NCBI GenBank assembly: GCA_021604005.1 | Contig: BQIV01000026.1 | Coordinates: 1-64,000 of the forward strand | Reading direction: 5' to 3' | Origin: Nitrospirales bacterium | GTDB taxonomy: Bacteria > Nitrospirota > Nitrospiria > Nitrospirales > UBA8639 | Length of the DNA stretch: 64,000 nucleotides | The notes under the pieces: model-generated | The model's input: only the letters and a program-made list of their open reading frames with translations | Database searches by the model: none | Told to the model about the DNA's origin: nothing | Shown here: positions 1 through 64,000 of the stretch, in pieces | How positions within the stretch are numbered: position 1 is the stretch's first letter | How the letters are laid out: every line of letters starts with the position of its first letter | Position numbers and translations under genes: made by a program

Positions 1-151
1 TCATGATATTCTCGTGAGAAAGAACTTTTGCAAGGATTGATTCATCTGATAGAGTATAGATTCATCTCAGTTCTAAGAATTGATAGTCGTCACTCTCGCA
101 GTCTTAATCCAAAAAGTTTCTAGTTAACCAGCTATAGACGAGGTTCAACGG

Positions 152-1255
152 ATGAAAACTATAGAAGAAGCCATATTTCCTATTACCGATTATCAAGACC
201 GGCCTGCCGAAGAGCTGTTCGACCGTATTGTCGAAGCCAAGAAAACGCTTGGCAGCCAAGTGTTGATTCTCGGGCATAATTATCAACGGGATGAAGTTAT
301 TGTGCACGCTGATTTGCGTGGAGATTCATTGTTGCTCTCAAAGTTAGCGGCGGAACGTTCTGAATTTCCCAACGTCGTGTTTTGCGGCGTGCATTTTATG
401 GCTGAAACGGCTGATATTCTGAGCCAATCCAATCAGACGGTCATTTTACCGGACTTAGCGGCCGGGTGTTCGATGGCCGATATGGCGGCGATTGAACAGG
501 TCGATGAATGTTGGGATGCGCTTTCGTTGTTTATGCCGGTCGATGAGGTGGTGACGCCTGTGGTGTATGTGAATTCGGCGGCAGATCTCAAGGCGTTTTG
601 CGGAGAACATGGCGGAATTACCTGCACCTCTTCCAATGCCAAGGTGGTGATGGAGTGGGCTTGGTCACGACGAGAGAAAATTTTGTTTTTTCCAGATGAA
701 CATCTTGGTCGCAATGTGGCAAATAAAATGGGCTTCCCCAAGGACGAAATGATTGTCTGGGATCCGTTTAAAACAAACGGAGGCAACACCCCCGAGGCGA
801 TTCACAAAGCCAAGCTTATTCTTTGGAAAGGTCACTGTAGTGTCCACCAAATGTTTCAGCCACCCCATGTGGATTATTTTCGTAAACAGTATCCAGGTAT
901 CCAGGTTATCGTGCACCCTGAGTGTCATGAAGACGTGGTGAATAAAGCGGACTTTGTGGGGTCGACAGAGTTTATTATTCAGACGGTCAGTAAGGCTCCT
1001 GCCGGGACTTCGTGGGTTGTTGGGACAGAGTTGAATTTGGTCAACCGTCTCAAGGCTGAACAGACTGAGAAACAAGTGTTTTTCCTGTCGCCTATGGTGT
1101 GCCGATGTGCCACGATGTTTCGGATTGATGCGGCTCATCTGTGCTGGTCCATGGAAAACTTGGCTCAAGGACAAGTGGTGAATCAGATTTCTGTTCCTGA
1201 TGATGAAAAGGTCTTGGCCAAAGTTGCGTTGGATCGGATGATGGCGTTGAGTTAA
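152..1255 (+). CDS. nadA: Quinolinate synthase NadA
   Basis: NadA condenses iminoaspartate with dihydroxyacetone phosphate to quinolinate in de novo NAD synthesis, using an oxygen-sensitive [4Fe-4S] cluster. The 367-residue protein has the length of the longer, Bacillus-type NadA. Family signatures visible are GHNYQRDEV (41-49), the LAAGCSMADM block with C106, KGHCSVHQMF with C229, HPECHEDV, and the C-terminal CRCATM with C317 and C319. C106, C229 and C317/C319 are the likely cluster ligands. The ATG at 152 is preceded by GAGG about 9 bases upstream. ileS follows on the same strand after 167 bases, so the two may or may not share a transcript. No nadB or nadC is adjacent. Identification is firm. 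Confidence 0.96.
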   Translation: MKTIEEAIFPITDYQDRPAEELFDRIVEAKKTLGSQVLILGHNYQRDEVIVHADLRGDSLLLSKLAAERSEFPNVVFCGVHFMAETADILSQSNQTVILPDLAAGCSMADMAAIEQVDECWDALSLFMPVDEVVTPVVYVNSAADLKAFCGEHGGITCTSSNAKVVMEWAWSRREKILFFPDEHLGRNVANKMGFPKDEMIVWDPFKTNGGNTPEAIHKAKLILWKGHCSVHQMFQPPHVDYFRKQYPGIQVIVHPECHEDVVNKADFVGSTEFIIQTVSKAPAGTSWVVGTELNLVNRLKAEQTEKQVFFLSPMVCRCATMFRIDAAHLCWSMENLAQGQVVNQISVPDDEKVLAKVALDRMMALS

Positions 1256-1422
1256 TACTGCATTTTTCCTTCCACGACTACTCATTTCATCGAGTATGGA
1301 TTCGAAATACGCGTAGGGTTTTCGTGTTGTGTCTGTGCGGGATTCGTCAGCATTTGACGGGTCCCGAAGGCACGGCTAGAATGCCCGAAAGTTTGATGAT
1401 AGTTTTTAATAGCTGAGTATTC

Positions 1423-4281
1423 ATGGATTACAAGCCGACACTCAACCTTCCCCAGACAGAATTTCCCATGAAAGCCAATCTCCCTCAGCGGGAGCCCAAG
1501 TTGTTAGCTTGGTGGGAAGAGCACCAGTTGTATGAAAAAATTCAGGAAGCTGGGGCGGACAAACCCTTGTATATTCTTCATGATGGCCCACCCTATGCCA
1601 ATGGGAAAATCCATATCGGGCATGCGCTGAATAAGATACTCAAAGACATCATTATTAAGTACAAAACGATGGACGGGTACCGCGTCCCGTATGTTCCCGG
1701 ATGGGATTGTCATGGGTTGCCCATTGAACATCAGGTTACCAAACAGCTTGGTGAAAAGAAAAAGAGCCTCTCGGCGATTCAGCTCAGAGAGATGTGCCGT
1801 GATTACGCGAGCAAGTTTTACCGCATTCAGCGTAAGGAGTTTGAACGGTTAGGTGTGTTAGGCGATTGGGCGCATCCCTACCTGACCATGGACAAATCGT
1901 ATGAGGCGGCCATTGTTGAAGAGTTCGGGAAATTTGTTGAAAAGGGCGGCGTCTATAAAGGATTGAAGCCTGTGCTGTGGTGCACAGCCGATCAGACGGC
2001 GTTAGCTGAAGCCGAAGTCGAATACGAAGACCATACCTCTCCCTCGATCTATGTGAAGTTTCCTTTTGACGCTTCAGCTGCCAAGTTGGCCTCACCAGAT
2101 ATGTTTGGGATTCCCGCGCTGGCTGAGGCGCATCAGATCTCAATTGTCATTTGGACAACCACGCCATGGACGCTGCCGGCGAATCAAGCTATCGCGATTC
2201 ACCTGGACTTTGACTATGCCTTTCTTCAGGTTGGGAATGACGTGTTGGTCGTCGCTGAGAAACTTGTCGAGCAGGTCGCCAAGGCCTGCGGTTTGTCTGA
2301 CTACCGGGTTCTTGGCGTCAAAAAAGGCAAAGAGCAGTTTGAAGGTCTGACCTGTTCACGGCCCTTGACGAAAGGACATTCCCCCATACTGCTCGGAGAT
2401 TTTGTGACATTAGAGCAAGGGACCGGCTGTGTGCATATTGCGCCGGGTCATGGGATGGAAGACTACCTCCTTGCGCTCAAATACAATCAGGCTCCACAGC
2501 AAAGCATGCTGACCGAACCGCTTCAAGTCGTGGTTCCTGTTGATCACACGGGACGATTCAAGCCGGAAGTTGAAGATTTTGCCGGGCAGCCGGTGCTCAA
2601 AGCCAACCCGGAGATTGTCAAAAAATTAGAAGGCCATGGAGTCCTTCTCGGACACGGCTCGGTGAATCATTCGTATCCTCATTGTTGGCGATGTAAAAAC
2701 CCGGTCATTTTTCGAGCGACTGAGCAATGGTTTGTGTCGATGGAGCAAGGAGATTTGCGTGCACGGGCACTCAAAGAAATTGATCAAGTCCAATGGTTTC
2801 CGGAACGAGGGCGAGATCGAATTTATGGCATGATTCTCAATCGGCCGGATTGGTGTCTGTCACGTCAGCGGATTTGGGGAACGCCGATTCCGGGGTTCAC
2901 CTGTTCGACATGTCGCCAAACCTTGGTGAATACGATCGTGATCAATCATGTTGCTGGTCTCATGCGGGAACGTGGAGCCGATGTGTGGTTTGAGCTGTCG
3001 GCGGAGGAATTGTTGCCTCATGGCACAATATGTCAAGGATGCGGGGGGCAGGCCTTTACCAAAGAACAGGATATTTTAGATGTTTGGTTCGAATCGGGCA
3101 TCAGTCATGCGGCCGTCTTACAGGCCAAAGACCCACGTTGGTGGCCGGCAGATCTTTATCTCGAAGGATCAGACCAGCATCGAGGCTGGTTTCACAGTGC
3201 ACTGTTAACATCTGTGACGACGAACGAGTGCGCACCATACAAAGCGGTGTTGACTCATGGTTTTGTCGTGGATGGTGAAGGCAAAAAAATGTCTAAGTCT
3301 GCGGGGAATGTGGTGGCCCCGCAAGATGTGATTAATCAGTCCGGAGCCGATATTTTACGGTTGTGGGTGGCGTCGCAGGATTACCAAGAAGACTTGAGAA
3401 TTTCGCCGGACATTTTGAAGCAAACGGTCGATGCCTATCGAAAAATTCGCAATACCACGCGCTTTTTATTGAGCAATCTCTATGATTTTGATTCAGCTCA
3501 ACATCGTGTCGCGTATGATGACTTATCTGAGATCGATCAATGGGCACTTATGCGATTGGGACGTCTGATCGAGTCAGTCCAAAAAGCTTATGGTGACTTT
3601 GAGTTTCGTCAAGTCGTTCACGAACTTGACTATTTTTGTTCGGTAGACATGAGCGCGACCTATTTGGATATCCTCAAAGATCGCCTGTATACCTTTCCGA
3701 AGAACTCGCTATTACGAAGAGGTTCACAAACCGTGATCTTGGAGATTGTGATTGCTTTGTCGAAACTTCTGGCGCCGATCTTGAGTTTCACCTCTGAGGA
3801 AATCTGGCAGGAGTTACACAAGATGCGAGAGTTCTCAGAACCGTCGAGTGTTCATCTCTCATCTTTTCCAACACGTATTGACATTAAGGATGAGTCAAAA
3901 CTTGATGAGAATTGGAAGCTGTTATTGGAAGTTCGTACACTTGTCCTGGGCGTCTCTGAACATCGGCGAAGGGATAAAACCATTGGATCTTCATTGGAAG
4001 CTAAAGTTTCGATTACTGTACCTCAGAAGGCTAAATACCAACTTCTCTGCCGCTACCTTCCTGATTTGCCTACTCTTTTTATTGTATCTCAAGTGGAACT
4101 CAATCTCGATGAGAATTGGGGGATGACCACACAAGGATCTGAACCCCTAGGGTACCTTATAAAAGTAACCAAAGCCGACGGGACGAAATGTGAACGTTGT
4201 TGGAACTATCGAGTCAGAGTCGGTACAGATTCTCAGCATCCGACCTTGTGTGATCGTTGTCTGGAAGCCGTTGTGTCGTGA
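1423..4281 (+). CDS. ileS: Isoleucyl-tRNA synthetase
   Basis: Class I aminoacyl-tRNA synthetase that charges tRNA-Ile in the cytoplasm. At 952 residues it has normal bacterial length. The class I nucleotide-binding motif HIGH is at residues 64-67, preceded by the PPYANGKIH block, and KMSKS is at 622-626. The region between them holds the CP1 editing domain, including the WTTTPWTLPAN stretch. The C terminus carries the zinc-finger CERCWNYR near residue 923 and a second CDRC pair, typical of the IleS type with a C-terminal zinc site. The stop codon is directly followed by lspA, an ileS-lspA arrangement that is common in bacteria. I see no T-box or other leader structure in the 167 bases upstream. 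Confidence 0.97.
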   Translation: MDYKPTLNLPQTEFPMKANLPQREPKLLAWWEEHQLYEKIQEAGADKPLYILHDGPPYANGKIHIGHALNKILKDIIIKYKTMDGYRVPYVPGWDCHGLPIEHQVTKQLGEKKKSLSAIQLREMCRDYASKFYRIQRKEFERLGVLGDWAHPYLTMDKSYEAAIVEEFGKFVEKGGVYKGLKPVLWCTADQTALAEAEVEYEDHTSPSIYVKFPFDASAAKLASPDMFGIPALAEAHQISIVIWTTTPWTLPANQAIAIHLDFDYAFLQVGNDVLVVAEKLVEQVAKACGLSDYRVLGVKKGKEQFEGLTCSRPLTKGHSPILLGDFVTLEQGTGCVHIAPGHGMEDYLLALKYNQAPQQSMLTEPLQVVVPVDHTGRFKPEVEDFAGQPVLKANPEIVKKLEGHGVLLGHGSVNHSYPHCWRCKNPVIFRATEQWFVSMEQGDLRARALKEIDQVQWFPERGRDRIYGMILNRPDWCLSRQRIWGTPIPGFTCSTCRQTLVNTIVINHVAGLMRERGADVWFELSAEELLPHGTICQGCGGQAFTKEQDILDVWFESGISHAAVLQAKDPRWWPADLYLEGSDQHRGWFHSALLTSVTTNECAPYKAVLTHGFVVDGEGKKMSKSAGNVVAPQDVINQSGADILRLWVASQDYQEDLRISPDILKQTVDAYRKIRNTTRFLLSNLYDFDSAQHRVAYDDLSEIDQWALMRLGRLIESVQKAYGDFEFRQVVHELDYFCSVDMSATYLDILKDRLYTFPKNSLLRRGSQTVILEIVIALSKLLAPILSFTSEEIWQELHKMREFSEPSSVHLSSFPTRIDIKDESKLDENWKLLLEVRTLVLGVSEHRRRDKTIGSSLEAKVSITVPQKAKYQLLCRYLPDLPTLFIVSQVELNLDENWGMTTQGSEPLGYLIKVTKADGTKCERCWNYRVRVGTDSQHPTLCDRCLEAVVS

Positions 4282-4283
4282 CT

Positions 4284-4802
4284 ATGGTGAAACGATTTTC
4301 TATTCTGGCGATTGTGAGTGTGATCATCATTGTCGTTGATCAGGTGACGAAGTCCTATATCGCCACGACGATGTATCTTCATCAGTCCATTCCAATTATT
4401 CCTGAATATTTCAGCCTCACCTATATCCGAAACCCTGGTGCTGCTTTTGGAATTCTTGCGTCAAGCAGCAGTGGGTTTCGGATGGTCTTTTTCCTCATTA
4501 CCTCAATCTTTGCGCTCGGTCTGCTCATTACGATTTTTGTCAGGTTGGAGCCAAACGATTGGTGGGGGCAGTTGACGATCTCGAGTATTTTCGGTGGTGC
4601 GATTGGAAACCTAATCGATCGCCTGCAGTTTGGCGAGGTCATCGACTTCCTCGATTTCTATGTCAATGGCTATCACTGGCCTGCGTTTAATGTGGCCGAT
4701 ATGGCCATCAGTATTGGCGTCTGCTCGTTATTCCTGCTGTTTGCATTTGAAAAACGCAAGCCCGAACTATCCCCGCAACAACCCCAAGAAGATCTTCGCT
4801 GA
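4284..4802 (+). CDS. lspA: Lipoprotein signal peptidase II
   Basis: Inner-membrane aspartyl protease that removes the signal peptide of diacylglyceryl-modified prolipoproteins. From the ATG at 4284 the protein has 172 residues and four hydrophobic segments. The family blocks are present: VVDQVTK near the N terminus, RNPGAAFG, GGAIGNLIDR with catalytic D112, and FNVADMAI with catalytic D139. The gene begins 2 bases after the ileS stop; a GTG at 4278 overlapping that stop is an alternative start, and either implies translational coupling. Likely substrates in this window include Pal, the YbgF-like protein and the CpaD-like lipoprotein. Confidence 0.95.
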   Translation: MVKRFSILAIVSVIIIVVDQVTKSYIATTMYLHQSIPIIPEYFSLTYIRNPGAAFGILASSSSGFRMVFFLITSIFALGLLITIFVRLEPNDWWGQLTISSIFGGAIGNLIDRLQFGEVIDFLDFYVNGYHWPAFNVADMAISIGVCSLFLLFAFEKRKPELSPQQPQEDLR

Positions 4803-4892
4803 CAGAGTGCTGCGTTGTTCTCCGTGCGTGCCGTTCGCTTTTACTATTCAAGTTTGACCCCTATTGCTGAAGAGCGAGTAAAGTATCGTTTG

Positions 4893-4983
4893 TGAAGCGT
4901 GAAGCGGGGAAATGCAAAGTGAAAAGTGCAAACTGCAAAATGAAAAATGGCGACGAGCAACGAACGACAAGCAACGAGAGAAA
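4893..4983. repeat. Imperfect short-period repeats between lspA and ttuA
   Basis: Between two convergent genes there is a low-complexity run of three blocks: GTGAAGC/GTGAAGCG units, then AAAGTGAAAAGTGC/AAACTGCAAAATG units, then GCAACGAACGACAAGCAACG units. Each block consists of short imperfect direct repeats with a period of about 7-11 bases. It does not code for anything I recognise. It may be slippage-derived spacer DNA or the 3' end of convergent transcripts. Confidence 0.55.
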
Positions 4984-4987
4984 CGTA

Positions 4988-5923
4988 TTACTGAGCTGGG
5001 GTTTTGGCGCGGGCGACCATTTTACAATAGGAACAGATGCCTGTACTGGTGGGTTGACTGCAGGTGGTGCAGGGTTGGAGTGTACGTTGATCCGTGTCGG
5101 TCATGGATCCGTGTGCGGCTTGCGCCTTTTCTTGCTTGGCAAGAAATTGCCAATAGAAGGTGTGCTTGGTGCCTGGTGATTCTGCCTCGAGTCGATTGAG
5201 GACGTCTTTGTAGACCAGCATTTTTGCCCCTTTGGACATTGGACATTCTTCTACCATGTAGTCAATCCGGTTGACGACGGCATAGGCGGCAATTTCTCGT
5301 TCAGTCAGGCGATAGAGGGGTTTGACTTTTTTGGCAAAGCCGTCCATTGATGCCGGAAGTGTGGGACTTTGTTTCTGGAGATACTCTTCCTGCCAGTGCA
5401 GCACATTGCCTAAGAGGCGTGCGGCTTCGTCGTCTAGATTATGGCCCGTCGCCATGACATCGTAGCCCCCTTGAATGGCGGCGCGGTTAAATTGATACCG
5501 TTTGATGGTTCCACATGTTGAACAGGTTGGACGTCGAACCATATTGGCGAGATCGGGAATGCTTGCGCCTTCTTCCTCTTCCACATTGTGAATGGTGAGC
5601 GTGGCTCCACATGGCACGGCAATCTGTTCCGTAAACTGTTCGACTTTTTCGCGTGAGCCTTGCGAATAGGTTCCGATGCCCTGGTCAACATAGAGCGCGT
5701 CCGCTCGATAGCCAAGTTTCAAGAGGATTTCCCACAGCGTCAGGCTGTCTTTTCCACCTGAGACCGCGACCAGAATGCGGTCGTTGGTGCTGAACATGTG
5801 CTGCGATGTAATCGCTTTCTGCACCTGGGTTCTCACGAAATCCGTAAGACAGACTGGGCAAAAGGCCGTGTTGTGACGTGGCAACCGTAGGACAGCGCGA
5901 GCTGGACATTTCCGGCATTTCAT
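4988..5923 (-). CDS. ttuA: TtuA-family tRNA 2-thiolation enzyme
   Basis: ATP-pyrophosphatase of the TtuA/TtcA/Ncs6 group, which adenylates a tRNA base and replaces its oxygen with sulfur; TtuA makes 2-thioribothymidine at position 54. The 311-residue protein has an N-terminal zinc site (C3, C6, C22, C25), the PP-loop SGGKDS (55-60), CSTCG (C134, C137) plus C227 in EECPMSKG as probable [4Fe-4S] ligands, and a C-terminal zinc site (C285, C288, C297, C300). Two zinc sites around the PP-loop point to TtuA rather than TtcA. The start ATG overlaps the stop of a ubiquitin-like sulfur-carrier gene by 4 bases, which strongly supports a TtuA/TtuB pair. Exact target base is inferred, not visible. Confidence 0.85.
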   Translation of the reverse strand: MKCRKCPARAVLRLPRHNTAFCPVCLTDFVRTQVQKAITSQHMFSTNDRILVAVSGGKDSLTLWEILLKLGYRADALYVDQGIGTYSQGSREKVEQFTEQIAVPCGATLTIHNVEEEEGASIPDLANMVRRPTCSTCGTIKRYQFNRAAIQGGYDVMATGHNLDDEAARLLGNVLHWQEEYLQKQSPTLPASMDGFAKKVKPLYRLTEREIAAYAVVNRIDYMVEECPMSKGAKMLVYKDVLNRLEAESPGTKHTFYWQFLAKQEKAQAAHGSMTDTDQRTLQPCTTCSQPTSTGICSYCKMVARAKTPAQ

Positions 5924-6144
5924 GACGTCCGCTCCGATCCCCCGGAAATAACCGGGCGAATTTCAATAATATCAGTATCAGCTAACAGTTCATCTTCGGT
6001 CACGAGATCCTGCCCGCGAATCACGAGATAGGCTTCGGGAATCAAATGCAGTTCGGTGAACAGATCACGCACGTGTTTCGGCCCTTTGATTTCGATCTCT
6101 TTCGTTGGGTGGCTGAGATGAATTTTCATAGAAGACTTCATCAT
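5920..6144 (-). CDS. ThiS/MoaD/TtuB-like ubiquitin-fold sulfur carrier
   Basis: Small beta-grasp protein of 74 residues, probably the sulfur donor for the downstream TtuA-like enzyme; TtuB carries sulfur as a C-terminal thiocarboxylate. Conserved features are the VRDLFTELHL helix, VIRGQDLV, the DTDIIEIRPV strand and a Gly-Gly pair at 68-69. Unusually the Gly-Gly is not terminal: five residues (SERTS) follow before the stop, so activation would need trimming or an alternative mechanism. The reading frame is read directly into the ATGA overlap with ttuA, so the extension is not an artefact of frame choice. The start may be the Met at 6144 or the Met at 6129 (MKIHLS, typical of MoaD-like proteins); neither has a strong ribosome site. 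Confidence 0.8.
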   Translation of the reverse strand: MMKSSMKIHLSHPTKEIEIKGPKHVRDLFTELHLIPEAYLVIRGQDLVTEDELLADTDIIEIRPVISGGSERTS

Positions 6145-6286
6145 ACGATTGCGATACGGAACTTTGCAATATAGCGAAAAAGGCTTGTGAGACGTGGGTT
6201 ATTTGTTAGAACGTTAGCCTGTATTGTTAAAAGAACAGTGCTGTGGTGATCCATCTGACGGCGAACGGGCTGAAAGGAATACCCTG

Positions 6287-6674
6287 ATGACGTTCAAACA
6301 CCTCTTGTTTACTCTTCTGTGGGTAGGATGTTTCAACCTGTCCATTGCGACGGCTGTTACATTGACGATGGATGGTGGCAAGCTGACGGGTGCCTCTACT
6401 GTCAATGTGAATGGTGTGTTCTATAATGTCGAGTTTGTGGACGGCAGTTGTGTTTCACTATTTTCGGGGGTGTGATGACAAGAGTGATTTTCTTTTTACC
6501 AGCGTGACCGTTCGGCGGACTGTCTCCACGTTGGGTGAGCCGGCTCATTACGCCCGATGGTCTACCACGTCACAGACGGCGGTGCCCGAGCCTTCCACGC
6601 TTGTGTTATTGTTCACCGGTTTAATGGGCCTAGCCGGCTATCAGTGGCAGTGCGGACGACCTTTGCGGACCTAG
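6287..6674 (+). pseudogene. PEP-CTERM secreted protein, frameshifted
   Basis: The 5' part, from the ATG at 6287, encodes a signal peptide (MTFKHLLFTLLWVGC and so on) and the start of a beta-rich secreted domain ending VEFVDGSCVSLF, then stops at 6475. In the next frame the protein continues as GCDDKSDFLF and ends with a classical PEP-CTERM sorting tail: VPEPSTLVLLF, a hydrophobic segment, then a basic tail with R residues. The frames join if one G is removed from the run of five G at 6466-6470, giving about 128 residues. PEP-CTERM proteins are sorted by an exosortase/EpsH system, which is not in this window. This could be a true pseudogene, a phase-variable homopolymer or an assembly error. 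Confidence 0.7.
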
Positions 6675-6989
6675 GTTGAATACGCCCATCAGTTCCCCTT
6701 GTCTCTATCCTAATAATTTTTCTTCAGCTACGCGTTTTGAGGCGGTCCCAGTCTTATCCTACTATACCCATAGTGTTCACAGTTTTTTCGCACTCAACGG
6801 GCGTTTCTAGGATAATCGAAGCGGCTATAAGAGTGAAAATCGTCGATCATGACGCCCACACAATAAAAATTTGTATGGTAAACACCTAAAAAGGTGTTAG
6901 AATTTATTCTATATGTCCACGTAAAGACAGGTATGACATTCTAAGGCTCATCAGAGACATAACTGGGAGGCACCAAGGAGGGGAATCCC
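6675..6989. other. Non-coding leader region of tkt with a small hairpin
   Basis: This 315-base gap has no convincing gene. It holds a 6-bp hairpin at 6881-6898 (AACACC, loop TAAAAA, GGTGTT) in an AT-rich stretch upstream of tkt, which may be a weak terminator or leader structure. A strong ribosome site AAGGAGG lies at 6975-6981, in front of the tkt ATG at 6990. No clear sigma-70 promoter could be picked out. Confidence 0.4.
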
Positions 6990-9053
6990 ATGACAGACCC
7001 GTATCAGCCCATTGATCAGAAATGTATCAATACCATTCGTACGCTCTCGATGGATGCCGTCCAAGCGGCGAATTCCGGCCATCCCGGAACGGCCATGGCT
7101 TTGGCACCTGTGGTCTATACACTCTGGAATCATCTCTTGCGATTCGACCCTGCCGATCCGATTTGGCCCAACCGGGATCGTTTTGTGCTGTCCATCGGGC
7201 ATGCTTCGATGTTGTTGTATTCCCTCCTGCATCTGTGTGGCGTGAAATCCGTGAATGCCCAGTACGAGCGATTGGGGCAACCGTCGGTGACGCTTGATGA
7301 CATTAAGCGATTTCGTCAATTGGAAAGCAAGTGTCCTGGGCATCCCGAGTATCGCTGGACGTCGGGCATTGAAACGACGACTGGACCATTAGGGCAAGGT
7401 GTTGCCACGAGTGTGGGCATGGCGATGGCCGAACGATGGATGGCAGGATATTTTAATCGTCCGGACTTTGAGATGATTAACTATGACACCTATGCGTTGT
7501 GTGGTGATGGGTGCATGATGGAAGGGGTGTCAAGCGAAGCGGCGTCGTTGGCGGGTCATCTGAAGTTATCAAACCTGTGTTGGATCTACGATAACAACAA
7601 GATTACCATCGAAGGACATACGGATTGGGCGTTCAGCGAAGATGTGGCCACTCGGTTCATTGCCTATGGCTGGAATGTCACCAGAGTCGGTGATGCGAAC
7701 GATCTGGACATGCTCACCCGTGCGTTTCACACGTTCAAGAAGGAATCCGACCGGCCAACGTTGATTATTGTGGATAGCCATATTGCCTTTGGTGCACCGA
7801 ACAAACAAGATACGCATGCGGCCCATGGAGAGCCTCTAGGAGAAGAGGAAATTCGCCTCACCAAACGCAATTATGGATGGCCGGAAGATGAAACGTTCCT
7901 GGTCCCACCGGAAGTCTCTCGACATTTTGAAGAAGGAATCGGAGAACGAGGGAAGGTGATGCGTGATGCGTGGATGACGCGTTTTGAGGAGTATAAGAAA
8001 CGCCATGCCGACTTGGCTGATCATCTCTACACCATGCAACATCGAGGATTGCCCAAAGGCTGGGATGCCAATTTGCCGATGTTTCCTGCTGATGCGAAGG
8101 GCAAGGCGGGACGGGAGGTTTCGGGGAAAGTTCTCAATGTGCTTGCGCAAAATATCCCTTGGCTGATAGGAGGGGCAGCGGATTTAGCGCCCTCCACAAA
8201 AACGCGATTGACGTTTGACGGGGCAGGGGAGTTTACCGCGCAGGAGCCGATCGGACGGAATGTCCATTTTGGCGTTCGTGAGCATGCCATGGGCGCTATC
8301 CTGAATGGCCTCTCGCTCTCAAAAGTCCGGCCGTATGGATCGGGGTTTTTCATTTTCAGCGATTATGCCCGTCCCACCATCCGACTGAGCGCGCTGATGG
8401 AAATTCCGGTTATCCATATTTTTACCCACGATTCCATTGGGGTGGGTGAAGACGGTCCGACGCATCAGCCAATCGAGCAATTACCGTCGTTGCGGGCGAT
8501 TCCCGGCCTGATTACGATCCGTCCAGCGGATGCCAATGAAGTCGTAGAAGCCTGGAAGATCATCATGCAGCTACGGCATGAGCCTGCGGTTTTAATTTTG
8601 ACACGGCAAGCGCTTCCGACGTTGGATCGCACGAAGTATGCGTCAGCTGTCGGTGTGGAAAAGGGGGCCTACGTGTTGGCCGATGCACCCAATGGTCAGC
8701 CTGAGGTCTTGTTGTTGGCCACGGGAAGCGAAGTCTCGCTCTGTGTGGAGGCGCATGAGCAGCTCACAGGTGATGGGATCAGAAGCCGGGTCGTGAGCAT
8801 GCCGTCTTGGGAGTTGTTTGAACAGCAAACCGTCGACTACCGCGAGTCCGTTATTCCGTCACACGTCACTGCTCGCGTGTCTGTGGAATTAGCATCGACG
8901 TTTGGATGGACCCAGTATGTCGGGGCAAACGGGCACAGTATCGGTATCAATACATTTGGTGCATCGGCTCCGCTTAAGGAATTAGCCAAAAAATTTGGTT
9001 TTTCGGCAGGCAATGTGGTTGCTGCAGCTAAGTCGCAACTAAAACAGATATAA
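6990..9053 (+). CDS. tkt: Transketolase
   Basis: Thiamine-diphosphate enzyme moving two-carbon ketol units between sugar phosphates in the pentose phosphate or Calvin cycle. The 687-residue length is normal for a full transketolase. Visible signatures: the N-terminal HPGTAMALAP block, the TPP/Mg motif GDGCMMEG starting at residue 172 and ending with NNKITIEG, the central pyrimidine-binding domain with FGVREHAMG, and DGPTHQPIEQL followed by RPADANE. The ATG follows AAGGAGG at 6975-6981. The next gene is the transaldolase-isomerase fusion, so the pair supplies most of the non-oxidative pentose phosphate branch. Confidence 0.97.
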   Translation: MTDPYQPIDQKCINTIRTLSMDAVQAANSGHPGTAMALAPVVYTLWNHLLRFDPADPIWPNRDRFVLSIGHASMLLYSLLHLCGVKSVNAQYERLGQPSVTLDDIKRFRQLESKCPGHPEYRWTSGIETTTGPLGQGVATSVGMAMAERWMAGYFNRPDFEMINYDTYALCGDGCMMEGVSSEAASLAGHLKLSNLCWIYDNNKITIEGHTDWAFSEDVATRFIAYGWNVTRVGDANDLDMLTRAFHTFKKESDRPTLIIVDSHIAFGAPNKQDTHAAHGEPLGEEEIRLTKRNYGWPEDETFLVPPEVSRHFEEGIGERGKVMRDAWMTRFEEYKKRHADLADHLYTMQHRGLPKGWDANLPMFPADAKGKAGREVSGKVLNVLAQNIPWLIGGAADLAPSTKTRLTFDGAGEFTAQEPIGRNVHFGVREHAMGAILNGLSLSKVRPYGSGFFIFSDYARPTIRLSALMEIPVIHIFTHDSIGVGEDGPTHQPIEQLPSLRAIPGLITIRPADANEVVEAWKIIMQLRHEPAVLILTRQALPTLDRTKYASAVGVEKGAYVLADAPNGQPEVLLLATGSEVSLCVEAHEQLTGDGIRSRVVSMPSWELFEQQTVDYRESVIPSHVTARVSVELASTFGWTQYVGANGHSIGINTFGASAPLKELAKKFGFSAGNVVAAAKSQLKQI

Positions 9054-9172
9054 ACGTTGTCGATGCCGCTCTCATAAAATCGGCTCTAAAGCCTTGACTA
9101 GTCTTTCATTGTTGAGGGTGAATATTTCTCATGAACGTGAAACGTAAAACATTATAGGTAAGGAGGCTCACT

Positions 9173-12034
9173 ATGAATCCCTTGGTCCAACTTCGAGAAC
9201 AGGGACAAAGTCCCTGGTATGACTATATTCGCCGTGGCTTGATCACCTCAGGCGACCTGCAAACCCTCATTGATCAGGATGGGCTGATGGGGATGACGTC
9301 CAATCCCGCCATTTTTGAAAAGGCCATCGCCGGAAGCACCGACTATGATCAAGCGCTCAAAGAAGCCGCCTCTGAACTCATCGGGGTGAAAGAGATCTAT
9401 GAACGGCTGGCGATCAAAGACATTCAAGACGCCGCCGATGTGATGCAAGGAGTCTATGAACGTTCGAATGGCCGCGATGGCTATGTCAGTCTTGAGGTTT
9501 CACCGGATTTGGCTTTTGATACGCAGGCCTCTATCGACGAAGCGGTTCGCCTCCACAAAGCGGTAGCCCGAAAGAACGTCATGATTAAAGTGCCGGGAAC
9601 CTCTGAGGGTCTGCCGGCTATTGAAGAACTGCTGTCACGCGGCATCAATATCAATGTCACGCTGTTGTTTAGTGTGACGATGTATGAACAGGTGGCCTGG
9701 CGCTATATCCGCGGACTCGAACGTTTGGCCGCGAATGGTGGCGATGTCAGCCGGGTTGCGTCGGTCGCCAGCTTTTTCGTGAGTCGGATTGACAGCCTGA
9801 TCGACAAGCAACTCGAGGCCCACATCAACACGGAGTCGAACGCCAGCCGGAAATCCGTGCTGGAGGGGCTTCTCGGAAAAGTCGCGATTGCCAACGCCAA
9901 ACTCGCGTATGAAAAATACCTGGAGATTTTTGGGAGCAAGGAATTTCAGGCATTGAAATCTAAAGGCGCGCAAGTTCAGCGGGTCTTGTGGGCGAGCACG
10001 GGGACCAAGAACCCCAAGTATTCCGATACGTTATACGTCGATCATCTGATCGGAGCGGACACGGTCAATACTATGCCCGAAGCCACTTTTGCCGCGTTTC
10101 GAGATCATGGCACGGTCAAGGCGACGATCCAAGAAGGGTTGGAAGACGCCAAAGCGACCATGAAACAGTTGGCCGAAGTCGGTATTTCCATGGATGAAGT
10201 CACCGATACCCTGCTGCGCGATGGCGCGAAATTGTTCGTGGATGCCTTCGATCAATTGATGGGTGCGATCAGCCGGAAACGCGCCGAGATCCTTGGTGAC
10301 CAATTGGATCGGGTCTCGTATTCTCTGGGAGCATCGCAAGCACAGGTTGATGATACGTTATCAGAGGTTCAAAAAAATAACCTTGTTCGACGGATTTGGG
10401 CCAAAGATCCGACTGTGTGGCATCAAGATCCTGGCCATCAAAAAATTATTCGCAATGCGTTGGGGTGGCTGGATATTTCACACGAACAATTGCCTCATAT
10501 CGCAAAGCTCCAAGCCGTCGCGAGCGACATCAAGGAGGCGGGCTTCAAACATATTCTGCTCTTGGGAATGGGAGGAAGTAGTCTGTGTCCGGAGGTTTTA
10601 CGAATGACCTATGGCGTCATCGAAGGGTATCCGGAATTGCATGTACTGGACAGCACGGTGCCCGCTCAGGTTCGAGCGTTTGAGCAACAAATAGACTTGT
10701 CCAAGACGGTGTGTATTGTCGCCAGCAAGTCCGGTTCGACGACGGAACCACTCGTGTTTCAGAAATATTTTTATGATCGCATGAAGCAGGCCGTCGGGGA
10801 CAAAGCCGGAGCACATTTTATCGCCATTACCGATCCAGGGTCGTTGCTGGAAAGTGTGGCCAAGCAATTGAAATTCAGACACATTCTTCCAGGCGTGCCT
10901 GAAATCGGCGGACGCTATTCTGCGCTATCGAATTTCGGGATGGTTCCGGCGGCCCTCATGGGCGTGAATATTGAAAAGTTTTTGCATCAGGCGGAGCGCA
11001 TGCGGCATTCCTGCGATGCCTCCGTACCCGCTCAGGAGAATCCGGGAGTCAGGCTGGGAACGGCGTTGGGTACCTTAGCGAAAGCCGGTCGAGACAAGCT
11101 CACGTTTGTGACTTCTCCAGCCATTTGGGATCTTGGGGCGTGGTTGGAACAACTTGTGGCCGAGAGCACGGGAAAAGAGGGAACCGGTATTGTTCCCGTC
11201 GATGGCGAATCCTTAGCCTCTCCAGAAGCCTATGGCCAAGATCGTGTCTTTGCGTACATCCGTTATGCGAAAGAACCATGTTCCGACCAGGATGCCCAAA
11301 TAGCCGCGCTCGAGAAAGCCGGTCATCCAGTCATCTGTGTTGATCTCACCGATTTGATCAACGTGGGCGCGGAATTTTTCTTGTGGGAAATGGCGACAGC
11401 CGTCGCCGGATCGATATTAGGTATCAATGCGTTCGATCAACCGAATGTGCAAGAGAGCAAAGACTACACCAAAACCTATCTTGATGAATTCAAGAAAACA
11501 GGGAAACTCTCAGAGAGCGAGCCCGTGTTGACTGATCAGGATGTGCAGGTCTACGCCGATGAAGCGAATCACAAAGCCCTCAATGGCGCCTCCGCCTTTG
11601 ATGACGTGCTGGCTAGTCATCTGTCCAGAGTGAAGCCTGGAGATTACGTCGCCATCAATGCCTATGTGGAACATACGGACGACGCCCAAGAGGTGTTTCA
11701 GCGCATGCGAACGAAAATTCGTGATGCCAAACAGGTAGCGACGACGCTGGGCTATGGGCCTCGCTTCCTTCATTCAACGGGGCAACTGCACAAAGGCGGT
11801 CCCAATTCGGGCGTGTTCATTCAAGTGACCAGTGATGATGTCCAAGATCTGGCTATTCCGGAAGAACCCTATACGTTCGGCGTCCTCAAAGCCGCGCAAG
11901 CGTTGGGTGATCTCAAGAGCCTCACAGCCAAAGGCCGGCGCGTGATTCGCGTGCATCTCGGAGCGGACGTGCAAAAAGGTTTGATGCGGTTAGAGCAGGC
12001 CATAGAGGGCAGTCTGTGCGCGGTGAAGTCGTAG
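9173..12034 (+). CDS. Bifunctional transaldolase/glucose-6-phosphate isomerase
   Basis: A natural fusion of two cytosolic sugar-phosphate enzymes, 953 residues. Residues 1 to about 370 are a transaldolase: LVQLREQGQSPWYDYI, TSNPAIFEKAI and the Schiff-base lysine K139 in MIKVPGT. Residues from about 390 to the end are phosphoglucose isomerase: GMGGSSLCPEV, the phosphate-binding SKSGSTTEP (518-526), and GGRYSALS. The fusion is known from several bacterial groups. The ATG is preceded by an ideal AAGGAGG at 9160-9166. It links glycolysis to the pentose phosphate pathway together with tkt, zwf and gnd in this window; the latter two lie beyond the lipase cassette. Confidence 0.96.
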   Translation: MNPLVQLREQGQSPWYDYIRRGLITSGDLQTLIDQDGLMGMTSNPAIFEKAIAGSTDYDQALKEAASELIGVKEIYERLAIKDIQDAADVMQGVYERSNGRDGYVSLEVSPDLAFDTQASIDEAVRLHKAVARKNVMIKVPGTSEGLPAIEELLSRGININVTLLFSVTMYEQVAWRYIRGLERLAANGGDVSRVASVASFFVSRIDSLIDKQLEAHINTESNASRKSVLEGLLGKVAIANAKLAYEKYLEIFGSKEFQALKSKGAQVQRVLWASTGTKNPKYSDTLYVDHLIGADTVNTMPEATFAAFRDHGTVKATIQEGLEDAKATMKQLAEVGISMDEVTDTLLRDGAKLFVDAFDQLMGAISRKRAEILGDQLDRVSYSLGASQAQVDDTLSEVQKNNLVRRIWAKDPTVWHQDPGHQKIIRNALGWLDISHEQLPHIAKLQAVASDIKEAGFKHILLLGMGGSSLCPEVLRMTYGVIEGYPELHVLDSTVPAQVRAFEQQIDLSKTVCIVASKSGSTTEPLVFQKYFYDRMKQAVGDKAGAHFIAITDPGSLLESVAKQLKFRHILPGVPEIGGRYSALSNFGMVPAALMGVNIEKFLHQAERMRHSCDASVPAQENPGVRLGTALGTLAKAGRDKLTFVTSPAIWDLGAWLEQLVAESTGKEGTGIVPVDGESLASPEAYGQDRVFAYIRYAKEPCSDQDAQIAALEKAGHPVICVDLTDLINVGAEFFLWEMATAVAGSILGINAFDQPNVQESKDYTKTYLDEFKKTGKLSESEPVLTDQDVQVYADEANHKALNGASAFDDVLASHLSRVKPGDYVAINAYVEHTDDAQEVFQRMRTKIRDAKQVATTLGYGPRFLHSTGQLHKGGPNSGVFIQVTSDDVQDLAIPEEPYTFGVLKAAQALGDLKSLTAKGRRVIRVHLGADVQKGLMRLEQAIEGSLCAVKS

Positions 12035-12067
12035 CCATTATTGTGCTGGGACACGCATGCTCGCACT

Positions 12068-12250
12068 TATAGCCGTTTTAGTTATGCCGAATCAGTTACA
12101 CGTCAACCCACTGAATGCTGATTGACCCTTCGTTATTGAACCGTCAATCGTATGTAGATCATCCAGGCGGGCATAACTTTCCTCATGTTCACGTTGTACC
12201 CCGCGGAGTTCGTTGTATTTTCCCGTTTGGAACTTATTGGGATTCGCTAC
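12068..12250 (+). repeat. TATAGC-family interspersed repeat, copy A
   Basis: The longest copy of a repeat family found by eye in this window. It starts TATAGCCGTTTTAG and ends TTGGGATTCGCTACAA. The first part (about 110 bases, containing CTGAATGCTGATT and TTGAACCGTCAATCGT) matches copy C at 25927. The last 55 bases match copy B at 15483 in inverted orientation with about five mismatches. The 3' end of the element supplies the last few codons and stop of the minus-strand gene ending at 12234. Confidence 0.75.
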
Positions 12251-14237
12251 AATCCAGCAGAGTACGAGCGTCGAGATGGATGACGTGCCCGCCTCGTTCT
12301 TTTACTCGCTTGACCATGTCTTCCGTACCACCGGCATCGTCTCCGGCTTCGCCATTCCATAGCGCGAGTAAGGTCAGATTGTTTTGTGAGATCTCCAGCG
12401 CGTGATAGAGCATCCACAGATTCGAGCGTTGCCAGATATTGTAGTGCTTCTTGGCACGGAGCCATCGCGGCAGTTCGTTGGAATCGGATAACGTTTCGGT
12501 CGGTTGTGTCTGCACAAGCGCGTTGAACCGTTCAACCCATTGCGGTCCCGCGTCGGCAACTGACGCTTTGATGTACTCAGGTTTGGGAATGGCGAGGTAG
12601 ATCCGCGTTGGAATCTCTAATTCCCGACAGACTTCGTGGAATAGTATATCCCCACCCGAAGCCCCACCGGAAATGCCCAGGAGAGGGCCATGTCTTTTCT
12701 CTTGTTCTTGCAAGAGCGCGTGCTTGATCATGTCTCGGGCTTGCGTTTCTTTTTTAGGAGGAAAGCGAGGCTGTTCGCGTCCCTCGGCATCGATTCTGTG
12801 TCCGGTAAAGAGCAGCACGTACGGGGTTTCCGTTGTCGGTGTCATCGTCATGTGTCCTTCACTTGCCGTCGACAGGGCGGCTTCGGCATTGTCTCGATAG
12901 ATGCCGAGCCTATGGAACAGCTTGGCCTGCTTCAGTGCTGCGCTGCGTTCAAAGCCCTTCGCATCGGCAAACGCATCTTGATAGGCGCGGCGTACGCGGG
13001 TCGGTTTTGTAGAGTTCAAGAATGTCCAGTCGGCATATCCGATCTCCGCCCAGATGTCTTTCCCGTTTTCACGAGTGCAGGCTATCCGTCTTGATTCGAC
13101 GGCCAGTTTGACGCCCGCGTTCAGCTCGGTTTGAAGCGCGTGAAACTTCTTGAGTTTAAGCACTGCTTCCTCTTCCGTGTCAAATCCGTCTTCCCACGTC
13201 GCCGGCTGCAAAGCGGCGAGTTCGAGAATCACGGTCAACGTCGCGAGGGCATTAAGCCCGGAGTAGAAATGGTTGCGGTCTTCGATGAATCCTTGGTTGT
13301 AATACTCGAAGGACTGCTGGAGATGGGAAGAAGCCAAGGCGGTTTGCTGAATGACTTGGGTATCGTCTTGCCCCTGCCAATCCTGTTCCCAGCGCGTTTT
13401 GGCGTTTCTTCCCATGAGTGCCAAAATTTCCGCTCGGTCGTGGCGTTTCAGCTTGTCGTGTTCAAGTGTTCGCTTCAAGGCTTGATCCGATCGGACAAGA
13501 TCCCCCTGTCGTTGATAGACGGTTCCCAGCATTGTATTGGCCTTGAGGTCCATCGCATCATACGTTCTGATCGTTTCCCACGTTCTTTGCGATCCCGGCC
13601 AGTCGGAGAGTGAGCGTTGCGTATTTCCGATGAAGCGTAGTCCCATGGTTTTCCAGGAAAATCCTTCGGTTTCAGCCGATAAGAGCTGAAGCTTCGCACG
13701 GTTGCACGTGGCTTCAGCCTGTTCGACTTCCTCACGAAACTCAAGCGGAACGATGAGAAACGTAGTCGGGTCGGTGGCGGTCAGGCCCGGTAACAGTTGA
13801 AACACCGGACTGTCCGGTTTCTGGAGATCCCATGTTGTTTGAATTCGCTGTACGAGCTCAGGTATGTGGGCGGCGGGGTTGAGCGCATCGTAGGACATGT
13901 ACCGGTCGGTTTTCAAGTCAAACGGGACCTCATCGACTTCATGGGCCTCATATCGTTCGGCTCGAATCAGAAAGGTCCGTTTGTCACGAAACGCATGGCG
14001 AATGCCCAACTCGTAAAATGCATTGGCATTATGGATGCTGATATCGGCGATTACAAAGTCGGCGATGAGCAATTGCTCGAACATGTCGGCGCGGATGTTG
14101 CCCTGCGCAATTATTTCTCCCGTCGTACCGCCTGAAAATCCCGCTTTGTCCAGAGCGGGACGAATCAGTTCGCGATCGACGCGGTCGAAGTGAATGCCGT
14201 TCTTTGTGCCGAACGGCCTGACGATGAAGGCATGCAT
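12234..14237 (-). CDS. TIR-like / TPR (DUF4071-like) / SLOG-like sensor protein
   Basis: A 667-residue multidomain protein. Residues 1-125 form a flavodoxin-like domain related to TIR-like/nucleoside-deoxyribosyltransferase proteins, with FVIADIS and HNANAFYELG (69-78, E76 the candidate catalytic acid). Residues about 160-460 are helical with TPR-like units and the GLNALATL region typical of bacterial DUF4071 (TRAFs-binding) proteins. Residues 468-667 resemble a SLOG/DprA-like Rossmann domain with FTGHR (477-481) and the glycine-rich SGGASGGD (523-530), a nucleotide-binding signature. The ATG lies 9 bases after the patatin stop, implying coupled translation. I infer a sensor or NAD/nucleotide-processing role regulating the patatin. 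The last codons lie in a repeat element. Domain names are from motif memory; no search was run. Confidence 0.75.
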   Translation of the reverse strand: MHAFIVRPFGTKNGIHFDRVDRELIRPALDKAGFSGGTTGEIIAQGNIRADMFEQLLIADFVIADISIHNANAFYELGIRHAFRDKRTFLIRAERYEAHEVDEVPFDLKTDRYMSYDALNPAAHIPELVQRIQTTWDLQKPDSPVFQLLPGLTATDPTTFLIVPLEFREEVEQAEATCNRAKLQLLSAETEGFSWKTMGLRFIGNTQRSLSDWPGSQRTWETIRTYDAMDLKANTMLGTVYQRQGDLVRSDQALKRTLEHDKLKRHDRAEILALMGRNAKTRWEQDWQGQDDTQVIQQTALASSHLQQSFEYYNQGFIEDRNHFYSGLNALATLTVILELAALQPATWEDGFDTEEEAVLKLKKFHALQTELNAGVKLAVESRRIACTRENGKDIWAEIGYADWTFLNSTKPTRVRRAYQDAFADAKGFERSAALKQAKLFHRLGIYRDNAEAALSTASEGHMTMTPTTETPYVLLFTGHRIDAEGREQPRFPPKKETQARDMIKHALLQEQEKRHGPLLGISGGASGGDILFHEVCRELEIPTRIYLAIPKPEYIKASVADAGPQWVERFNALVQTQPTETLSDSNELPRWLRAKKHYNIWQRSNLWMLYHALEISQNNLTLLALWNGEAGDDAGGTEDMVKRVKERGGHVIHLDARTLLDCSESQ

Positions 14238-14246
14238 TGTTGCCCG

Positions 14247-15413
14247 TTAGATGAATGTCCCGAAATGCTCGATGGCAATCTCCTCGCCAACCTTCTTTCC
14301 GATGCGTCGAAGATCGGGTATGAATTCGACGGAATCCAGTTTCTGAACATTCTTAGGCTGAATGTCAGAAAATCCCAACGCGTCGAGCCCTGCACGGCTG
14401 AGTTTCGCATTGTATCGGGCATAGAGGAAGCGGCGGCCTTGATTGTTCGTTAATGGGATGGCCGTTCCTCCCGCATCGCGTGGCACCATATCGCCCAGTT
14501 CACGATCGATTGTCGTGCCGTACACACAGCGGCCCACCAATCGGCAATTCGTGTCTTGATCGACCATGGCCCCGTACATGAGTGCTCCGGGAATCCCCGA
14601 CACGTTGGTAATGAGCCCGTGATCGGGGTCGTCCACGTCTTCATCTTCCGTCGCTGCGGCGCCCGTTCCGACGGACATGATTAGCAGTTTGTCTTCACCC
14701 GAAGCCCAATTGAGTCGATAGCCCGGTTCGGTCGCCATTCGATACATGAGAAAGGCGGGATTGTTATAGGGAGTCATTCCGCCATCCACGAAGACAAAGG
14801 ACTTGCTCTCGTCGTTCGGATCCCATTGAATGACTTCCGGAGGAAAATAGATCGGGGCGGCCGTGCTCGCCCGAACAATTTGCCATAGCGGAATATCCAG
14901 ATTGCAATCAGGGCGAGATGGGTCATTATACTTGGCTTGCGGGTTGCTGCTCATGGGCCAGGGAGAGTCCGTCGTCCGGTTTCGCGTGACGGCGAGAAAC
15001 AAGCATTCGAGGTCATCCGGTTTCAACGTGGTCTTTTCTCCAAACGTCTTTTGCAATAAACCTTTCAGGGGGTCCGCTTTGTACAGGGCTTTCCAGCGTT
15101 TTAAAAGAAACTGCTTTTCAAACATGGCTGGTCCGGTTTCCTCATAAAACGTGAGCAGCTCTGCGACTGACATGCCTCTGGCTAATCCGGCGGCGATAAT
15201 CGCTCCCGTGCTGGTTCCTCCGATGTAATCGAAGAAATGACAGAGCCTGTACTCGGGGCCAGCGTCTTTGGCTTGCGCGAGCATCTGTTCCATTCTGGCG
15301 AGAATTTCCAGCGTGAGAATGCCACGGATGCCTCCACCGTCGAGGGCTAACATTTTATGTTGCTGATCTTCCTTGCCTTCATACCGGGACGCAAGTGTTC
15401 CCCAGATTGTCAT
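14247..15413 (-). CDS. Patatin-like phospholipase
   Basis: Serine-aspartate dyad lipid acyl hydrolase of 388 residues. The oxyanion-hole motif DGGGIRG is at 25-31, the nucleophile S68 sits in GTSTG, and the catalytic aspartate is D210 in VDGGM. There is no signal peptide, so it acts from the cytoplasm on membrane lipids. The start is ATG 15413, preceded by GAGGAGG; a longer reading frame upstream begins inside repeat copy B and is not used. It is followed after 9 bases by the TIR-like/SLOG-like gene. Cytoplasmic patatins next to nucleotide-sensing proteins are effectors in known antiphage systems such as CBASS (CapV). That role here is inference from motif and context. Confidence 0.9.
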   Translation of the reverse strand: MTIWGTLASRYEGKEDQQHKMLALDGGGIRGILTLEILARMEQMLAQAKDAGPEYRLCHFFDYIGGTSTGAIIAAGLARGMSVAELLTFYEETGPAMFEKQFLLKRWKALYKADPLKGLLQKTFGEKTTLKPDDLECLFLAVTRNRTTDSPWPMSSNPQAKYNDPSRPDCNLDIPLWQIVRASTAAPIYFPPEVIQWDPNDESKSFVFVDGGMTPYNNPAFLMYRMATEPGYRLNWASGEDKLLIMSVGTGAAATEDEDVDDPDHGLITNVSGIPGALMYGAMVDQDTNCRLVGRCVYGTTIDRELGDMVPRDAGGTAIPLTNNQGRRFLYARYNAKLSRAGLDALGFSDIQPKNVQKLDSVEFIPDLRRIGKKVGEEIAIEHFGTFI

Positions 15414-15482
15414 GGCGACCTCCTCATGATGAAATATGATAAGAAGCGCAGGCCCATGGATAAAGCCATTATTTAAAAGGAT

Positions 15483-15576
15483 TATAGCGAATCCCAATAT
15501 GTTCCAAACGGAAAAATACAATGAACTCCGCGCGGTTCAACATTTCAACCAGCGGAAGTTATTTGAAACGGCCATA
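15483..15576 (-). repeat. TATAGC-family interspersed repeat, copy B
   Basis: Inverted copy lying upstream of the patatin gene. Read on the minus strand it begins TATGGCCGTTTCAAATAAC and ends CATATTGGGATTCGCTATAA. It is about the same length as copy D (36712), which matches it over both ends and the CGCGCGG core. The 55 bases at its 3' end match the end of copy A, so copies A and B bracket the patatin/sensor pair as inverted repeats. Confidence 0.75.
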
Positions 15577-15745
15577 GCTATCAGCTCAGATATCCCAACT
15601 TCTCCTCGCCCCCATGGATTGGGGAGACTTGCCTGCGCGCCGAAGCGCTTCGGCGAAGGCGTGGGGTCAGGGTGAGGGGCTTCATCAAAGATTATACGAC
15701 CTACTTAGTATACAAACGTTGTGCCTTGAAAAGAGACTGCCTTGT
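15577..15745. repeat. GC-rich palindromic spacer between the two lipase-sensor pairs
   Basis: The gap between the GAF/TIR-like gene and the patatin gene holds a perfect 18-base palindrome CGCCGAAGCGCTTCGGCG at 15638-15655. It is flanked by CTCGCCCCCATGG on one side and GGGTCAGGGTGAGGGG on the other. This resembles REP-type intergenic elements found in many genomes. It has no U-tract and is not a typical terminator, although it could stabilise mRNA ends. No gene is visible here. Confidence 0.55.
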
Positions 15746-16900
15746 CTATGCCACGCGAGTTCGTTGATGCCTAGCTTCCGACGCTGGCATGATCAGTTCA
15801 TCGAGCCGTTTTTTCAGTATACCCCTGAATTTTCGTACGTTAAGGTTTCCTCGTGTATTGCGGGGGACGAGGATCGTTCGTTCGGGACGCAAATCAAACG
15901 GTGCCGGGGTGCCGCCAGGCTCTCGTATCGGAACCCAATCAGCCGGAAAGTCTACGTTATTGACGCTGCGGCTGTGAAGCATGCCTGCCTCGAAGATGAC
16001 ATTGGGATTATCTTGAAAGGTTCGCCGGCCATTGGTTCCTTGAATTTCTTCAGAAAAATAACAGATGCCGAACCGGCACTTGCTGAGCATCCGGAGCAAG
16101 TGCGTATTGATGTTTCCCGGTTGATGTTCGTCTTTCCAAAAGACCAGTTCAAAGGCATCTTTGTATTCTTCTTGGATCGTTTTCTTGATCATGTCTATCA
16201 CTCGAGAGTCGGCACGATCTGAGGACGCTAAGAAAATTTTGGGTTGCGTCAGTACCGGTAAGGGTTTTTGAAGAAATGTCTGAAGTTGTTTGCATGCCTC
16301 CCGGGTTTGCTCCATGCGTTTTCGAAACTGCAGGTTGGCGATGTAGACGTTGCACATGGCCGTTGCGATGGTCTGAAGTTCGTCCTTGGCCATGCTCGTG
16401 GCTTCTAGGCGCTTAGAGGTTTCAAACGAATGGACTCCATAGTTCATGCCGTCCCGGCGGAGTGGAATGAGGATCGTCGTTTGCAATGGGACATCACGTA
16501 GCTCTTGGTCATTGGTTTTCCAATAGGGAGGAAGATGGGATTCTCCCGACCATAAATCCTGGTAGCGTCGGGACATTCGCAGGTCGGGGTGTTTGCGATC
16601 CAGGCTCACGACCCAAAGCGGCGCGGTTTTTTCGTAAGAGAGACCGGCAAGGCTTGAGCACCGGCCTTTTAGGTCGTGCACAGGAATTGATTGAACTGTT
16701 GAGTTTCTGGCTAGTCCTAAGGGGTAAAGAATTTTTTGACTTGCATGTTCACCTTCAATAAATAAGCGATCAACGTCGATTTCTAACACTTTCTTTGTAT
16801 AATTCAAGACCAGTTCGCGAAATCGTGAAAAGGTAGCATCGTCGATGAGTTCGCAGGAATACGAAAAGTGGAGTAGGGTTTTTCCGAATGTGTAATCCAT
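15746..16900 (-). CDS. GAF-like / TIR-like (PF10137-type) nucleotide-binding protein
   Basis: A 384-residue protein from ATG 16900, which follows GGGGAGC. Residues about 40-195 look GAF-like: LWVVSLDRKHPDL, DLWSG, TTILIPLRRDG, YGVHSFE and a final DELQTIATAM helix. Residues 219-375 match the predicted nucleotide-binding TIR-like family: PKIFLASSDRAD, ELVFWKDEH, FGICYFSEE and DNPNVIFEAGM (297-307). The same N-x-N-x-x-(F/Y)E-x-G core occurs in the sensor at 12234. It starts 19 bases after the DUF2235 hydrolase gene, suggesting an operon and a sensor-effector partnership. Known TIR-like proteins of this kind occur in CBASS-type immunity; the function here is inferred. A longer frame to 17095 overlaps the upstream gene and is rejected as start. 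Confidence 0.75.
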   Translation of the reverse strand: MDYTFGKTLLHFSYSCELIDDATFSRFRELVLNYTKKVLEIDVDRLFIEGEHASQKILYPLGLARNSTVQSIPVHDLKGRCSSLAGLSYEKTAPLWVVSLDRKHPDLRMSRRYQDLWSGESHLPPYWKTNDQELRDVPLQTTILIPLRRDGMNYGVHSFETSKRLEATSMAKDELQTIATAMCNVYIANLQFRKRMEQTREACKQLQTFLQKPLPVLTQPKIFLASSDRADSRVIDMIKKTIQEEYKDAFELVFWKDEHQPGNINTHLLRMLSKCRFGICYFSEEIQGTNGRRTFQDNPNVIFEAGMLHSRSVNNVDFPADWVPIREPGGTPAPFDLRPERTILVPRNTRGNLNVRKFRGILKKRLDELIMPASEARHQRTRVA

Positions 16901-16919
16901 GATTGCTCCCCTTTTTATC

Positions 16920-19265
16920 TCAACCCGAATTGTGTGCCTGTCCTTTGGTTGAACGTGCCAGCCCGGTCGGTGCCGGTATATCAACCGGTTCAATCGTGAT
17001 CCTCGCGTGACCGTGATTGTTCTTGTAAAACATTTGCCATGGTTCTGGGCCAGGCAGAATGGCATCGTTGATGAACAAAAAGAGTTCTCCGTCACGTCGG
17101 GCTTTGAGTTCTGTGGTGAGCGTGGATGTCAGAATAGCGGCGCCATCGGATGGCTTAGGAGATGGAGCTGCCGGATAAAGCGGGTACTCGTCGCTCCCTT
17201 GACTACCAATCCGTGCGATGGGCTTGAACCACGGTTCACCAAGGTGGCGGCGTAAGAGAAGTCCCGCATACATCGAACGTGTCATCTTCTCCCACATAAA
17301 TCCATTCAGGTCTGTTGGAATGCCATTATCATTCCAGGGAGTTTGCTCGTTCATAGAGAGGGTGAGCCGATAGCGTTGGCCTGCCTTGAGCTGAATGCCG
17401 CTGCCCCAGCATAAGGAATTTGTTGAAAACCCCTCTGCGTTAATTTTTTCTGAGGCCATCCACGACTCTTGTGTTTCCTTGCAAACCAACCCACCTGAGT
17501 TCATCATCGAAAATATGATTTGACTGGTACCTTGGAAAATGAGGATCACAGAGGCCAGTCCAGCAGCAAACGGCAGCACCCGTTGTTTCATGAGTTTGAA
17601 AAACGCTTGGTATATCCAGTGCGTTCTAAATCTATAGACGACGCCATCGGGAAGGGGCACCGTAGTTGTTAACGGTTCTGTGGGATGGGTGAATGGCTTC
17701 CACAGGGATCGCATGTGATCCTTGATAGAATCCTGAATGTGGCACCCAATGGAGATAAAGCCGATGAGGAGAAGCACGAGCGCACTGAATGTGCCGGGAT
17801 GGCTTTTAAACGCTTCGAGCCAGGGGGTTAACAGGTCGGGAAGAAAGATGCCAATTCCGGAAATGACGGGGGAAATTGCGCACAGGGCTCCCGTGCAGGC
17901 TTCCGTCGCCGGTCTGTAGAGTGGGAAGGCCAACAGTCCTCCGACGACGAGTACCGAGGCAAAGTAGGCGATGCGCTTCCACCACACCAGGTTCCACACG
18001 GCTTCCTGCTGTTGAGTTCGGGATTGAGCCGTTGAGGCGTGCTCAATCAGCGTCGATGGCGGTTCATCGTGCACGGGTTGATCAATGATACGTCCATCGG
18101 ATTGCACAATGGCATACTTTGCTGGAAGTCCGATGGGCGCATACCCATCGACTCCTGCACGAATTCGTTGGATAACGCTTTCGTGAATTTTCGGACGCGC
18201 AATTCTGATGGGATCATTGGGATCATCATCGTTGTGTGTCAGGCATTCCATCTTCCTCGGCAGGTATCGATACGCTCCACCCAACCCTTGTCTCGCATCG
18301 TAGATTTTTCCTAGAGGATTGACTTTTTCTAGAATCCGTTCATAGTCATGTTTTTTAAACCGAAGGTTTGTTCGTTCAGCTTCCCGCATCATCCATGCAA
18401 GAGAGACGTAGGATAACCCGTCATCCGGGTACCCGCCTCCAACATTTGTATGCGCTCCGGCGAACCAGACTTGCGTCACGCGTTCATCTTCGATGTGTTG
18501 GGTATGGATGCGTCCGTTGTCGGTCTCTTCATGTTCGCTCAGCAGTTGAGGGTGAAAAGAGTTTCGCTCGTCGTCGAGTGCGAGGGCATGACAAGCTCGA
18601 TGCACGTTCTTGTCAAGGATGTGTTTCGGTCGTATTGGAAACACGGCATTCCATGCACGAGTCAATTCATCGATGGGCAACCCGTAGGCCGAAACCCTGT
18701 CCCACAATCCAAGAAAGGTAATTTGAGGTCCGAGTACAGTGTCTGTCGTTGGATATGATTCTCCAAGAGCGTCTGCTGTTGTGCTTAATCCTATGAGCCT
18801 GAATAGAGATTTTAGTTTATTTTTGTAGTGCCCTCGCCGGCACAGGCGTCTGTGTTTGTTGAAGGTATCGGTGGCGAGCTTCTGGAGTTCTCGCGTGTTC
18901 TGAGCGGTCACAAGACCTTGACATCGAACGAGCTCGGACAGCACGCGGATCGTGAAAGCTCCTCGGCTAAAACCAAAACAATAAATCTGATCACCAGTGT
19001 TGTAGTTCCGTGAGAGAAAGGTATAGAGGTCGATCACGTTGCGTTTCAGTCCCCATCCAAAAGCTCCGCCCAGCAGGGCTAGTGGTTTAAACGCCGAAGT
19101 GCCGACGCCATCATCGTAATAGGTAATCTGCGTGGGTGGATCGGAAGGGGAATCATCTGAGCCTGAAAGGTCCAAGGCTTGATAGAGCCTCCAGACGTTG
19201 GTTTTAAAGAGCTTGGCCGAGCTATTCCCGGTTCCGTCTGAGAATAAAACAATGTGCTTGCTCAT
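16920..19265 (-). CDS. DUF2235 alpha/beta hydrolase (Tle1-like) with membrane anchor
   Basis: A 781-residue predicted membrane-bound phospholipase. The N-terminal DUF2235 domain starts VLFSDGTGN and has the nucleophile elbow GFSRG (98-102, S100), an LWD aspartate (D189) and the catalytic histidine in GAHTNVGGGY (H272). This domain is the one found in Tle1-type lipases. After residue 420 come about three hydrophobic segments (431-450, 492-510, 563-586) and a C-terminal soluble region with no domain I recognise. The start is ATG 19265 with GAGGA just upstream; the frame extends 30 codons further but without a better site. No VgrG, PAAR or immunity gene is near, so a secreted T6SS toxin is less likely than an endogenous membrane effector paired with the GAF/TIR-like protein. 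Confidence 0.82.
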   Translation of the reverse strand: MSKHIVLFSDGTGNSSAKLFKTNVWRLYQALDLSGSDDSPSDPPTQITYYDDGVGTSAFKPLALLGGAFGWGLKRNVIDLYTFLSRNYNTGDQIYCFGFSRGAFTIRVLSELVRCQGLVTAQNTRELQKLATDTFNKHRRLCRRGHYKNKLKSLFRLIGLSTTADALGESYPTTDTVLGPQITFLGLWDRVSAYGLPIDELTRAWNAVFPIRPKHILDKNVHRACHALALDDERNSFHPQLLSEHEETDNGRIHTQHIEDERVTQVWFAGAHTNVGGGYPDDGLSYVSLAWMMREAERTNLRFKKHDYERILEKVNPLGKIYDARQGLGGAYRYLPRKMECLTHNDDDPNDPIRIARPKIHESVIQRIRAGVDGYAPIGLPAKYAIVQSDGRIIDQPVHDEPPSTLIEHASTAQSRTQQQEAVWNLVWWKRIAYFASVLVVGGLLAFPLYRPATEACTGALCAISPVISGIGIFLPDLLTPWLEAFKSHPGTFSALVLLLIGFISIGCHIQDSIKDHMRSLWKPFTHPTEPLTTTVPLPDGVVYRFRTHWIYQAFFKLMKQRVLPFAAGLASVILIFQGTSQIIFSMMNSGGLVCKETQESWMASEKINAEGFSTNSLCWGSGIQLKAGQRYRLTLSMNEQTPWNDNGIPTDLNGFMWEKMTRSMYAGLLLRRHLGEPWFKPIARIGSQGSDEYPLYPAAPSPKPSDGAAILTSTLTTELKARRDGELFLFINDAILPGPEPWQMFYKNNHGHARITIEPVDIPAPTGLARSTKGQAHNSG

Positions 19266-19537
19266 GGTTATCCTCGTTCTGTGTCCGTGGTCTGAACATC
19301 CCGCGTGCGTGCCATGTCTTGACAAGTGCAATAAGGATTCCCGCGTGTGTCGCAAGACACGGGAGAAGACTATTTCGAAAAAACTCTTTGAGTTACTGCG
19401 GGATCGGGTGAGAAATGTCGTTAGGTTACGTGTGGTTGCGATAATCCGTTATCGAAAAGGATACATGACGTATCGTTTTTGATAATCCGATAGTGTTGTG
19501 GGTTGAGGTGTGGATCTTTCGAAGATGGCCCCTCTCT

Positions 19538-20932
19538 TTACTGGCGGCGTTGTTTGGTGATGTCGAGCGCGGCGACGCGATAGGCTTCGGCCAGGGTGGG
19601 GAAGTTGAAAATGTTTTCGACAAAACTATCGATCTTGACGTCATGGAGTAAACCCATCTGCCCGATGTGAATCAGTTCGGTAGCGCCTTCTCCGACGATG
19701 TGGACGCCGAGCAATTGTTCGCCTTCGGGGTCGGCGATCATTTTGAGTAGGCCAATCGTCATGCCGGAAATTTGGCCTCGCGCAATTTCATTGAATTTTG
19801 AACGCCCAATAATGGCGCCTCCGAAATTCTCGATGGCTTCCTGTTCACTCAATCCCACGCTAGACATTTCGGGAATCGTGTAGATGCCCATGGGAATGTT
19901 TTCAGGATTGACGCCTGAATCCAATCCCAACGCATGACAAACGGCTCGCCGTCCTTGTTCCATCGAGCAGGAGGCTAGCGACGGCGGGCCAATCACGTCT
20001 CCGACGGCATAGATATGCGGCACCATGGTTTGACATTGCTCGTTGACGGGAATGAGCCCTCGATTGGTCGGGCTAAGTCCGGCGGCTTCGATGTTCAACC
20101 GTTCGATGTTGGCGATACGTCCGAGGGCGACCAATAACTTTTCGCTTTCAATTGTCTCTCCGTTTTCGAGAGTGGTGATGACGTGAGAATACCCGTCCCA
20201 ATGCGCCTCTTTGATTTTTTGCTCACCCAGGTACGTCCCGCCACTATCCTGAAAGGCTCCGCAAAATTCATCGGTCAGTTCTTTATCCAAAAATCGCAGC
20301 GGCCGGTCCGCCGAATCGATCATCGTGACTTGCACGCCGAGTAGTGCAAAAATTGACGCGTATTCGCTGGCGATGACTCCGCCTCCTAAGACGGTCAGGG
20401 ATTTGGGCAGGTACACGAGCGACAGAATGGAATCGCTGTCGAAAATATGTTCATGATCGACGGGAATGTTGTCCGGGACGCGTGGGCTTGAACCCGTTCC
20501 GACCACAATGATGTCGGCGGTAAGATTCTGGGATTGGCCATCGAGACCGTGTATCGTGATTTCTCGATTAGAACAAAACTGGGCACGGCCATGGAAGCGG
20601 TCGATGTTATTTCGACCAATCTGTTCTGCCATAAACTGGCCATGAGCTTTCACGACATGATTGAGCCGTTTCATGAGGCTGGTAATTTTGATGTCATCCC
20701 GCATCTTGAATTCAAAGACTTCGTTGGTGCTGTGAAAGCGAACGATCTGCAGAGCGCTTTCCCGAAGTGTTTTGCTGGGAATGGTTCCGTGGTAGACGCA
20801 GGATCCGCCCACGTCTCGATTCTGTTCGATGAGTGCGACGCGCTTTCCGGCTTTGGCGCCTTGGATTGCAGCTTTTTGACCGGCGGGTCCGCTGCCGATC
20901 ACGACAATGTCGTATGCGGTGCTGTGACTCAT
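19538..20932 (-). CDS. sthA: Soluble pyridine nucleotide transhydrogenase (SthA-like)
   Basis: FAD-dependent disulfide-reductase-fold enzyme exchanging reducing equivalents between NADPH and NAD. Visible: FAD motif GSGPAGQKAA, a second dinucleotide site VLGGGVIASEYAS, and the YAVGDVIG FAD segment. The redox motif reads GGSCVYHGTIPSK, lacking the second cysteine of true lipoamide or glutathione reductases, which is the SthA pattern, and the C terminus has PTLAEAYRVAALD. The ATG at 20932 overlaps the upstream stop in ATGA; a Met 12 bases earlier (20944) is possible. It sits in a pentose-phosphate neighbourhood (zwf, gnd, tkt) and would balance the NADPH made there. A generic flavoprotein dehydrogenase is the alternative. 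Confidence 0.9.
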   Translation of the reverse strand: MSHSTAYDIVVIGSGPAGQKAAIQGAKAGKRVALIEQNRDVGGSCVYHGTIPSKTLRESALQIVRFHSTNEVFEFKMRDDIKITSLMKRLNHVVKAHGQFMAEQIGRNNIDRFHGRAQFCSNREITIHGLDGQSQNLTADIIVVGTGSSPRVPDNIPVDHEHIFDSDSILSLVYLPKSLTVLGGGVIASEYASIFALLGVQVTMIDSADRPLRFLDKELTDEFCGAFQDSGGTYLGEQKIKEAHWDGYSHVITTLENGETIESEKLLVALGRIANIERLNIEAAGLSPTNRGLIPVNEQCQTMVPHIYAVGDVIGPPSLASCSMEQGRRAVCHALGLDSGVNPENIPMGIYTIPEMSSVGLSEQEAIENFGGAIIGRSKFNEIARGQISGMTIGLLKMIADPEGEQLLGVHIVGEGATELIHIGQMGLLHDVKIDSFVENIFNFPTLAEAYRVAALDITKQRRQ

Positions 20933-21846
20933 AGGATCATGCATTCCACTGTGGCATGAATGGTGTCCTTGAGGGCTAGCAAGGCGTTCATGTCTTCAGG
21001 GTAGAAATTTAAATCCTGCACGACGGGGAGGCTACGAAGGGTGTCTTCGGAGATTAAATCCGGGTCGAGGTGAAACGTAGCCATATGGTCTGCCAGGCAA
21101 GTGATGATGGCGCCTTTGGTTGGCGAGGTGGCTTGCGTATAGGTGTGATCTTGGTACAACAGGATAGCTTCGCAGACTGGCTCTGGAAGTTTCCAGCTTT
21201 GTGCGATTGCCGTGCCCATCTGGACATGATAGTCCTGCATGAGCTGTTCAATAACCGTCCAAGGTAGAGGAGCATTGTGAAGTTTTTTCATGCCGATGAG
21301 TGTATGAAGCACGACTGGTTTCCCGATTGCGTGGAGCAATCCGCAGAGAAACGCATTTTCGACGTTATGCCGAATCTTTCGCGCGATTTCTTTGCCGAAT
21401 AACCCCGACGTGAGCGCGTGACGCCATAAATCTTTAACGGGTTTTTCATAGCCTTTCATGTTGAATACGCCTGATTGGACGGAGATTGAAAAGGCAATGC
21501 CGGAGAGCATATTCAAGCCGAGCCACGCGATGGCTTGTTGCAGTGAGACAATTGGGGATCGAGGCAGATAGGCCGGAGAATTGGCAATTCGTAAAATTTG
21601 TCCTGCCAAGGCCTGATCCTGTTGGATAAGCGATGAAAGCTTTCCAACATCCGCGTTGGGGTCGCCCGAGATGGTTAAGACTTGATTGGCCACCTTCGGC
21701 AATAGCGGAAGGTCCTTGAGATCCTGCTCAAGTGTTGCTTGGAGGGATGTCCGAAGATCTTCAAGCAGTTCTTGCTCAGGTATAATCGATGATGGCGTAC
21801 CCATATCCACTTGTCGGTTTAATGAAGCTCCCTCTTGAGGGAGCAC
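20929..21846 (-). CDS. HDOD domain protein
   Basis: A 305-residue protein whose body is an HDOD domain (residues about 40-240), a metal-less relative of HD phosphohydrolases often found in signalling proteins. Recognisable blocks are LPLLPKVANQVL, DVGKLSSLIQQDQALAGQILRIANSP, the hydrophobic SLQQAIAWLGLNML helix and AFLCGLLHAIGKPV. No receiver, GGDEF or EAL domain is fused. The frame opens with GTG at 21846; an internal ATG at 21804 is an alternative start. Its stop overlaps the sthA start by 4 bases, so the two are probably co-expressed, although a functional link is not obvious. Specific role unknown. Confidence 0.85.
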   Translation of the reverse strand: MLPQEGASLNRQVDMGTPSSIIPEQELLEDLRTSLQATLEQDLKDLPLLPKVANQVLTISGDPNADVGKLSSLIQQDQALAGQILRIANSPAYLPRSPIVSLQQAIAWLGLNMLSGIAFSISVQSGVFNMKGYEKPVKDLWRHALTSGLFGKEIARKIRHNVENAFLCGLLHAIGKPVVLHTLIGMKKLHNAPLPWTVIEQLMQDYHVQMGTAIAQSWKLPEPVCEAILLYQDHTYTQATSPTKGAIITCLADHMATFHLDPDLISEDTLRSLPVVQDLNFYPEDMNALLALKDTIHATVECMIL

Positions 21847-21927
21847 ATTAGCTGCCGGATTTATGACACAAGACTCTTTTGTTCAGCCAACAGGTGAGGT
21901 GATCGACGGGTTGTGGGAGTTGAATGC

Positions 21928-21955
21928 TTGACAGGTATCTTCATGACGCTACGAT
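21928..21955 (+). promoter_or_regulatory. Candidate sigma-70 promoter
   Basis: TTGACA at 21928-21933 is followed after 16 bases by TACGAT at 21950-21955. This is a consensus -35 with a fair -10, placed about 160 bases before the ATG of the secreted-protein gene at 22116 and divergent from the HDOD gene. Seen by eye only. Confidence 0.45.
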
Positions 21956-22115
21956 AAGCTATGTCTCGCCAAACCACGTTGATTGTTGTGTTTCCATTCT
22001 CTTCTATTTTTCCTGTATTTTTTCATCATCCTGTATCCACATTGCTGGTGTTTGTCTATTCTCGTCTTTGTACCCTGACGAATTACATTCACAATTACAA
22101 TTGGAGGTTTTTTTG

Positions 22116-22688
22116 ATGAAGCGAACATTTCTCACCATATGTACTCTTATGATGTTTGCCCTTGTTGTTAGTCCGCTCATGGCTCATGGCCAAACGCTGG
22201 TTGTTCAGCTCAAAGGCAAAGCTCAGGGCTTCTTGAAAAATGTTCCAGCGGCCGATAGCGGAAAAATCAAAGATGCCATGTGCTTCGAGGTTCAGATGTT
22301 TGATGTGCCTACAGGATTACAGCTTGGAACGGCACTTGACTGTCTTTCGGATGTGGTGTCCGATGGAGATGGAGGGGTAACGCTTACCGACACAACCATC
22401 TTTAAGTTCAAGAGAAACGGTAAATTGGTGAGTCATGGCCGTGTCAGTATTCGACCGCTCCAGGATACCGAAAGTGCTCCTGCTTCGACGCATATTACAG
22501 GCTCCGTGCCAAGTCTTGGAACCAAAAATATCATCACTCGAAAGGGAACGAAAAGGTTTAGAGGACGTACCGGCGTCGTCCGTCTCTCAGGTGCGGTCAA
22601 TATGAGTGACTTTAACGGTGAGCCTGGAACCCCGATTGAATTCAACTGTCTCTTTGTCATTCAACTTGACGGGTTGCCACGTGCATGA
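22116..22688 (+). CDS. Secreted hypothetical protein, barrel-like
   Basis: A 190-residue exported protein. It begins with a clear Sec signal peptide (MKRTFLTICTLMMF, cleavage probably near AHGQ at about residue 25), and the ATG has GGAGG 8 bases upstream. The mature part is beta-strand-rich and glycine-rich, including a segment FRGRTGVVRLSGAVN that is reminiscent of allene-oxide-cyclase/dirigent barrels, but I cannot assign a family. It carries two cysteines in the middle (CFEVQMF, ALDCLSD) and one near the end. It stands alone between the divergent HDOD gene and the convergent zwf. A candidate promoter and a candidate terminator flank it. Confidence 0.8.
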   Translation: MKRTFLTICTLMMFALVVSPLMAHGQTLVVQLKGKAQGFLKNVPAADSGKIKDAMCFEVQMFDVPTGLQLGTALDCLSDVVSDGDGGVTLTDTTIFKFKRNGKLVSHGRVSIRPLQDTESAPASTHITGSVPSLGTKNIITRKGTKRFRGRTGVVRLSGAVNMSDFNGEPGTPIEFNCLFVIQLDGLPRA

Positions 22689-22784
22689 TGCGTTGTGAGT
22701 TAGGTCGTCTAGAAAGATCTTCTTGAATGGAAGGTATGTCCCCAACTTTATGAAGTAGAGCGGAGGTCGTGAAGTCATTGAGAT

Positions 22785-22811
22785 CCCCGCCTGTAAGGGC
22801 GGGGTGCTTTT
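22785..22811 (+). terminator. Candidate terminator after the secreted-protein gene
   Basis: Stem CCCCGCC at 22785-22791 pairs with GGCGGGG at 22798-22804, followed by TGCTTTT. It lies about 95 bases after the stop at 22688, between convergent genes. The U-tract is poor. The same CCCCGCC...GGCGGGG type of hairpin also occurs at ends of IS200/IS605-like elements, so it could be a relic. The rest of the 22689-22995 gap shows no supported gene. Confidence 0.45.
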
Positions 22812-22995
22812 GAAAGAAACGTGTTCGAAGAAATTGTCGAATTTCTTTCTCATCCCCACGTTCAAGTTGCCAATTTCCGCAAATGCAATATCTTTGATGA
22901 TATTCTTGTTGTGTTGAGACGTGCAAAGAGTAAATCCCTTGCTGCGTGAAACGGTTTGAGCGTAGCAGGTCATGGTATCCGTGAACGGTGGGTGT

Positions 22996-24528
22996 TTACA
23001 CCAAGCGCCATTTTCGGCCATCGGTTTCGATGAGCTTGTCCGCCTCGATCGGGCCCCAGGTGCCGGCTGGATATTCTGGGAGCCATTTAGTGCCATGCTC
23101 TTCCCAGCCTTTGAGGATATCGGTGACCCACGTCCAGGATGCTTCGACGGCATCCCGTCGCATGAACAGCGAGGCATCGCCAGTCATCACATCAAGGAGG
23201 AGCCGTTCGTAGGCTTCCGGCGAGGGTGCATCAAAGGCGTCACCGTACTTGAAATCCATCTCGACCGGATGTGTTTTGGCTTTGCTTCCCGGTTGTTTCG
23301 AAATGATTCGCAAGGCCATGCCTTCTTCGGGTTGAATGCGCAAGGTCAGCAGATTGGGGGCTTGCGGAAGGTTGGGATTCGCGTTAAAGAGAATTTGCGG
23401 AATGTCTTTGAATTGGACGGCGATTTCCGAGGCGCGTTTGGGCATGGCTTTTCCTGTACGGATGTAGAACGGAACGCCAGCCCAACGCCAATTTTCGACA
23501 AAGACTTTTAACGCAACATAGGTTTCAGTTGTCGAGTCGGGCCGTACCCCATCTTCTCGTCGATAGCCTGGAAATTCCTTTCCGTGAATCGTTCCGTGGG
23601 CATATTGTGCACGAACGGTCATGTGCTCAACATCCTTCCCACGTATTGGCCGCAACCCCCGGAGGACATCCATTCTCACATTTCTGACGACATCGGGGTC
23701 AAGTGAGTACGGCGGCTCCATCGCGATCAAACACAGTAATTGCAAGATGTGATTTTGGATCATGTCGCGTAAAGCTCCAGCTTCTTCATAATAGGAGGCG
23801 CGAGTGCCAAGGGTTTCAGCTTCGCTGACCGTGAGTTGCACATGATCGATGTATCGATGGTTCCAGATTGGTTCAAAGATGGCGTTGGCAAACCGCAGCA
23901 CCATGATATTCTGAACGGTTTCTTTGCCGAGGTAGTGGTCGATGCGATAAATTTGTGATTCGTCGAAGACGCGACCAGTAATGGCATTGATATCTTTGGC
24001 GGACTCTAAGTCTCGCCCGATGGGTTTTTCAACAATCACGCGGGAGTAATGCATCCGGTCATGGACATCGTAAATGAGTCCTGCCTGGTCCAAGCCTTCG
24101 CAGGCGGGTTTGAAGGTCGTTGGAGGGATCGCTAGATAAAAAATACGATGTCCCGTGAGGTTGAATGTGGTCTCAATCTCTTCCAATCGTGTTTTCATCG
24201 TTGTAAATGTGGATGTGTCATCGACGCCGCCATTCATATAAAATACACGACGTTGAAAATCCTGCCATTTATCTTCATCCAACGTTTGCCGCGAAAATTT
24301 TTCAATGCCTTCACGCGCGATTGTTCTAAACGCATCATCACTCATACTCTTTCGTCCCAAGCCCAATACGGCATAATTTTCGGGAAGTAGTCCGTCGAGC
24401 AGGAGATTGTAGACTGCCGGCAAGAGTTTTCGGCGCGTTAAGTCACCGGAGGCTCCGAAAATAACAAGAGTGCAGGGGGCTGCCTGAGCTGTTGCGTGTA
24501 TTCCTGATGGTGTGGCTGTAGTGGGCAT
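22996..24528 (-). CDS. zwf: Glucose-6-phosphate 1-dehydrogenase
   Basis: First enzyme of the oxidative pentose phosphate pathway, oxidising glucose-6-phosphate to 6-phosphogluconolactone with NADP reduction. The 510-residue length is typical. Signatures: coenzyme motif FGASGDLTRRKL near residue 24, VIVEKPIGRDL, the substrate/catalytic RIDHYLGKE and the FRTGK-like YIRTGKAM block. The start ATG at 24528 begins MPTTATPSG, which extends some 20 residues before the Rossmann fold. The next gene upstream on the same strand is gnd, with a 408-base gap. 6-Phosphogluconolactonase (pgl) is not present in the window. Confidence 0.96.
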   Translation of the reverse strand: MPTTATPSGIHATAQAAPCTLVIFGASGDLTRRKLLPAVYNLLLDGLLPENYAVLGLGRKSMSDDAFRTIAREGIEKFSRQTLDEDKWQDFQRRVFYMNGGVDDTSTFTTMKTRLEEIETTFNLTGHRIFYLAIPPTTFKPACEGLDQAGLIYDVHDRMHYSRVIVEKPIGRDLESAKDINAITGRVFDESQIYRIDHYLGKETVQNIMVLRFANAIFEPIWNHRYIDHVQLTVSEAETLGTRASYYEEAGALRDMIQNHILQLLCLIAMEPPYSLDPDVVRNVRMDVLRGLRPIRGKDVEHMTVRAQYAHGTIHGKEFPGYRREDGVRPDSTTETYVALKVFVENWRWAGVPFYIRTGKAMPKRASEIAVQFKDIPQILFNANPNLPQAPNLLTLRIQPEEGMALRIISKQPGSKAKTHPVEMDFKYGDAFDAPSPEAYERLLLDVMTGDASLFMRRDAVEASWTWVTDILKGWEEHGTKWLPEYPAGTWGPIEADKLIETDGRKWRLV

Positions 24529-24936
24529 GAAAGTCCTCTGCGGTTAAGAGTCCAACATGGTGAATGTGTGATAGCCGATTCAGTGAACGCGACAACACAT
24601 TCCTCACTGCCAAATGCATGTCACATGCACCGCGTAACAACGCACATCGTATGGACGGACATCTATTTGAACGGCTATCACGTCCGTCCCCTTGATGCGT
24701 GTGATACCGCGTAGAGAATCATCAGAGTTTCAAGGAAAGGTCGTGAGATTCGCCCGACTTCTCTATGCCTAAAGTCGTGCGTGCCCCCACGAGCGTTGAG
24801 ACGTATGGCATGCGTATGTGCCTGTCCCCATGCCTCCACGCCCTGGCTTGCACGGGTGATTTATGTGCATAGTTGTCATACGTCAACACTAATACGTGTA
24901 GAGGCTTCGGTCAATGACCGTGTCCCGTGTGCTGTA
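24529..24936. other. Intergenic region gnd-zwf
   Basis: No gene is supported in these 408 bases. The part near 24653-24689 contains a fragment of the interspersed repeat family framed by an 8-bp inverted repeat. The remainder is unremarkable, with no clear promoter or terminator visible. Confidence 0.4.
24653..24689 (-). repeat. TATAGC-family repeat fragment (copy G) with hairpin
   Basis: GGACGGAC at 24653-24660 pairs with GTCCGTCC at 24682-24689. The loop, read on the minus strand, is GATAGCCGTTCAAATAGATG, resembling the first 20 or so bases of copy F (30648). It may be a truncated family member or a hairpin acting on the gnd-zwf transcript. Confidence 0.45.
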
Positions 24937-25830
24937 TTAGCGTTTGACCCCATGTCCGCCAAAGGCATTACGCAGAGCCGCAAGCATTTTTTCGGCGAAT
25001 GATTCTTCTTGGCGCGATCGAAATCGCGTGAAGAGTGCGGTCGAAAGGGTCGGAACTGGGACATCTTTTTCGATGGCATCCATGAGCATCCATCGTCCCT
25101 CGCCTGAATCTTGAACATAGCCTTTGAGATGTTCGAGTTTCGGGTCCTCCTGGAGTGCGCTAGCCCCGAGTTCCAAAAGCCAGGAGCGAATGACACTACC
25201 CTGCATCCAGAGGTCGGCAATCTGCGGAAGATTGAGGTTGTAGGAACTCTTGGACATGAGTTCGAACCCTTCGGCATAGCCTTGCATCATGCTGTATTCA
25301 ATGCCGTTATGAACCATTTTGACATAATGTCCAGCGCCATGCCCACCCACATGGGTCCAGCCTTTAGGAGGAGCTAGGGTTGTGAAAATGGGGGCAAGTC
25401 GCTGAACGGCTTCGGCCTCACCTCCCACCATGAGACAATAGCCAATTTGCAATCCCCAAATTCCCCCGCTTGTCCCTGCGTCAACATAATGAATTCCTGA
25501 TTGTTGAAGGGTTGCGGCTCGACGCAGATCGTCGTGAAATTTTGTATTGCCGCCGTCAATAATGGTATCGCCACGTGTGACAAGTCCGGAAACCGTCTCT
25601 ATCGTTTCCTCGGTTGGCGCACCCGAGGGAACCATGACCCAGACGGCGCGAGGCGTTGAAAGTTTCGAGACGAGATCTTCCAACGATGACGCTCCAATAC
25701 ATCCTTTGGCTTCTGCTTCTTGAACGAGGTTAGCCGCACGGTCAAACACGACGATGCGGTGGTCTTCCTGGCGAAGCCGGGTGACCATATTCATGCCCAT
25801 TTTTCCGAGGCCGATAAATCCGAGTTCCAT
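24937..25830 (-). CDS. gnd: 6-phosphogluconate dehydrogenase, short type
   Basis: Oxidative decarboxylation of 6-phosphogluconate to ribulose-5-phosphate. At 297 residues it is the short, Gnd/GntZ-like form rather than the 470-residue form. Signatures: Rossmann motif GFIGLGKMGMNM at the N terminus, IIDGGNTKFHDD, the substrate loop DAGTSGGIWG and the catalytic lysine in VKMVHNGIEY. The ATG at 25830 has AAGGAGG a few bases upstream. Short-form enzymes often prefer NAD; coenzyme choice cannot be read with certainty here. Together with zwf it completes the oxidative branch except for the lactonase. Confidence 0.95.
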   Translation of the reverse strand: MELGFIGLGKMGMNMVTRLRQEDHRIVVFDRAANLVQEAEAKGCIGASSLEDLVSKLSTPRAVWVMVPSGAPTEETIETVSGLVTRGDTIIDGGNTKFHDDLRRAATLQQSGIHYVDAGTSGGIWGLQIGYCLMVGGEAEAVQRLAPIFTTLAPPKGWTHVGGHGAGHYVKMVHNGIEYSMMQGYAEGFELMSKSSYNLNLPQIADLWMQGSVIRSWLLELGASALQEDPKLEHLKGYVQDSGEGRWMLMDAIEKDVPVPTLSTALFTRFRSRQEESFAEKMLAALRNAFGGHGVKR

Positions 25831-25926
25831 AATGTTCCCTCCTTGGAATAGTCGCTCGAGCCGTTTTACATGCTTTCCAATTGTTAATGCCTATGCCTAT
25901 GAGGTGTGGTAGGAATCATTGCGTGG

Positions 25927-26072
25927 TATAGAGCCGTTTCAGTTATGCCGAATCTACATGCCGCTCCCCCTGAATGCTGATTACGCCTTTGTCATTGAAC
26001 CGTCAATCGTCTGCAGGTCATTCAAGCGGGCATACCCTTCCGCTTTGGAACGTATGTGGATTCGCTCTATAT
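25927..26072 (+). repeat. TATAGC-family interspersed repeat, copy C
   Basis: Starts TATAGAGCCGTTTCAGTTAT and ends GTGGATTCGCTCTATAT. It shares CTGAATGCTGATT, TTGAACCGTCAATCGT and GCGGGCATA with copy A and lies between gnd and the GH15 gene. Immediately after it comes a short palindromic GGCGCTATAGCC. The rest of the 25831-26116 gap is non-coding. Confidence 0.72.
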
Positions 26073-26116
26073 GGCGCTATAGCCTGCGCTGTGTGTCGAG
26101 CTATCTGGAATGCATG

Positions 26117-27985
26117 TTAGCTATTGCGAGTTTTTTTTGCTGTTGATCGGCTTCGTCGAACCACGGTATGGGTGCCTTTTCGAGAGTTTAAGGCCAGATC
26201 AAGATTCGATGCTGCGGTGATCAACCCAAAATGTGTAAAGGCTTGCGGAAAGTTTCCTAGTTGTTCTCCTGTATGGGAGACTTCTTCTGCATATAAACGG
26301 AGATGATTTGTATAGCTTAACATTTTTTCGAAAATAAGGCGTGCTTCGGTGAGTCGACCGGCTCTTGTCAAGGCTTCGACCAGCCAGAAGGTACATAAGC
26401 TGAAGGTCCCTTCTTCGCCTTCAAGTCCATCTGACGCGGCCTTGCCAATTTCGTATCGATAGACAAGACTGCCAAGGGCCAGTTGTTCCAATGTCCGGTC
26501 AATGGTTGAGAGCATACGGGGGTCGGTCGGTGAGACAAAGAAGACGAGCGGCATGATGAGATTGGAGGCGTCGAGGGCTTCGCTTCCATATGATTGCACA
26601 AAGGCGCCGACTTTTGGATTCCATCCATTTTCCATGACATCGGTATAAATACGGTCGCGTTCGGCCATCCATCGTACCCGATTTCCTGGGTAGCCTCGGC
26701 TATCAGCAAGACGAATGCCACGATCGAGGGCGACCCAGCACATGACCTTGGAATAGACAAAGTGTTGGCGGCCTCCACGCACCTCCCAAATGCCTTCGTC
26801 GGGCTGTTCCCAATTTTCACAGACGTAGTCTAAGAGGCGGCAGAGGTTGACCCATAGATCGTAGGAGATTGGTGATCCATGTTTATTGTACAGGTACACG
26901 GCATCCATGATGGTGCCGTAAATATCTAATTGGAGTTGATTAGCCGCCCCATTGCCGATCCGGACAGGCCGCGAGCCACGGTGTCCATCGAGGTGATTCA
27001 GTTCTTCTTCGGCTAAATCCCGTCGCCCATCGATTCCATAGACCAGCTGGAGTGAGCCATCTGGGTTCAGTTCATGGCAGCGTGCGTTGAGCCAATCCAT
27101 GAACCGGGCGGCTTCAACCGTGAATCCTAGGCGAAGCAGTCCGTAGAGTGAAAAGGCGGCGTCCCTGATCCATGTGTATCGATAGTCCCAATTGCGTGGG
27201 CCACCGATGTGCTCGGGAAGGCTGGTTGTCGGGGCCGCGACAATGGCTCCGGTCGGTGCGTACGTCAGGAGTTTTAGGGTGAGCGCTGAGCGGTGCACCA
27301 TTTCCCGCCACCGGCCGTCGTATTGACACTGGCCTAGCCAACGTTGCCAAAACGCTGAGGTATTTTGAAAGGCTTCATCTCCGGTCTCAGGGTTGGCCAA
27401 CAAGTCGGCATTTCCATTGTTCTCAATAAATTCCAGAAAAAATGTCAGGCTTTCACCTTGCTTGACGACAAACTCTTTGTAGGCTGTTCCCTCTCGTACC
27501 TTGAGGGGAATGGGGCTGACGAGTCCAACGGAGCTGGATGCGGTTCGGAAAATGGCACCTCGTCCGATGATTTCAGCCGTATGGGTGTCGCGCCCATAGT
27601 TGAAGGCCGGCTCGCATTCCAGCCGGAATCGGACTTGTCCGCGAACCACAGAGACCATACGAATGATTTGGTGCCGTCTCGGCCGATACCCGGGTTCGTC
27701 AGACTCTACCGGCATGAAGTCGGTAAGTTCTCCGACGCCGTCATCTTGCAGGAAACGCGTGAGCAAGATGTTGGTTTCCGGCAGATACATCTGCCGGGTA
27801 TTGCCTTTGTGTACCGGGGCAATCTTGAAATGTCCGCCAGCCTTGTGATCGAGGATGGATCCAAAGAGGCTTGGAGAGTCGAAATGTGGAAGGCAGCACC
27901 AATCAATGGAGCCATCGAGACCGACGAGTGCGACCGTATGGAGGTCTCCGATGATGCCGTAGTCGCCAATATTTTTATACGCCAT
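26117..27985 (-). CDS. Glycoside hydrolase family 15 (glucoamylase/trehalase-like)
   Basis: A 622-residue cytosolic protein of the bacterial GH15 family, acting on alpha-glucans or trehalose. It opens with the typical [16 protein letters not shown] and [15 protein letters not shown] segments of the N-terminal domain. The (alpha/alpha)6 barrel contains [17 protein letters not shown], the substrate-binding hallmark, then [24 protein letters not shown] and the later [10 protein letters not shown] and [21 protein letters not shown] segments, the first glutamate of which is the usual catalytic base. There is no signal peptide, so an intracellular role in glycogen or trehalose breakdown is likely; substrate is not decided by the sequence. 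Its location beside zwf/gnd fits feeding glucose into the pentose phosphate pathway. The C terminus is basic. Confidence 0.9.
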
Positions 27986-28193
27986 AATCTTATGGTTGCT
28001 TACTATAGCAGTGAATGATTGAAAATACTATATATGGTAGGTCTTAATTTTTTTTATACAATACTCTGGAAGGTCTAAGACGTATGACCAGATAGCCGAA
28101 TTCCATCAATGATGCCTTTGGGATTATGCACATTGTTGACATGTAAAATCTCAGGCGAAGGAATGGACAGTGATGGAGATTCGTCGAGTTCTC

Positions 28194-28391
28194 CTAGACC
28201 CGGATATCAATAATCTGTCGAGTGTCCTTGTTGGGATTAGGGGTTTTTGTTGATTTTTCTGGGGTTGAGGGCTTTTTCTCACGTGGTCGACGACGAAAGT
28301 AACTTCCCTTCTGCCCGACATCACGATCTCCGATGGCGGTCGTGGTTCGGTGTTGCGGAAAATGTACCTGTGCGGTTGTTCCAATGTCCAT
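28194..28391 (-). CDS. Small basic hypothetical protein
   Basis: A 65-residue reading frame with an excellent ribosome site (GGAGGAGGT 5 bases before ATG 28391). The product is hydrophilic, rich in Lys, Arg, Thr and Pro (KKPSTPEKSTKTPNPN), with no membrane segment or known motif. I do not recognise the family. The strong start site is the main reason for calling it; the flanking 208 and 293 bases are non-coding. Its role is unknown. Confidence 0.55.
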   Translation of the reverse strand: MDIGTTAQVHFPQHRTTTAIGDRDVGQKGSYFRRRPREKKPSTPEKSTKTPNPNKDTRQIIDIRV

Positions 28392-28684
28392 ATCCCACCT
28401 CCTCCGTGAAGTAGTAAAATTACATGGAATGACTATAAGACTGACTCTTATCTATACGTATCGGTAGAAATGTGAAAAAACCTAAGAGAAAAGTTCTTGA
28501 AGAGACGTATTCGTCATAGTTTGCCTGAACCTGTCCATAACGATTTTGTCCTGCTCATTATGTGAGGGGACGTGGATGCCTAGAGCCTGAGGGGTTCGTG
28601 ATTGGTTTCTGGTTATATTGGCGGTGTGTGTATGACAAAAGGTTCTCGTGACAGAACCTTCAATCGACCGTATAATCCATACCT

Positions 28685-29797
28685 ATGACAAGGGATGTTC
28701 TCCGGACTCATTCTCCCCTAACCTATAATCTGCTTGGGCAGGCCCTTCAAGCAGACCTTCCGTTTTCCGCACAATGTATCGCCTGTCATCCCTTAGCCGG
28801 TGATGCCTCAAATCGCCGGTATTATCGTCTCACCCTGGCAGAGGCGCCCGTCGATTCTCTCATTCTGATGCAGTTGGCTGATCCGGAAGGGTTTAAAGCC
28901 TCTGAGGAAGCGGTGAGCGGATCGGCTCCCGACGTGACCGAATTGCCCTTTCTGAATGTCTTAACGTTTCTTCGTTCTCTCGATATTGCCGTTCCGGCTT
29001 CATATTATTTTGACGAGTCGGGAGGGTTATTGTATTTAGAAGATTTTGGAGATCTGACCTTGGCGGAGGCCTGTGCAGCGGGAGATCAGGCTAGGTGTGA
29101 ACAGCTGTATGAGCAGGCTATCGATACCTTGGTCCAGATCCATGTTCGGGCAACATGGCATGAGCAACGGGAATGTCTAGCCTTTGAGCGGGCATTTGAC
29201 GTGCCGTTGTTCATGTGGGAGTTTGAACACTTTCTGGAATATGGGGTGGAAGCTCGGCAGGGGAAGCCGTTGGGCGATGAGGCGGCTCGACACATACGTG
29301 AGGCGTTTCAGGCAATGGCTGAATATATTGTTGTGCAGCCACGGGTGTTTACGCATCGTGACTATCATTCTCGAAATCTCATGGTTGCCGGTAAACGGTT
29401 GGGCGTGATTGATTTTCAGGATGCGTTGCTCGGCCCGGCAACGTATGATTTAGCGTCGCTGCTTCGGGATTCTTATGTGGCGCTTCCGGAACATGTCATT
29501 GACAAGATGATTGACCGTTATGTGCGTGGGATGTGCTCGGAGCTGGATCGAGCGAGACAACAGGAGTTGTTGCTCGATGACCCCGTGGCATTTCGGCGAT
29601 TGTTTGACTATACCAGCATCCAACGAAATCTTAAGGCCGCCGGTCGGTTTGTCTATATCGATCGCGTGAAGCAGAATCCAAAGTTTCTTGCGGATATCCC
29701 ACGTACATTGGGGTATGTACGCAACAATTTGGCAAAATACCCTGAGTTGCATACGTTGTTGATCCATCTCTCCCCTCATGTGCCGGAATGGCAATAG
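28685..29797 (+). CDS. amgK: Cell-wall sugar kinase AmgK (N-acetylmuramate/GlcNAc kinase)
   Basis: Aminoglycoside-phosphotransferase-fold kinase that phosphorylates the anomeric hydroxyl of MurNAc (and GlcNAc) in the peptidoglycan recycling shortcut that bypasses de novo UDP-MurNAc synthesis. It has 370 residues. Seen: GDASNRRYYRL near the N terminus, LYLEDFGD, the catalytic loop THRDYHSRNLM and metal-binding VIDFQDALLGP. The next gene, 19 bases downstream on the same strand, is a MurU-like nucleotidyltransferase, which is the standard amgK-murU pair and supports this over a generic APH. The ATG at 28685 has no obvious strong ribosome site. Confidence 0.9.
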   Translation: MTRDVLRTHSPLTYNLLGQALQADLPFSAQCIACHPLAGDASNRRYYRLTLAEAPVDSLILMQLADPEGFKASEEAVSGSAPDVTELPFLNVLTFLRSLDIAVPASYYFDESGGLLYLEDFGDLTLAEACAAGDQARCEQLYEQAIDTLVQIHVRATWHEQRECLAFERAFDVPLFMWEFEHFLEYGVEARQGKPLGDEAARHIREAFQAMAEYIVVQPRVFTHRDYHSRNLMVAGKRLGVIDFQDALLGPATYDLASLLRDSYVALPEHVIDKMIDRYVRGMCSELDRARQQELLLDDPVAFRRLFDYTSIQRNLKAAGRFVYIDRVKQNPKFLADIPRTLGYVRNNLAKYPELHTLLIHLSPHVPEWQ

Positions 29798-29816
29798 CTG
29801 GTCGTCGTAGTTACCT

Positions 29817-30563
29817 ATGCGTGCGATGATTCTTGCTGCAGGGTTGGGTACTCGTTTACGGCAGTACACCAACTCGCTTCCGAAACCCTTGTTGCCCGTT
29901 GACGGAACCCCCTTGATCGTTTGGAATCTGCTGCTGCTTCGGCAGTATGGTATTCATGAGGTCATAATCAATCTTCATTACCTGGGGCACATGATTGAGC
30001 AGGCGTTGGGCGATGGTACACAATGGGGCATGCAGATTTCCTATTCCAAGGAGCCTGTGATTCTTGGAACGGGTGGGGGACTGCGGCAAGCCGAGGCCTT
30101 TTTCCAGGGAGAAGACTTTCTCACATTAAACGCAGACACGCTGATCGACATCGATCTCGGCGAGGTCCAACAGGTCCATGCAGCCAATCACGCCAGAGTC
30201 ACGATGGTGTTACGCGATGATCCGCATGTCGAACAATGGGGCGTGGTTGAGACGACGAACGATAATCACGTGGTGAGTATTAATGGACGCGGTCACTGTG
30301 AGCGCGGTGATGTGGGAACGTTGCAGCCGCGCATGTTTGCCGGAGTACATATTGTGAGCCCTCGAGTCTTGGCCCATTGTCCGCCTGGACAATCGTCTTC
30401 CATTATTGATGCGTATGTGATGGAGTTAGAAAGCGGGGCAACAATTATGGGGTATCTTCACGCTGGCTACTGGTCGGATATTGGGACTCCTGAACGGTAT
30501 GAGCAGGCGCAGCGAGATGTCGATGCCGGGTATGTAACCTTGTCCTCGCGCGCGGCGGGGTGA
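29817..30563 (+). CDS. murU: N-acetylmuramate-1-phosphate uridylyltransferase MurU
   Basis: Nucleotidyltransferase that converts MurNAc-1-phosphate and UTP to UDP-MurNAc, completing the AmgK/MurU recycling route. The 248-residue protein has the nucleotide-binding signature MILAAGLGTRLRQYT, PKPLLPVDGTPL, the GTGGGLRQA segment and LNADTLIDID with the metal aspartate, and ends with YWSDIGTPERYEQA. It lacks the C-terminal hexapeptide domain of longer GlmU-like or mannose-1-phosphate enzymes, as expected for MurU. It follows amgK after 19 bases and ends the operon; repeat F lies about 80 bases beyond. Confidence 0.9.
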   Translation: MRAMILAAGLGTRLRQYTNSLPKPLLPVDGTPLIVWNLLLLRQYGIHEVIINLHYLGHMIEQALGDGTQWGMQISYSKEPVILGTGGGLRQAEAFFQGEDFLTLNADTLIDIDLGEVQQVHAANHARVTMVLRDDPHVEQWGVVETTNDNHVVSINGRGHCERGDVGTLQPRMFAGVHIVSPRVLAHCPPGQSSSIIDAYVMELESGATIMGYLHAGYWSDIGTPERYEQAQRDVDAGYVTLSSRAAG

Positions 30564-30644
30564 TGGTCCAGGTAGATGTTTTTACGCGAATCGTATAATG
30601 TTTCGATACTGATGCAACCGTAAGAGTCGATCGCTAACGGTCTG

Positions 30645-30690
30645 GGCTATAGCCGTTCCAATTTATGTCCATATAGTTCCAAAAGGCTAT
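30645..30690 (+). repeat. TATAGC-family repeat, short copy F
   Basis: GGGCTATAGCCGTTCCAATT to AGTTCCAAAAGGCTAT. It is an imperfect palindrome whose halves resemble both ends of the longer copies (TATAGCCGTT and CCAATA-GTTCCAA). It may be an internally deleted member of the family. It lies downstream of murU and about 70 bases before the diguanylate cyclase gene. Confidence 0.5.
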
Positions 30691-30755
30691 TGACGAGGTG
30701 TGGCATTCTATGCCTATAGATGTTGTACATCCGTGAGATTTAGAAACAGTATCGT

Positions 30756-32744
30756 ATGAGTGTTCAGATGCACGCATCTCCATTGGATACATATAAAGAA
30801 CGGCTTTCTCGGCTCCTTCAGGCGTTGGATTCGCAGGACGTCACATTGTCTTCCTCAGTGGAAGCCTCGTTAGCTCTGGCCTGTCAGCAATTAGAGACTG
30901 CCTTAGCGGCGACTCCCCACGGAGATTCCGAACAGGCCGTGCTGCCCCATGTCCCGCTTCATGTCGAGGGAAATGGTTCGTCCTTGCCATTTCAGCCTGT
31001 CCAAGAAATTTTAAACTGTATTCCTGATAGCCATATTGTGACGTCGTCCGATGGTGTCATTCATATGGCGAATCAACAGGCCGCGCGGTTGTTTCAACTT
31101 ACCCAACCTCAATTGATGGGTCGTTCTTTAGCAAGCTTGATGAGTCAGGAGAATTGGGCGAATCTCTTGGAACGGTTAGAGACGTTAAATGGAAACGTGC
31201 AAAACTGGCAAGGAGAGCTGCAGGTAGTTCCCCACTCGCAAGCTCCACGCTCCGTGGTGTGTACGCTTTCGGCTCTGCGGAATACCGACGGACAGTTGGT
31301 TGGTGCGCACTGGCTTCTCTGGGATGTTACTGAACATCGGCATGGGATTATCGCGCAAGAGTTATCCAATGAACTGATTCAATTGCTCCTTTCGGGCATG
31401 ACCGTACGGCAGGCGTTGTCGATTGTGTGTCGCCGGCTAGTTGAAACCTTTGCCTATCCATTTGTGTGGATCGGTACTCAGGAAGCCGGAGGGTCGATGT
31501 GTTCCATCGCATATGACGGCGATTCGAGCGTCTCGTCGGTGCAACGTCTTGAGCAATTCGATGATGCAAGCACGTCGGATAATGCCGTGAGTCATGCCAT
31601 TCAACAGAAGCGCACGCACGTCGTGAAACATGATCAGACGAATGATTCACGAAGTGTGGAATGGCTTCGTGCTGAGGGCTTTCAATCTCAGATTGTTGTG
31701 CCGCTCTGTATCGATGACCAGGTGTTGGGCGTCTTAATGATTTGTTCTCACCAAGCCGATGAGTTTGAGCCAAGTATCGTCAGGTGGTTAGAACAGCTTG
31801 GTGTCCATATGAGTAAAGCGATGTTTGTGGCTCAAAACTATGATCATTTACGCCTGCAGGGTAAAGCGCTGAACTCTGCAGAACATGCCGTCTGTATCAC
31901 CAATCCTGAAGGGACGATTGAGTGGGTGAACGATGCGTATTGCCGTATGAGTGGTTACGAGGTTGGGGAGGTGATCGGAACGGTGCTGCCTTCATCGCAA
32001 GCCAAACCGTTTCGACAGTTATTGAAACGGGCAAGCGAACAAGAATTGCCCGCACAATCTTGGAAGGTCGAATCGACCGCCACGCGAAAGGACGGTCGAG
32101 CGTATACGATGGAGGAGGTGCTGACACCACTTTTGAATGAAGATGGGCGTGTGTCCAATATCGTCGCTATTCTTCAGGATATTACGAGCCGAAAAGAGGC
32201 TGAAACGCAAATCATTCATCGTGTCTATCATGACCCACTGACGGACCTTCCCAATCGCGTCATGTTTCAGGATCGACTTGAACAAGCCTTGGCCCAGGCC
32301 CGAAGGCATCAACGGCTCCTCGCCGTGTTTTTTATTGATCTGGACTGTTTTAAACGTGTCAATGATGAATTTGGACATCGAGCTGGTGATCAGTTACTCA
32401 AAACAGTCGCCGAACGCCTGGAGCGTTGTGTTCGGGCGACGGATACGGTTGCCCGTTTAAGTGGTGATGAATTTACCTTGATTCTGCAAGATCTTGAACA
32501 TGCGGATGACGCTCAGCATGTCGCGCAAAAAATTTTAGATTGTGTCGTCGATCCTATCGCGATTGATGATCATCAGGTACAGGTCCGCACGAGTATCGGG
32601 ATCGCCCTATTTCCAGTCGATGCGGTGGAGCCTGAAGATCTTCTGCGTCAAGCTGATCGTGCAATGTATAAGGCCAAAGAACTTGGCGGGCACGCGTGGG
32701 CATTTTCCTCTGGCGGAGCCAGGTCGTGTGTCCCGGGTGCTTAA
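30756..32744 (+). CDS. PAS-GAF-PAS-GGDEF diguanylate cyclase
   Basis: A 662-residue signalling protein. A first PAS-type domain (about 85-195, DSHIVTSSDGVIHMANQQAA) is followed by a GAF domain (about 205-360, VGVLM-like VLGVLMICSH), a second PAS (about 370-490, GTIEWVNDAYCRMSGYE, then a PAC-like VAILQDITSRKE) and a GGDEF domain. The active-site loop reads SGDEF (569-573), an accepted variant, and an RxxD inhibitory site RATD lies exactly five residues before it (560-563), so feedback inhibition by c-di-GMP is likely. FFIDLDCFKRVND supplies the metal aspartate. No membrane segment is seen. It is the only c-di-GMP synthase in the window and could feed the riboswitch at 54.8 kb. Confidence 0.92.
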   Translation: MSVQMHASPLDTYKERLSRLLQALDSQDVTLSSSVEASLALACQQLETALAATPHGDSEQAVLPHVPLHVEGNGSSLPFQPVQEILNCIPDSHIVTSSDGVIHMANQQAARLFQLTQPQLMGRSLASLMSQENWANLLERLETLNGNVQNWQGELQVVPHSQAPRSVVCTLSALRNTDGQLVGAHWLLWDVTEHRHGIIAQELSNELIQLLLSGMTVRQALSIVCRRLVETFAYPFVWIGTQEAGGSMCSIAYDGDSSVSSVQRLEQFDDASTSDNAVSHAIQQKRTHVVKHDQTNDSRSVEWLRAEGFQSQIVVPLCIDDQVLGVLMICSHQADEFEPSIVRWLEQLGVHMSKAMFVAQNYDHLRLQGKALNSAEHAVCITNPEGTIEWVNDAYCRMSGYEVGEVIGTVLPSSQAKPFRQLLKRASEQELPAQSWKVESTATRKDGRAYTMEEVLTPLLNEDGRVSNIVAILQDITSRKEAETQIIHRVYHDPLTDLPNRVMFQDRLEQALAQARRHQRLLAVFFIDLDCFKRVNDEFGHRAGDQLLKTVAERLERCVRATDTVARLSGDEFTLILQDLEHADDAQHVAQKILDCVVDPIAIDDHQVQVRTSIGIALFPVDAVEPEDLLRQADRAMYKAKELGGHAWAFSSGGARSCVPGA

Positions 32745-33120
32745 CGTCTATCCTGCCGCTAGCACGGTTTGCTTCGATTCGTGAATCCTCCTTCCTCAAG
32801 TCTTTCCCGTTAATCATTGCGCGTGTTCTTTTTCCCTACATGCCTGTTGAGGTGCGTTGGGGAAATACCACGGATGTTGAAAAAATGCTTCGGACCCTCG
32901 TCTTTGTGCCGATGTTGTTCGGGGTGAATGTCTTGCCGGTCTTTCTGCACTAAACCTTATTGAGGAGTGGAGTTCTTCTGGGATTGCGTTGCTGTAGTCT
33001 TATGTCTCTGTATGTGAAATGGCTTGATGTCATTGGACGTTCAGGGTTTTTTGTGAAGTCGTATGATTGTTCATATAGAACACGAGGAGATATGTGTCTG
33101 TATGATAACTGAAAAAGCGA
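32745..33120. other. Intergenic region before the pal operon
   Basis: No supported gene in these 376 bases. A 22-codon hydrophobic frame beginning at about 32888 has no ribosome site. The region presumably holds the pal operon promoter, but no consensus stands out. Confidence 0.35.
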
Positions 33121-33276
33121 ATGCGAAAACCGGTGAAAACAGGTTTGAATTTCTATCTTCTTGGAGTTGGTCCTATTATTGCATTATGTGTATTGTCGGT
33201 GTTGTGTGCAATGCTGATTTGCGCGTTATTATTCGTATGTGATGAATCGAGATATAGAGTAATGAAAGGAGCATGA
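33121..33276 (+). CDS. Possible small membrane protein upstream of pal
   Basis: A 51-codon frame starting MRKPVKTGLNFYLL and containing one long hydrophobic segment (GVGPIIALCVLSVLCAML), ending in an ATGA overlap with the pal frame. The overlap and single transmembrane segment suggest a genuine small gene or a leader peptide coupled to pal. The ribosome site is weak and no family is recognised, so this is tentative. Confidence 0.35.
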   Translation: MRKPVKTGLNFYLLGVGPIIALCVLSVLCAMLICALLFVCDESRYRVMKGA

Positions 33277-34043
33277 CTGAGATGAGGCTACAAGGCGTGT
33301 ATTATCAATCACTCATGACGCTTGTCATACTTCTTTCGATGATCTTCCTGGTGAGTGGGTGCAGTCACCGCTCGACTCATGCAACCGCGCATGGGCAGAA
33401 GGTCAAGAAGAATCACATGAATGAAGCGGATACGGATCAGCTGGCTTTGCTTGATGAAGGATCAGGCGGACAATCTGGAATGGGGAAAGACGGTTTTGAT
33501 GTCGGAGGGAACGGGTCGGGTCCGTTTTCTTCGTCGGACGGACTGTTTTCTCGCGAGTCATTAGAAGAAAGCGATGTAGATATTAAACCTCTTTCACCAT
33601 CCGATCGTGCAAGGCAATATTGGAATCAACGGAGACAAGCGGAGTTGCTCTCCGATCGTTCGGGTCTCAACGATGTCTATTTTGCCTTAGATAGTTGGGA
33701 ATTAACCGATGAAGCGAAGCAGGCCTTACTCAGGAATGCCAAGATTTTGAGATCGAATCCAACAAACGTCGTGACCATCGAAGGCCATTGTGATGAGCGT
33801 GGCACACGAGCGTACAATTATATCCTTGGGAAAAAACGAGCGTTGCGCGTACGTAATTACTTGACGAGCCTTGGGGTCTCTCCAGAACAACTGACAGTTA
33901 TGACGTATGGCAAAGATAATCCACTGTGTCGTGGTGGGGCGGAGTCTTGTTTTCAGCAAAACCGGCGTGCGCATTTTTTGCTTGGTATCAAGGTGGCTGA
34001 TGTGAGACCTTGGGACACTGATCATGATGAATGGATCGATTGA
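33273..34043 (+). CDS. pal: Peptidoglycan-associated lipoprotein Pal
   Basis: Outer-membrane lipoprotein that tethers the envelope to peptidoglycan. The signal peptide ends in the lipobox LVSGC (cysteine near residue 30), followed by a flexible acidic/glycine-rich linker of about 90 residues and a C-terminal OmpA-like domain: VYFALDSWELTDEA, IEGHCDERGTRAYN and GKKRALRVRNYL, with the diaminopimelate-binding D and R conserved. Total 256 residues from ATG 33273; AAAGGAG at 33264-33270 lies too close to that start, and ATG 33282 is better spaced. A ybgF-like gene follows after 43 bases. TolB, TolA, TolQ and TolR genes are not adjacent. Confidence 0.9.
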   Translation: MTEMRLQGVYYQSLMTLVILLSMIFLVSGCSHRSTHATAHGQKVKKNHMNEADTDQLALLDEGSGGQSGMGKDGFDVGGNGSGPFSSSDGLFSRESLEESDVDIKPLSPSDRARQYWNQRRQAELLSDRSGLNDVYFALDSWELTDEAKQALLRNAKILRSNPTNVVTIEGHCDERGTRAYNYILGKKRALRVRNYLTSLGVSPEQLTVMTYGKDNPLCRGGAESCFQQNRRAHFLLGIKVADVRPWDTDHDEWID

Positions 34044-34086
34044 ATATTCGACTGATGAATCTCTTGATTTCGTTTAGAGCCATGGT

Positions 34087-35538
34087 ATGAGTTTTGTGAA
34101 TAATACTCAGCGAGCCTGTTCAACCGTCTTAGTCATTATTGCCTGTTTGCTCAGTAGCGGGTGTGTGGCGCAGCAGGCGGACGTGGTGCGGATTAAGCGC
34201 GACCTTGATGCGCGAATCACGAAGTTGGACAAAAGCAAGGTTGATCTGCAGGCCGCAGTGGCTGAGGCTAATCAGGCCTTGCAAGAGGCAAATAGTATTA
34301 TCAGTACACAGCGTGCCGAAATACAGGATTTGCTTGAGGCCCGTGCTGAGGTTTTGGATCAAGTCACGACTATCAAGGATGGCGATTTATTTGAGGTTCG
34401 TGGGGCGATCGATCAGAGTGAGCATCATGTGCAGTCGGTCTCGAAACATATGGATTTGCTTGCTCAGGAAGTTGAAGAATCTCAACAAGAAGCTCAAGAG
34501 CGAGAAGCCAGATTTCTTTCTAAGGTTGAACAGCTTCAACAACAGATTCTTCAACAGAATGAGGTGCTAACGTCGCAAGCGCAAAACATTTCAGAGTTCC
34601 AGGGCTCGTTTGTTGATTTTAAGAATGCCTTGGATACGGTCCGGCAGGCGCTTGTGGATCAGGAAACAAAACTGGTGCAGGTTGACACGCAGATGGCTCG
34701 TTTAGCCAGCGATCAAAATAGCAAAAGCGATGTGGCGCAAACCAATTGGGAACAGATGAAGCAGAGTGTGGATAGTGTCGTATCTGCATTCGAGCAGGTG
34801 AGCCAAACACTTGCCGATCGGCTTGATGTACATGAACGTACCCTGGCGCAAGTTGTGAAAAGTCGATCACTGTCTGACGCAGCATCTGGACAGCCTGAGC
34901 GTCCGGCGGTTCATGTCGACCGTGCAGGGTCGACTCCTGTTCAAGACCTTCGGGACTCACTGAAGAACATGGCGTCTGCTCCACGTGATGCCGACCTGGG
35001 CTCTTCCTCTGAATCTGAACCCTCACGAGACCGGCTTTTTGAACGGCAGGAGACCCAAGCTTCACTTGACATGCTCGACCGTTCAAAAATTGTCGGAAGC
35101 CAATCAGCATCCCGCCCGGTTCAACAGCGATCGACGCCGACGGATCGTGAGGTTGCGACGTATCAGCAATACTATGAGATGTTGCGAAGCGGAGACTTAC
35201 AAGGAGCGTTTCAGGGGTTTCGTCAATTTCTCACGGCGTATCCTCGATCGTCGCTTGCCTCAAATGCTCAATACTGGCTCGGTGAGTGTTATTACGGCCA
35301 AGGCCAGTACACGCAGGCCATTCGTGAGTTTAAACGTGTCATGACCGCATATCCAACGAGCGCGAAAGTTCCTGCCGCGCTCCTCAAAATTGGCTATTCG
35401 CATTTAGGACTTCATAATGCCAAAGCCGCACGTTCAACGTTTCGTCAACTCGTTCGCACCTACCCCAAAAGCCAAGCCGCAACGAAAGCGTATGCCAGAT
35501 TGACTGAAGCAAGTCGATCTCGAAATGGCGCATCGTAA
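34087..35538 (+). CDS. ybgF: YbgF/CpoB-like Tol-Pal-associated TPR lipoprotein
   Basis: A 483-residue periplasmic protein. The N terminus has a signal peptide with lipobox-like LLSSGC, so it may be lipid-anchored. Residues about 30-270 are a long coiled coil rich in Gln, Glu, Asp and Lys; a Ser/Arg-rich linker follows. The C-terminal 120 residues hold TPR units of the YbgF kind: YEMLRSGDLQGAFQGFRQFL, YWLGECYYGQGQYTQAIREF and ALLKIGYSHLGLHNAKAA. CpoB/YbgF coordinates peptidoglycan synthesis and outer-membrane constriction with Tol-Pal. The unusually long coiled coil makes it about twice the length of the E. coli protein. It directly follows pal, consistent with an operon. Confidence 0.87.
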   Translation: MSFVNNTQRACSTVLVIIACLLSSGCVAQQADVVRIKRDLDARITKLDKSKVDLQAAVAEANQALQEANSIISTQRAEIQDLLEARAEVLDQVTTIKDGDLFEVRGAIDQSEHHVQSVSKHMDLLAQEVEESQQEAQEREARFLSKVEQLQQQILQQNEVLTSQAQNISEFQGSFVDFKNALDTVRQALVDQETKLVQVDTQMARLASDQNSKSDVAQTNWEQMKQSVDSVVSAFEQVSQTLADRLDVHERTLAQVVKSRSLSDAASGQPERPAVHVDRAGSTPVQDLRDSLKNMASAPRDADLGSSSESEPSRDRLFERQETQASLDMLDRSKIVGSQSASRPVQQRSTPTDREVATYQQYYEMLRSGDLQGAFQGFRQFLTAYPRSSLASNAQYWLGECYYGQGQYTQAIREFKRVMTAYPTSAKVPAALLKIGYSHLGLHNAKAARSTFRQLVRTYPKSQAATKAYARLTEASRSRNGAS

Positions 35539-35635
35539 CGCATTTTTCTTGATTAGCCATTTTAGAGGAGGAAGATAGGGTGTGGCTTTAGCTAGCGACT
35601 ATGTAGAGTTGTTATAAACCATGATGACTTCAACG

Positions 35636-35773
35636 CGCTATACACGCCTCAAACATCGGAAGGTTATACCTACTTGGATTGACTGACAATGCTTGATGTT
35701 TCTTATCAGGTATTGGATGGCACGCGTGTACAAGCTGGCGCTGTATCGTTTCGGTATAACTGAATCGGCTATA
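35636..35773 (-). repeat. TATAGC-family interspersed repeat, copy E
   Basis: A diverged copy in reverse orientation. On the minus strand it begins TATAGCCGATTCAGTTATAC (compare copies A and C: TATAGCCGTTTTAGTTATGC) and contains GGTATAACCTTCCG-TGTTTGAGGCGTGTATAGC near its end, matching GGCATACCCTTCCGCTTTGG of copy C. It lies between ybgF and the lipid-kinase gene. Confidence 0.55.
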
Positions 35774-35802
35774 TGTCATGTGTTCCTGCCTCGTGAGGTT
35801 CT

Positions 35803-36690
35803 GTGCCAGACTCCAATTCATTTTCTCCGGCAAACACGCTTGCTCTCTATAATCCAACTTCAGGACGGGGAGAAGCGCAACAACGAGCGGGAATTCTTGT
35901 CCAGCATCTTCTCTCTGCGGGGTATCATGTTGTACAGACACACACAATAAGTCGGGATGAAACGTGTCTGAGCAGGGTGGGAAGTGATTGGCAGTCTCTC
36001 ATTTGTATAGGAGGAGATGGCACGCTCTTTCAAGCGATAACAAAGATTTCATCATCGGCTGCAATTGCGTTTTATCCATCGGGGACCATCAATCTCTTCG
36101 CTCGAAGCTTATCTCTTCCCTGTTCAGTCGATGCTTGGTTACATATGTTATGTGAGGGCGTGACCCGTGATGTGTATTTTGGGCTGGCGAATGGCCGTTC
36201 TTTTGTGAGCGTGGGGTCAGTTGGTTTTGATGCGCGTGTGGTGGCACGCGTTTCCTTGCGGCTTAAGAGCTGGATTCATGAAGGAGCATATGGAGTACAG
36301 GCAATACGGGAGCTTCTACGATACAACTTTCCGCCATGCAATGTGTTCATCGATGGACGGAAAATTGAAGGGAAAATTTTAGGGGTCATTGTCGGAAAAG
36401 GTCCATATTTTGCTGGACGCCATCCGATATTGCCGGCGGCCAGTCAGTCCATCCCACGCCTATCCGTTGCCGTACTTCATGGAGAGCGTAGGCGTTGTCT
36501 CGTGCGCTATGCCTATGGTCTTGTCCGGGGTCATTTAGGTCAAATGGATGGTGTGAAAATGTATTCCGCTGAGCAGGTTGTCGTAGAGGGTTCTGGTGAA
36601 ACGGATGTTGAATTAGATGGTGAGCCGTTCGGGTTTACGCCTGTGACATTTACCGTAGAGCCAGTTCCCAGGAAAGTATTGGCGCCATGA
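35803..36690 (+). CDS. Diacylglycerol/lipid kinase family protein
   Basis: A 295-residue soluble protein with the diacylglycerol kinase catalytic domain: ALYNPTSGRG, the nucleotide-binding ICIGGDGTLFQAI and FYPSGTINLFAR, then VGSVGFDARVVARV and a C-terminal beta-rich VELDGEPFGFTP. Members phosphorylate diacylglycerol, other lipids or sphingoid bases, and substrate cannot be told from sequence. The start is GTG 35803 with GAGG upstream. It may serve phospholipid turnover beside the LTA-synthase-like and pgsA genes, which are on the opposite strand. Confidence 0.85.
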   Translation: MPDSNSFSPANTLALYNPTSGRGEAQQRAGILVQHLLSAGYHVVQTHTISRDETCLSRVGSDWQSLICIGGDGTLFQAITKISSSAAIAFYPSGTINLFARSLSLPCSVDAWLHMLCEGVTRDVYFGLANGRSFVSVGSVGFDARVVARVSLRLKSWIHEGAYGVQAIRELLRYNFPPCNVFIDGRKIEGKILGVIVGKGPYFAGRHPILPAASQSIPRLSVAVLHGERRRCLVRYAYGLVRGHLGQMDGVKMYSAEQVVVEGSGETDVELDGEPFGFTPVTFTVEPVPRKVLAP

Positions 36691-36711
36691 TCCTGTCTCT
36701 GTTCTTCTACT

Positions 36712-36806
36712 TATAGCTGTTTCAAACTACTTCCGCATGCTTGAAGTGAGTTATCGCGCGGGGTTAGTGATCGACCTCAGTTGGAACTTATTTGGATTCG
36801 CTCTAT
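36712..36806 (+). repeat. TATAGC-family interspersed repeat, copy D
   Basis: Begins TATAGCTGTTTCAAACTACT, contains CGCGCGGGGTTAGTG and ends TTTGGATTCGCTCTAT. It has the same length and end sequences as copy B and lies between convergent genes (lipid kinase and sulfatase). Confidence 0.7.
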
Positions 36807-36824
36807 TTCTCAAGAAGAGTCCGT

Positions 36825-38720
36825 TCAAATTTTTGTAAATGTTTTGTAATATTCATCAACTGAAGCCTTGAATTGAAGCATGTTGTGCCAAGCCTGGGAT
36901 TGTAGGTCTTGTGGCGCGTCGTTGATTCGATTCATGGTTTCGTATGGGTCGTTTCTTAGGTCAAATATCTCCGGTGCTTGACGACCATAGTGATAGATAA
37001 ATTTCCAGTTTCTCTGCCGTAATGCCAAACAGTAATTTGTATACCAACATGAAGAGACGACGTAATCATGACCTTCGGTTGTGAAGAGACTTTTGCCTGG
37101 CAATTTTCCTTGAATTTGCACTCCAAGTAATTCCAGTATAGTCGGCATGAGGTCAATGTGGTGCCGAAGACCTTTGTGTCTACCAATTGGCCCAAGCCAC
37201 AGAGGTCCATGGATGAGCAATGGGACACGGACGCCTTCTTCATACGGAACGACATCATGTTGTTTCCGATAATGCTCTCCAAATGCTTCGCCGTGGTCGC
37301 CCACAAATATCAAAACGGTATTGGCGAGCAGCCCCTTGTCTTGTAACCGTTCATACAGCCTACTCGCGAATCGATCTTGATAGGCAATGGCCTGCAGATA
37401 GCTAGAGAATTCCTTGTTGGGTGCCGGCCATTCTTCCATTCCCGGGACTTGATAGGGGTGATGTGTCGAAACTGTCAGGAGCGTTGCAAAAAATGGCTGA
37501 ACAGTGTGCGAGGCCATCCAATCGACTGTTGGCTCAATCATAGCCACTTCGTCTAGTCCGAAGTACCCCACCTCTTGATACCCTTCACTCAGGTGCTCCT
37601 GGAGTTTCCATGATTCAAAGCCTATATTCCTCAAAAGATCTGGACGATTTTCAAATTCCCCTTTGGCCGTTTGAAGGAACGTGGTTCGGTAACCCAATTC
37701 GTGAAGAAGGCGAGGAAGACATCGCAGGGGAAAGGCCGTTGTATCCGATTCACTAATTCTTTGTTGCAACTGTGGGTACATGCCGCATAAGAGCCCTGTC
37801 AAGGCTTTCGAGGTGTGTGGGACAGTTGTGTACACATTCTCAAACAGATGACCGTGCTGTGTAAGTGTGTCAAAAAACGGAGTATGCGCCTTTTCTTTTC
37901 CTGGGGCGTAGACAGTAAACACATCCGCTCGTGAAGATTCCATAACGAACAGAAGGATGTTTGGACGACGTGTTGGTTGCTGAGCAAGCAAGTGAGGAGG
38001 CTCATATATAGCTTGAGGTACTGCCTGTGTTTCAGCTTGCGCGATCTGTTGTGTGAAGAGAGGGAAGAAGAAGTCTACAAAGATCCTAGTCGAGAATGGT
38101 GTGCCCGTTCCTCCCGGGGGCTGAGAGAGCCCGATGAGAAATGGAGAGATGAGCATGGCCATCACGACGATGGCAGATTTCAGGTGAGTGTGAATGTAGG
38201 GTTTACGGGTGGCCTGCCATCCCAATAAAAAACATGACACGGCAATGACGATGCGTGTGAAAAGACCTGCATCGAAACCACTGCCGATGACGGACGAAAG
38301 TTCTCCCGCATGTTGCGTCGTATAGGAAATGAGGGAGATATCAATTTGTGTCCCTGTTTTCATAAGGAACTGATGTTCGACTATGGCGATGATGTAGAGG
38401 AATGCATGACTGCTATGAAAGATGATTCGGTGTGTTCGCTCTCCTAAGGATTGCAAGATGAATGCAAGTGTTACTAAAAAGACTTCCACGAGCAAAACCG
38501 TTCCGACTTCCGGTAGGAATGTGATTGCCCATTCTTTCATTCCAAGGTTGAGTTGAATGTATAAAATCTTTTCAAGCCGAAATGCGAAGAGCGTAATGAG
38601 AAGAAACAGTCCGTGACGATAGGCAAGAGAAATGAAAGGCGATATTTTCTTTATAAACATTGCTCTCTGATTCATGGTGGACTGGATGTAGCGTGCCAGA
38701 GAGAAATGGCCATTGGCCAT
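36825..38720 (-). CDS. LTA-synthase-type membrane sulfatase/phosphotransferase
   Basis: A 631-residue inner-membrane protein: about five transmembrane segments in the first 215 residues, then a periplasmic alkaline-phosphatase-superfamily domain. The latter shows FVMESSRADVF for the metal site, HTSKALTG with the nucleophilic threonine, STHHPYQVPG and FVGDHGEAFGEH. This is the architecture of lipoteichoic acid synthase, OpgB and related phosphoglycerol transferases that move head groups from phosphatidylglycerol. pgsA, which makes the phosphatidylglycerol precursor, lies 49 bases upstream on the same strand, supporting a phosphoglycerol-transfer role. The start is uncertain: several Met codons occur in the first 21 residues. 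Confidence 0.85.
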   Translation of the reverse strand: MANGHFSLARYIQSTMNQRAMFIKKISPFISLAYRHGLFLLITLFAFRLEKILYIQLNLGMKEWAITFLPEVGTVLLVEVFLVTLAFILQSLGERTHRIIFHSSHAFLYIIAIVEHQFLMKTGTQIDISLISYTTQHAGELSSVIGSGFDAGLFTRIVIAVSCFLLGWQATRKPYIHTHLKSAIVVMAMLISPFLIGLSQPPGGTGTPFSTRIFVDFFFPLFTQQIAQAETQAVPQAIYEPPHLLAQQPTRRPNILLFVMESSRADVFTVYAPGKEKAHTPFFDTLTQHGHLFENVYTTVPHTSKALTGLLCGMYPQLQQRISESDTTAFPLRCLPRLLHELGYRTTFLQTAKGEFENRPDLLRNIGFESWKLQEHLSEGYQEVGYFGLDEVAMIEPTVDWMASHTVQPFFATLLTVSTHHPYQVPGMEEWPAPNKEFSSYLQAIAYQDRFASRLYERLQDKGLLANTVLIFVGDHGEAFGEHYRKQHDVVPYEEGVRVPLLIHGPLWLGPIGRHKGLRHHIDLMPTILELLGVQIQGKLPGKSLFTTEGHDYVVSSCWYTNYCLALRQRNWKFIYHYGRQAPEIFDLRNDPYETMNRINDAPQDLQSQAWHNMLQFKASVDEYYKTFTKI

Positions 38721-38769
38721 GAATGCGAACTCTCAGATGATGAACCCGAATCGTGCGAAATCAGGCCGA

Positions 38770-39396
38770 TCATTTCTTGACAGTCCTACCTATTCCTATT
38801 TTTGGTAATACGGTCCAAAGATAATGAATGCCCGATACTACGCCAAGCATGAGGGACATGTAGAGAAGTGTGACCCCAAAACTGTGTAGTTCAAATGATT
38901 CGTACAATGGCAATATTGGGATTGAAAGCAACAGAATTCCGCATATTTGAAAAAACGTCTTTACTTTTCCCAGCGTATCGGCAGGTATGATCAAGCCTTC
39001 TGCTGCTGCCACCGCACGGAGTCCTGTCACGCTTAATTCTCTGGCAATGATAGCGAAGGCCAGCCATGCCTCAATCTGCTGGTATTGGACGAGTATCACG
39101 AGTCCAGCTGTGACGAGTAATTTGTCGGCTATGGGATCAAGCAGTTTGCCTAGTGTAGTCACTTGGCCGTATTTTCTTGCGAGATATCCATCGAAGAAGT
39201 CTGTTACCGCGGCTATGCCAAAAATGACGGCAGCAGCTAAAGAACGTGAGGTTGATGGTGAAGAAAATGAGGCAAGAAATATCGGAATTAACATGATGCG
39301 TGCACTGGTCAAGACATTCGGAATATTTAAGTTTGTCGGGCGAAGGGCGGGAGTTTGTATCTTAGGTTTTTCAAGCGTGCATTGGGTTATTTGCAT
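38770..39396 (-). CDS. pgsA: CDP-diacylglycerol--glycerol-3-phosphate 3-phosphatidyltransferase
   Basis: Integral membrane enzyme for the committed step of phosphatidylglycerol synthesis. The CDP-alcohol phosphotransferase signature is complete: DFFDGYLARKYG, then GKLLDPIADK, giving D-x2-DG-x2-AR...G-x3-D-x3-D. Also present are NIPNVLTSARI at the start of the domain and RELSVTGLR. About five hydrophobic segments follow. ATG 39396 gives 208 residues; a GTG three codons upstream (39405) is another possible start. The N terminus has an extra 20-residue hydrophilic segment. The sulfatase gene follows on the same strand. Confidence 0.92.
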   Translation of the reverse strand: MQITQCTLEKPKIQTPALRPTNLNIPNVLTSARIMLIPIFLASFSSPSTSRSLAAAVIFGIAAVTDFFDGYLARKYGQVTTLGKLLDPIADKLLVTAGLVILVQYQQIEAWLAFAIIARELSVTGLRAVAAAEGLIIPADTLGKVKTFFQICGILLLSIPILPLYESFELHSFGVTLLYMSLMLGVVSGIHYLWTVLPKIGIGRTVKK

Positions 39397-39828
39397 GATG
39401 GACACGCCATTCTGTCTATATAGAGTTTACGTGAAATCGTTGGTAGACGTGGTGATGGTATTGTCCTGTTTCTACGTTTATAGACGAAGTGAAAATATTA
39501 TTATATCTGGAATGTCGCATGTTCATTTCACATGAATGACTGTGAACGCAGCGAGTCAATTGTTGAATTATCGGTCGATATTCAATTTACTTGATAATCA
39601 CATGTTATGGTGTTCGTGCTGAGTTCTAGAAAAATAGCCGTGCAGGCTTATGATTCCATGGAGGGCTTTAGAGGAGTTGTTTGATCGATGTCTGATGATC
39701 GTCTCGGTATGGGCCAGTCGTGCTATCCCTCTACCGTTCCAAGGGCCAATCCTACGATCTGTAACATTCAGACGGGATAATCTTCACATTTGGATTTTGA
39801 ACGGGGAGTGGCGATAGACATGTTTATT
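39397..39828. other. Intergenic region upstream of pgsA
   Basis: About 430 bases with no gene I can support. The part nearest pgsA is AT-rich (around 39490-39510, AATATTATTATATC) and could contain its promoter on the minus strand. No hairpin-plus-U-tract terminator is visible for the di-CxxCH gene that would be read away from here. Confidence 0.35.
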
Positions 39829-41304
39829 CTATAAAAAAGTCGGTCTAGCCAGGTAGTCATGAATGTTTTCCCCTTCATATTCTAAGGCTTTGTCGGCTAA
39901 TGTCTTAAAATTTTTGGCAAGTTCTCGTAAAATTTTCCGTGTTTCTATGCTTTCAATGCCGGAAACAGGGGGCATCGAATTATCCTCAAACACTGCGACA
40001 AGCCGGTTTCTCGCTCCTAACGCATGCCCTGGAGAACTTAAGAGCTCTAATGTCCGCATTTCACCGACATTACTTGGACTATGACAAATCATGCAATTTT
40101 CACTGCGAAACCCTAAAGAAAGCTTCCAATACGCCTCATCCAGTTGTTTAACGTAGGGATTGTCTGGAGAAAAGATCGTGTCATAATTCGTTACTCTGGG
40201 CTGTAGTACGGTACTGTCAGAATTGTTCCACAGCCAGTCTCCATTCCATGTTCTATCTCGATAGGAAGGACGGGGGGTTCGCTTCTTAGCTGATCGAAAG
40301 GCTCCAATGACTTTTCCCCGTCTAATCAAAAGGATAAGTTCAGCACTTTCATTATATTTTTCCCACTTACTTTTCGCATGCCAGAAGGGATAGGGATATT
40401 CACCGTCTGGTAATTGATTTCGAAATTGGACTGGGAATCGATAGGCGAGGAGTTCACCGTCATGATCAACATGGTAGGAGCCTTCGAACATGAATAGCGA
40501 AAGATAGAGTTTTCGAAACAACAGTGGATTAAAACGAGTCACGTGAGTGTGGTAGGTTTTATAATCGCCAGGAGCTTTTTGCCCTCCCCAGAGAAATGGT
40601 TCATGCATCCTTGCCTTAAAAATCGATGATTGAGTCAGCGTGTCGGCACATAGGTTATGGGCCGTGCTATCACTCGGGTCGGATATGGGGCATGCGGCGA
40701 GAATGGTGTGTGCAAGTGTTTCTGCAAATGTATTGGATGTATCAATCTGGGGATCTTGATGTTTTTTTTCTACGGTCATTAATTCGGTCACTAAAGCTTC
40801 CGCGCCTTTTTCAGCCCATTCAAGGATAATATTTTCTTCATCGTCGTTTAACAAATTATAGGGCCGAGCGATACTGTATGCTAAGGGTGGCATCGCGTTC
40901 TCTTCTATCACTGACCGTAGCCTCAACACCATTTCCATTGTTGCGCCAAGCCGTCCTTGCGGTATTCCATTGGAAAAGTCAAAATGCCTTCTTCCTAATA
41001 AAATTTCATTTTCTGTGTAGGGTTTCGAGAGTAAATCTATGACAGGAATATAATAGAAAAATGGACGATCCTTTGTGTCGGTATGACAGGCAAAACATTT
41101 TTTTTTCAAAATTGGTTTTATATGTTCTTCAAATTGGGTAAAGGTTTCTTGTAATGAAGGCGATGCGCTTGCAACATTTTGAGGTATGGCAACACTGTCC
41201 TGAAAGTGACGTGCATAGAGTAGTGTCCAGGTTGATGCAATGATGGCAAGACTGCCTAGCAATATTTTTACTGTTTTGGACGTACGTTCCGTTTTAGGCT
41301 TCAT
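39829..41304 (-). CDS. Exported protein with two haem-binding CxxCH motifs
   Basis: A 491-residue protein with an N-terminal hydrophobic signal or anchor (ILLGSLAIIASTWTLLYA). It has two c-type haem sites: CFACHTD near residue 70, in a segment HIKPILKKKCFACH that looks like bacterial haem-binding/planctomycete-type cytochrome domains, and CMICHSP near residue 409. A long central region without recognised domain lies between, rich in Trp and aromatic residues. The protein is therefore probably a periplasmic di-haem cytochrome, perhaps an electron-transfer protein or oxidoreductase, but no partner gene is adjacent. Substrate and redox role are unknown. Confidence 0.75.
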   Translation of the reverse strand: MKPKTERTSKTVKILLGSLAIIASTWTLLYARHFQDSVAIPQNVASASPSLQETFTQFEEHIKPILKKKCFACHTDTKDRPFFYYIPVIDLLSKPYTENEILLGRRHFDFSNGIPQGRLGATMEMVLRLRSVIEENAMPPLAYSIARPYNLLNDDEENIILEWAEKGAEALVTELMTVEKKHQDPQIDTSNTFAETLAHTILAACPISDPSDSTAHNLCADTLTQSSIFKARMHEPFLWGGQKAPGDYKTYHTHVTRFNPLLFRKLYLSLFMFEGSYHVDHDGELLAYRFPVQFRNQLPDGEYPYPFWHAKSKWEKYNESAELILLIRRGKVIGAFRSAKKRTPRPSYRDRTWNGDWLWNNSDSTVLQPRVTNYDTIFSPDNPYVKQLDEAYWKLSLGFRSENCMICHSPSNVGEMRTLELLSSPGHALGARNRLVAVFEDNSMPPVSGIESIETRKILRELAKNFKTLADKALEYEGENIHDYLARPTFL

Positions 41305-41472
41305 GGCAATGTTGGGTGCATAAGATTATGGTCATTTTTTCGGCAGAATCTATCGGTATATTAAGGCTGAAGGCGATATTGGGATTGGGGGAAGCATGGG
41401 GGCTTCCTTGTTTCGGTCTCGATCTGGCGTATGTATTCGAACTTCTACTGTTGGGGCCAGGGTGTTGTCTCT

Positions 41473-42309
41473 CTATTTTGTTGAAGGCGTAGGTGGTACG
41501 GGGTACTGAGTCGTCTCCTGCCGAGATGGGTGAGGTAACGCATACACAAGCTCCTCTATAGTTGCTCGTGTGATTGGTGTAATACTACTTGCTGATTCAT
41601 GTTGAATGAACAATGCGCCACTTTCCTGCAGTCGAAATGATTGCCACTCAAATCCTTGTATATCGCGAAACTGGCCAGCATGTGCCACAATGATTTTATT
41701 GGTACCTTTCTGTGGCAAGGTGTAAATAAGTTTTCTGAAATTCTTGTCAGCTACCTCTTTCTCTTCCTTCGTCGTTAGGCCCATTTTCACGTACGATGTT
41801 TTTGTTCCTTGATAGTTGAGGTATGGGGCAATAACATCTATCCGTCCAAATGCTCGTTGAGCGGTTTCTTGCGTACGACAAGTCGGGCTTGAATAGACGG
41901 TGCCGATAGGGATCTTGGCTTTTTTAAAAACTTGTCCGAGCAGCCAAGCTTCGGCCTTGCCTTCCTCGGTGAGGCAGCTTCCCCTCTTGAACGTGGTAGA
42001 TGTTCCTCTTTCAAACTGTAAGGCGAATCGTTCAAAGGCTGAACGATTTTCTACATTTTTATCTCGTTCCGAATGTCGAATAAAGATCGTATATCCTCCT
42101 TGACGCAAGGCCGCGAAAATTTCAGAAGACATGCCTGCTGGCACAGGGGTTCCGGTAACGTTGATGTGTGAAACGATAGAAACAAAACGTAAAAATGTTT
42201 CTCGAAACTTTTCATCTGCAGAGATATGAACAGTTAATACCATGACGAAAGTTCCGACCATATAAATCAGAAATTTAACGGCACTTTTCCAGATTCCCCT
42301 AATAGTCAT
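41473..42309 (-). CDS. Membrane-anchored histidine phosphatase family protein
   Basis: A 278-residue protein with one N-terminal transmembrane segment (VKFLIYMVGTFVMVL) and a histidine-phosphatase domain outside or inside the membrane: IFIRHSERD carries the catalytic RH, YSSPTCRTQETAQRAFG the second Arg, and IIVAHAGQFRDI the second His. The usual RHG is RHS here, which is tolerated in the SixA-like and Ais-like branches. Ais-type proteins act on lipopolysaccharide, so an envelope role is possible. It stands upstream of the arabinose operon's 3' end with a 240-base gap that shows no supported gene. Confidence 0.8.
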   Translation of the reverse strand: MTIRGIWKSAVKFLIYMVGTFVMVLTVHISADEKFRETFLRFVSIVSHINVTGTPVPAGMSSEIFAALRQGGYTIFIRHSERDKNVENRSAFERFALQFERGTSTTFKRGSCLTEEGKAEAWLLGQVFKKAKIPIGTVYSSPTCRTQETAQRAFGRIDVIAPYLNYQGTKTSYVKMGLTTKEEKEVADKNFRKLIYTLPQKGTNKIIVAHAGQFRDIQGFEWQSFRLQESGALFIQHESASSITPITRATIEELVYALPHPSRQETTQYPVPPTPSTK

Positions 42310-42551
42310 CTCATTCTCCTGTGTTCACTGAGGCGACGCTTGCAACTGGGAACAGTTGCACCCGCATTGTCTGAGTATGTTCATTACAAGCCTGTGAGCT
42401 ATATGTTGGGGCAGATATGTTGTTAGCTTCATCAATCTATCTAAACACCCGTTCATCGTTTCGTGATTGCCACAGGTTCTCGTTGGCCAATTTTTCCGTG
42501 CAGTGAAAGTGGATCGTCTCAATCGTGTGATCGATTCTGTGTATGCAGTCT

Positions 42552-43286
42552 TCAAAACTTCAACTGTTTAAACATACATTCCGGGATGCTACGCAACAGC
42601 ATCATAATTGGTTGCCAAAACCAAGGCATGTAGACTTCATCTCTAGGGTTTTTTATGGCCTGGTGAATGTGTTTCCCGATGGTTTCCGATTTAGCGAATA
42701 ATAGGTTTTTTCTTATATAAGCCGTCATTGGTGTATCGACAAACCCCGGTTTAACGGTTAGTACTGACACGCCAGATTGTGTTAAGCGGTTTCGGAGGCC
42801 TTGTAAAAAGATCGTAACTGCGCCTTTCGCAGTCCCATAGACATAGTTACTTTGACGCCCACGATCTCCCGCAACGGATGAAATAACTGCAATCGTCCCC
42901 TTCCCCTGTTCCTCAAAATAATTACCTAAAATAGTTAGTAACGAAATCGTGCTAAGACAGTTTGTCGTCAGCTCTTGCATCGTCGTTGAAACGCTTTGTT
43001 CGCAGATTTGTTGATCGCTTAATGTTCCATGGGCAATGAGCACGGCATCGAGTCTTCCGAGCGTGTGAATGGCGGTGGTGATGAGATGCTCGTGTTGATC
43101 GAGAAGACAGAGATCGAGGGCCATCGCCTCGACCTGCTTGGCTCCGCGCACGAAGACGTCGCCTTGAATAGCTTGCAATTTTTCGAGATTTCGACCTGCA
43201 AGATAGAGTCGAGCGCCTTCCAACGCAAAGCACTTTGCGGTTTCTTGGGCGATAGATGATGTGGCTCCAATAATTAATATGTTCAT
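42552..43286 (-). CDS. dprE2: DprE2-like short-chain dehydrogenase
   Basis: SDR-fold reductase of 244 residues. It has an NAD-binding start MNILIIGATSSIAQETA, the LAGRNLEKL adenine-site segment, the AHGTLSD block and the catalytic YGTAK in NYVYGTAKGAV with an upstream Ser (AVISSVAG). In mycobacteria DprE2 reduces the 2'-keto intermediate made by DprE1, giving polyprenyl-phosphoryl-arabinofuranose. The ATG overlaps the DprE1-like stop by 4 bases (ATGA), which is why I prefer the DprE2 name over a generic SDR. Cytoplasmic or membrane-associated. Confidence 0.85.
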   Translation of the reverse strand: MNILIIGATSSIAQETAKCFALEGARLYLAGRNLEKLQAIQGDVFVRGAKQVEAMALDLCLLDQHEHLITTAIHTLGRLDAVLIAHGTLSDQQICEQSVSTTMQELTTNCLSTISLLTILGNYFEEQGKGTIAVISSVAGDRGRQSNYVYGTAKGAVTIFLQGLRNRLTQSGVSVLTVKPGFVDTPMTAYIRKNLLFAKSETIGKHIHQAIKNPRDEVYMPWFWQPIMMLLRSIPECMFKQLKF

Positions 43287-44710
43287 GCTTGATTCATGTT
43301 ATTGAATAATGAATGATGTGCGAATGCCTGCTCTTTCTCTGTTGCTAAAGAATAGGACTCGGACTTAGTCGAATGCTGTGGTGTCGTGTTGAGTCGTGTG
43401 ACGCGTCGCCAGAAACTTGATGAAAATTTGGGATCGCGTAACTGTTCAATTTTGTGCCAGGCTGGGAAGTAGGCTTGGAAGTCTTCACTTGACATATGCG
43501 CATCTTTAGCCGGATAGACGGCTCCGCCAGTTTCACGGACAAGACTGTCGAGCTTTGTAAGAAGCGTCAAGGTTTGCTCACCGAAGAATGGGAAGTCCAA
43601 AGCAAGGGTTGTTCCGGGTTTTGGAAATGACAGCAAACCAGGAGACTGGATTGCTCCAAAAGTCTTTATGACAGCGAGAAAAGAGCCTTGTTGGGATTGT
43701 TGAATGACGCTGAGCAGGTCACGAATGCCTTCTCGTTCATATCGGCTGGGAATGACGCATTGGTATTGGAGGAATCCTCTTGTGCCATAGAGTCTGTTCC
43801 AATGGAGGATGGTATCGAGTGGATAAAAAAACTTCTCGTAGGGTATACGTGCTTGTGTGAGCTGTCTGGGTTGCAAGTGGTAATAGACCCGATTGAATAT
43901 TTTTATCACTCCAGAATGTAGAACAGCGGATGGCAGGTGAAAAGGGACTGTCAGAGTAGTACGGCGAGGAATATGCGTGAGAGATTGTGCGTTGTCTGCA
44001 CAATGGTTTCCACGAATAAACACGCCTCGACCAGTGTGTTGTTGATTCGCCAAGCAATCGATCCAGCCCACGGTATATTCGAATGATGTGTTGGATTGAT
44101 TGCTAAGATCAAAAAATTCATCAAGTCCAGAAAATCTGATTCGTTCCTTGTCGATCAACGGACTGGTAATCGGCTTGAGTTGGATGTCCGCCCACACAAT
44201 AAGCCCGGTGAGCCCTAATCCGCCAATGGTTGCACGAAAGAGCTCGGAATGATGGTGAGGTGAACACGTGATGCGTTCGCCGGTGGAGCGGAGTAGTTCA
44301 ACGGTGCGTACGTGACACCCAAACGTTCCAGCCTTATGGTGGTTTTTCCCATGGACATCGTTTGCAATAGCACCTCCGATCGAAACATGTTTCGTGCCGG
44401 GTGTGACCGGTAAAAACCATCCCTGTGGGACAAAGTTGTCTAAAATATCTGCGAGCAGCACCCCGCCTTCGCATCGGAGCACGCCCGTGTCATGATCAAA
44501 AGAGATAAAACGTCTAAGACTGTGAGTCGTGAGGAGAGTTGCGCCATTATTCTGACAACTATCACCATAGCTTCGACCATTGCCGTATGGGAGGACAGAG
44601 GTCGTGCGCTCAGTCTGCGGTAATGCCTCATGCCGCCAACGAATCGGATGAACGTGTTGAGGATACGCTTTAGGATATGACCCCCACGATTGATGATTGT
44701 CTCTCATCAT
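43283..44710 (-). CDS. dprE1: DprE1-like FAD-dependent epimerase
   Basis: FAD-linked oxidoreductase (VAO/PCMH fold), about 475 residues. It matches mycobacterial decaprenylphosphoryl-ribose 2'-oxidase in block order: VLPYGNGRSYGDS, PVTPGTKHVSIGGAIANDVHGKNHH (given here in parts), GTFGCHVRTVELL and TIGGLGLTGLI. DprE1 oxidises the 2'-hydroxyl of polyprenyl-phosphoryl-ribose. Near the C terminus the segment reads LALDFP where M. tuberculosis DprE1 has ICVDFP, so the cysteine that benzothiazinones bind is an alanine here. The start ATG 44710 (or 44707) follows TGGAG; a longer frame reaches 44737 and would overlap the UbiA gene. Its stop overlaps the DprE2 start. Confidence 0.88.
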   Translation of the reverse strand: MMRDNHQSWGSYPKAYPQHVHPIRWRHEALPQTERTTSVLPYGNGRSYGDSCQNNGATLLTTHSLRRFISFDHDTGVLRCEGGVLLADILDNFVPQGWFLPVTPGTKHVSIGGAIANDVHGKNHHKAGTFGCHVRTVELLRSTGERITCSPHHHSELFRATIGGLGLTGLIVWADIQLKPITSPLIDKERIRFSGLDEFFDLSNQSNTSFEYTVGWIDCLANQQHTGRGVFIRGNHCADNAQSLTHIPRRTTLTVPFHLPSAVLHSGVIKIFNRVYYHLQPRQLTQARIPYEKFFYPLDTILHWNRLYGTRGFLQYQCVIPSRYEREGIRDLLSVIQQSQQGSFLAVIKTFGAIQSPGLLSFPKPGTTLALDFPFFGEQTLTLLTKLDSLVRETGGAVYPAKDAHMSSEDFQAYFPAWHKIEQLRDPKFSSSFWRRVTRLNTTPQHSTKSESYSLATEKEQAFAHHSLFNNMNQA

Positions 44711-44717
44711 GACTCCA

Positions 44718-46295
44718 TCATATTGCAACAAGGACAATGAGTCCTCCTGCGATTGCCACGAAATAACTCGCCGGATCCTTAATGGCCAATATTAACGGGT
44801 CATCGTCGAGCGCTCCTCGATTGGCCAAGAGCCAATTACGGCTGATCCAATAGACAAGTAGTGGGCAGGCTAACCACAAAATCTTTGGGCGTTGATAGAG
44901 AGCAAAGACATCTGGACTGTTGATGTAGAGGGCGAAGACCAGAACGGACAGGTACCCGCTGACTATTCCCATGATGGATAAGATGTGTTTATCGAGACCT
45001 TGATAGGCACGTCGTTCTAATCCCTGATGGTGTCTTACCTTACGATATTGCAACTCTAAGTATCTTTTGGTGAAGGCCAGACTCAAAAAAAAGAACATCG
45101 AAAACGCGAGAAGCCAAGAAGAAATGGATACACCAATCGCCAAACCTCCAGCGAGAACCCTGATGGTATACAGACCTGCAAGAATCAGCACGTCTAAAAT
45201 AGCCACTTGTTTCAAAAAGAGCGAGTAGCCCGTTGTTGTGATAGCATACAGGCCTATGAGTGAAAGAAATGAATTGGGTAGGGAGACGTACGCGAGAAGC
45301 ACGGCACCAAAGCCTAAGGTGGGAATCATCAGGAATCCATAGGGAATGGATAGGTCTCCACTGGCAAAGGGTCTCTCTCTTTTTTTCGGGTGTCGGCGAT
45401 CTGCCGGTAAGTCAAGAAGATCGTTGAGGATGTATAGGCTTGATGCACAAAGACTAAAAGACAGAAATGCCCATACGGCTTGCGTACTCTGTTCCCAATG
45501 TTCAAATTGATGCGAGGCTAATAATGGAAGAAAAATGAGAATATTTTTAACCCATTGTCCGATACGTAAAGCGCGAACAAGGCTCTGAACCGGACGCGTT
45601 GGCTTGTGAAAGATTTTAATCACTGAGCATGATTGGCTTGCCTGGGGAATCAGCCACCGAGTGGGATCGACAAGTAAGGCGGCGCGAGCATGAGCCCAAA
45701 TCAACAGGTCTTTTTTGTTGTCTCCGATATAATCAAAACCACGTTCTCCAAACCGTTCAATGAGCTTCTGGGACTTCTGAGTTCCCGTAAGATTTATTCT
45801 GCTATTACTGGCAAGCACTTCCGAAAAGAGGCCGAGGTGCGACGCAATGGCCTCGGCTGGTTGGTAGTCTGATCCGGTTGCTAAGACAAGCGTTCGACCT
45901 TGTCGATGTTCTTGCTTGAGATAGGCGAGTACGTCTTGGCGAAAGGGCAGTGTTCCGGGATCAAGAATCACCCGTTCGGCTAGGCGTCGTTTGAGAAACG
46001 CACGACCGCGAAGAGCCCAAATGGGAAGCATGAGCATGGCCCAGGGCTGATGTTTGCTGAGCAGCAGAATGGACTCCCACAGCACATCTGTGGCCAAAAG
46101 CGTGTCATCAAGATCAACGCAGAGTATGGGCGGAGCTGAGGTTTCACGAGAATCTGTGCAAACCTGGACGTCATTGTCTACGAATGTTGTGTCGTGCTGT
46201 TGCATGTCGTAGATGTGATGTATTCGAGTGTGGCGAGACTCTCGTGAACTCCGAAAATTTGAATATGGCTCAGCTATATCTTTATCGGCATACAA
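44718..46295 (-). CDS. HAD phosphatase-UbiA prenyltransferase fusion
   Basis: A 525-residue fusion. Residues about 55-215 are a HAD hydrolase: VDLDDTLLATD (D61 nucleophile), LATGSD motif II and GDNKKD (191-196). Residues about 235-525 are a UbiA-type transferase with 8 or 9 membrane segments, NDLLDLPAD (291-299) and RRHPKKRERP, resembling decaprenyl-phosphate phosphoribose synthase. That enzyme attaches phosphoribose to polyprenyl phosphate; the fused HAD domain could then remove the 5-phosphate. It heads the dprE1-dprE2 operon. Such HAD-UbiA fusions are seen in many bacteria. The first 50 residues are unremarkable and the start could be the Met at 46205. The exact phosphate removed is inference. 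Confidence 0.85.
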   Translation of the reverse strand: MYADKDIAEPYSNFRSSRESRHTRIHHIYDMQQHDTTFVDNDVQVCTDSRETSAPPILCVDLDDTLLATDVLWESILLLSKHQPWAMLMLPIWALRGRAFLKRRLAERVILDPGTLPFRQDVLAYLKQEHRQGRTLVLATGSDYQPAEAIASHLGLFSEVLASNSRINLTGTQKSQKLIERFGERGFDYIGDNKKDLLIWAHARAALLVDPTRWLIPQASQSCSVIKIFHKPTRPVQSLVRALRIGQWVKNILIFLPLLASHQFEHWEQSTQAVWAFLSFSLCASSLYILNDLLDLPADRRHPKKRERPFASGDLSIPYGFLMIPTLGFGAVLLAYVSLPNSFLSLIGLYAITTTGYSLFLKQVAILDVLILAGLYTIRVLAGGLAIGVSISSWLLAFSMFFFLSLAFTKRYLELQYRKVRHHQGLERRAYQGLDKHILSIMGIVSGYLSVLVFALYINSPDVFALYQRPKILWLACPLLVYWISRNWLLANRGALDDDPLILAIKDPASYFVAIAGGLIVLVAI

Positions 46296-46633
46296 ATGTG
46301 AAAACTAATGGTAAAGGAATGAACAGAACGACTTGAAACGTTCTTGATGACGTATATGATTAAGTTTTCTGAGCGGGGTGACGATGTCTCTAAGATAAGG
46401 TGCCGTGTGTTCATGTGGTGGTGGTAAACAGGATTGGGTGATGTCTGAAGCGTGCCTACTCTACGCCATGACGACTTGATCCTCCCTGCCTTATTCAGGG
46501 AAGAATCTACTCGACGTGGTCTCCAAATCAAATCATGTGAACGACAGTGCGTAGCCGTTAATTGACCATCTATCGCACGATGATCTGTTTGCAGCATAGT
46601 CATACGCCAGAGTCGGCCTGAGGAAAATGATAC
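46296..46633. other. Divergent intergenic region
   Basis: About 340 bases between the minus-strand arabinose operon and the plus-strand glycosyltransferase gene. No gene is supported. It must contain promoters in both directions, but I see no strong consensus. The GTG start of the plus-strand gene at 46634 is preceded by TGAGGA. Confidence 0.35.
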
Positions 46634-47827
46634 GTGACGCAATGCCGTTGGAATACTCGTGAACTGATTGTGATGACGTTAGGAGCTTCGTTGTTGCTGG
46701 AGATGCTCCTGTATATCAAATATTTGATGCCGCAAGATGGACAATATTTTTTCGCCCATGATCCTATAGGGGCGGATTTCATAGTATTTTGGACTGCGGC
46801 CATTTTGACGGCAACAGATCGATTGCCGGAAATATTCGATTATCAAAAATTTCATGCTGCTCAAACGGCATTACTTGGCTATGAATATCAACTTCGGATT
46901 TGGTCCTATCCGCCTCATTTTTTGTTTTATCTCTTCCCATTGTCTTGGTTGGCGTATCTTCCAGCTTATATTACCTGGAATGTCGTAACCTTCACGGCAT
47001 ACGTGTCAACAATAACGATCCACCGGTCTCCTGTGTTGACTGTATTGGCTTTGGCCGTCGCGCCTGCGACATTTATTAATATTGTGTGCGGTCAGAATGG
47101 ATTTATAAGTGGCGCGTGCTATGTCGGGGGCTTGCTGTTGCGCAAACACTCTCCAATATTTTCCGGCGTGCTGTTTGGTCTCCTTTCGTATAAACCCCAC
47201 CTGGGAATTTTGATTCCGATTATTCTTGTTGCCGAAAGAAATTGGCGCACATTATTTAGCGGGGTTCTGACTTGTGCGTTGTTGGTTGCATGTAGTGTGT
47301 TTGTGCATGGACAAGAGAGTTGGATGTTGTATGCATCAGAAACGATTAGGAATACGACAATTGTCCTGGAGAAGGTTGAAGGGTTTTTGACGTATATGAT
47401 GCCAACTATATTCATGAGTGGCCGAATCTATGGCTTTGAACAACAGACCAATTATTTGCTTCAGGCGATAATGTCGGTAATCGTCGTAGTTGGAACATAC
47501 TGGGCTGTTCGTCGAACTGATGATTTCATGCTTCGGACTGCTATTGTGTGTGTCGGGGCATTTCTGTCTTCACCGTATGCACTAGGATACGATATGACTA
47601 TTGTTTCCGCTGCAATCATCATGGTGGTCGAAATTGGCCAACGCACGGGGTTTTTATGGGGAGAAGGCGTTATTTTGACCATGGTGTGGTTCCTTCCCAT
47701 TGCCGTAATTTTTTTAAACGCCGGTGGAATGCCCGTGGCCCCAGTTATTGTGGGGCTCCTCTTTTTGATGCTGATGAATCGGGCAGGTCGTATTCCATCC
47801 AAAGCTACCATCTCAGTCATCGGCTAA
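46634..47827 (+). CDS. GT87-type (DUF2029) polytopic glycosyltransferase
   Basis: A 397-residue multi-pass membrane protein with about ten hydrophobic segments. It resembles the GT-C family GT87: an early extracytoplasmic loop DPIGADFIVFWTAA with the conserved aspartate, the SYPPHFLFYLFPL helix and SYKPHLGILIP. Family members use polyprenyl-phosphate sugars; the mycobacterial AftC/PimE enzymes transfer arabinose or mannose. Sitting opposite the UbiA-DprE1-DprE2 operon, it may use polyprenyl-phosphate-arabinose, but donor and acceptor cannot be read from sequence. GTG start. Confidence 0.75.
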   Translation: MTQCRWNTRELIVMTLGASLLLEMLLYIKYLMPQDGQYFFAHDPIGADFIVFWTAAILTATDRLPEIFDYQKFHAAQTALLGYEYQLRIWSYPPHFLFYLFPLSWLAYLPAYITWNVVTFTAYVSTITIHRSPVLTVLALAVAPATFINIVCGQNGFISGACYVGGLLLRKHSPIFSGVLFGLLSYKPHLGILIPIILVAERNWRTLFSGVLTCALLVACSVFVHGQESWMLYASETIRNTTIVLEKVEGFLTYMMPTIFMSGRIYGFEQQTNYLLQAIMSVIVVVGTYWAVRRTDDFMLRTAIVCVGAFLSSPYALGYDMTIVSAAIIMVVEIGQRTGFLWGEGVILTMVWFLPIAVIFLNAGGMPVAPVIVGLLFLMLMNRAGRIPSKATISVIG

Positions 47828-47851
47828 TGTCAACATGGAACGCTTTCCGTC

Positions 47852-48967
47852 ATGAAATCGTTTGAGACTATTGGTGAGTCCGTCGGAGCATGGTTGTGTG
47901 AACTCGAGCGCGTTTTTCCCAGGACACGATACGCATGCATGGCGAGAAATGAAGCAGGACTGGTTTTGCTGATCATGCTTTTGTTTGTCATATATGGATT
48001 GGCGTCAATGAATCAGGCTTTTCCTGAAAGAGCACCAGAGGTGACTGATGGCGAAGATGTTCGAATGTATCGCAGTGTGATAGAGCGTACGCATAATGGA
48101 GAAGGGTATTATGAGGTTGTGGGAGATGAGCTAGGCACTCGTGGATATCCGACTCAGCCATTTTTGAATTGGCGGCTGCCTACGATGTCGGTCATCATGG
48201 GGTTTTTCCCGAGTCCTGTTTGGGGGCAATGGGTGTTGGTCGTTCTTGGATTGGTGACGCTTGTCTGGTGGTTCCAAGTGATAGACTATGAGAGTGGCTT
48301 TGGATATGCCATGATTTGCAGTGTCTTATTGTGTGGGCATCTTCTCATCTGTCTGAATGAACAAGGGTACTTTTATCATGAATTGTGGGCAGGAATGTTG
48401 ATTGCCTTTTCTCTTGCAGCGCACGCACGTCAGTATATAGTCGTGAGTCTTGTGGCTGGAGTGCTTGCAACCTTCATCCGCGAGTTAGCATTCTTGTATC
48501 TCTTGATCATGTTCGCCGTGGCTTGGAATGAAAAACGGAATGGAGAGGTGTTGGGGTGGTTGGGAGGAATAACCATTTTCAGCGTAGCCCTTGTCTATCA
48601 TGCGTCAATTGTTTCCGGGTTAGTGTCATCGTCTCACGTTACGAATGAAAGTTGGATTCAATTTGGAGGATGGTCGTTTGTCTTGAGCACTGGGTATTGG
48701 AATGCTTATCTTATGGCTTCGCCGAAGTGGGTCTTGGCGGTAATCCTGCCATTGGCCTTAGTTGGGTTGGCAGGATGGCGTGGGCCTGGGGTGCGTAGTG
48801 CGTTGGTTCTAGCAGGGTATTTCAGTGTCTTTTTGATTGCCGGTCGGGCGAACAATACCTATTGGGGGCTCATGTATGCGTCTTTGGTACCACTTGGCGT
48901 AACCTATGCCATTCCAGCGGTCGTTGATCTTGTTCGAACATGTATGGAGCGAACTCATCACCGATGA
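47852..48967 (+). CDS. Polytopic membrane protein, possible GT-C transferase
   Basis: A 371-residue protein beginning 24 bases after the GT87-type gene. Residues 38-60 form the first of about nine membrane segments. The first external loop has TDGEDVRMYRSVIE and TRGYPTQPFLNWRLP, with acidic residues placed as in GT-C transferases. No standard family signature is certain, and it could be an unrelated envelope protein. The small spacing suggests cotranscription with the upstream gene. Confidence 0.65.
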   Translation: MKSFETIGESVGAWLCELERVFPRTRYACMARNEAGLVLLIMLLFVIYGLASMNQAFPERAPEVTDGEDVRMYRSVIERTHNGEGYYEVVGDELGTRGYPTQPFLNWRLPTMSVIMGFFPSPVWGQWVLVVLGLVTLVWWFQVIDYESGFGYAMICSVLLCGHLLICLNEQGYFYHELWAGMLIAFSLAAHARQYIVVSLVAGVLATFIRELAFLYLLIMFAVAWNEKRNGEVLGWLGGITIFSVALVYHASIVSGLVSSSHVTNESWIQFGGWSFVLSTGYWNAYLMASPKWVLAVILPLALVGLAGWRGPGVRSALVLAGYFSVFLIAGRANNTYWGLMYASLVPLGVTYAIPAVVDLVRTCMERTHHR

Positions 48968-49067
48968 TCGCTATGCCCCGTTGTCACCTGCCTCTCGACA
49001 CTTTTCCCACGATTGCGGCTGACAGGAGAGGAGCTGCCTTGCCCTACTTTTCGTATCGTTATGAATC

Positions 49068-50684
49068 TTATCGAATGACCTCTTCCTTCTGAATGACTCC
49101 GTGCTTGACTGTTAAACGCAAGTACCCTGCGAGTCCGTCTATGTCTGAGCCATTAATGAAAATATCTTTCATGGCACTTCGCTCTACATATTGATCATAT
49201 CCCAATAATTGAATGACGAACGTGCTCAGGTCGTAATGTGATTGAATATATGAAATATTCTCCAACGCATCTGCATCGTCGATATGGTGCGTTAGGGCAA
49301 GTAGCGGAACTTCATACACTTGTTGTTTGAACCACCCATGACCGTTCAACCCTTCTTCATTAAGCAGTTCGCCGTGATCTGCTGTGAAAAAGATGTATGT
49401 CGGTTTCTGACTTTTTTCACGGAGCGTCGTAATGATTTCCGTAATGACATAGTCCGTGTACAAAATACTATTGTCATAATCGGAATCGAACTTTTTAAAC
49501 TCAGGAGGAAATCTTTTCCCATAGGGGGAATGGGAACCTCGTTGATTCAGGACGATAAAGTTGCTGTCGCGAAAATCGATATGATCAAGATACTCGGCCA
49601 AGGCCATATCGTGTGCAGACATAGTCTCGTCGAATTCTGAGCGAGTGATATAATGATCGATATTTTTTTTGCAAAGCACATTCTCCATAATCTTCATGTG
49701 CTGTCTCTGATAGGCCGTCACAAAATAGGTCGAAAACGCATTCTGTTTTGCTAATCGAAACAAGCAGTTACTTTGGTTTGTGATTTGTGTGGTAACGCCT
49801 GGATGTTTGAGCCTGTTTAAAATACCGCCAACCCCCGTTAGACTCATGGTGCCCGACGTGTATATCGTTTTGGCTTTGAGTGTTTTCAATTGATCGAGTC
49901 GAGGTGTTGTCACGTGCTTCGTATACCCGAGCAGTGATAGGTGATCGGCTCGGAGTGATTCTCCAATTATTAAGATAATATTGACGTCTGGATTCTTAAC
50001 GGATATGTGGGGTGATGGAATTTCTGGATACATATTAATGTTGCCGAATAACTTTTTCGGGACAATGCCGAGTGTGAAGTATTTTATGGAACGAAACATA
50101 TTTTGTTGAGCAAGAATATGAGGCTTGGGCATAACGAGCATGGCTTCAGCGTTCCACAACTTGCCATGTTTGTTGTTCAATAAAATGTACGTAAGGGCAA
50201 GATCGCCAACAAAAAGTAGGATTAAGACGATTGGCATGTAACGGTATGTAATCATGGATGACCCAACTCGTTGTGTCAGGTAAAACATGATCGTACCCAT
50301 GACACCAACAATGAAGCTGGGGAGGAGCATGGAGTCGAGTTCATCCCAAAACGATTCAGCAGCTTCTTCCGGGAAAGCGTAGGCTTGGTAAAAAGAGATT
50401 GGTTGCAGAAACGTACCGAAATACTGAAAATTTAATAGCTGAATGACGGTCATAAGAAGCATGATTCCCAAGAGACTCGCTCGTGTCTTGGGACCGCAAA
50501 AAGATAAGGTCAAAATGATGTAGAAAAATTGTCCGGTTGCCTGCCAGTCAATCTCTTCAAGCGAAAAGGGGTAATGCGGGTTCACAAAGTGTGTCAGTGA
50601 TTCGATCCCATACATGCCGAGGATCACCACGCTCAAATACCATATATTCTTTCCGAAATACGACCGAAACTTTTCCATACGCAC
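49068..50684 (-). CDS. Phosphoethanolamine-transferase-like membrane protein
   Basis: A 538-residue EptA-like protein: about five transmembrane segments in the first 165 residues and a periplasmic alkaline-phosphatase-type domain with IIGESLRADHLSLLGY, the nucleophile threonine region TSGTMSLTGVGG, QRGSHSPYG and FFTADHGELLNEEGLNGHG. Such proteins move phosphoethanolamine from phosphatidylethanolamine onto lipid A, LPS core or other glycans. It lies convergent to the GT-C genes. Which glycan it decorates is unknown. The ORF has two possible starts (MRMEKF or MEKF). Confidence 0.82.
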   Translation of the reverse strand: MRMEKFRSYFGKNIWYLSVVILGMYGIESLTHFVNPHYPFSLEEIDWQATGQFFYIILTLSFCGPKTRASLLGIMLLMTVIQLLNFQYFGTFLQPISFYQAYAFPEEAAESFWDELDSMLLPSFIVGVMGTIMFYLTQRVGSSMITYRYMPIVLILLFVGDLALTYILLNNKHGKLWNAEAMLVMPKPHILAQQNMFRSIKYFTLGIVPKKLFGNINMYPEIPSPHISVKNPDVNIILIIGESLRADHLSLLGYTKHVTTPRLDQLKTLKAKTIYTSGTMSLTGVGGILNRLKHPGVTTQITNQSNCLFRLAKQNAFSTYFVTAYQRQHMKIMENVLCKKNIDHYITRSEFDETMSAHDMALAEYLDHIDFRDSNFIVLNQRGSHSPYGKRFPPEFKKFDSDYDNSILYTDYVITEIITTLREKSQKPTYIFFTADHGELLNEEGLNGHGWFKQQVYEVPLLALTHHIDDADALENISYIQSHYDLSTFVIQLLGYDQYVERSAMKDIFINGSDIDGLAGYLRLTVKHGVIQKEEVIR

Positions 50685-51229
50685 CGTAATGGTTCCTCTA
50701 TATCAGATGCCAGGTGATTCTTTGGAGTGAAGAGTAGAAATCCATGTCATGGGTGTGAAAAAGGTTGACGAAGATTCCTGATGCACCCACGAGATTGATA
50801 TGTGCATTCAAGATTCCATTCGCCTGCTACGACTCTACTGACGATATCGGCCTTGCCCTCTCGTGCCTTAATGCAGGAGATATTCTTCTGGGCGACGATT
50901 CTATTTAAGCGATACTGCATGGCGGTATCTTGATGCGAGTGTGAGCGGGACTCAGAGAACGGAGTCTGACATGCTTGCTGAATCTTAGACCCTGTGTAGT
51001 ATTGGTGTGTGATCAGAAGTACATTAAGTTTGTGGGGCCTTCGTCCGAAGAGTTCTTTGCTAACTCATGTCAGAAAGTCCCGTGTTTTACGCGGGGATGA
51101 ATGGCATCCTTTTTAGGAGGCTTGGAGGGCGAATTCCTTCAAACTCTCTTGCAGGGATTTTGAGCAGTCCCGCCCTTTGGGAGGGGAGCTTCACTCCTCC
51201 GCTCATTACACCAAGCTTGTTTCGTTACA
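50685..51229. other. Non-coding region between divergent genes
   Basis: About 545 bases. The left half shows nothing recognisable. The right part (51070-51200) contains hairpins that resemble the right end of IS200/IS605-type elements (listed separately). No gene is supported; a 63-codon frame at 51067 overlaps the hairpins. Confidence 0.4.
51066..51200 (+). mobile_element. Possible IS200/IS605-type end relic
   Basis: The segment CAGAAAGTCCCGTG-TTTTA-CGCGGGGATGAATGG forms a 6-bp hairpin (CCCGTG/CGCGGG) followed by ATGAATGGC, and resembles 3' ends of TnpB-bearing IS605 elements as I remember them. A second GC-rich inverted pair, CCCGCCC/GGGAGGGG, lies at about 51171-51187. There is no transposase or TnpB gene, so at most this is a remnant. 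Low confidence. Confidence 0.25.
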
Positions 51230-53104
51230 ATGTCGTTTTTCCATACACAGACGTCTGAAAAGGAAATTCCTCAGACCCACCCATCGGTTACATATTTTCT
51301 TATTTTCCTACTTCTTACAATCCAACTTTTGTGGTTTTTGAATAGTCCTCTCCTTCTTACGGACGGAGGAATTGTCGGGTCTGATAGTTACATGCATCTC
51401 AATCGTGTTGTGCATCTGGTGGAATCAGGGGAGTGGTTTCATGCGGTGTATCCACGTAGCAATGCTCCGTATGGCGAGCTGTTGCATTGGACACGATTGA
51501 TGGACATTCTCCTTCTCAGCGGAGCGGGTCTCTTAACCGTATTTGTTCCGTTTTCAACGGCTCTTCATTGGTGGGGGGTCTCGTTCGGTCCCGTGGTACA
51601 CATCTGTGCCGTGCTCTCGTTGATTTGGATGATGAGGCCCGTTTTTGATCGAGAACATCAATTATTAGCCGGGGGGCTTTTTCTCTTGCAACCAGCCTTG
51701 TTTCAAAGTTTTTTGGCTGGTCGTCCAGATCACCATGGGGTGCTTGTTGTGTGCTTTATCGTTCTTCTTGGCATAACCTATCGAATTTGTGCCACATCGT
51801 TATCCCGTAAGTGGTGTGTGGCTGCAGGGTGGATGATGGCTATAGCAATGTGGGCAAGCGTGGAATCGCTTACGATGTTATGGGTCTGTCTATCTAGTCT
51901 TGCAATGGGATGGGTATGGTACGGAACGGATTGGGGAAGACGGAATCTGGTGGTAACGGGCGTGCTAAGTGTTGTGACGTTTGTGGTCCTTCTCGTGGAC
52001 CGGGGCTTTGAGGAAATATTTTACAGTGAATATGATCGATTATCCTTTGTACATTGGAGTCTATTCGCACTTATTGCAAGTTTTTGGATAGCTGTCTGGT
52101 TGAAGGAACGCATGGGGAGAAAAGACTCGACCTTGGGGCAGCGTGTAGGGCTCGGAGTCGGAGGCCTAACGGTGGTCTTGGGTATGCATTGGGTCTGTTT
52201 CCCCAAGTTTCTACATGGTCCCCTTGTGGATGTTCATCCGGAAATGATGACGCTGCTCTGGAATCGGGTTGCGGAAACGCAACCACTGCTTGGGATGGAG
52301 ACATGGCAGATTGGCCGGCTCATTCTGTTTCTCGGCATTGCGTTTCCTGCACTCCCATATTTACTCTGGTTGATTCGGGTGGAAGCCTGCGTTGCTCATC
52401 GATGGTTTTGGTGTATGGTTGGGATGGGTGCAATCGTGTTTCTCCCATTAGCACTCCTTGAAGCTCGTTGGGCGCCTTACGCCGAGTTGCTGATGTTGTT
52501 GCCTTACACACATCTTATGGGGAAGGTGTTTCAGAAGGTTGCCGACCCTATACGCGCACCTTGGAATTCCGTGGTCAAGGCGAGCCTAGTTCTGGTAGGG
52601 GCAATGTGGTGTTTGTTCGTTGGGACCAAAATGTTGGAAGCGGAGGCGGGTGGTATTCGTGCCGTGACGCCTCAAGATTGCCCCATCATTCCGTTATCCC
52701 GCTACTTGAATAATCCAACTGGATTTGGACGTGACAAACAAACTATTTTAGCGTTTATCGATTTCGGTCCAGAATTGTTGTATCGGACGGCGCATCAGGT
52801 CATCATGACTCCTTACCACCGAAATGCTGCAGGAAACCTTGATGCATATCGAATTATGTCGGACCCTACAAATACGATTGCTAAACAAGTGTTGCAGACA
52901 CGAATGGTTGATCTAATCGTCACGTGTCCTTCCTCTCCTACTGAGTCCTCATTTTTCCGATCTTCCGAACAAAGCCTATCATTTTATGATCGACTCAATC
53001 AGGGGCGTGTTCCTCGGTGGATACGTGAAGTCCAATTGCCCTCCTCATTAGCCGTGCATTTCAAATTATTTCAAGTGCAACAATCCCAAGAAGATCCTAC
53101 CTGA
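51230..53104 (+). CDS. Large polytopic GT-C-like glycosyltransferase
   Basis: A 624-residue protein with about 11-13 membrane segments in the first 480 residues and a soluble C-terminal domain of about 150 residues facing the periplasm. The first loop has VGSDSYMHLNRVVHLVESGEWF, analogous to the D-x-Y motif of oligosaccharyltransferase-like GT-C proteins, and later GRPDHHGVLV resembles the second conserved loop. It may transfer a sugar or oligosaccharide from a polyprenol carrier to a protein or glycan. Protein O- or N-glycosylation is a possible role given the adjacent pilus genes, but this is speculative. The ATG at 51230 has no clear ribosome site. Confidence 0.72.
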   Translation: MSFFHTQTSEKEIPQTHPSVTYFLIFLLLTIQLLWFLNSPLLLTDGGIVGSDSYMHLNRVVHLVESGEWFHAVYPRSNAPYGELLHWTRLMDILLLSGAGLLTVFVPFSTALHWWGVSFGPVVHICAVLSLIWMMRPVFDREHQLLAGGLFLLQPALFQSFLAGRPDHHGVLVVCFIVLLGITYRICATSLSRKWCVAAGWMMAIAMWASVESLTMLWVCLSSLAMGWVWYGTDWGRRNLVVTGVLSVVTFVVLLVDRGFEEIFYSEYDRLSFVHWSLFALIASFWIAVWLKERMGRKDSTLGQRVGLGVGGLTVVLGMHWVCFPKFLHGPLVDVHPEMMTLLWNRVAETQPLLGMETWQIGRLILFLGIAFPALPYLLWLIRVEACVAHRWFWCMVGMGAIVFLPLALLEARWAPYAELLMLLPYTHLMGKVFQKVADPIRAPWNSVVKASLVLVGAMWCLFVGTKMLEAEAGGIRAVTPQDCPIIPLSRYLNNPTGFGRDKQTILAFIDFGPELLYRTAHQVIMTPYHRNAAGNLDAYRIMSDPTNTIAKQVLQTRMVDLIVTCPSSPTESSFFRSSEQSLSFYDRLNQGRVPRWIREVQLPSSLAVHFKLFQVQQSQEDPT

Positions 53105-53307
53105 GTATCGTGTGTCTCACTCATCGAGGGGGCCGTGTTGTCTCGTTTATGACCAGATGGTGGTGAGATCGTGGCGTGTCATGCCATGAGGAAGGAATGG
53201 CCAGCACCGTTGGAATGAAGCGTATAGATGCGAACAGGAGTCATGACCGGTCGTGATGAAGATCGGCATGTTGCGAGTTTTTCACATGACATGATAGTAC
53301 CAATACT

Positions 53308-54537
53308 CTATTTATGTGGCATCCGAAAAAGACTAAGTAAAAAACTTGAAAACATTAGTTCAATTCCTAGGGTAAGCGCTGTGGTGCCTGGGATGACAAG
53401 TCGAAGACTATGAGAGTATGACAAGGCTCCAAAATTTTGACTATGCCAATAGAGGACTCCTAGCGAGAGGATAATGGCTCCGAGCAACGTGATGAAGATC
53501 CCGCTGATAATGCCAACTTCTAAAGTCAGGCGTCGAAGGATGCGTTGGAATACTGGATCTGGAGGAAGGAAGCCGGTGGAAATGGCAAATGATTTCGAGA
53601 TGATCCCGAAGGTCACCAGATTAAATCCTGTCAGAATAGCCATCGCCGAGACTAACAATGTATTGGTGTCAAAGGTAATGCCGCTAAGTGTGATCGGCCC
53701 AGTGAGGAGTATGGTTCCACTTATCATCCCTGTAAGAAAGAGAAGAGATCCTGGTAGGAGGAACAACCATCGAGGACAATAGAGCAACATAAACCTGAGG
53801 TGCCGCCAGCCATCTCGCCAGGTGCGGAGATGCGGTGGCCGATTTCTACCATCTCTGTGTAAGGTAATCGGGATTTCAGTTATGCGTGCCTTGATGAGCG
53901 TAGCCTTAATGACCATTTCTGAGGCAAATTCCATTCCTGTGGCTTGTAAGTCTAATGTGTGGATGAATTGGCGGCGGAATCCACGCATGCCACAGTGAAA
54001 ATCTGTCACTGGAGAATTGAAAAACAGTCTTCCAATGCGACTTAACGCGGGGTTTCCTAAATACCGATGAAGCCAAGGCATAGCGCCTGGTAATATCGTT
54101 CCGCCAGCATGTGGGAATCGGCATCCCATGACGAGGTCATACCCTGCCCGTAATTTCTCTATGAATGGATAGATGGACGTGAAGTCGTAACTATCATCGG
54201 CATCTCCCATAATCACATATTTCCCGCGAGCCATTGCGATCCCGGCCATAAGCGCAGCCCCATACCCACGTTCCTGTACATGAATGACCATAGCACCGCA
54301 GGCATCAGCCTTCTCCTTCGAGTCATCCTGACTTCCGTTGTCCGCAACAATGACTTCAGCGTGAAGATGATGTGTTGCAATGGCGAGATTGGCTTTTCGC
54401 AAACAGGATTCAAGCGTGGTAGCTTCGTTGAGACAGGGGAGGACAATCGACACTTCTGGGGCTGTGTCGTTGTTCGATGAAGTCGTTGTGTCCCAAGTCG
54501 ATATATCCCAGGCGGTAATAAGATCTTGTGATCGCAT
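53308..54537 (-). CDS. Family 2 glycosyltransferase, polyprenol-phosphate sugar synthase type
   Basis: A 409-residue membrane-linked enzyme. Residues about 27-240 are a GT-A domain: VSIVLPCLNEATTLE, ADNGSQDDS, GDADDSYDF (metal and donor aspartates) and FHCGMRGFRRQF. This matches dolichol/polyprenol-phosphate glucose or mannose synthases (DPM/GtrB-like). Four hydrophobic segments follow (residues about 245-405), as in GtrB proteins. It probably makes polyprenyl-phosphate sugar that GT-C transferases on the opposite strand could use. It lies convergent to the 624-residue GT-C gene and divergent from the pilus leader. Confidence 0.85.
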   Translation of the reverse strand: MRSQDLITAWDISTWDTTTSSNNDTAPEVSIVLPCLNEATTLESCLRKANLAIATHHLHAEVIVADNGSQDDSKEKADACGAMVIHVQERGYGAALMAGIAMARGKYVIMGDADDSYDFTSIYPFIEKLRAGYDLVMGCRFPHAGGTILPGAMPWLHRYLGNPALSRIGRLFFNSPVTDFHCGMRGFRRQFIHTLDLQATGMEFASEMVIKATLIKARITEIPITLHRDGRNRPPHLRTWRDGWRHLRFMLLYCPRWLFLLPGSLLFLTGMISGTILLTGPITLSGITFDTNTLLVSAMAILTGFNLVTFGIISKSFAISTGFLPPDPVFQRILRRLTLEVGIISGIFITLLGAIILSLGVLYWHSQNFGALSYSHSLRLVIPGTTALTLGIELMFSSFLLSLFRMPHK

Positions 54538-54761
54538 GTCTGTGATGTCTGAATTTTAGTAGCGGAAAGATGGCTGCAGGGTTTTCCTCTTCTTTATGAG
54601 AAGATTCGGTAAAATATTCGACTTCTTGAGTCTTTTCGTGATCCAACGGCTGTTTTTAGGTTCAATGAGAGGATCATGAAAAACACGAAGAGACAGAAAG
54701 TTGTACTCAAGTTTTAGTATGGAGGTCCGATAAGGCTCATCATATTCGATTACTAAGAACT

Positions 54762-54848
54762 CTCTCTCGAAAAGGCATACCAGTCGTAAGGCTGGGACGC
54801 AACGTTACGGATCGGTAAGAAGACCGAGAGCCGGACTGCCGAAGGAGA
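54762..54848 (+). promoter_or_regulatory. c-di-GMP-I (GEMM-I) riboswitch aptamer
   Basis: The segment carries the GEMM-I core: GGCATACC, a short stem capped by a GTAA tetraloop (CGTAAG), GGCTGGGACGCAACG, then a second helix ATCGGTAAG/GACCGAGAGCC and a closing GGACTGCCG. The order and spacing match the known class I aptamer, with A-to-T at one position of the usual GCAAACC and ACG for AAG after GCA. P1 can form between CTCTCTC and the downstream GAAGGAGA. A hairpin GTTCCT/AGGAAC follows at 54874-54896 and could be part of the expression platform. It lies on the plus strand, about 590 bases before the first Flp pilin gene. Confidence 0.82.
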
Positions 54849-55433
54849 AAGCCAGGCATCTTGTCGGGGTAGAGTTCCTAAGAAGCATGAAGGAACCTGT
54901 TGTATGCGGACAAGATTCTGGGTTTTCCCATATTGTGCCCTCCTCTCGGATACCCCATACGTCAGACAGTCATTACAAGGAAAACGGTTGAACCCCCGGT
55001 CAGTTCGCGCTCATTGTTTACTTCGTCGTGCCGTCCGGAATCATACTCGTACGAGTTTCAAGTGGACGCAGATCTGTTTGGCCTATCAAGCAGGCAACTC
55101 TTTTCTGGAACCGTTAGGTGAATATAACAATCGAGTGGTGAGCTCACCCGCCGAATGTATAAGACAATGCGAAACGAGATGTCTTGTCCGGTAGGTGGAC
55201 GTGCATGATAGGGAAATGGCTGCAGCAGGTAAAAGAAATGTGGCGTGTGTGGCATCACATGTTGATACAAATGTATACGTATGGTGTTCGGCATAGAGAA
55301 ATGCATAATTCCGCAAAGATGAATGTTGGGCTTGTGCTGAGCGCAAGAGCTATTCAGAAGGTCAGCGGTGGGGAATATTGGGGCATACCATCGAAGCTGA
55401 CATCTATTCAATATGCCCGAAAGGAGAGCTGCA
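54849..55433. other. Long untranslated leader between riboswitch and pilin
   Basis: About 585 bases with no convincing gene. Frames of 73-96 codons exist but lack ribosome sites, and one overlaps the pilin start. The hairpin at 54874-54896 is the only structure seen. It may be a long regulated 5' leader of the pilin transcript. Confidence 0.45.
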
Positions 55434-55613
55434 ATGACAAGTCAAGTTATGCAATTTTTTCAGGATGAAGAAGGGGCGACCGCGTTAGAGTACGGATTGT
55501 TGGCGGCGCTCATTGCTGCGGTTATCATTGGTGCTGTGACCACGCTTGGGAATGTGGTCAGCACGACATTTAATAATATCGCGACCTCAATGAAGAATAA
55601 GACAGGCAGCTGA
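55434..55613 (+). CDS. flp: Flp-type pilin 1
   Basis: A 59-residue prepilin for a Tad (Flp) pilus. The short leader ends in QDEEG and processing by the CpaA-type peptidase is expected before ATALEYGLLAALIAAVII, with the conserved Glu and Tyr at positions 5 and 6 of the mature protein. A hydrophilic tail TTFNNIATSMKNKTGS follows. The start ATG 55434 has AAAGGAG at a proper distance; the frame opens 7 codons earlier without support. It is the first gene of the pilus locus after the riboswitch leader. A hairpin follows immediately. Confidence 0.93.
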   Translation: MTSQVMQFFQDEEGATALEYGLLAALIAAVIIGAVTTLGNVVSTTFNNIATSMKNKTGS

Positions 55614-55621
55614 TCAGTTCG

Positions 55622-55643
55622 AAATGATGCTCAGCATCATTTT
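55622..55643 (+). terminator. Hairpin after pilin 1
   Basis: AAATGATGC pairs with GCATCATTT around a TCA loop, followed by TTGTTG. It lies 8 bases after the pilin stop. It may attenuate readthrough or protect the abundant pilin mRNA. A second, longer GC-rich hairpin (CCCCGACCTT / AAGGTCGGGG, 55667-55699) follows but has no T-tract, so it may act as a stabilising stem. Confidence 0.55.
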
Positions 55644-55750
55644 GTTGTGATTGAAAAGGTTATTTTCCCCCGACCTTCTCTTTGTGGACAAGGTCGGGGA
55701 GAAAATATGACCGATTCCAATCTCATGTGTTTGTGTGAAGGAGCAGATTG

Positions 55751-55942
55751 ATGTTGACTAATTGGACAACGGTTTGTCGTTCGTTAATCCTAGAAGAAGA
55801 GGGAGCGACTGCGCTTGAATATGGGCTATTGGGTGCTCTGATTGCCGCAGTCATCGTAGGTGCTGTATCCACTCTTGGAGAAGTGCTCAGTACAACATTC
55901 AACAATGTTGCCGCTTCAATGAAAAACGTCTCTAATCCTTAA
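55751..55942 (+). CDS. Flp-type pilin 2
   Basis: A second 63-residue Flp prepilin, very similar to the first: leader ending LEEEG, then ATALEYGLLGALIAAVIVGAV (given in part) and a tail TTFNNVAASMKNVSNP. The ATG 55751 is preceded by GAAGGAG. Two tandem pilins are common in Tad loci; they may be major and minor subunits or alternates. Their divergence is mostly in the leaders, with LL-to-LLG and TT-to-ST substitutions in the helix, so a recent duplication is likely. Confidence 0.92.
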   Translation: MLTNWTTVCRSLILEEEGATALEYGLLGALIAAVIVGAVSTLGEVLSTTFNNVAASMKNVSNP

Positions 55943-56264
55943 TAGTGATTGGTTGTCAAATAGGGTATGTTGGGAACCAGCCATCATGTTGAATGACTCA
56001 TCAAGGAAAGTTGTGTATCCATGTATAAATCTATCTCAAGGATGAGATTAGAGTATTTACGTCAGAAAATCTCCACATTTCTTCAGTAACTCTTCTCCCT
56101 TATCCGGTTGAAGTGTTACCGGAGAATGGTTCAGACGAGTGAGCTGACAGTCAGATTATTCTTTTTTGCAACGGTTTCGATACTACCTAAGTCTTACGCA
56201 GGCACTGATAAACATTCAGTCGGCCAGAGGTACGTTTTAATTAAGACTATCGGAGGATACGTCT
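55943..56264. other. Non-coding region between pilin 2 and TadE
   Basis: About 320 bases. No gene is supported; a frame of 68 codons from 56108 has a poor start and no recognisable product. Just before the tadE ATG is GGAGG (56252-56256). A short CCGGT/ACCGG stem lies at about 56105-56122. Confidence 0.35.
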
Positions 56265-56795
56265 ATGAATCATCTCAGGGTTCCGAAATTTTTTTCAAAC
56301 AAGACATTGCGTAATGCTCGTGGGAATACCATGACAGAAGTTGGATTACTCTTATTACCATTTCTCTTACTCTTGTCTTCAGTCTTTGAATTTGGTTGGT
56401 ACTATTTCCATGAACATACGTTGCAGCATGCGACACGCGAAGGGATGCGATTGGCATTAGTTGGTGGGATTCTGCATGACGAAGACGGCAATCCTCTCAG
56501 TCGGGAAGAGGCGATTATCGCCACGATTCAGAAGAATGCCTCTTGGGCCATGACGATTAAGGAAGAAGATATTGCAATTTTTAAGGTAGGAAACAATTAC
56601 CAGAACCCTGAAGGGTGGGAAACCGCAGCCCCAAATGCTGGGAATCCTGCAGACTATATGCGGGTGGTCGTGGATTATGAACATACATTTTTGACCCCGT
56701 TTGTCGGAAAGTTTTTCTCAGACGAAGGGTCGGCCCCTATGCGAGCGCAAGCCACGTACCGCAATGAACTCTACGATATCCAAACGGAGGCCTAG
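56265..56795 (+). CDS. TadE-like pseudopilin
   Basis: A 176-residue protein. Its N terminus is basic, then the pseudopilin-like segment MTEVGLLLLPFLLLLSSVFEFG forms a membrane helix (given in part), with the conserved Glu of TadE-type N termini. The remainder is periplasmic and polar. TadE proteins are processed by the prepilin peptidase and serve as minor components of Flp pili. Preceded by GGAGG. The next TadE-like gene starts 2 bases after its stop. Confidence 0.85.
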   Translation: MNHLRVPKFFSNKTLRNARGNTMTEVGLLLLPFLLLLSSVFEFGWYYFHEHTLQHATREGMRLALVGGILHDEDGNPLSREEAIIATIQKNASWAMTIKEEDIAIFKVGNNYQNPEGWETAAPNAGNPADYMRVVVDYEHTFLTPFVGKFFSDEGSAPMRAQATYRNELYDIQTEA

Positions 56796-56797
56796 TT

Positions 56798-57493
56798 ATG
56801 GGAAAACAGATTCTACGATCAGAAAAAGGTATGGCGAGTGTCGAGTTTGCCGGTGTGGCAGTGGTCCTGATGGCATTAGCCTTTGGAATTGTTGAATTTG
56901 GCTCTCTCATTCGTGCGCAGGCCGTGGTGACAAACGTGACGCGAGAGGGTGGAAGTTTAGCGTCTCGTGATCTAAAAAATGGCGAAGCCCTGTTGACGGT
57001 TCTTGAACAGTCGACATGGCCACTGAATTTTGGATGTCCACTGAATGATGAAGGGCAGCCGGAAGCCAATTGTGATCAGAGTGCGCTTGATAGAAAATTT
57101 AAGCTGTACATCACGAAGATCAATGCCGGATCAAGTCAATCTCCAAGTCCCACCTGTGAGGCATCTCTTGAAAGCGGAACGTTGACAGGGACGGGCATCT
57201 CATCGCCGAATGAAGATTCGCACTGTGGTTTGACTCCGGAATTGTGGAAGACGTTAGAATATAATGAGAATTATAGCCATTCCGGGTTGGGGACTTCCTT
57301 ACTCTCTCAATTAACCGTGGTCAAGGTCTATTATAACCATCATCCAATCACGCCATTAGCCACCCTGCTAAAGACGGCTCCCTATTTGGGTGACGGAAAC
57401 GCCCGAATCTTAAATTTTAGTAGTACGCAACCTGACAATCCCGAGATCGGTAGTGAGGATTCATTTCTCGTGGGAAGCAAGGCGATTTTTTGA
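56798..57493 (+). CDS. TadE/TadF-like pseudopilin
   Basis: A 231-residue paralogue of the upstream protein: short basic N terminus, SEKGMASVEFAGVAVVLMAL as the hydrophobic helix with conserved Glu (VEF), then REGGSLASRD and a periplasmic domain with four Cys residues (GCPLN, NCDQ, TCEA, HCGL) that may form disulfides. It begins 2 bases after the TadE stop, so is cotranscribed and probably coupled. It could be called TadF or TadG-like; length and order favour a minor pseudopilin. Confidence 0.82.
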   Translation: MGKQILRSEKGMASVEFAGVAVVLMALAFGIVEFGSLIRAQAVVTNVTREGGSLASRDLKNGEALLTVLEQSTWPLNFGCPLNDEGQPEANCDQSALDRKFKLYITKINAGSSQSPSPTCEASLESGTLTGTGISSPNEDSHCGLTPELWKTLEYNENYSHSGLGTSLLSQLTVVKVYYNHHPITPLATLLKTAPYLGDGNARILNFSSTQPDNPEIGSEDSFLVGSKAIF

Positions 57494-57606
57494 GGTCATG
57501 TGTGAATCGAAAGCCTTAAGCGGTGTAACAGGCATGTCGAATTCTTCCCGATTTCTCGTGTCTGAACCGTGAAGTGCAATGAGCAATGATAAGGAGACGT
57601 TCTTGT

Positions 57607-59046
57607 ATGAAATATATCTATTCACGATCCATGTATTCCGCAAAAGATCACAATACTTCTAAGCCTGGGCTGTGTAATCAACGTGGTATGTTTGCATTGG
57701 CGACGGCATTAGCGCTTGTCTCGCTGTTTGGGTTTGTCGCATTAGGTATCGAAGTGGGAAAATGGTATATCGTCCGCGCTGAACTGGCAAAATCAGTCGA
57801 TGCCGCCTCGTTGGTCGGAGCCAAAAATATCTCTAATCCTTGGCTGATCGCGCATTTCCCAGAAGCCAGTACTCAAGAGGAAGGCATAAGGGAGCTTGTG
57901 ACGTTAGTGGGCGAAGCGAACTTCACGCCGGGATTTTTTGGCGCTGGGGCTCCAACTATCGAAATGACAGAGGATTTAGCGAATGGGAAAGTGATCGTCT
58001 CGAGTCAAACTGATGTGACGAATTACGCCGCACGCGTGCTTGAGACGTCACAGAATGCAGGGCAGTTCGATACGACTCAGGTGTCGACGATTGGTGGTGC
58101 ACAGAAGCGCGATGTTGAAATCATGTTGGTTTTAGATCGGTCGGGTTCGATGTCACAGGAAATGGATGACCTCAAGGACGCGGCAAAGAGTTTTGTCGAT
58201 TACTTTCAGGATACCGAGGACGACGATAAAATTGGGCTCATTAGCTATTCAACGGCTGTCAGCGTGGATGAACCTTTGTCGACGAATTTTGTCGATGCGA
58301 TCAAAGTGAAAATTGATGCGATGTCCGCTGTCGGGTGGACGAATATGGAAGATGCGTTGGACCAAGCCGATGGCCCATCAGGGTTCTCGGATCAATCGGA
58401 GGTTCCTGGGGATCAACGAGTTCAGCAATTTCTGGTCTTTTTCACCGATGGAATTCCAACGGCATTCCGTGCAACCTATGATCCCGATACCGCGCCGTAT
58501 CAGCTCTTTACCAGGGGGGGGATCAATAAAGTCAATACAACAACTGATGAGTCTGATGTAGTGATTGCGGCGTCAAATAGCTCAAATGCACGACTGTACG
58601 ATCCATATGACGGCACTGAACTTCCGAATCTATCGGGGAGTTACGCCAAGCAATATCATACTGGTGATGGCTTGCCGAGTACATCATCGGCCTGTGGATA
58701 TTACACGATGAAATGGTGGATTTTGCAGGACCCAGACTATGGAATGTATTACCCTGGGTCACCCCTTTCCGGATATGAGGAAGAACAGTGCGCCATTCCC
58801 AGATCCAAGATGGTGAAATATGTCGAGGATCAGGCCAAACAGATGGCGATTGAACATGCCGAAGCGCTCAAAGCCAAAGGCGTCAAGGTATACACGATCG
58901 GCTTGGGTGGAAGCCTCAATACGTCCCAATTACAAAGCATGTCGAGCGGGGAAGCATTTTATTATCCGGCGTTCACGTCCGATCAGTTAGAGGAAGTATT
59001 TCAGAATATTGCGAAAAACATTAAGCTGCGATTAGTCCAAGTCTAA
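57607..59046 (+). CDS. TadG-like protein with VWA domain
   Basis: A 479-residue protein. After a 25-residue leader comes the hydrophobic anchor ATALALVSLFGFVALGIEVG (a TadE/G-type helix), then a soluble region and a von Willebrand A domain (about 170 to the end) with the metal-site DRSGSM (MIDAS DxSxS), GWTNMEDAL and FFTDGIP. The domain is interrupted by an extra loop of about 100 residues rich in Gly, Ser and Tyr. TadG is a structural/adhesive component of Tad pili in the envelope. The start at 57607 is set by AAGGAG 10 bases upstream; a longer frame to 57586 lacks support. A strong terminator follows. Confidence 0.87.
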   Translation: MKYIYSRSMYSAKDHNTSKPGLCNQRGMFALATALALVSLFGFVALGIEVGKWYIVRAELAKSVDAASLVGAKNISNPWLIAHFPEASTQEEGIRELVTLVGEANFTPGFFGAGAPTIEMTEDLANGKVIVSSQTDVTNYAARVLETSQNAGQFDTTQVSTIGGAQKRDVEIMLVLDRSGSMSQEMDDLKDAAKSFVDYFQDTEDDDKIGLISYSTAVSVDEPLSTNFVDAIKVKIDAMSAVGWTNMEDALDQADGPSGFSDQSEVPGDQRVQQFLVFFTDGIPTAFRATYDPDTAPYQLFTRGGINKVNTTTDESDVVIAASNSSNARLYDPYDGTELPNLSGSYAKQYHTGDGLPSTSSACGYYTMKWWILQDPDYGMYYPGSPLSGYEEEQCAIPRSKMVKYVEDQAKQMAIEHAEALKAKGVKVYTIGLGGSLNTSQLQSMSSGEAFYYPAFTSDQLEEVFQNIAKNIKLRLVQV

Positions 59047-59080
59047 GTCTTGAGACCACAATCTTGGGCTTGCCGGATAG

Positions 59081-59118
59081 GTGGCCTCGCAAGGATGTCT
59101 TGCGAGGCCACTTTTTTT
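59081..59118 (+). terminator. Strong Rho-independent terminator
   Basis: A perfect 13-bp stem, GTGGCCTCGCAAG (59081-59093) with CTTGCGAGGCCAC (59099-59111), 5-base loop GATGT, then seven Ts. It lies 35 bases after the tadG-like gene and separates the pilin/pseudopilin unit from the assembly-machine unit. Confidence 0.95.
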
Positions 59119-59276
59119 GTCTGCAGAGAGTTACAGATTTTTTCACATTGAACCGAAGAACCGGGTAATGCTCGTGATCCTTGCCTCTTCTGTGCTGTTG
59201 TCTTTGTCTGATGAGAGCAGAGGCATCCATCGCGGCCTGGGGAATGTTGAGGGTAATTTTAATTTGTTGTGGTGAT

Positions 59277-59810
59277 ATGTCCTCTATCCTTTTGATTGTT
59301 GTCCTGTCCTCTGCGCTGGTATGGGCAGCCATTACGGATGTCCGTTGGGGAAAAATTCCCAATGTCATCACCTTACCCCTAGCAGGCCTCGGCCTTGCGA
59401 TCCATGTAGGTGCTAACGGCTATCAAGGCTTATTATTTAGTCTCCAAGGGTTCGGTCTTGGGTTTGGGTTGCTGATTATTTTTTATGCGCTAGGTGGGAT
59501 GGGAGCCGGCGATGTGAAGCTCTTTGGTGCGGTTGGTGCCATTATCGGTCCGAATGATGTATTTGTGGCTTTTCTGATCACGGCGTGTCTCGGCGGGTTG
59601 TATGCCATTGGTCTTATGGTATTCACCTGGGGGCTATCCAGTACGGCGGAACGTGTCAAAGTCATATTGACCACGTGGTTGGTGGCTCGAATCTTTACGA
59701 CTCCACCTCCGATGGATCACCGGCAGCCCAAATTGCGCTATGGGTTGGTCATCGGGTTGGGAACGTTATGTTCGCAAGCTTGGCGATGGCTGGCTCCCAT
59801 ACAACTGTGA
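59277..59810 (+). CDS. cpaA: Prepilin peptidase CpaA/TadV
   Basis: A24-type aspartyl peptidase processing Flp prepilins and pseudopilins in the inner membrane. The 177-residue form has about five membrane segments, the first catalytic aspartate in ITDVRWGKIPNVI and the second in the GxGD motif GMGAGDVKLFGAVG. The small size and lack of a methyltransferase domain are typical of CpaA. The frame is open further upstream (59181); ATG 59277 starts at the natural membrane segment (MSSILLIVV) but has a weak ribosome site, while ATG 59244 is an alternative. Confidence 0.9.
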   Translation: MSSILLIVVLSSALVWAAITDVRWGKIPNVITLPLAGLGLAIHVGANGYQGLLFSLQGFGLGFGLLIIFYALGGMGAGDVKLFGAVGAIIGPNDVFVAFLITACLGGLYAIGLMVFTWGLSSTAERVKVILTTWLVARIFTTPPPMDHRQPKLRYGLVIGLGTLCSQAWRWLAPIQL

Positions 59811-59927
59811 TGACACATTTGAGGGAAGGCCTTAAGAAAAGTTTTGGTTGACCGATGTAAAGCAATAGACGAACTGACGGTAGGTGTGAGCAGTATATTT
59901 TCTTAAAGATTGAACGAGGTACATACA

Positions 59928-60752
59928 ATGTTTCAAAACCGGCCTGTCCTGTTTATGGGGCTAGCAGTCGGCATAGCCTTAGTGACGACAATCCTGATCT
60001 ACAATTGGCTGCAGCAACAGAAGCAGCAATCCCCGCAAGTCGTCGAACAAAAAATGGTGACTGTCGAAGGGATTCCTATTGCGGTTGCAGGTGCAGATAT
60101 GGCCTGGGGCACGCCAATTACCAAGGAAATGATTCGAGAGGTTCCTTTTCCTCAGGAACACCTTCCCGATGGACATTTTAAGAAACTGGAAGATTTACAA
60201 GGTCGTGTATTGTTGAGTGCTGTCAAACGTCATGAACCCATTCTTGAATCAAAATTGGCGCCGATTGATATTAAGAATGGCGGGGTTATTGCCGTTCTTG
60301 ATCCTGAAAAGCGTGCGATGGCTGTAAAAGTCAATCAAGTCGTAGCTCTTCCCGGATTCATCAAACCTGGAGATCGCGTCGATATTATGGTGACGATGTC
60401 GGGGAGTGGAAAAGAAAAAATCACTAAAACCGTCCTGGAAAATATGCATGTGCTGGCGATTGGGACGCAACTGGAACGTCACCGAGCTGACGGGAAGCCC
60501 ACGCCGGTGAAAATTATTACGTTTGAGGTGAGTTTAGAGGAAGCCGAAATGCTTGCGATGGCGTCGAACGGTGGTCAATTGCGGTTTGCGCTACGCAGTC
60601 CACTCAATACGGAGTTGAAAAAAACACGCGGAGCCACAATGCCGAATCTTCGCGCGATGTTTCAGGCTGCTCCTCCGAAGCGGAAAGCGAAACGAACAAG
60701 AAACCGCGTCGAAGTGATAAAAGGCAATTCAAAAAGTGTTGTGAAGTTTTAG
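59928..60752 (+). CDS. cpaB: Pilus assembly protein CpaB/RcpC
   Basis: A 274-residue periplasmic protein with an N-terminal anchor (FMGLAVGIALVTTILIYNWL). It then has a SAF-like domain (IPIAVAGADMAWGTPITKEM), LQGRVLLSAVKRHEPIL and the conserved AVKVNQVVALPGFIKPGDRVDIMV segment that marks CpaB/RcpC. The C terminus is strongly basic (KRKAKRTRNR). CpaB is thought to help the secretin and to link it to the inner membrane. ATG 59928 follows ACGAGG; the frame runs 6 codons further to a TTG. Confidence 0.92.
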   Translation: MFQNRPVLFMGLAVGIALVTTILIYNWLQQQKQQSPQVVEQKMVTVEGIPIAVAGADMAWGTPITKEMIREVPFPQEHLPDGHFKKLEDLQGRVLLSAVKRHEPILESKLAPIDIKNGGVIAVLDPEKRAMAVKVNQVVALPGFIKPGDRVDIMVTMSGSGKEKITKTVLENMHVLAIGTQLERHRADGKPTPVKIITFEVSLEEAEMLAMASNGGQLRFALRSPLNTELKKTRGATMPNLRAMFQAAPPKRKAKRTRNRVEVIKGNSKSVVKF

Positions 60753-60816
60753 TCCTAGACGGATTGGGTCCGTCTAGTGAGTGTTTGGTTCTTGCGATAT
60801 TGTAGAAGGAGTCAGT

Positions 60817-62268
60817 ATGTCACAAAGAAAGATCCACGGGTTGAGCGTACCGCTGTTGCTTGCCGGAGTTGCATGGTTCATTGTCAGTGGGTCTTCTCTT
60901 GCCTATGCCGAAGGGCTCACCTATCAAGCTGTGGAGACGAAAACACCGCAGACATTACAGGTAGGCCTAGGGTCCTCCATTGTGATTGATAGTGTCAGCC
61001 AATTTTCACGGACATCCGTGGCGAATCCGAAGGTGGCAGATACGCTTGTCATCTCCCCCAAACAAATCTATGTGACGGGTAAGGCTATTGGGACCACCAC
61101 CCTGACCCTGTGGGGAAAGAATGGTGCGGTTAGTACGATATTGCAGATTCTCGTGACGCCGGATTTATCAAAATTGAAAGCGCAATTACATCAGGTTTTC
61201 CCTGGAGAGACAAAAGTCCAAATCACTGGAGGTCACGATAATATTTCCCTGTCCGGTACGGTCTCAACGGCCGAACAGTTAACGAAGATCGTCGAAATGG
61301 CGGAACCCTATGCTCCTGGAAAAATCATGAATCTCTTGAATGTTGGTGGTGTACAGCAGGTCATGCTTGAAGTGCACATTGCAGAAATGAATCGCGGCAT
61401 GACTCGCCGGTTAGGGATCAATTATTCCAGGTTGGGTGAAAGTTTCTTTTTTGGAGAGCTCAATGATTTAAGTGAGATATCTCTTGCCGATGGGGTGTTT
61501 ACGTTTTTGCAATCAGCAGCGGTCAATGCCACATTCGGCATTCCCTTTGGCGATGATATCTATATGATATTTCTCGATTTCTTAAAGCAGCATAATTTAT
61601 CAAAAGTATTGGCTGAGCCAACGTTGGTTGCGATCAGTGGACAAGAAGCGACATTTCTGGCTGGAGGAGAATTCCCCATTCCGGTTCCGCAAGCGCTAGG
61701 TGTCACGACGATTAAGTTTAAGGATTTCGGCGTGAAGCTGGGTTTTAGTCCGACCGTCTTGAACAATAATAAAATTGCGTTGAAAATTTCCCCTGAAGTG
61801 TCGGAGTTAGATTTTGCGAACGGTGTGAATTCTGCCGGCTTTACGATTCCGGCGATTACGACACGAAAAGTTCAGACGGTGTTGGAGCTCGATGATGGGC
61901 AAAGTTTTGTGATTGCCGGGTTACTCCAGAATAATATTCGAGAGACCGTAGCGAAGTATCCCATTCTAGGAGATATCCCGGTGTTAGGTGCACTATTTCG
62001 TAGTACGTCCTTTCAGAAAAGTGAAACAGAACTCGTTGTGATTGTTACACCAAGACTTGTGAAGCCTATTGACCTGGCGAAACAACCGCTTCCCACGGAC
62101 GATTATTTAGAGCCCAATGATTTTGAGTTGATGTTATTGGGGTATCTTGAAGGTATTCCACAAGTGGAAGATTCGAATGGCCTGATGTCGAGTCGCGGGT
62201 ATGCTGCACGGGGGTTGGCGTGGCAGGGTGGTGGGCTTGAGGGATCATTTGGGCATTTGGCACCGTAG
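60817..62268 (+). CDS. cpaC: Tad secretin CpaC/RcpA
   Basis: Outer-membrane secretin of the Flp pilus, 483 residues. It has a signal peptide ending AYAEG, an N-terminal pilus-specific domain (GSSIVIDSVSQFSRTSVANP), a BON-like middle (ITGGHDNISLSGTV) and the secretin domain (about 270-455) with LAEPTLVAISGQEATFLAGG, the barrel signature SFVIAGLLQNN and VTPRLVKP. ATG 60817 with AAGGAG upstream is preferred over the GTG of the longer frame at 60781. It follows cpaB after 64 bases. Confidence 0.93.
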   Translation: MSQRKIHGLSVPLLLAGVAWFIVSGSSLAYAEGLTYQAVETKTPQTLQVGLGSSIVIDSVSQFSRTSVANPKVADTLVISPKQIYVTGKAIGTTTLTLWGKNGAVSTILQILVTPDLSKLKAQLHQVFPGETKVQITGGHDNISLSGTVSTAEQLTKIVEMAEPYAPGKIMNLLNVGGVQQVMLEVHIAEMNRGMTRRLGINYSRLGESFFFGELNDLSEISLADGVFTFLQSAAVNATFGIPFGDDIYMIFLDFLKQHNLSKVLAEPTLVAISGQEATFLAGGEFPIPVPQALGVTTIKFKDFGVKLGFSPTVLNNNKIALKISPEVSELDFANGVNSAGFTIPAITTRKVQTVLELDDGQSFVIAGLLQNNIRETVAKYPILGDIPVLGALFRSTSFQKSETELVVIVTPRLVKPIDLAKQPLPTDDYLEPNDFELMLLGYLEGIPQVEDSNGLMSSRGYAARGLAWQGGGLEGSFGHLAP

Positions 62269-62292
62269 GTGAGAAACAAAAGAGGAAATTTC

Positions 62293-62658
62293 ATGAGGAA
62301 TGTGTTCGAACAACAAATTCACCGTCTTGTATGTCTCGTCGTACTGGTTGTGGGAATTTCGGGATGCCAGTTGTGGCCAATCATGTCGGATGACGATGGT
62401 CGAAAACTTCGAGACATTGGAAAAGTTGATCAAGTGATGCATCCGTATGCTCCCCATCCTGTTCACTTAAGTGAGCATTATGGACATGCGTTTCATGCTG
62501 CGAGAGATAACCAAATTTTGAATCCGCAAGCGTCGGAGAATCTTGACCTGGTCATAGGAAAAGATGGGATGGCAACGTACAAGTCAATTGAACTCTATCG
62601 TAAAAGTTACTCTAGTCCTCCATTTGGTTCGAACTCATCAAGTGGAGGGAAAAAATGA
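62293..62658 (+). CDS. Short CpaD-like lipoprotein
   Basis: A 121-residue lipoprotein. The signal peptide ends in the lipobox VGISGC, followed by a hydrophilic domain with HYGHAFHAARDNQILNPQA and a C-terminal GMATYKSIELYRKSY. The combination of F-x-x-A-x-x-NQ...NP-A and a terminal (Y/I)..YR segment resembles the last part of CpaD/TadB-like pilus lipoproteins, which are longer. Position between cpaC and cpaE matches cpaD. Start ATG 62293 has AGAGGA upstream; a longer frame opens at 62269. Stop overlaps the cpaE start by 4 bases. Confidence 0.65.
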   Translation: MRNVFEQQIHRLVCLVVLVVGISGCQLWPIMSDDDGRKLRDIGKVDQVMHPYAPHPVHLSEHYGHAFHAARDNQILNPQASENLDLVIGKDGMATYKSIELYRKSYSSPPFGSNSSSGGKK

Positions 62659-63902
62659 GTGGGTCAAGTTGGAAGCCGACACGTGTCGGGGCGACAGGCA
62701 CGGACGGTAATGCAGCGGGGAAGGTGGTTGAGCTGGCGATTACGACGGCAGAGGTCAAAAAGGCCATCGAAGATCAGATTCGCGCGGATGGCGAGTTTAC
62801 ATTCAAACAACCCGGTGAAACACAGATCCCTCATCTATTGATTTTGGAAATTGATGAGGACCCAGAAAAAACGTTTTCGCTCGTTAAGACAGTATTGGGT
62901 TCCGCCAAAGGAACCGAAATCTTTCTAACGTCGGCCAAAACCGACTCGGCCATATTACTCGAAGCGATGCGGGCTGGAATGAAAGAGTTTCTCCCTCAAC
63001 CAATTCAACCTGACGAGGTCACGGCAGCCTTAGAGCGTTTTAAGGTTCGGAATCGTGAGGTGGTGTACGAAAGTAAAAAGCCGGCAGGAAAAGTGATCGC
63101 GTTGTTTGGAGGCAAAGGCGGGACTGGCACGACGAGTGTGGCCGTCAACCTTGCCGCGAGTCTGCATTTGGGAAAACACAAACCGGCTGTTGTGTTGGTA
63201 GATGTGAATCAGCATGGTGGCGATATTCCCTTGTACCTAGATTTACCGACGACGCATAGTTTTCGAGACATTGCGGCGGATCTGACTCGGGTAGATTTAG
63301 CCTTTCTTGCCAGTGTGTTAACCAAACATGAATCGGGAGTACATGTTCTCCCCTCCGGCTATGATGATTTGAGTGCGGGACGACTCAATCCCGATTGTAT
63401 CGAACCGACGATCAAGCTGCTTCAATCGATGTTTGAATTTGTGGTGATTGACTGTGGTCATGTTTTAGACCTCACGACTAAAAAAGCGTTAGAGCTGTCG
63501 TCAAGTATTATGGTGGTCTCGAGTTTAATGGTTCCTGCCGTACATCGAACCAAGCGCATTCTTGAACTATTGCGGGGGTCGGGTGTGCCACAGGATAAAA
63601 TCGATCTGGTCATTACCCGGTATCTTCCGCATGAAAAAGATGTCTTGAATGAAACGAATGATATCTTGAAGCAAAAAGCGAATTGGTTGTTGCCGAATGA
63701 CTATGCAGCTTCGAGTAATGCGATTAATAGTGGAAAGCCCGTTGTGATGATCGCCCCTCGCTCCTCCTTGACGAGGACATACCGGCAGCTTGCCGATTCG
63801 TTCCTCGGACAGACGTCAGTGCCACAAACAGGTTCGTTCTGGGGAAGTTTGATGAAATCCGTAAAAGGGAAACGGACTTCGGAGAGTGCGGCCCCAGCCT
63901 AA
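62655..63902 (+). CDS. cpaE: CpaE/TadZ-like pilus localisation ATPase
   Basis: A 415-residue cytoplasmic protein with an N-terminal atypical receiver-like domain (about 25-130, ending DSAILLEAMRAGMKEFLPQP) lacking an obvious phosphoacceptor site, and a C-terminal ParA/MinD-type ATPase with FGGKGGTGTTSVAVNLA as a deviant Walker A, VVLVDVNQHGGD and VVIDCGH. CpaE/TadZ places the Tad machine in the cell. The ATG overlaps the preceding stop (ATGA). The Walker A Lys-to-Thr pattern (GTTS) is usual for CpaE, so it is not a defect. Confidence 0.93.
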   Translation: MSGSSWKPTRVGATGTDGNAAGKVVELAITTAEVKKAIEDQIRADGEFTFKQPGETQIPHLLILEIDEDPEKTFSLVKTVLGSAKGTEIFLTSAKTDSAILLEAMRAGMKEFLPQPIQPDEVTAALERFKVRNREVVYESKKPAGKVIALFGGKGGTGTTSVAVNLAASLHLGKHKPAVVLVDVNQHGGDIPLYLDLPTTHSFRDIAADLTRVDLAFLASVLTKHESGVHVLPSGYDDLSAGRLNPDCIEPTIKLLQSMFEFVVIDCGHVLDLTTKKALELSSSIMVVSSLMVPAVHRTKRILELLRGSGVPQDKIDLVITRYLPHEKDVLNETNDILKQKANWLLPNDYAASSNAINSGKPVVMIAPRSSLTRTYRQLADSFLGQTSVPQTGSFWGSLMKSVKGKRTSESAAPA

Positions 63903-63938
63903 CGATTACGTAATCATTAACGAAAGCTGAATAGTACG

Positions 63939-64000
63939 ATGATTTCAACTGAATGGGAACAGGTTGGATCCGGTGGAACAAATCTTGAAGATTTAAAAGG
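63939..64000 (+). CDS. Truncated gene, probably CpaF/TadA ATPase
   Basis: The window ends 62 bases into an open frame starting MISTEWEQVGSGGTNLEDLK, 36 bases after cpaE. The order cpaA-B-C-D-E usually continues with cpaF, the secretion ATPase, so this is the likely identity, but these 20 residues show no diagnostic motif. No stop is reached. Confidence 0.5.
   Translation, partial: MISTEWEQVGSGGTNLEDLK

Follow-up and report, generated by a model that had tools for sequence, protein, structure and literature searches.

Gene Organization of the Locus

The window analyzed here is a stretch of DNA of 64,000 nucleotides that includes a four-gene island on the minus strand, encoding a Tle1-like hydrolase, a TIR protein, a patatin-like phospholipase, and a three-domain protein designated P0001. 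The flanks are presumably housekeeping: a transketolase gene and a transaldolase/phosphoglucose-isomerase-like fusion on one side and a pyridine-nucleotide-transhydrogenase-like gene on the other. The features considered are as follows.

16920 to about 19265, minus strand: Tle1-like hydrolase with hydrophobic segments (Pfam), upstream of the TIR gene
15746 to about 16900, minus strand: CAP12/Pycsar-type TIR protein (Pfam) with an uncharacterised N-terminal region of about 230 aa, upstream of the patatin gene
15479 to 15541, minus strand: 63-nt dispersed repeat, upstream copy of inverted pair I1, with a TATAAT reading toward the patatin gene (possible promoter)
14247 to 15413, minus strand: patatin-like phospholipase, 388 aa, proposed effector (Pfam Patatin, E 4.7e-29)
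12234 to 14237, minus strand: P0001, DrHyd/TIR-like, TPR-S, and SLOG protein, 667 aa (ORF and translation, Pfam TPR-S, domain models)
13827 to 14237, minus strand: N-terminal domain of P0001, residues 1 to about 137, predicted nucleoside/nucleotide N-glycosidase (DrHyd/TIR) fold with candidate catalytic Glu76 in Y75-E76-L77-G78 (AlphaFold model, structure and profile matches)
13242 to 13586, minus strand: TPR-S sensor repeats of P0001, residues 218 to 332 (PF20308, E 2.7e-12, 47.6 bits against a cut-off of 27.6)
12237 to 12833, minus strand: predicted SLOG domain of P0001, residues about 469 to 667, with FTGHR and SGGASGGD (AlphaFold model and structure matches)
12193 to 12255, plus strand: 63-nt dispersed repeat, downstream copy of pair I1, inverted and overlapping the last P0001 codons

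The P0001 reading frame is intact as a single gene, on a strand that the initial annotation did not give. The spacing described there is correct: nine bases (cgggcaaca) lie between the patatin stop codon at 14247-14249 and the P0001 ATG at 14235-14237. The patatin gene starts at the ATG at 15413, preceded by AGGAGG. Relatives of P0001 can be aligned end to end at 26-48% identity in several phyla, and because this conservation covers the whole length, a chance ORF is ruled out for both the gene and its architecture.

The two copies of the 63-nt repeat bracket the patatin and P0001 genes as an inverted pair that is 90% complementary. Cassette-specific ends are ruled out by the presence of at least 40 matches to the repeat in the genome; around both genes at L031, L032, L035, and L036 no comparable flanking pair was found, and folding of the repeat as a DNA hairpin did not go beyond chance. 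TATAAT is present in most of the copies shown, including the one upstream of the patatin gene, but use of this copy as the patatin promoter is proposed only tentatively because a promoter scan scored near chance level. Among the copies, the adjoining left flank is of two recurring kinds.

The patatin-P0001 pair lies in a variable interval, since two congeneric genomes have no such pair at the corresponding position. One of these keeps the Tle1-like gene (81%) and has a large, different, membrane-bound patatin-like gene in place of the TIR gene; the other has neither the Tle1-like nor the membrane patatin-like gene at this interval.

Domain Architecture of P0001

TPR-S is the only domain that Pfam finds in P0001; it scores above the curated cut-off and accounts for the helical repeat middle recognized in the initial annotation. 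To resolve the ends of the protein, relatives were gathered, the N- and C-terminal ends were aligned separately (alignment A1 with 40 sequences and alignment A2 with 32, respectively), and the structure of each was predicted. The three-domain arrangement proposed from motifs is borne out: the gene is intact, the motifs are present, and structure prediction resolves the domains.

The model of the N-terminal domain (pLDDT 85) is nearest to DNPH1 (Z 12.5, rmsd 2.8, 125 residues), followed by MilB (Z 12.0), deoxyribosyltransferases (NDT; Z 11.4), and TIR domains of plants and bacteria (Z 10.4, for the RUN1 TIR). The A1 profile also reaches DNPH1 by sequence (E 1.5e-4), aligning the YELG of DNPH1 with Y75-G78 of P0001. 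E76 is conserved at 90% or more across the 40 diverged sequences of A1, and one relative, L051, has threonine in place of the catalytic glutamate. The window domain has no Pfam match; TIR_2 is matched by 11 of 40 relatives, at best with an E value of only 0.026, and PADLOC 2023 returns only weak TIR matches for P0001, among them a weak match to a CBASS TIR effector. The earlier description of this end as TIR-like/deoxyribosyltransferase-like is right as to the TIR/DrHyd class, but the nearest structures are DNPH1, MilB, and deoxyribosyltransferases rather than a canonical TIR, and as modeled the domain is closer to DrHyd. P0001 has the fold and the YELG glutamate in common with the nucleotide N-glycosidases DNPH1 (RCL) and MilB, but is only 10-17% identical to them and differs in the fusion of the domain to TPR-S and SLOG.

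The C-terminal domain, by its predicted structure, belongs to the SLOG superfamily even though it has no Pfam model. This assignment follows from the model (pLDDT 88), which is nearest to YpsA (Z 16.7, rmsd 3.6, 160 residues) and then to DprA (Z 12.0), ShosA (11.2), the TRPM2 SLOG (9.4), LOG (8.9), and the ThsA SLOG (6.8); a molybdenum-cofactor carrier protein is also among the matches. FTGHR and SGGASGGD, the motifs from which a glycine-rich Rossmann/SLOG domain was originally suspected, fall in the most conserved columns of A2 (G20/H21 and G66-D71; 32 relatives). The outcome named in the initial annotation as refuting the assignment, a predicted C-terminal structure unlike SLOG or Rossmann folds, did not arise. 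A Pfam scan of the domain found no family, and the best Pfam sign was YAcAr at E 0.07 in two members; a profile of the SLOG alignment gave no meaningful match to PDB sequences, and only structure comparison placed the domain. The fold is therefore like that of the YpsA, DprA, and TRPM SLOG domains, but the sequence is too distant for any Pfam model.

Linkage to the Patatin Gene

The window patatin retains intact GGGIRG, GTSTG, and DGG motifs; GTSTG and DGG are intact in 17 of 17 paired patatins, and GGGIRG nearly so. Its relationship to the phospholipases of CBASS is evident from a PADLOC match to the CBASS phospholipase effector (E 3.9e-43), and its score against NCBIfam CBASS_lipase is 118.9 bits, under the cut-off of 200.

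Twenty-seven genomes with a full-length P0001-type protein were sampled for patatins, a strong match being defined as E <1e-40. Sixteen of them have one, in each case as a single strong copy and usually as the sole such patatin in the genome. In 15 of the 16, the distance to the full-length gene is at most 8.3 kb; the remaining patatin is 2.7 kb away from a SLOG gene that stands alone. In genomes of 3-6 Mb this linkage is far beyond chance, and its recurrence across phyla backs the proposal, made at first from adjacency in the window, that the patatin is the output. The distance is less than 100 bases in six of the 15 (G000, G296, G297, G259, G300, and G301), and the two genes directly adjoin each other in Verrucomicrobiota, Acidobacteriota, and Cyanobacteria as well as in the window; some other patatins are 4-8 kb away with other genes between. 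Split modules also keep a patatin, whether they consist of DrHyd-TPR-S without SLOG (L035 and L036) or of SLOG alone (L065 and L066).

Both window genes are closer to the Verrucomicrobiota/Acidobacteriota pairs (44-48% and 55-58%) than to pairs from their own phylum (about 31% and 43-49%), which suggests, at the level of sequence, that the patatin and P0001 genes moved together across phyla. A mirror-tree correlation between the two families (r 0.78, permutation p 0.001) serves as support only, since shared phylogeny confounds it.

Distribution and Exchange of Parts

Among 296 genomes sampled in the phylum of the window, 48 have full or partial matches to P0001. The protein is full-length in about 19 of these, a figure that includes cases divided in two by the search or by the end of a contig. 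Five phylum-level groups have full-length relatives, which outside the phylum come from cyanobacteria, one Spartobacteria MAG, one Acidobacteria MAG, and a genome of the alphaproteobacterial class. Plasmid records yielded partial relatives only, with coverage of at most 52%. The combination of domains was initially regarded as unusual, a view that is not borne out in that form: over 20 genomes from several phyla encode the same three-part protein, and other proteins have TPR-S-SLOG with a cyclase replacing DrHyd. The parts exist separately as well: Synechococcus, Cyanobium, and Hyphomicrobiales have DrHyd-TPR-S proteins of about 460 aa, and there are SLOG proteins of about 205 aa that stand alone.

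The output varies among the fetched loci. A caspase-like protease is encoded within 5 kb at four full-length loci that have no patatin (L052, L053, L054, and L056), and a patatin or caspase gene is nearby at five of five loci with DrHyd-TPR-S only; in the tabulation of these loci, L041, L042, and L045 have no recognisable output gene nearby. In a cyanobacterium (L148:7411-10722), SLATT_1 is placed ahead of DrHyd-TPR-S-SLOG in one fusion of 1103 aa, and a search of this genome for the window's patatin family gave no match. A small ORF of about 187 aa, with a W/Y-rich and likely membrane segment, is directly upstream of a full-length or SLOG-only gene at L051:7869-8429, L053:10791-11357, L056:10898-11461, and L066:6426-6986, and could be a further component.

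These exchanges bear on whether P0001 is itself a toxic effector, depleting NAD+ or nucleotides through a DrHyd domain gated by SLOG, with the patatin as a second effector in parallel. Some conflict systems are described as having DrHyd members for NADase effectors (PMC9503650), and P0001 has a weak PADLOC match to a CBASS TIR effector. The genes travel together, however, and the patatin is swapped while DrHyd-TPR-S-SLOG stays, a pattern more to be expected of a regulator whose outputs can be exchanged than of two toxins acting independently; we consider a toxic P0001 unlikely.

The enzyme is exchanged as well. A large set of proteins has the order TPR-S-SLOG-Guanylate_cyc, one with a RyR domain, in several phyla (L083, L088, L090, L095, L098, L105, L109, and L117), and some of these loci have TIR or STAND genes alongside; at L065, the neighbours of a TIR_2-TPR-S gene encode a SLOG on its own, a caspase, and a patatin. 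Because both the outputs (patatin, caspase, SLATT) and the enzymes (DrHyd, TIR, cyclase) are swapped, TPR-S-SLOG looks, from these sequences, like a constant sensing core with a changeable enzyme and output.

P0001 could alternatively be a sensor only. Its DrHyd and SLOG domains would then bind ligands or regulate, and the protein would relay to the patatin a signal that is produced by other parts of the cell or that is a nucleotide or nucleic acid of phage origin. Such a role would suit the presence of DprA, which binds DNA, and ShosA among the structural neighbours of SLOG, and the lack of a catalytic glutamate in L051. It is at odds with the conservation of E76 in nearly all of the diverged sequences and with the fact that the partner domain in the other TPR-S-SLOG proteins is a cyclase, which is an enzyme family; on balance a role limited to sensing appears rather improbable, though less so than direct toxicity.

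The least probable of the readings considered is regulation of lipid turnover as a metabolic or housekeeping function, with no role in conflict. DNPH1, MilB, LOG, and YpsA relatives do include ordinary nucleotide enzymes, but a housekeeping function is hard to reconcile with the patchy spread in the phylum (partial matches included), the lack of the pair at the corresponding position in two genomes of the genus, joint transfer across phyla, and caspase, TIR, STAND, and SLATT neighbours, and we regard it as highly unlikely.

Proposed Mechanism

The reading that we favour, and judge probable though well short of certain, is that the patatin and P0001 genes together make up a nucleotide-signal conflict module, which most likely brings about cell suicide or growth arrest when triggered by phage. 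Counted against it are the Glu-to-Thr change in L051, the loci with no recognisable output gene, the patatins at 4-8 kb, and the weakness of the PADLOC TIR matches. DrHyd, TIR, and SLOG folds are also used in ordinary nucleotide metabolism, which likewise weighs against a conflict module.

In this module, TPR-S would sense the trigger. The DrHyd domain, to judge from its fold and glutamate, would then cleave the N-glycosidic bond of a nucleotide or NAD-like substrate, and SLOG, by its fold, would bind a nucleotide-derived ligand, possibly the DrHyd product. Liganded P0001, or the ligand itself, would switch on the patatin, which, as its enzyme family and intact catalytic motifs suggest, would degrade membrane phospholipids. 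Relatives could instead have a caspase-like protease as output, or a SLATT membrane domain fused to the protein, and a TIR or nucleotide cyclase as enzyme.

TIR, DrHyd, and SLOG have been grouped as one class of domains that process or sense NAD/ADPr, with cADPR sensors among the YpsA-like SLOGs (PMC9503650), and this class makes, processes, or senses NAD/ADPr-type nucleotides (PMC7159879). In Thoeris, the TIR product binds SLOG and the effector is released; the ThsA SLOG binds 3'cADPR (PMC11204291). P0001 might plausibly make and sense its own signal, as source and sensor in one chain, as had been suggested at the outset. More speculatively, and with the balance tilted against it, one polypeptide might make the nucleotide signal with DrHyd and read it with its own SLOG, so that a separate patatin would be switched in a self-amplifying or threshold manner, this being one form of a constant TPR-S-SLOG core with interchangeable signal makers (DrHyd, TIR, cyclase) and executioners (patatin, caspase, SLATT). 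Whether SLOG reads the DrHyd product within the same protein is the question raised, and the swaps in relatives are natural controls for it.

Comparison with Known Systems

Thoeris (ThsB TIR with ThsA SIR2-SLOG) likewise links a TIR/DrHyd-class enzyme with SLOG and a signal-gated effector, but in the window one polypeptide carries both the enzyme and SLOG, a patatin encoded separately takes the place of SIR2 as effector, and TPR-S is added. Pfam detected neither SIR2 nor a macro domain in any of the four proteins of the island; the unit has no ThsA-type SIR2 or TM-macro, and membership in Thoeris is ruled out on this basis.

CBASS with the CapV phospholipase is the nearest comparison for the patatin. 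Membership in CBASS is ruled out by the lack of a CD-NTase in the unit (Pfam finds none among the four island proteins) and by the CBASS_lipase score below cut-off. The genome's only SMODS match is on another contig, C1, with neighbours of its own. That region (L165, C1:248000-262000) has the appearance of a CBASS-like operon, with a SMODS CD-NTase, an AAA ATPase, and a SAVED-like protein, the names beyond SMODS being assigned by eye.

The same classes of domain (DrHyd, SLOG, TPR-S, caspase, SLATT, and STAND) are combined in the TIR-DrHyd-SLOG (TDS) nucleotide-centred conflict network of Burroughs and Aravind; these authors and colleagues reportedly predicted nucleotide-signalled conflict systems from such domains in 2015 (in NAR). 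The literature searched, whose scope did not extend to that founding study, yielded no description of a patatin-paired DrHyd-TPR-S-SLOG protein and nothing relevant on TPR-S. The kind of system is already known. The patatin-paired three-part form is taken as a new version of it, since it lacks the components that define Thoeris and CBASS and its PADLOC TIR matches are weak.

The unit is best seen as a nucleotide-signal conflict system, probably anti-phage, whose enzyme and effector can be exchanged; it probably works like Thoeris or CBASS while being a member of neither, and seems related, as a form not yet catalogued, to the immune systems of bacteria that use nucleotide signals. If this is correct, it would define a SLOG family that has no Pfam model and an uncatalogued patatin-, caspase-, or pore-linked branch of nucleotide-signalled bacterial immunity, in which generator and receptor are joined in one chain.

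Follow-up and report, generated by a model that had tools for sequence, protein, structure and literature searches.

A c-di-GMP-I riboswitch aptamer upstream of Tad/Flp pilin genes in Nitrospirales, in a predicted composite leader with a sigma28-type promoter motif, a small ORF and a candidate pseudoknot

Results

A c-di-GMP-I aptamer precedes a Tad/Flp pilus operon

The window analysed here, a stretch of 64,000 nucleotides from a Nitrospirales bacterium, carries a Tad/Flp pilus locus on its plus strand. The first two genes, flp1 (55434..55613) and flp2 (55751..55942), encode Flp pilins, confirmed by matches to Pfam PF04964 of 58.5 and 47.6 bits, respectively. The start of flp1 is most likely the ATG at 55434, and sequence and alignment place its Shine-Dalgarno (SD) sequence at 55420..55426. 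The operon continues at 56265..63902 with genes for TadE, a TadE-like protein, a VWA/Tad protein, a prepilin peptidase, RcpC/CpaB, the RcpA secretin, a small ORF and a TadZ-like ATPase. Pfam matches support the two TadE proteins, the VWA/Tad protein, the prepilin peptidase, the secretin and the TadZ-like ATPase, as well as RcpC/CpaB, and the locus contains the Tad/Flp pilus gene set (Flp, TadE/G, prepilin peptidase, CpaB, RcpA and TadZ). Relatives share this gene content, as judged by tblastn. The gene upstream of the leader encodes a glycosyltransferase on the minus strand and is divergent, so that there is no read-through from it into the leader. Within the gap between flp1 and flp2, we observed two strong stem-loops at 55620-55708; the sequence from 55614 to 55747 folds with a z-score of -5.6, none of 200 shuffled sequences being as stable. 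By these fold predictions, the stem-loops could limit or stabilise transcription past flp1.

A cmscan search of the whole window against Rfam gave a single match above a gathering threshold, to the c-di-GMP-I riboswitch (GEMM-I; RF01051), at 54764-54843 on the plus strand. The score was 58.9 bits against a gathering threshold of 35 (E = 5.8e-9), and the match covers the full length of the model (positions 1-87). A sequence-only reading of this DNA had placed a GEMM-I aptamer on the plus strand upstream of two Flp pilin genes and named an RF01051 covariance search as the check; by that search, the aptamer is genuine. In the RF01051 alignment, the ligand-contact positions of the aptamer are G, A and C; we take these to be G20, A47 and C92 in Vc2 numbering. 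The aptamer has all three ligand-contact bases of canonical c-di-GMP-I RNAs and is predicted to bind the ligand. The P1b loop is GUAA, a GNRA tetraloop. Its receptor, which is common in the class though not essential, falls at model positions that the alignment shows as deletions.

Two related classes were rejected. The c-di-GMP-I-GGC variant (RF03167) scored 51.9 bits, below its own gathering threshold of 59, and its consensus has G in place of A47, where the aptamer has A. The GEMM-Ib/cGAMP class, which has A at position 20, is ruled out by the G at that position. The window contains one aptamer and no tandem arrangement; a search of positions 54930-55440 for a remnant of a second aptamer gave no match at E up to 10. 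Elsewhere, the window's genome brings the number of RF01051 matches above threshold to five.

The position of the aptamer is conserved among relatives

We compared the locus across 59 genomes, incomplete assemblies from mostly uncultured organisms, with the window's own genome designated G000; sequence L103 was left out of the comparison. GEMM-I aptamers are present in 30 of the 59 genomes and Flp pilins in 23. In 19 of these 23, a GEMM-I lies upstream of flp1 on the same strand, with the nearest aptamer 122-637 nt before the pilin motif. Two of the remaining four (G017 and G030) have flp at the start of a contig, so that an upstream aptamer cannot be judged there, and the other two (G039 and G053) are distant genomes from other families that have no GEMM-I ahead of flp. 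The leaders fall into three layouts: a distal aptamer only (n = 6; G000-G004 and G008), both a distal and a proximal aptamer (n = 3; G006, G009 and G015), and a proximal aptamer only (n = 10), with the proximal aptamer ~125 nt before the Flp motif in ten relatives. We refer to the distal and proximal aptamers as aptamers 1 and 2. Many such genomes carry additional flp genes elsewhere that lack GEMM-I (e.g. G000:C75).

These comparisons indicate that the aptamer is not a chance neighbour of the pilin genes. A chance association with no regulatory role is extremely improbable, being at odds both with the placement in 19 of 23 genomes and with the repeated pairing of GEMM-I with a promoter motif, described below.

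A sigma28-type promoter motif lies immediately upstream of the aptamer

A sigma28 (FliA)-type promoter motif, TCAAGTTT-N11-TCCGATAA, is located at 54707..54733 on the plus strand and ends 31 nt upstream of the aptamer. In a relaxed scan of both strands of the window, this was the sole match scoring 15 of 16, the runner-up scoring 13. Each of the 19 flp leaders contains a match scoring 12 of 16 or better, and in 17 the score is 14 or better; the weakest is that of G015. Using search strings composed after the leaders had been inspected, we found eight matches to the exact pattern TCAAGTTTN{10,13}CCGATAA in 48 family genomes, with a GEMM-I following closely in six cases; the reversed control gave one match. 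A looser pattern gave 28 matches in the five genomes of the window's genus and two matches for its reversed control; nine of the 28 lie at most 150 nt upstream of a GEMM-I, versus 0.003 expected. By these counts, pairing of the promoter motif with a riboswitch is recurrent in the genus. Further GEMM-I aptamers directly behind sigma28-type promoter motifs were observed at G000:C25:9023-9152, G003:C152:993-1121, G004:C10:23792-23921 and G002:C24:76797-76958.

In all five genomes of the genus, the main flagellin gene has TCAAGT...TCCGATA ~133 nt upstream. Together with the counts above, this identifies the motif as the flagellar promoter type of the organism. FliA itself is encoded in the genome (TIGR02479, 200.9 bits; cutoff 189.6), and its gene is preceded by its own GEMM-I. 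We also observed, at L003:1501-1595 on contig C8 of G000, that the GEMM-I ahead of the FliA-family sigma factor gene is followed directly by a hairpin and a T-run. c-di-GMP may control fliA as well as the FliA-driven pilus leader. The motif upstream of the pilin locus, which the sequence-only reading had not mentioned, likely supplies the transcript start for the leader, with dependence on FliA being a prediction.

A FliA-driven RNA could instead be a stand-alone riboswitch RNA, terminating short of flp1 and acting as a c-di-GMP sink, with the pilin genes left to a promoter of their own. Bdellovibrio makes a c-di-GMP riboswitch RNA, merRNA, in its FliA-dominated attack phase (PMC3627812), and the long distance to flp1 in the window would fit this explanation. 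However, ten relatives have the aptamer ~125 nt before the Flp motif, with a promoter-like motif in the same short leader; the order and strand of aptamer and flp are conserved; and there is no match to a sigma70-like promoter on the plus strand between the aptamer and flp1. We therefore consider a stand-alone RNA very unlikely, and favour a leader that continues into the pilin genes.

A small ORF under coding selection occupies the leader

The sequence-only reading had found no supportable gene between the aptamer and flp1. This did not hold: a conserved small ORF lies there, although it is split between frames in the window. The 5' part (54904..55194, plus strand; 96 aa, MRTRFW...) has an N-terminus, M.[TS]RFW, common to G001-G004. 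The 3' part lies in another frame (55184..55468, plus strand; first listed start, TTG at 55184) and includes, at 55241-55267, the sequence WRVWHHMLI, corresponding to the ORF's conserved motif, W..EH..[ILM]T. The pattern W...H..[ILM][TVI], composed after the leaders had been inspected, is present in all 19 leaders; across the six reading frames of the window (128,000 codon positions), WRVWHHMLI is its single match. The frame split suggests that any step relying on the ORF may be broken in this organism, or that the assembly contains an indel.

Substitution patterns point clearly to coding selection on the small ORF. Across thirteen representatives excluding the window, the mean BLOSUM score was 2.22 in frame versus 0.16 and -0.06 for the other two frames, and changes fell mostly at third codon positions; adding the window gave 2.0. 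The ORF belongs to no Pfam family detectable from the 5' part in the window or the G001 ORF (both at E up to 0.01) or from five others (E up to 1).

The ORF is closely interwoven with the promoter motif and with aptamer 2. In nine of the ten proximal-only leaders, its ATG is 6 nt past the -10 box, such that its message would be nearly leaderless from the presumed start site. It spans the proximal aptamer in 12 of the 13 leaders that have one, including all ten proximal-only relatives, where the aptamer lies inside the ORF; the G006 ORF ends where the aptamer begins. The W codon of the motif, here W..EHL.[IM]T, is 56 nt before aptamer 2 in 12 of these 13 leaders and 57 nt before it in the other. 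In the speculative layered gate discussed below, this spacing would put a paused ribosome at the edge of the aptamer.

Strands flanking aptamer 1 could switch access to the small ORF

Two complementary strands flank the aptamer in the window: strand a (GAACTCT; 54757..54763) and strand b (AGAGTTC; 54871..54877), both on the plus strand. Strand b can pair either with strand a or with the region around the SD of the small ORF; the SD (AAGGAA) and ATG of this ORF, with their site and the SD conserved among relatives, lie at 54890..54906. All nine aptamer-1 leaders have GAACTC[TC] ahead of the aptamer and GAGTTC 27-30 nt beyond it, and GAGTTC with its neighbours can alternatively pair with the SD region (strand c). 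Six of the seven a:b pairs are invariant; the seventh covaries (C-G, U-A, U-G), with a mismatch in G002. A pattern combining strand a with the aptamer gave eight matches in 48 family genomes, at flp loci only. Blocking strand b in fold predictions raised the mean unpaired probability of the small ORF SD in eight of the nine leaders, with no gain in G006. Predicted energies are -7.1 to -9.2 kcal/mol for a:b and -8.8 to -19.8 kcal/mol for b:c, a:b being the weaker in all nine leaders; hence, switching would require either folding kinetics or the ligand to drive it. Because strand a adjoins P1, the ligand would be expected to favour a:b. Together, these sequence features speak for a switch that acts on translation of the small ORF.

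In the predicted fold, a long, weakly terminator-like hairpin (54844..54929, plus strand) with UUUU at its end encloses the SD and start of the small ORF and competes with P1 for the 3' strand of that helix; the fold z-score of the whole stretch is -1.81. This hairpin could be an intrinsic terminator, with c-di-GMP setting read-through into the operon, in either direction. Such attenuation is rather unlikely: there are just four U residues, paired within the predicted stem; a consensus scan found no terminator at the hairpin; and four relatives (G001, G006, G009 and G015) keep the ORF SD and start in the hairpin without a U-run. We rejected an intrinsic terminator as the general platform, since it is not conserved among relatives, and retain the translational switch. 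The distance from the end of the aptamer to the flp1 ATG is 590 nt, as the sequence-only reading had reported in calling the expression platform unusual. The distance stands, but the platform is not remote, since the switching strands directly flank the aptamer and the ORF and a pseudoknot fill the 590 nt.

A candidate pseudoknot motif precedes flp1

Immediately upstream of flp1, the leader contains a predicted H-type pseudoknot (55361..55418, plus strand). Stem A pairs 55366-55371 with 55388-55393 (outer pairs, 55361-55365 with 55397-55401). Stem B pairs 55381-55386 with 55413-55418, such that GGGC in the loop of stem A pairs with GCCC adjoining the flp1 SD, and stem B ends ~3 nt from the SD. 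In 22 of 24 leaders, at most nine of 200 shuffled sequences reached the score of the pseudoknot; the exceptions were G006 (16) and G002 (112), the pseudoknot being absent in G002. Sequence L120 is incomplete, and its best fold is not the pseudoknot motif. We aligned 21 sequences (alignment A2), omitting G002, L120 and G018, a near copy of G012. In this alignment, 92.2% of cells were paired, falling to 30-41% when the partner strand was slid by 1-3 columns. Changes on both sides of a pair occurred in 29 cells, compared with 10.6 (sd 2.9) in shuffles, and none of 500 shuffles reached 29.

A model of the pseudoknot (R1) gave 29 strong matches (at least 29.7 bits) in 25 genomes, all from the window's family, although 21 of the 29 are its own training sequences or resemble them; the next match scored 25.6 bits. 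Inspection covered the strong matches other than G068:C387. The match in the window (55358-55436) scored 75.7 bits, the window sequence being part of the model. We rejected an extension of the motif beyond the family: the five weak matches inspected (L218-L222) lack a Flp motif. The R1 matches include second flp loci at G003:C23 and G004:C261, contigs without any RF01051 match. At another second flp locus among the matches, L216 (G030:C32), the aptamer has decayed and the pilin gene is degenerate, and the pseudoknot is well kept. Its presence at flp loci without an intact aptamer indicates an independent function for the pseudoknot at pilin genes. We regard the pilin-leader pseudoknot as a candidate new RNA motif supported by covariation.

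Leaders with a proximal aptamer have a further helix, P0'. Of the 21 proximal-aptamer leaders examined, 20 have an 8-nt strand ahead of the aptamer that pairs with a strand 13-14 nt beyond it; the other, L216, with its decayed aptamer, was left out of the count. In all, 155 of 160 cells pair, with nine both-side changes versus 2.0 in shuffles, a value reached by none of 2000. An alternative pairing of P0' with stem B was rejected: by inspection, without a count, the two helices vary separately in L136 and L109.

P0' around the aptamer abuts stem A in the proximal-aptamer genomes. This contact, together with the nearness of stem B to the SD, would suit a translational gate at flp1 in which the pseudoknot serves the aptamer or aptamers as expression platform and the small ORF is a by-product. 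Persistence of the pseudoknot without an adjoining aptamer, in the window's genus and at G003:C23 and G004:C261, argues against such a gate, as does coding selection on the small ORF, and we consider it unlikely. We continue to favour control through the small ORF.

Other features of the window

The PAS-GAF-PAS-GGDEF protein reported previously is indeed present, at 30756-32744, with the signature SGDEF and the inhibitory-site motif RATD five residues upstream. c-di-GMP can probably be made in this organism; nothing ties the protein to the flp leader. We also observed a minus-strand cluster at 12234-19355 that encodes a TPR-sensor protein, a patatin-like phospholipase, a CAP12/Pycsar TIR-domain protein and a Tle1-like phospholipase, and resembles an anti-phage or effector island.

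Discussion

Comparison across relatives indicates that the leader is a conserved composite of a sigma28-type promoter motif, an aptamer with flanking strands, a small ORF and a pseudoknot before the flp1 SD. These elements are very probably real and conserved together. Given that the aptamer is genuine and that its placement is kept in 19 of 23 genomes, c-di-GMP control of the pilus is a sound proposal.

We propose that FliA, made in swimming cells, would start the transcript ~20 nt upstream of the aptamer. Without ligand, strand b would pair with the SD of the small ORF, leaving the ORF untranslated. With c-di-GMP bound, P1 would form and the adjoining strand a would capture strand b, allowing translation of the ORF. 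This translation would protect the long leader, for example against Rho, and would move ribosomes along it towards the pseudoknot next to the flp1 SD, such that pilin synthesis would be licensed by c-di-GMP. We assign a probability of about 0.5 to this explanation as a whole, namely that the Tad/Flp leader is transcribed with FliA, begins with a c-di-GMP-I riboswitch and works as proposed. Its parts differ in strength: the aptamer probably controls the pilins in cis; the odds are about even that c-di-GMP turns the pilins on; and action through the small ORF is more tentative, falling somewhat short of even odds. A layered gate is a speculative and rather improbable extension: pilin output would be set jointly by the flagellar sigma factor, by a single aptamer or a pair of them, by a small ORF whose peptide motif resembles an arrest sequence, and by a new class of pseudoknot. 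In tandem relatives, aptamer 1 would gate ribosome entry to the ORF, and the ribosomes that enter would go on into aptamer 2.

Tad pili serve in sensing surfaces and in holding on to them. The arrangement suggests a link between pilus production and the change from swimming to sticking: a leader combining FliA dependence with a c-di-GMP sensor would let swimming cells poise the pilus message and release it as c-di-GMP rises. For Nitrospirales, in which genetic tools are scarce, this amounts to a concrete and testable scheme for choosing between swimming and sticking, and it offers a natural example of aptamers lying within an upstream ORF that is translated.

The riboswitch class is known; the target and leader architecture were not found in print. 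Among open-licence papers, to the extent that their text was available, we found none that joins a c-di-GMP riboswitch to Tad/Flp genes; the original GEMM paper (10.1093/nar/gkm487) may mention such a link. Like other RF01051 riboswitches, the aptamer scores over threshold and keeps the ligand-contact bases and the GNRA loop; by contrast, its target is Tad/Flp, its tetraloop receptor is deleted, and it is separated from that target by a small ORF and a pseudoknot. Tandem c-di-GMP riboswitches (PMC12452182) have two complete aptamers in series, as do relatives G006, G009 and G015, whereas the window has one aptamer, and the small ORF of G009 and G015 contains the second of the two. merRNA is likewise a c-di-GMP riboswitch RNA linked to FliA, being expressed in the FliA-dominated phase, but PMC3627812 describes it as a non-coding RNA with no conserved downstream ORF. 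The closest parallel for the promoter is the FliA-controlled TAD operon of Bdellovibrio, where, according to PMC5430801, sigma28 transcription of Tad pilins was shown experimentally in a heterologous system. A sigma28-type promoter at Tad pilins is thus common to both, that of the window being known from its sequence; the text of that paper does not contain the word 'riboswitch', whereas the window joins such a promoter to a c-di-GMP riboswitch.
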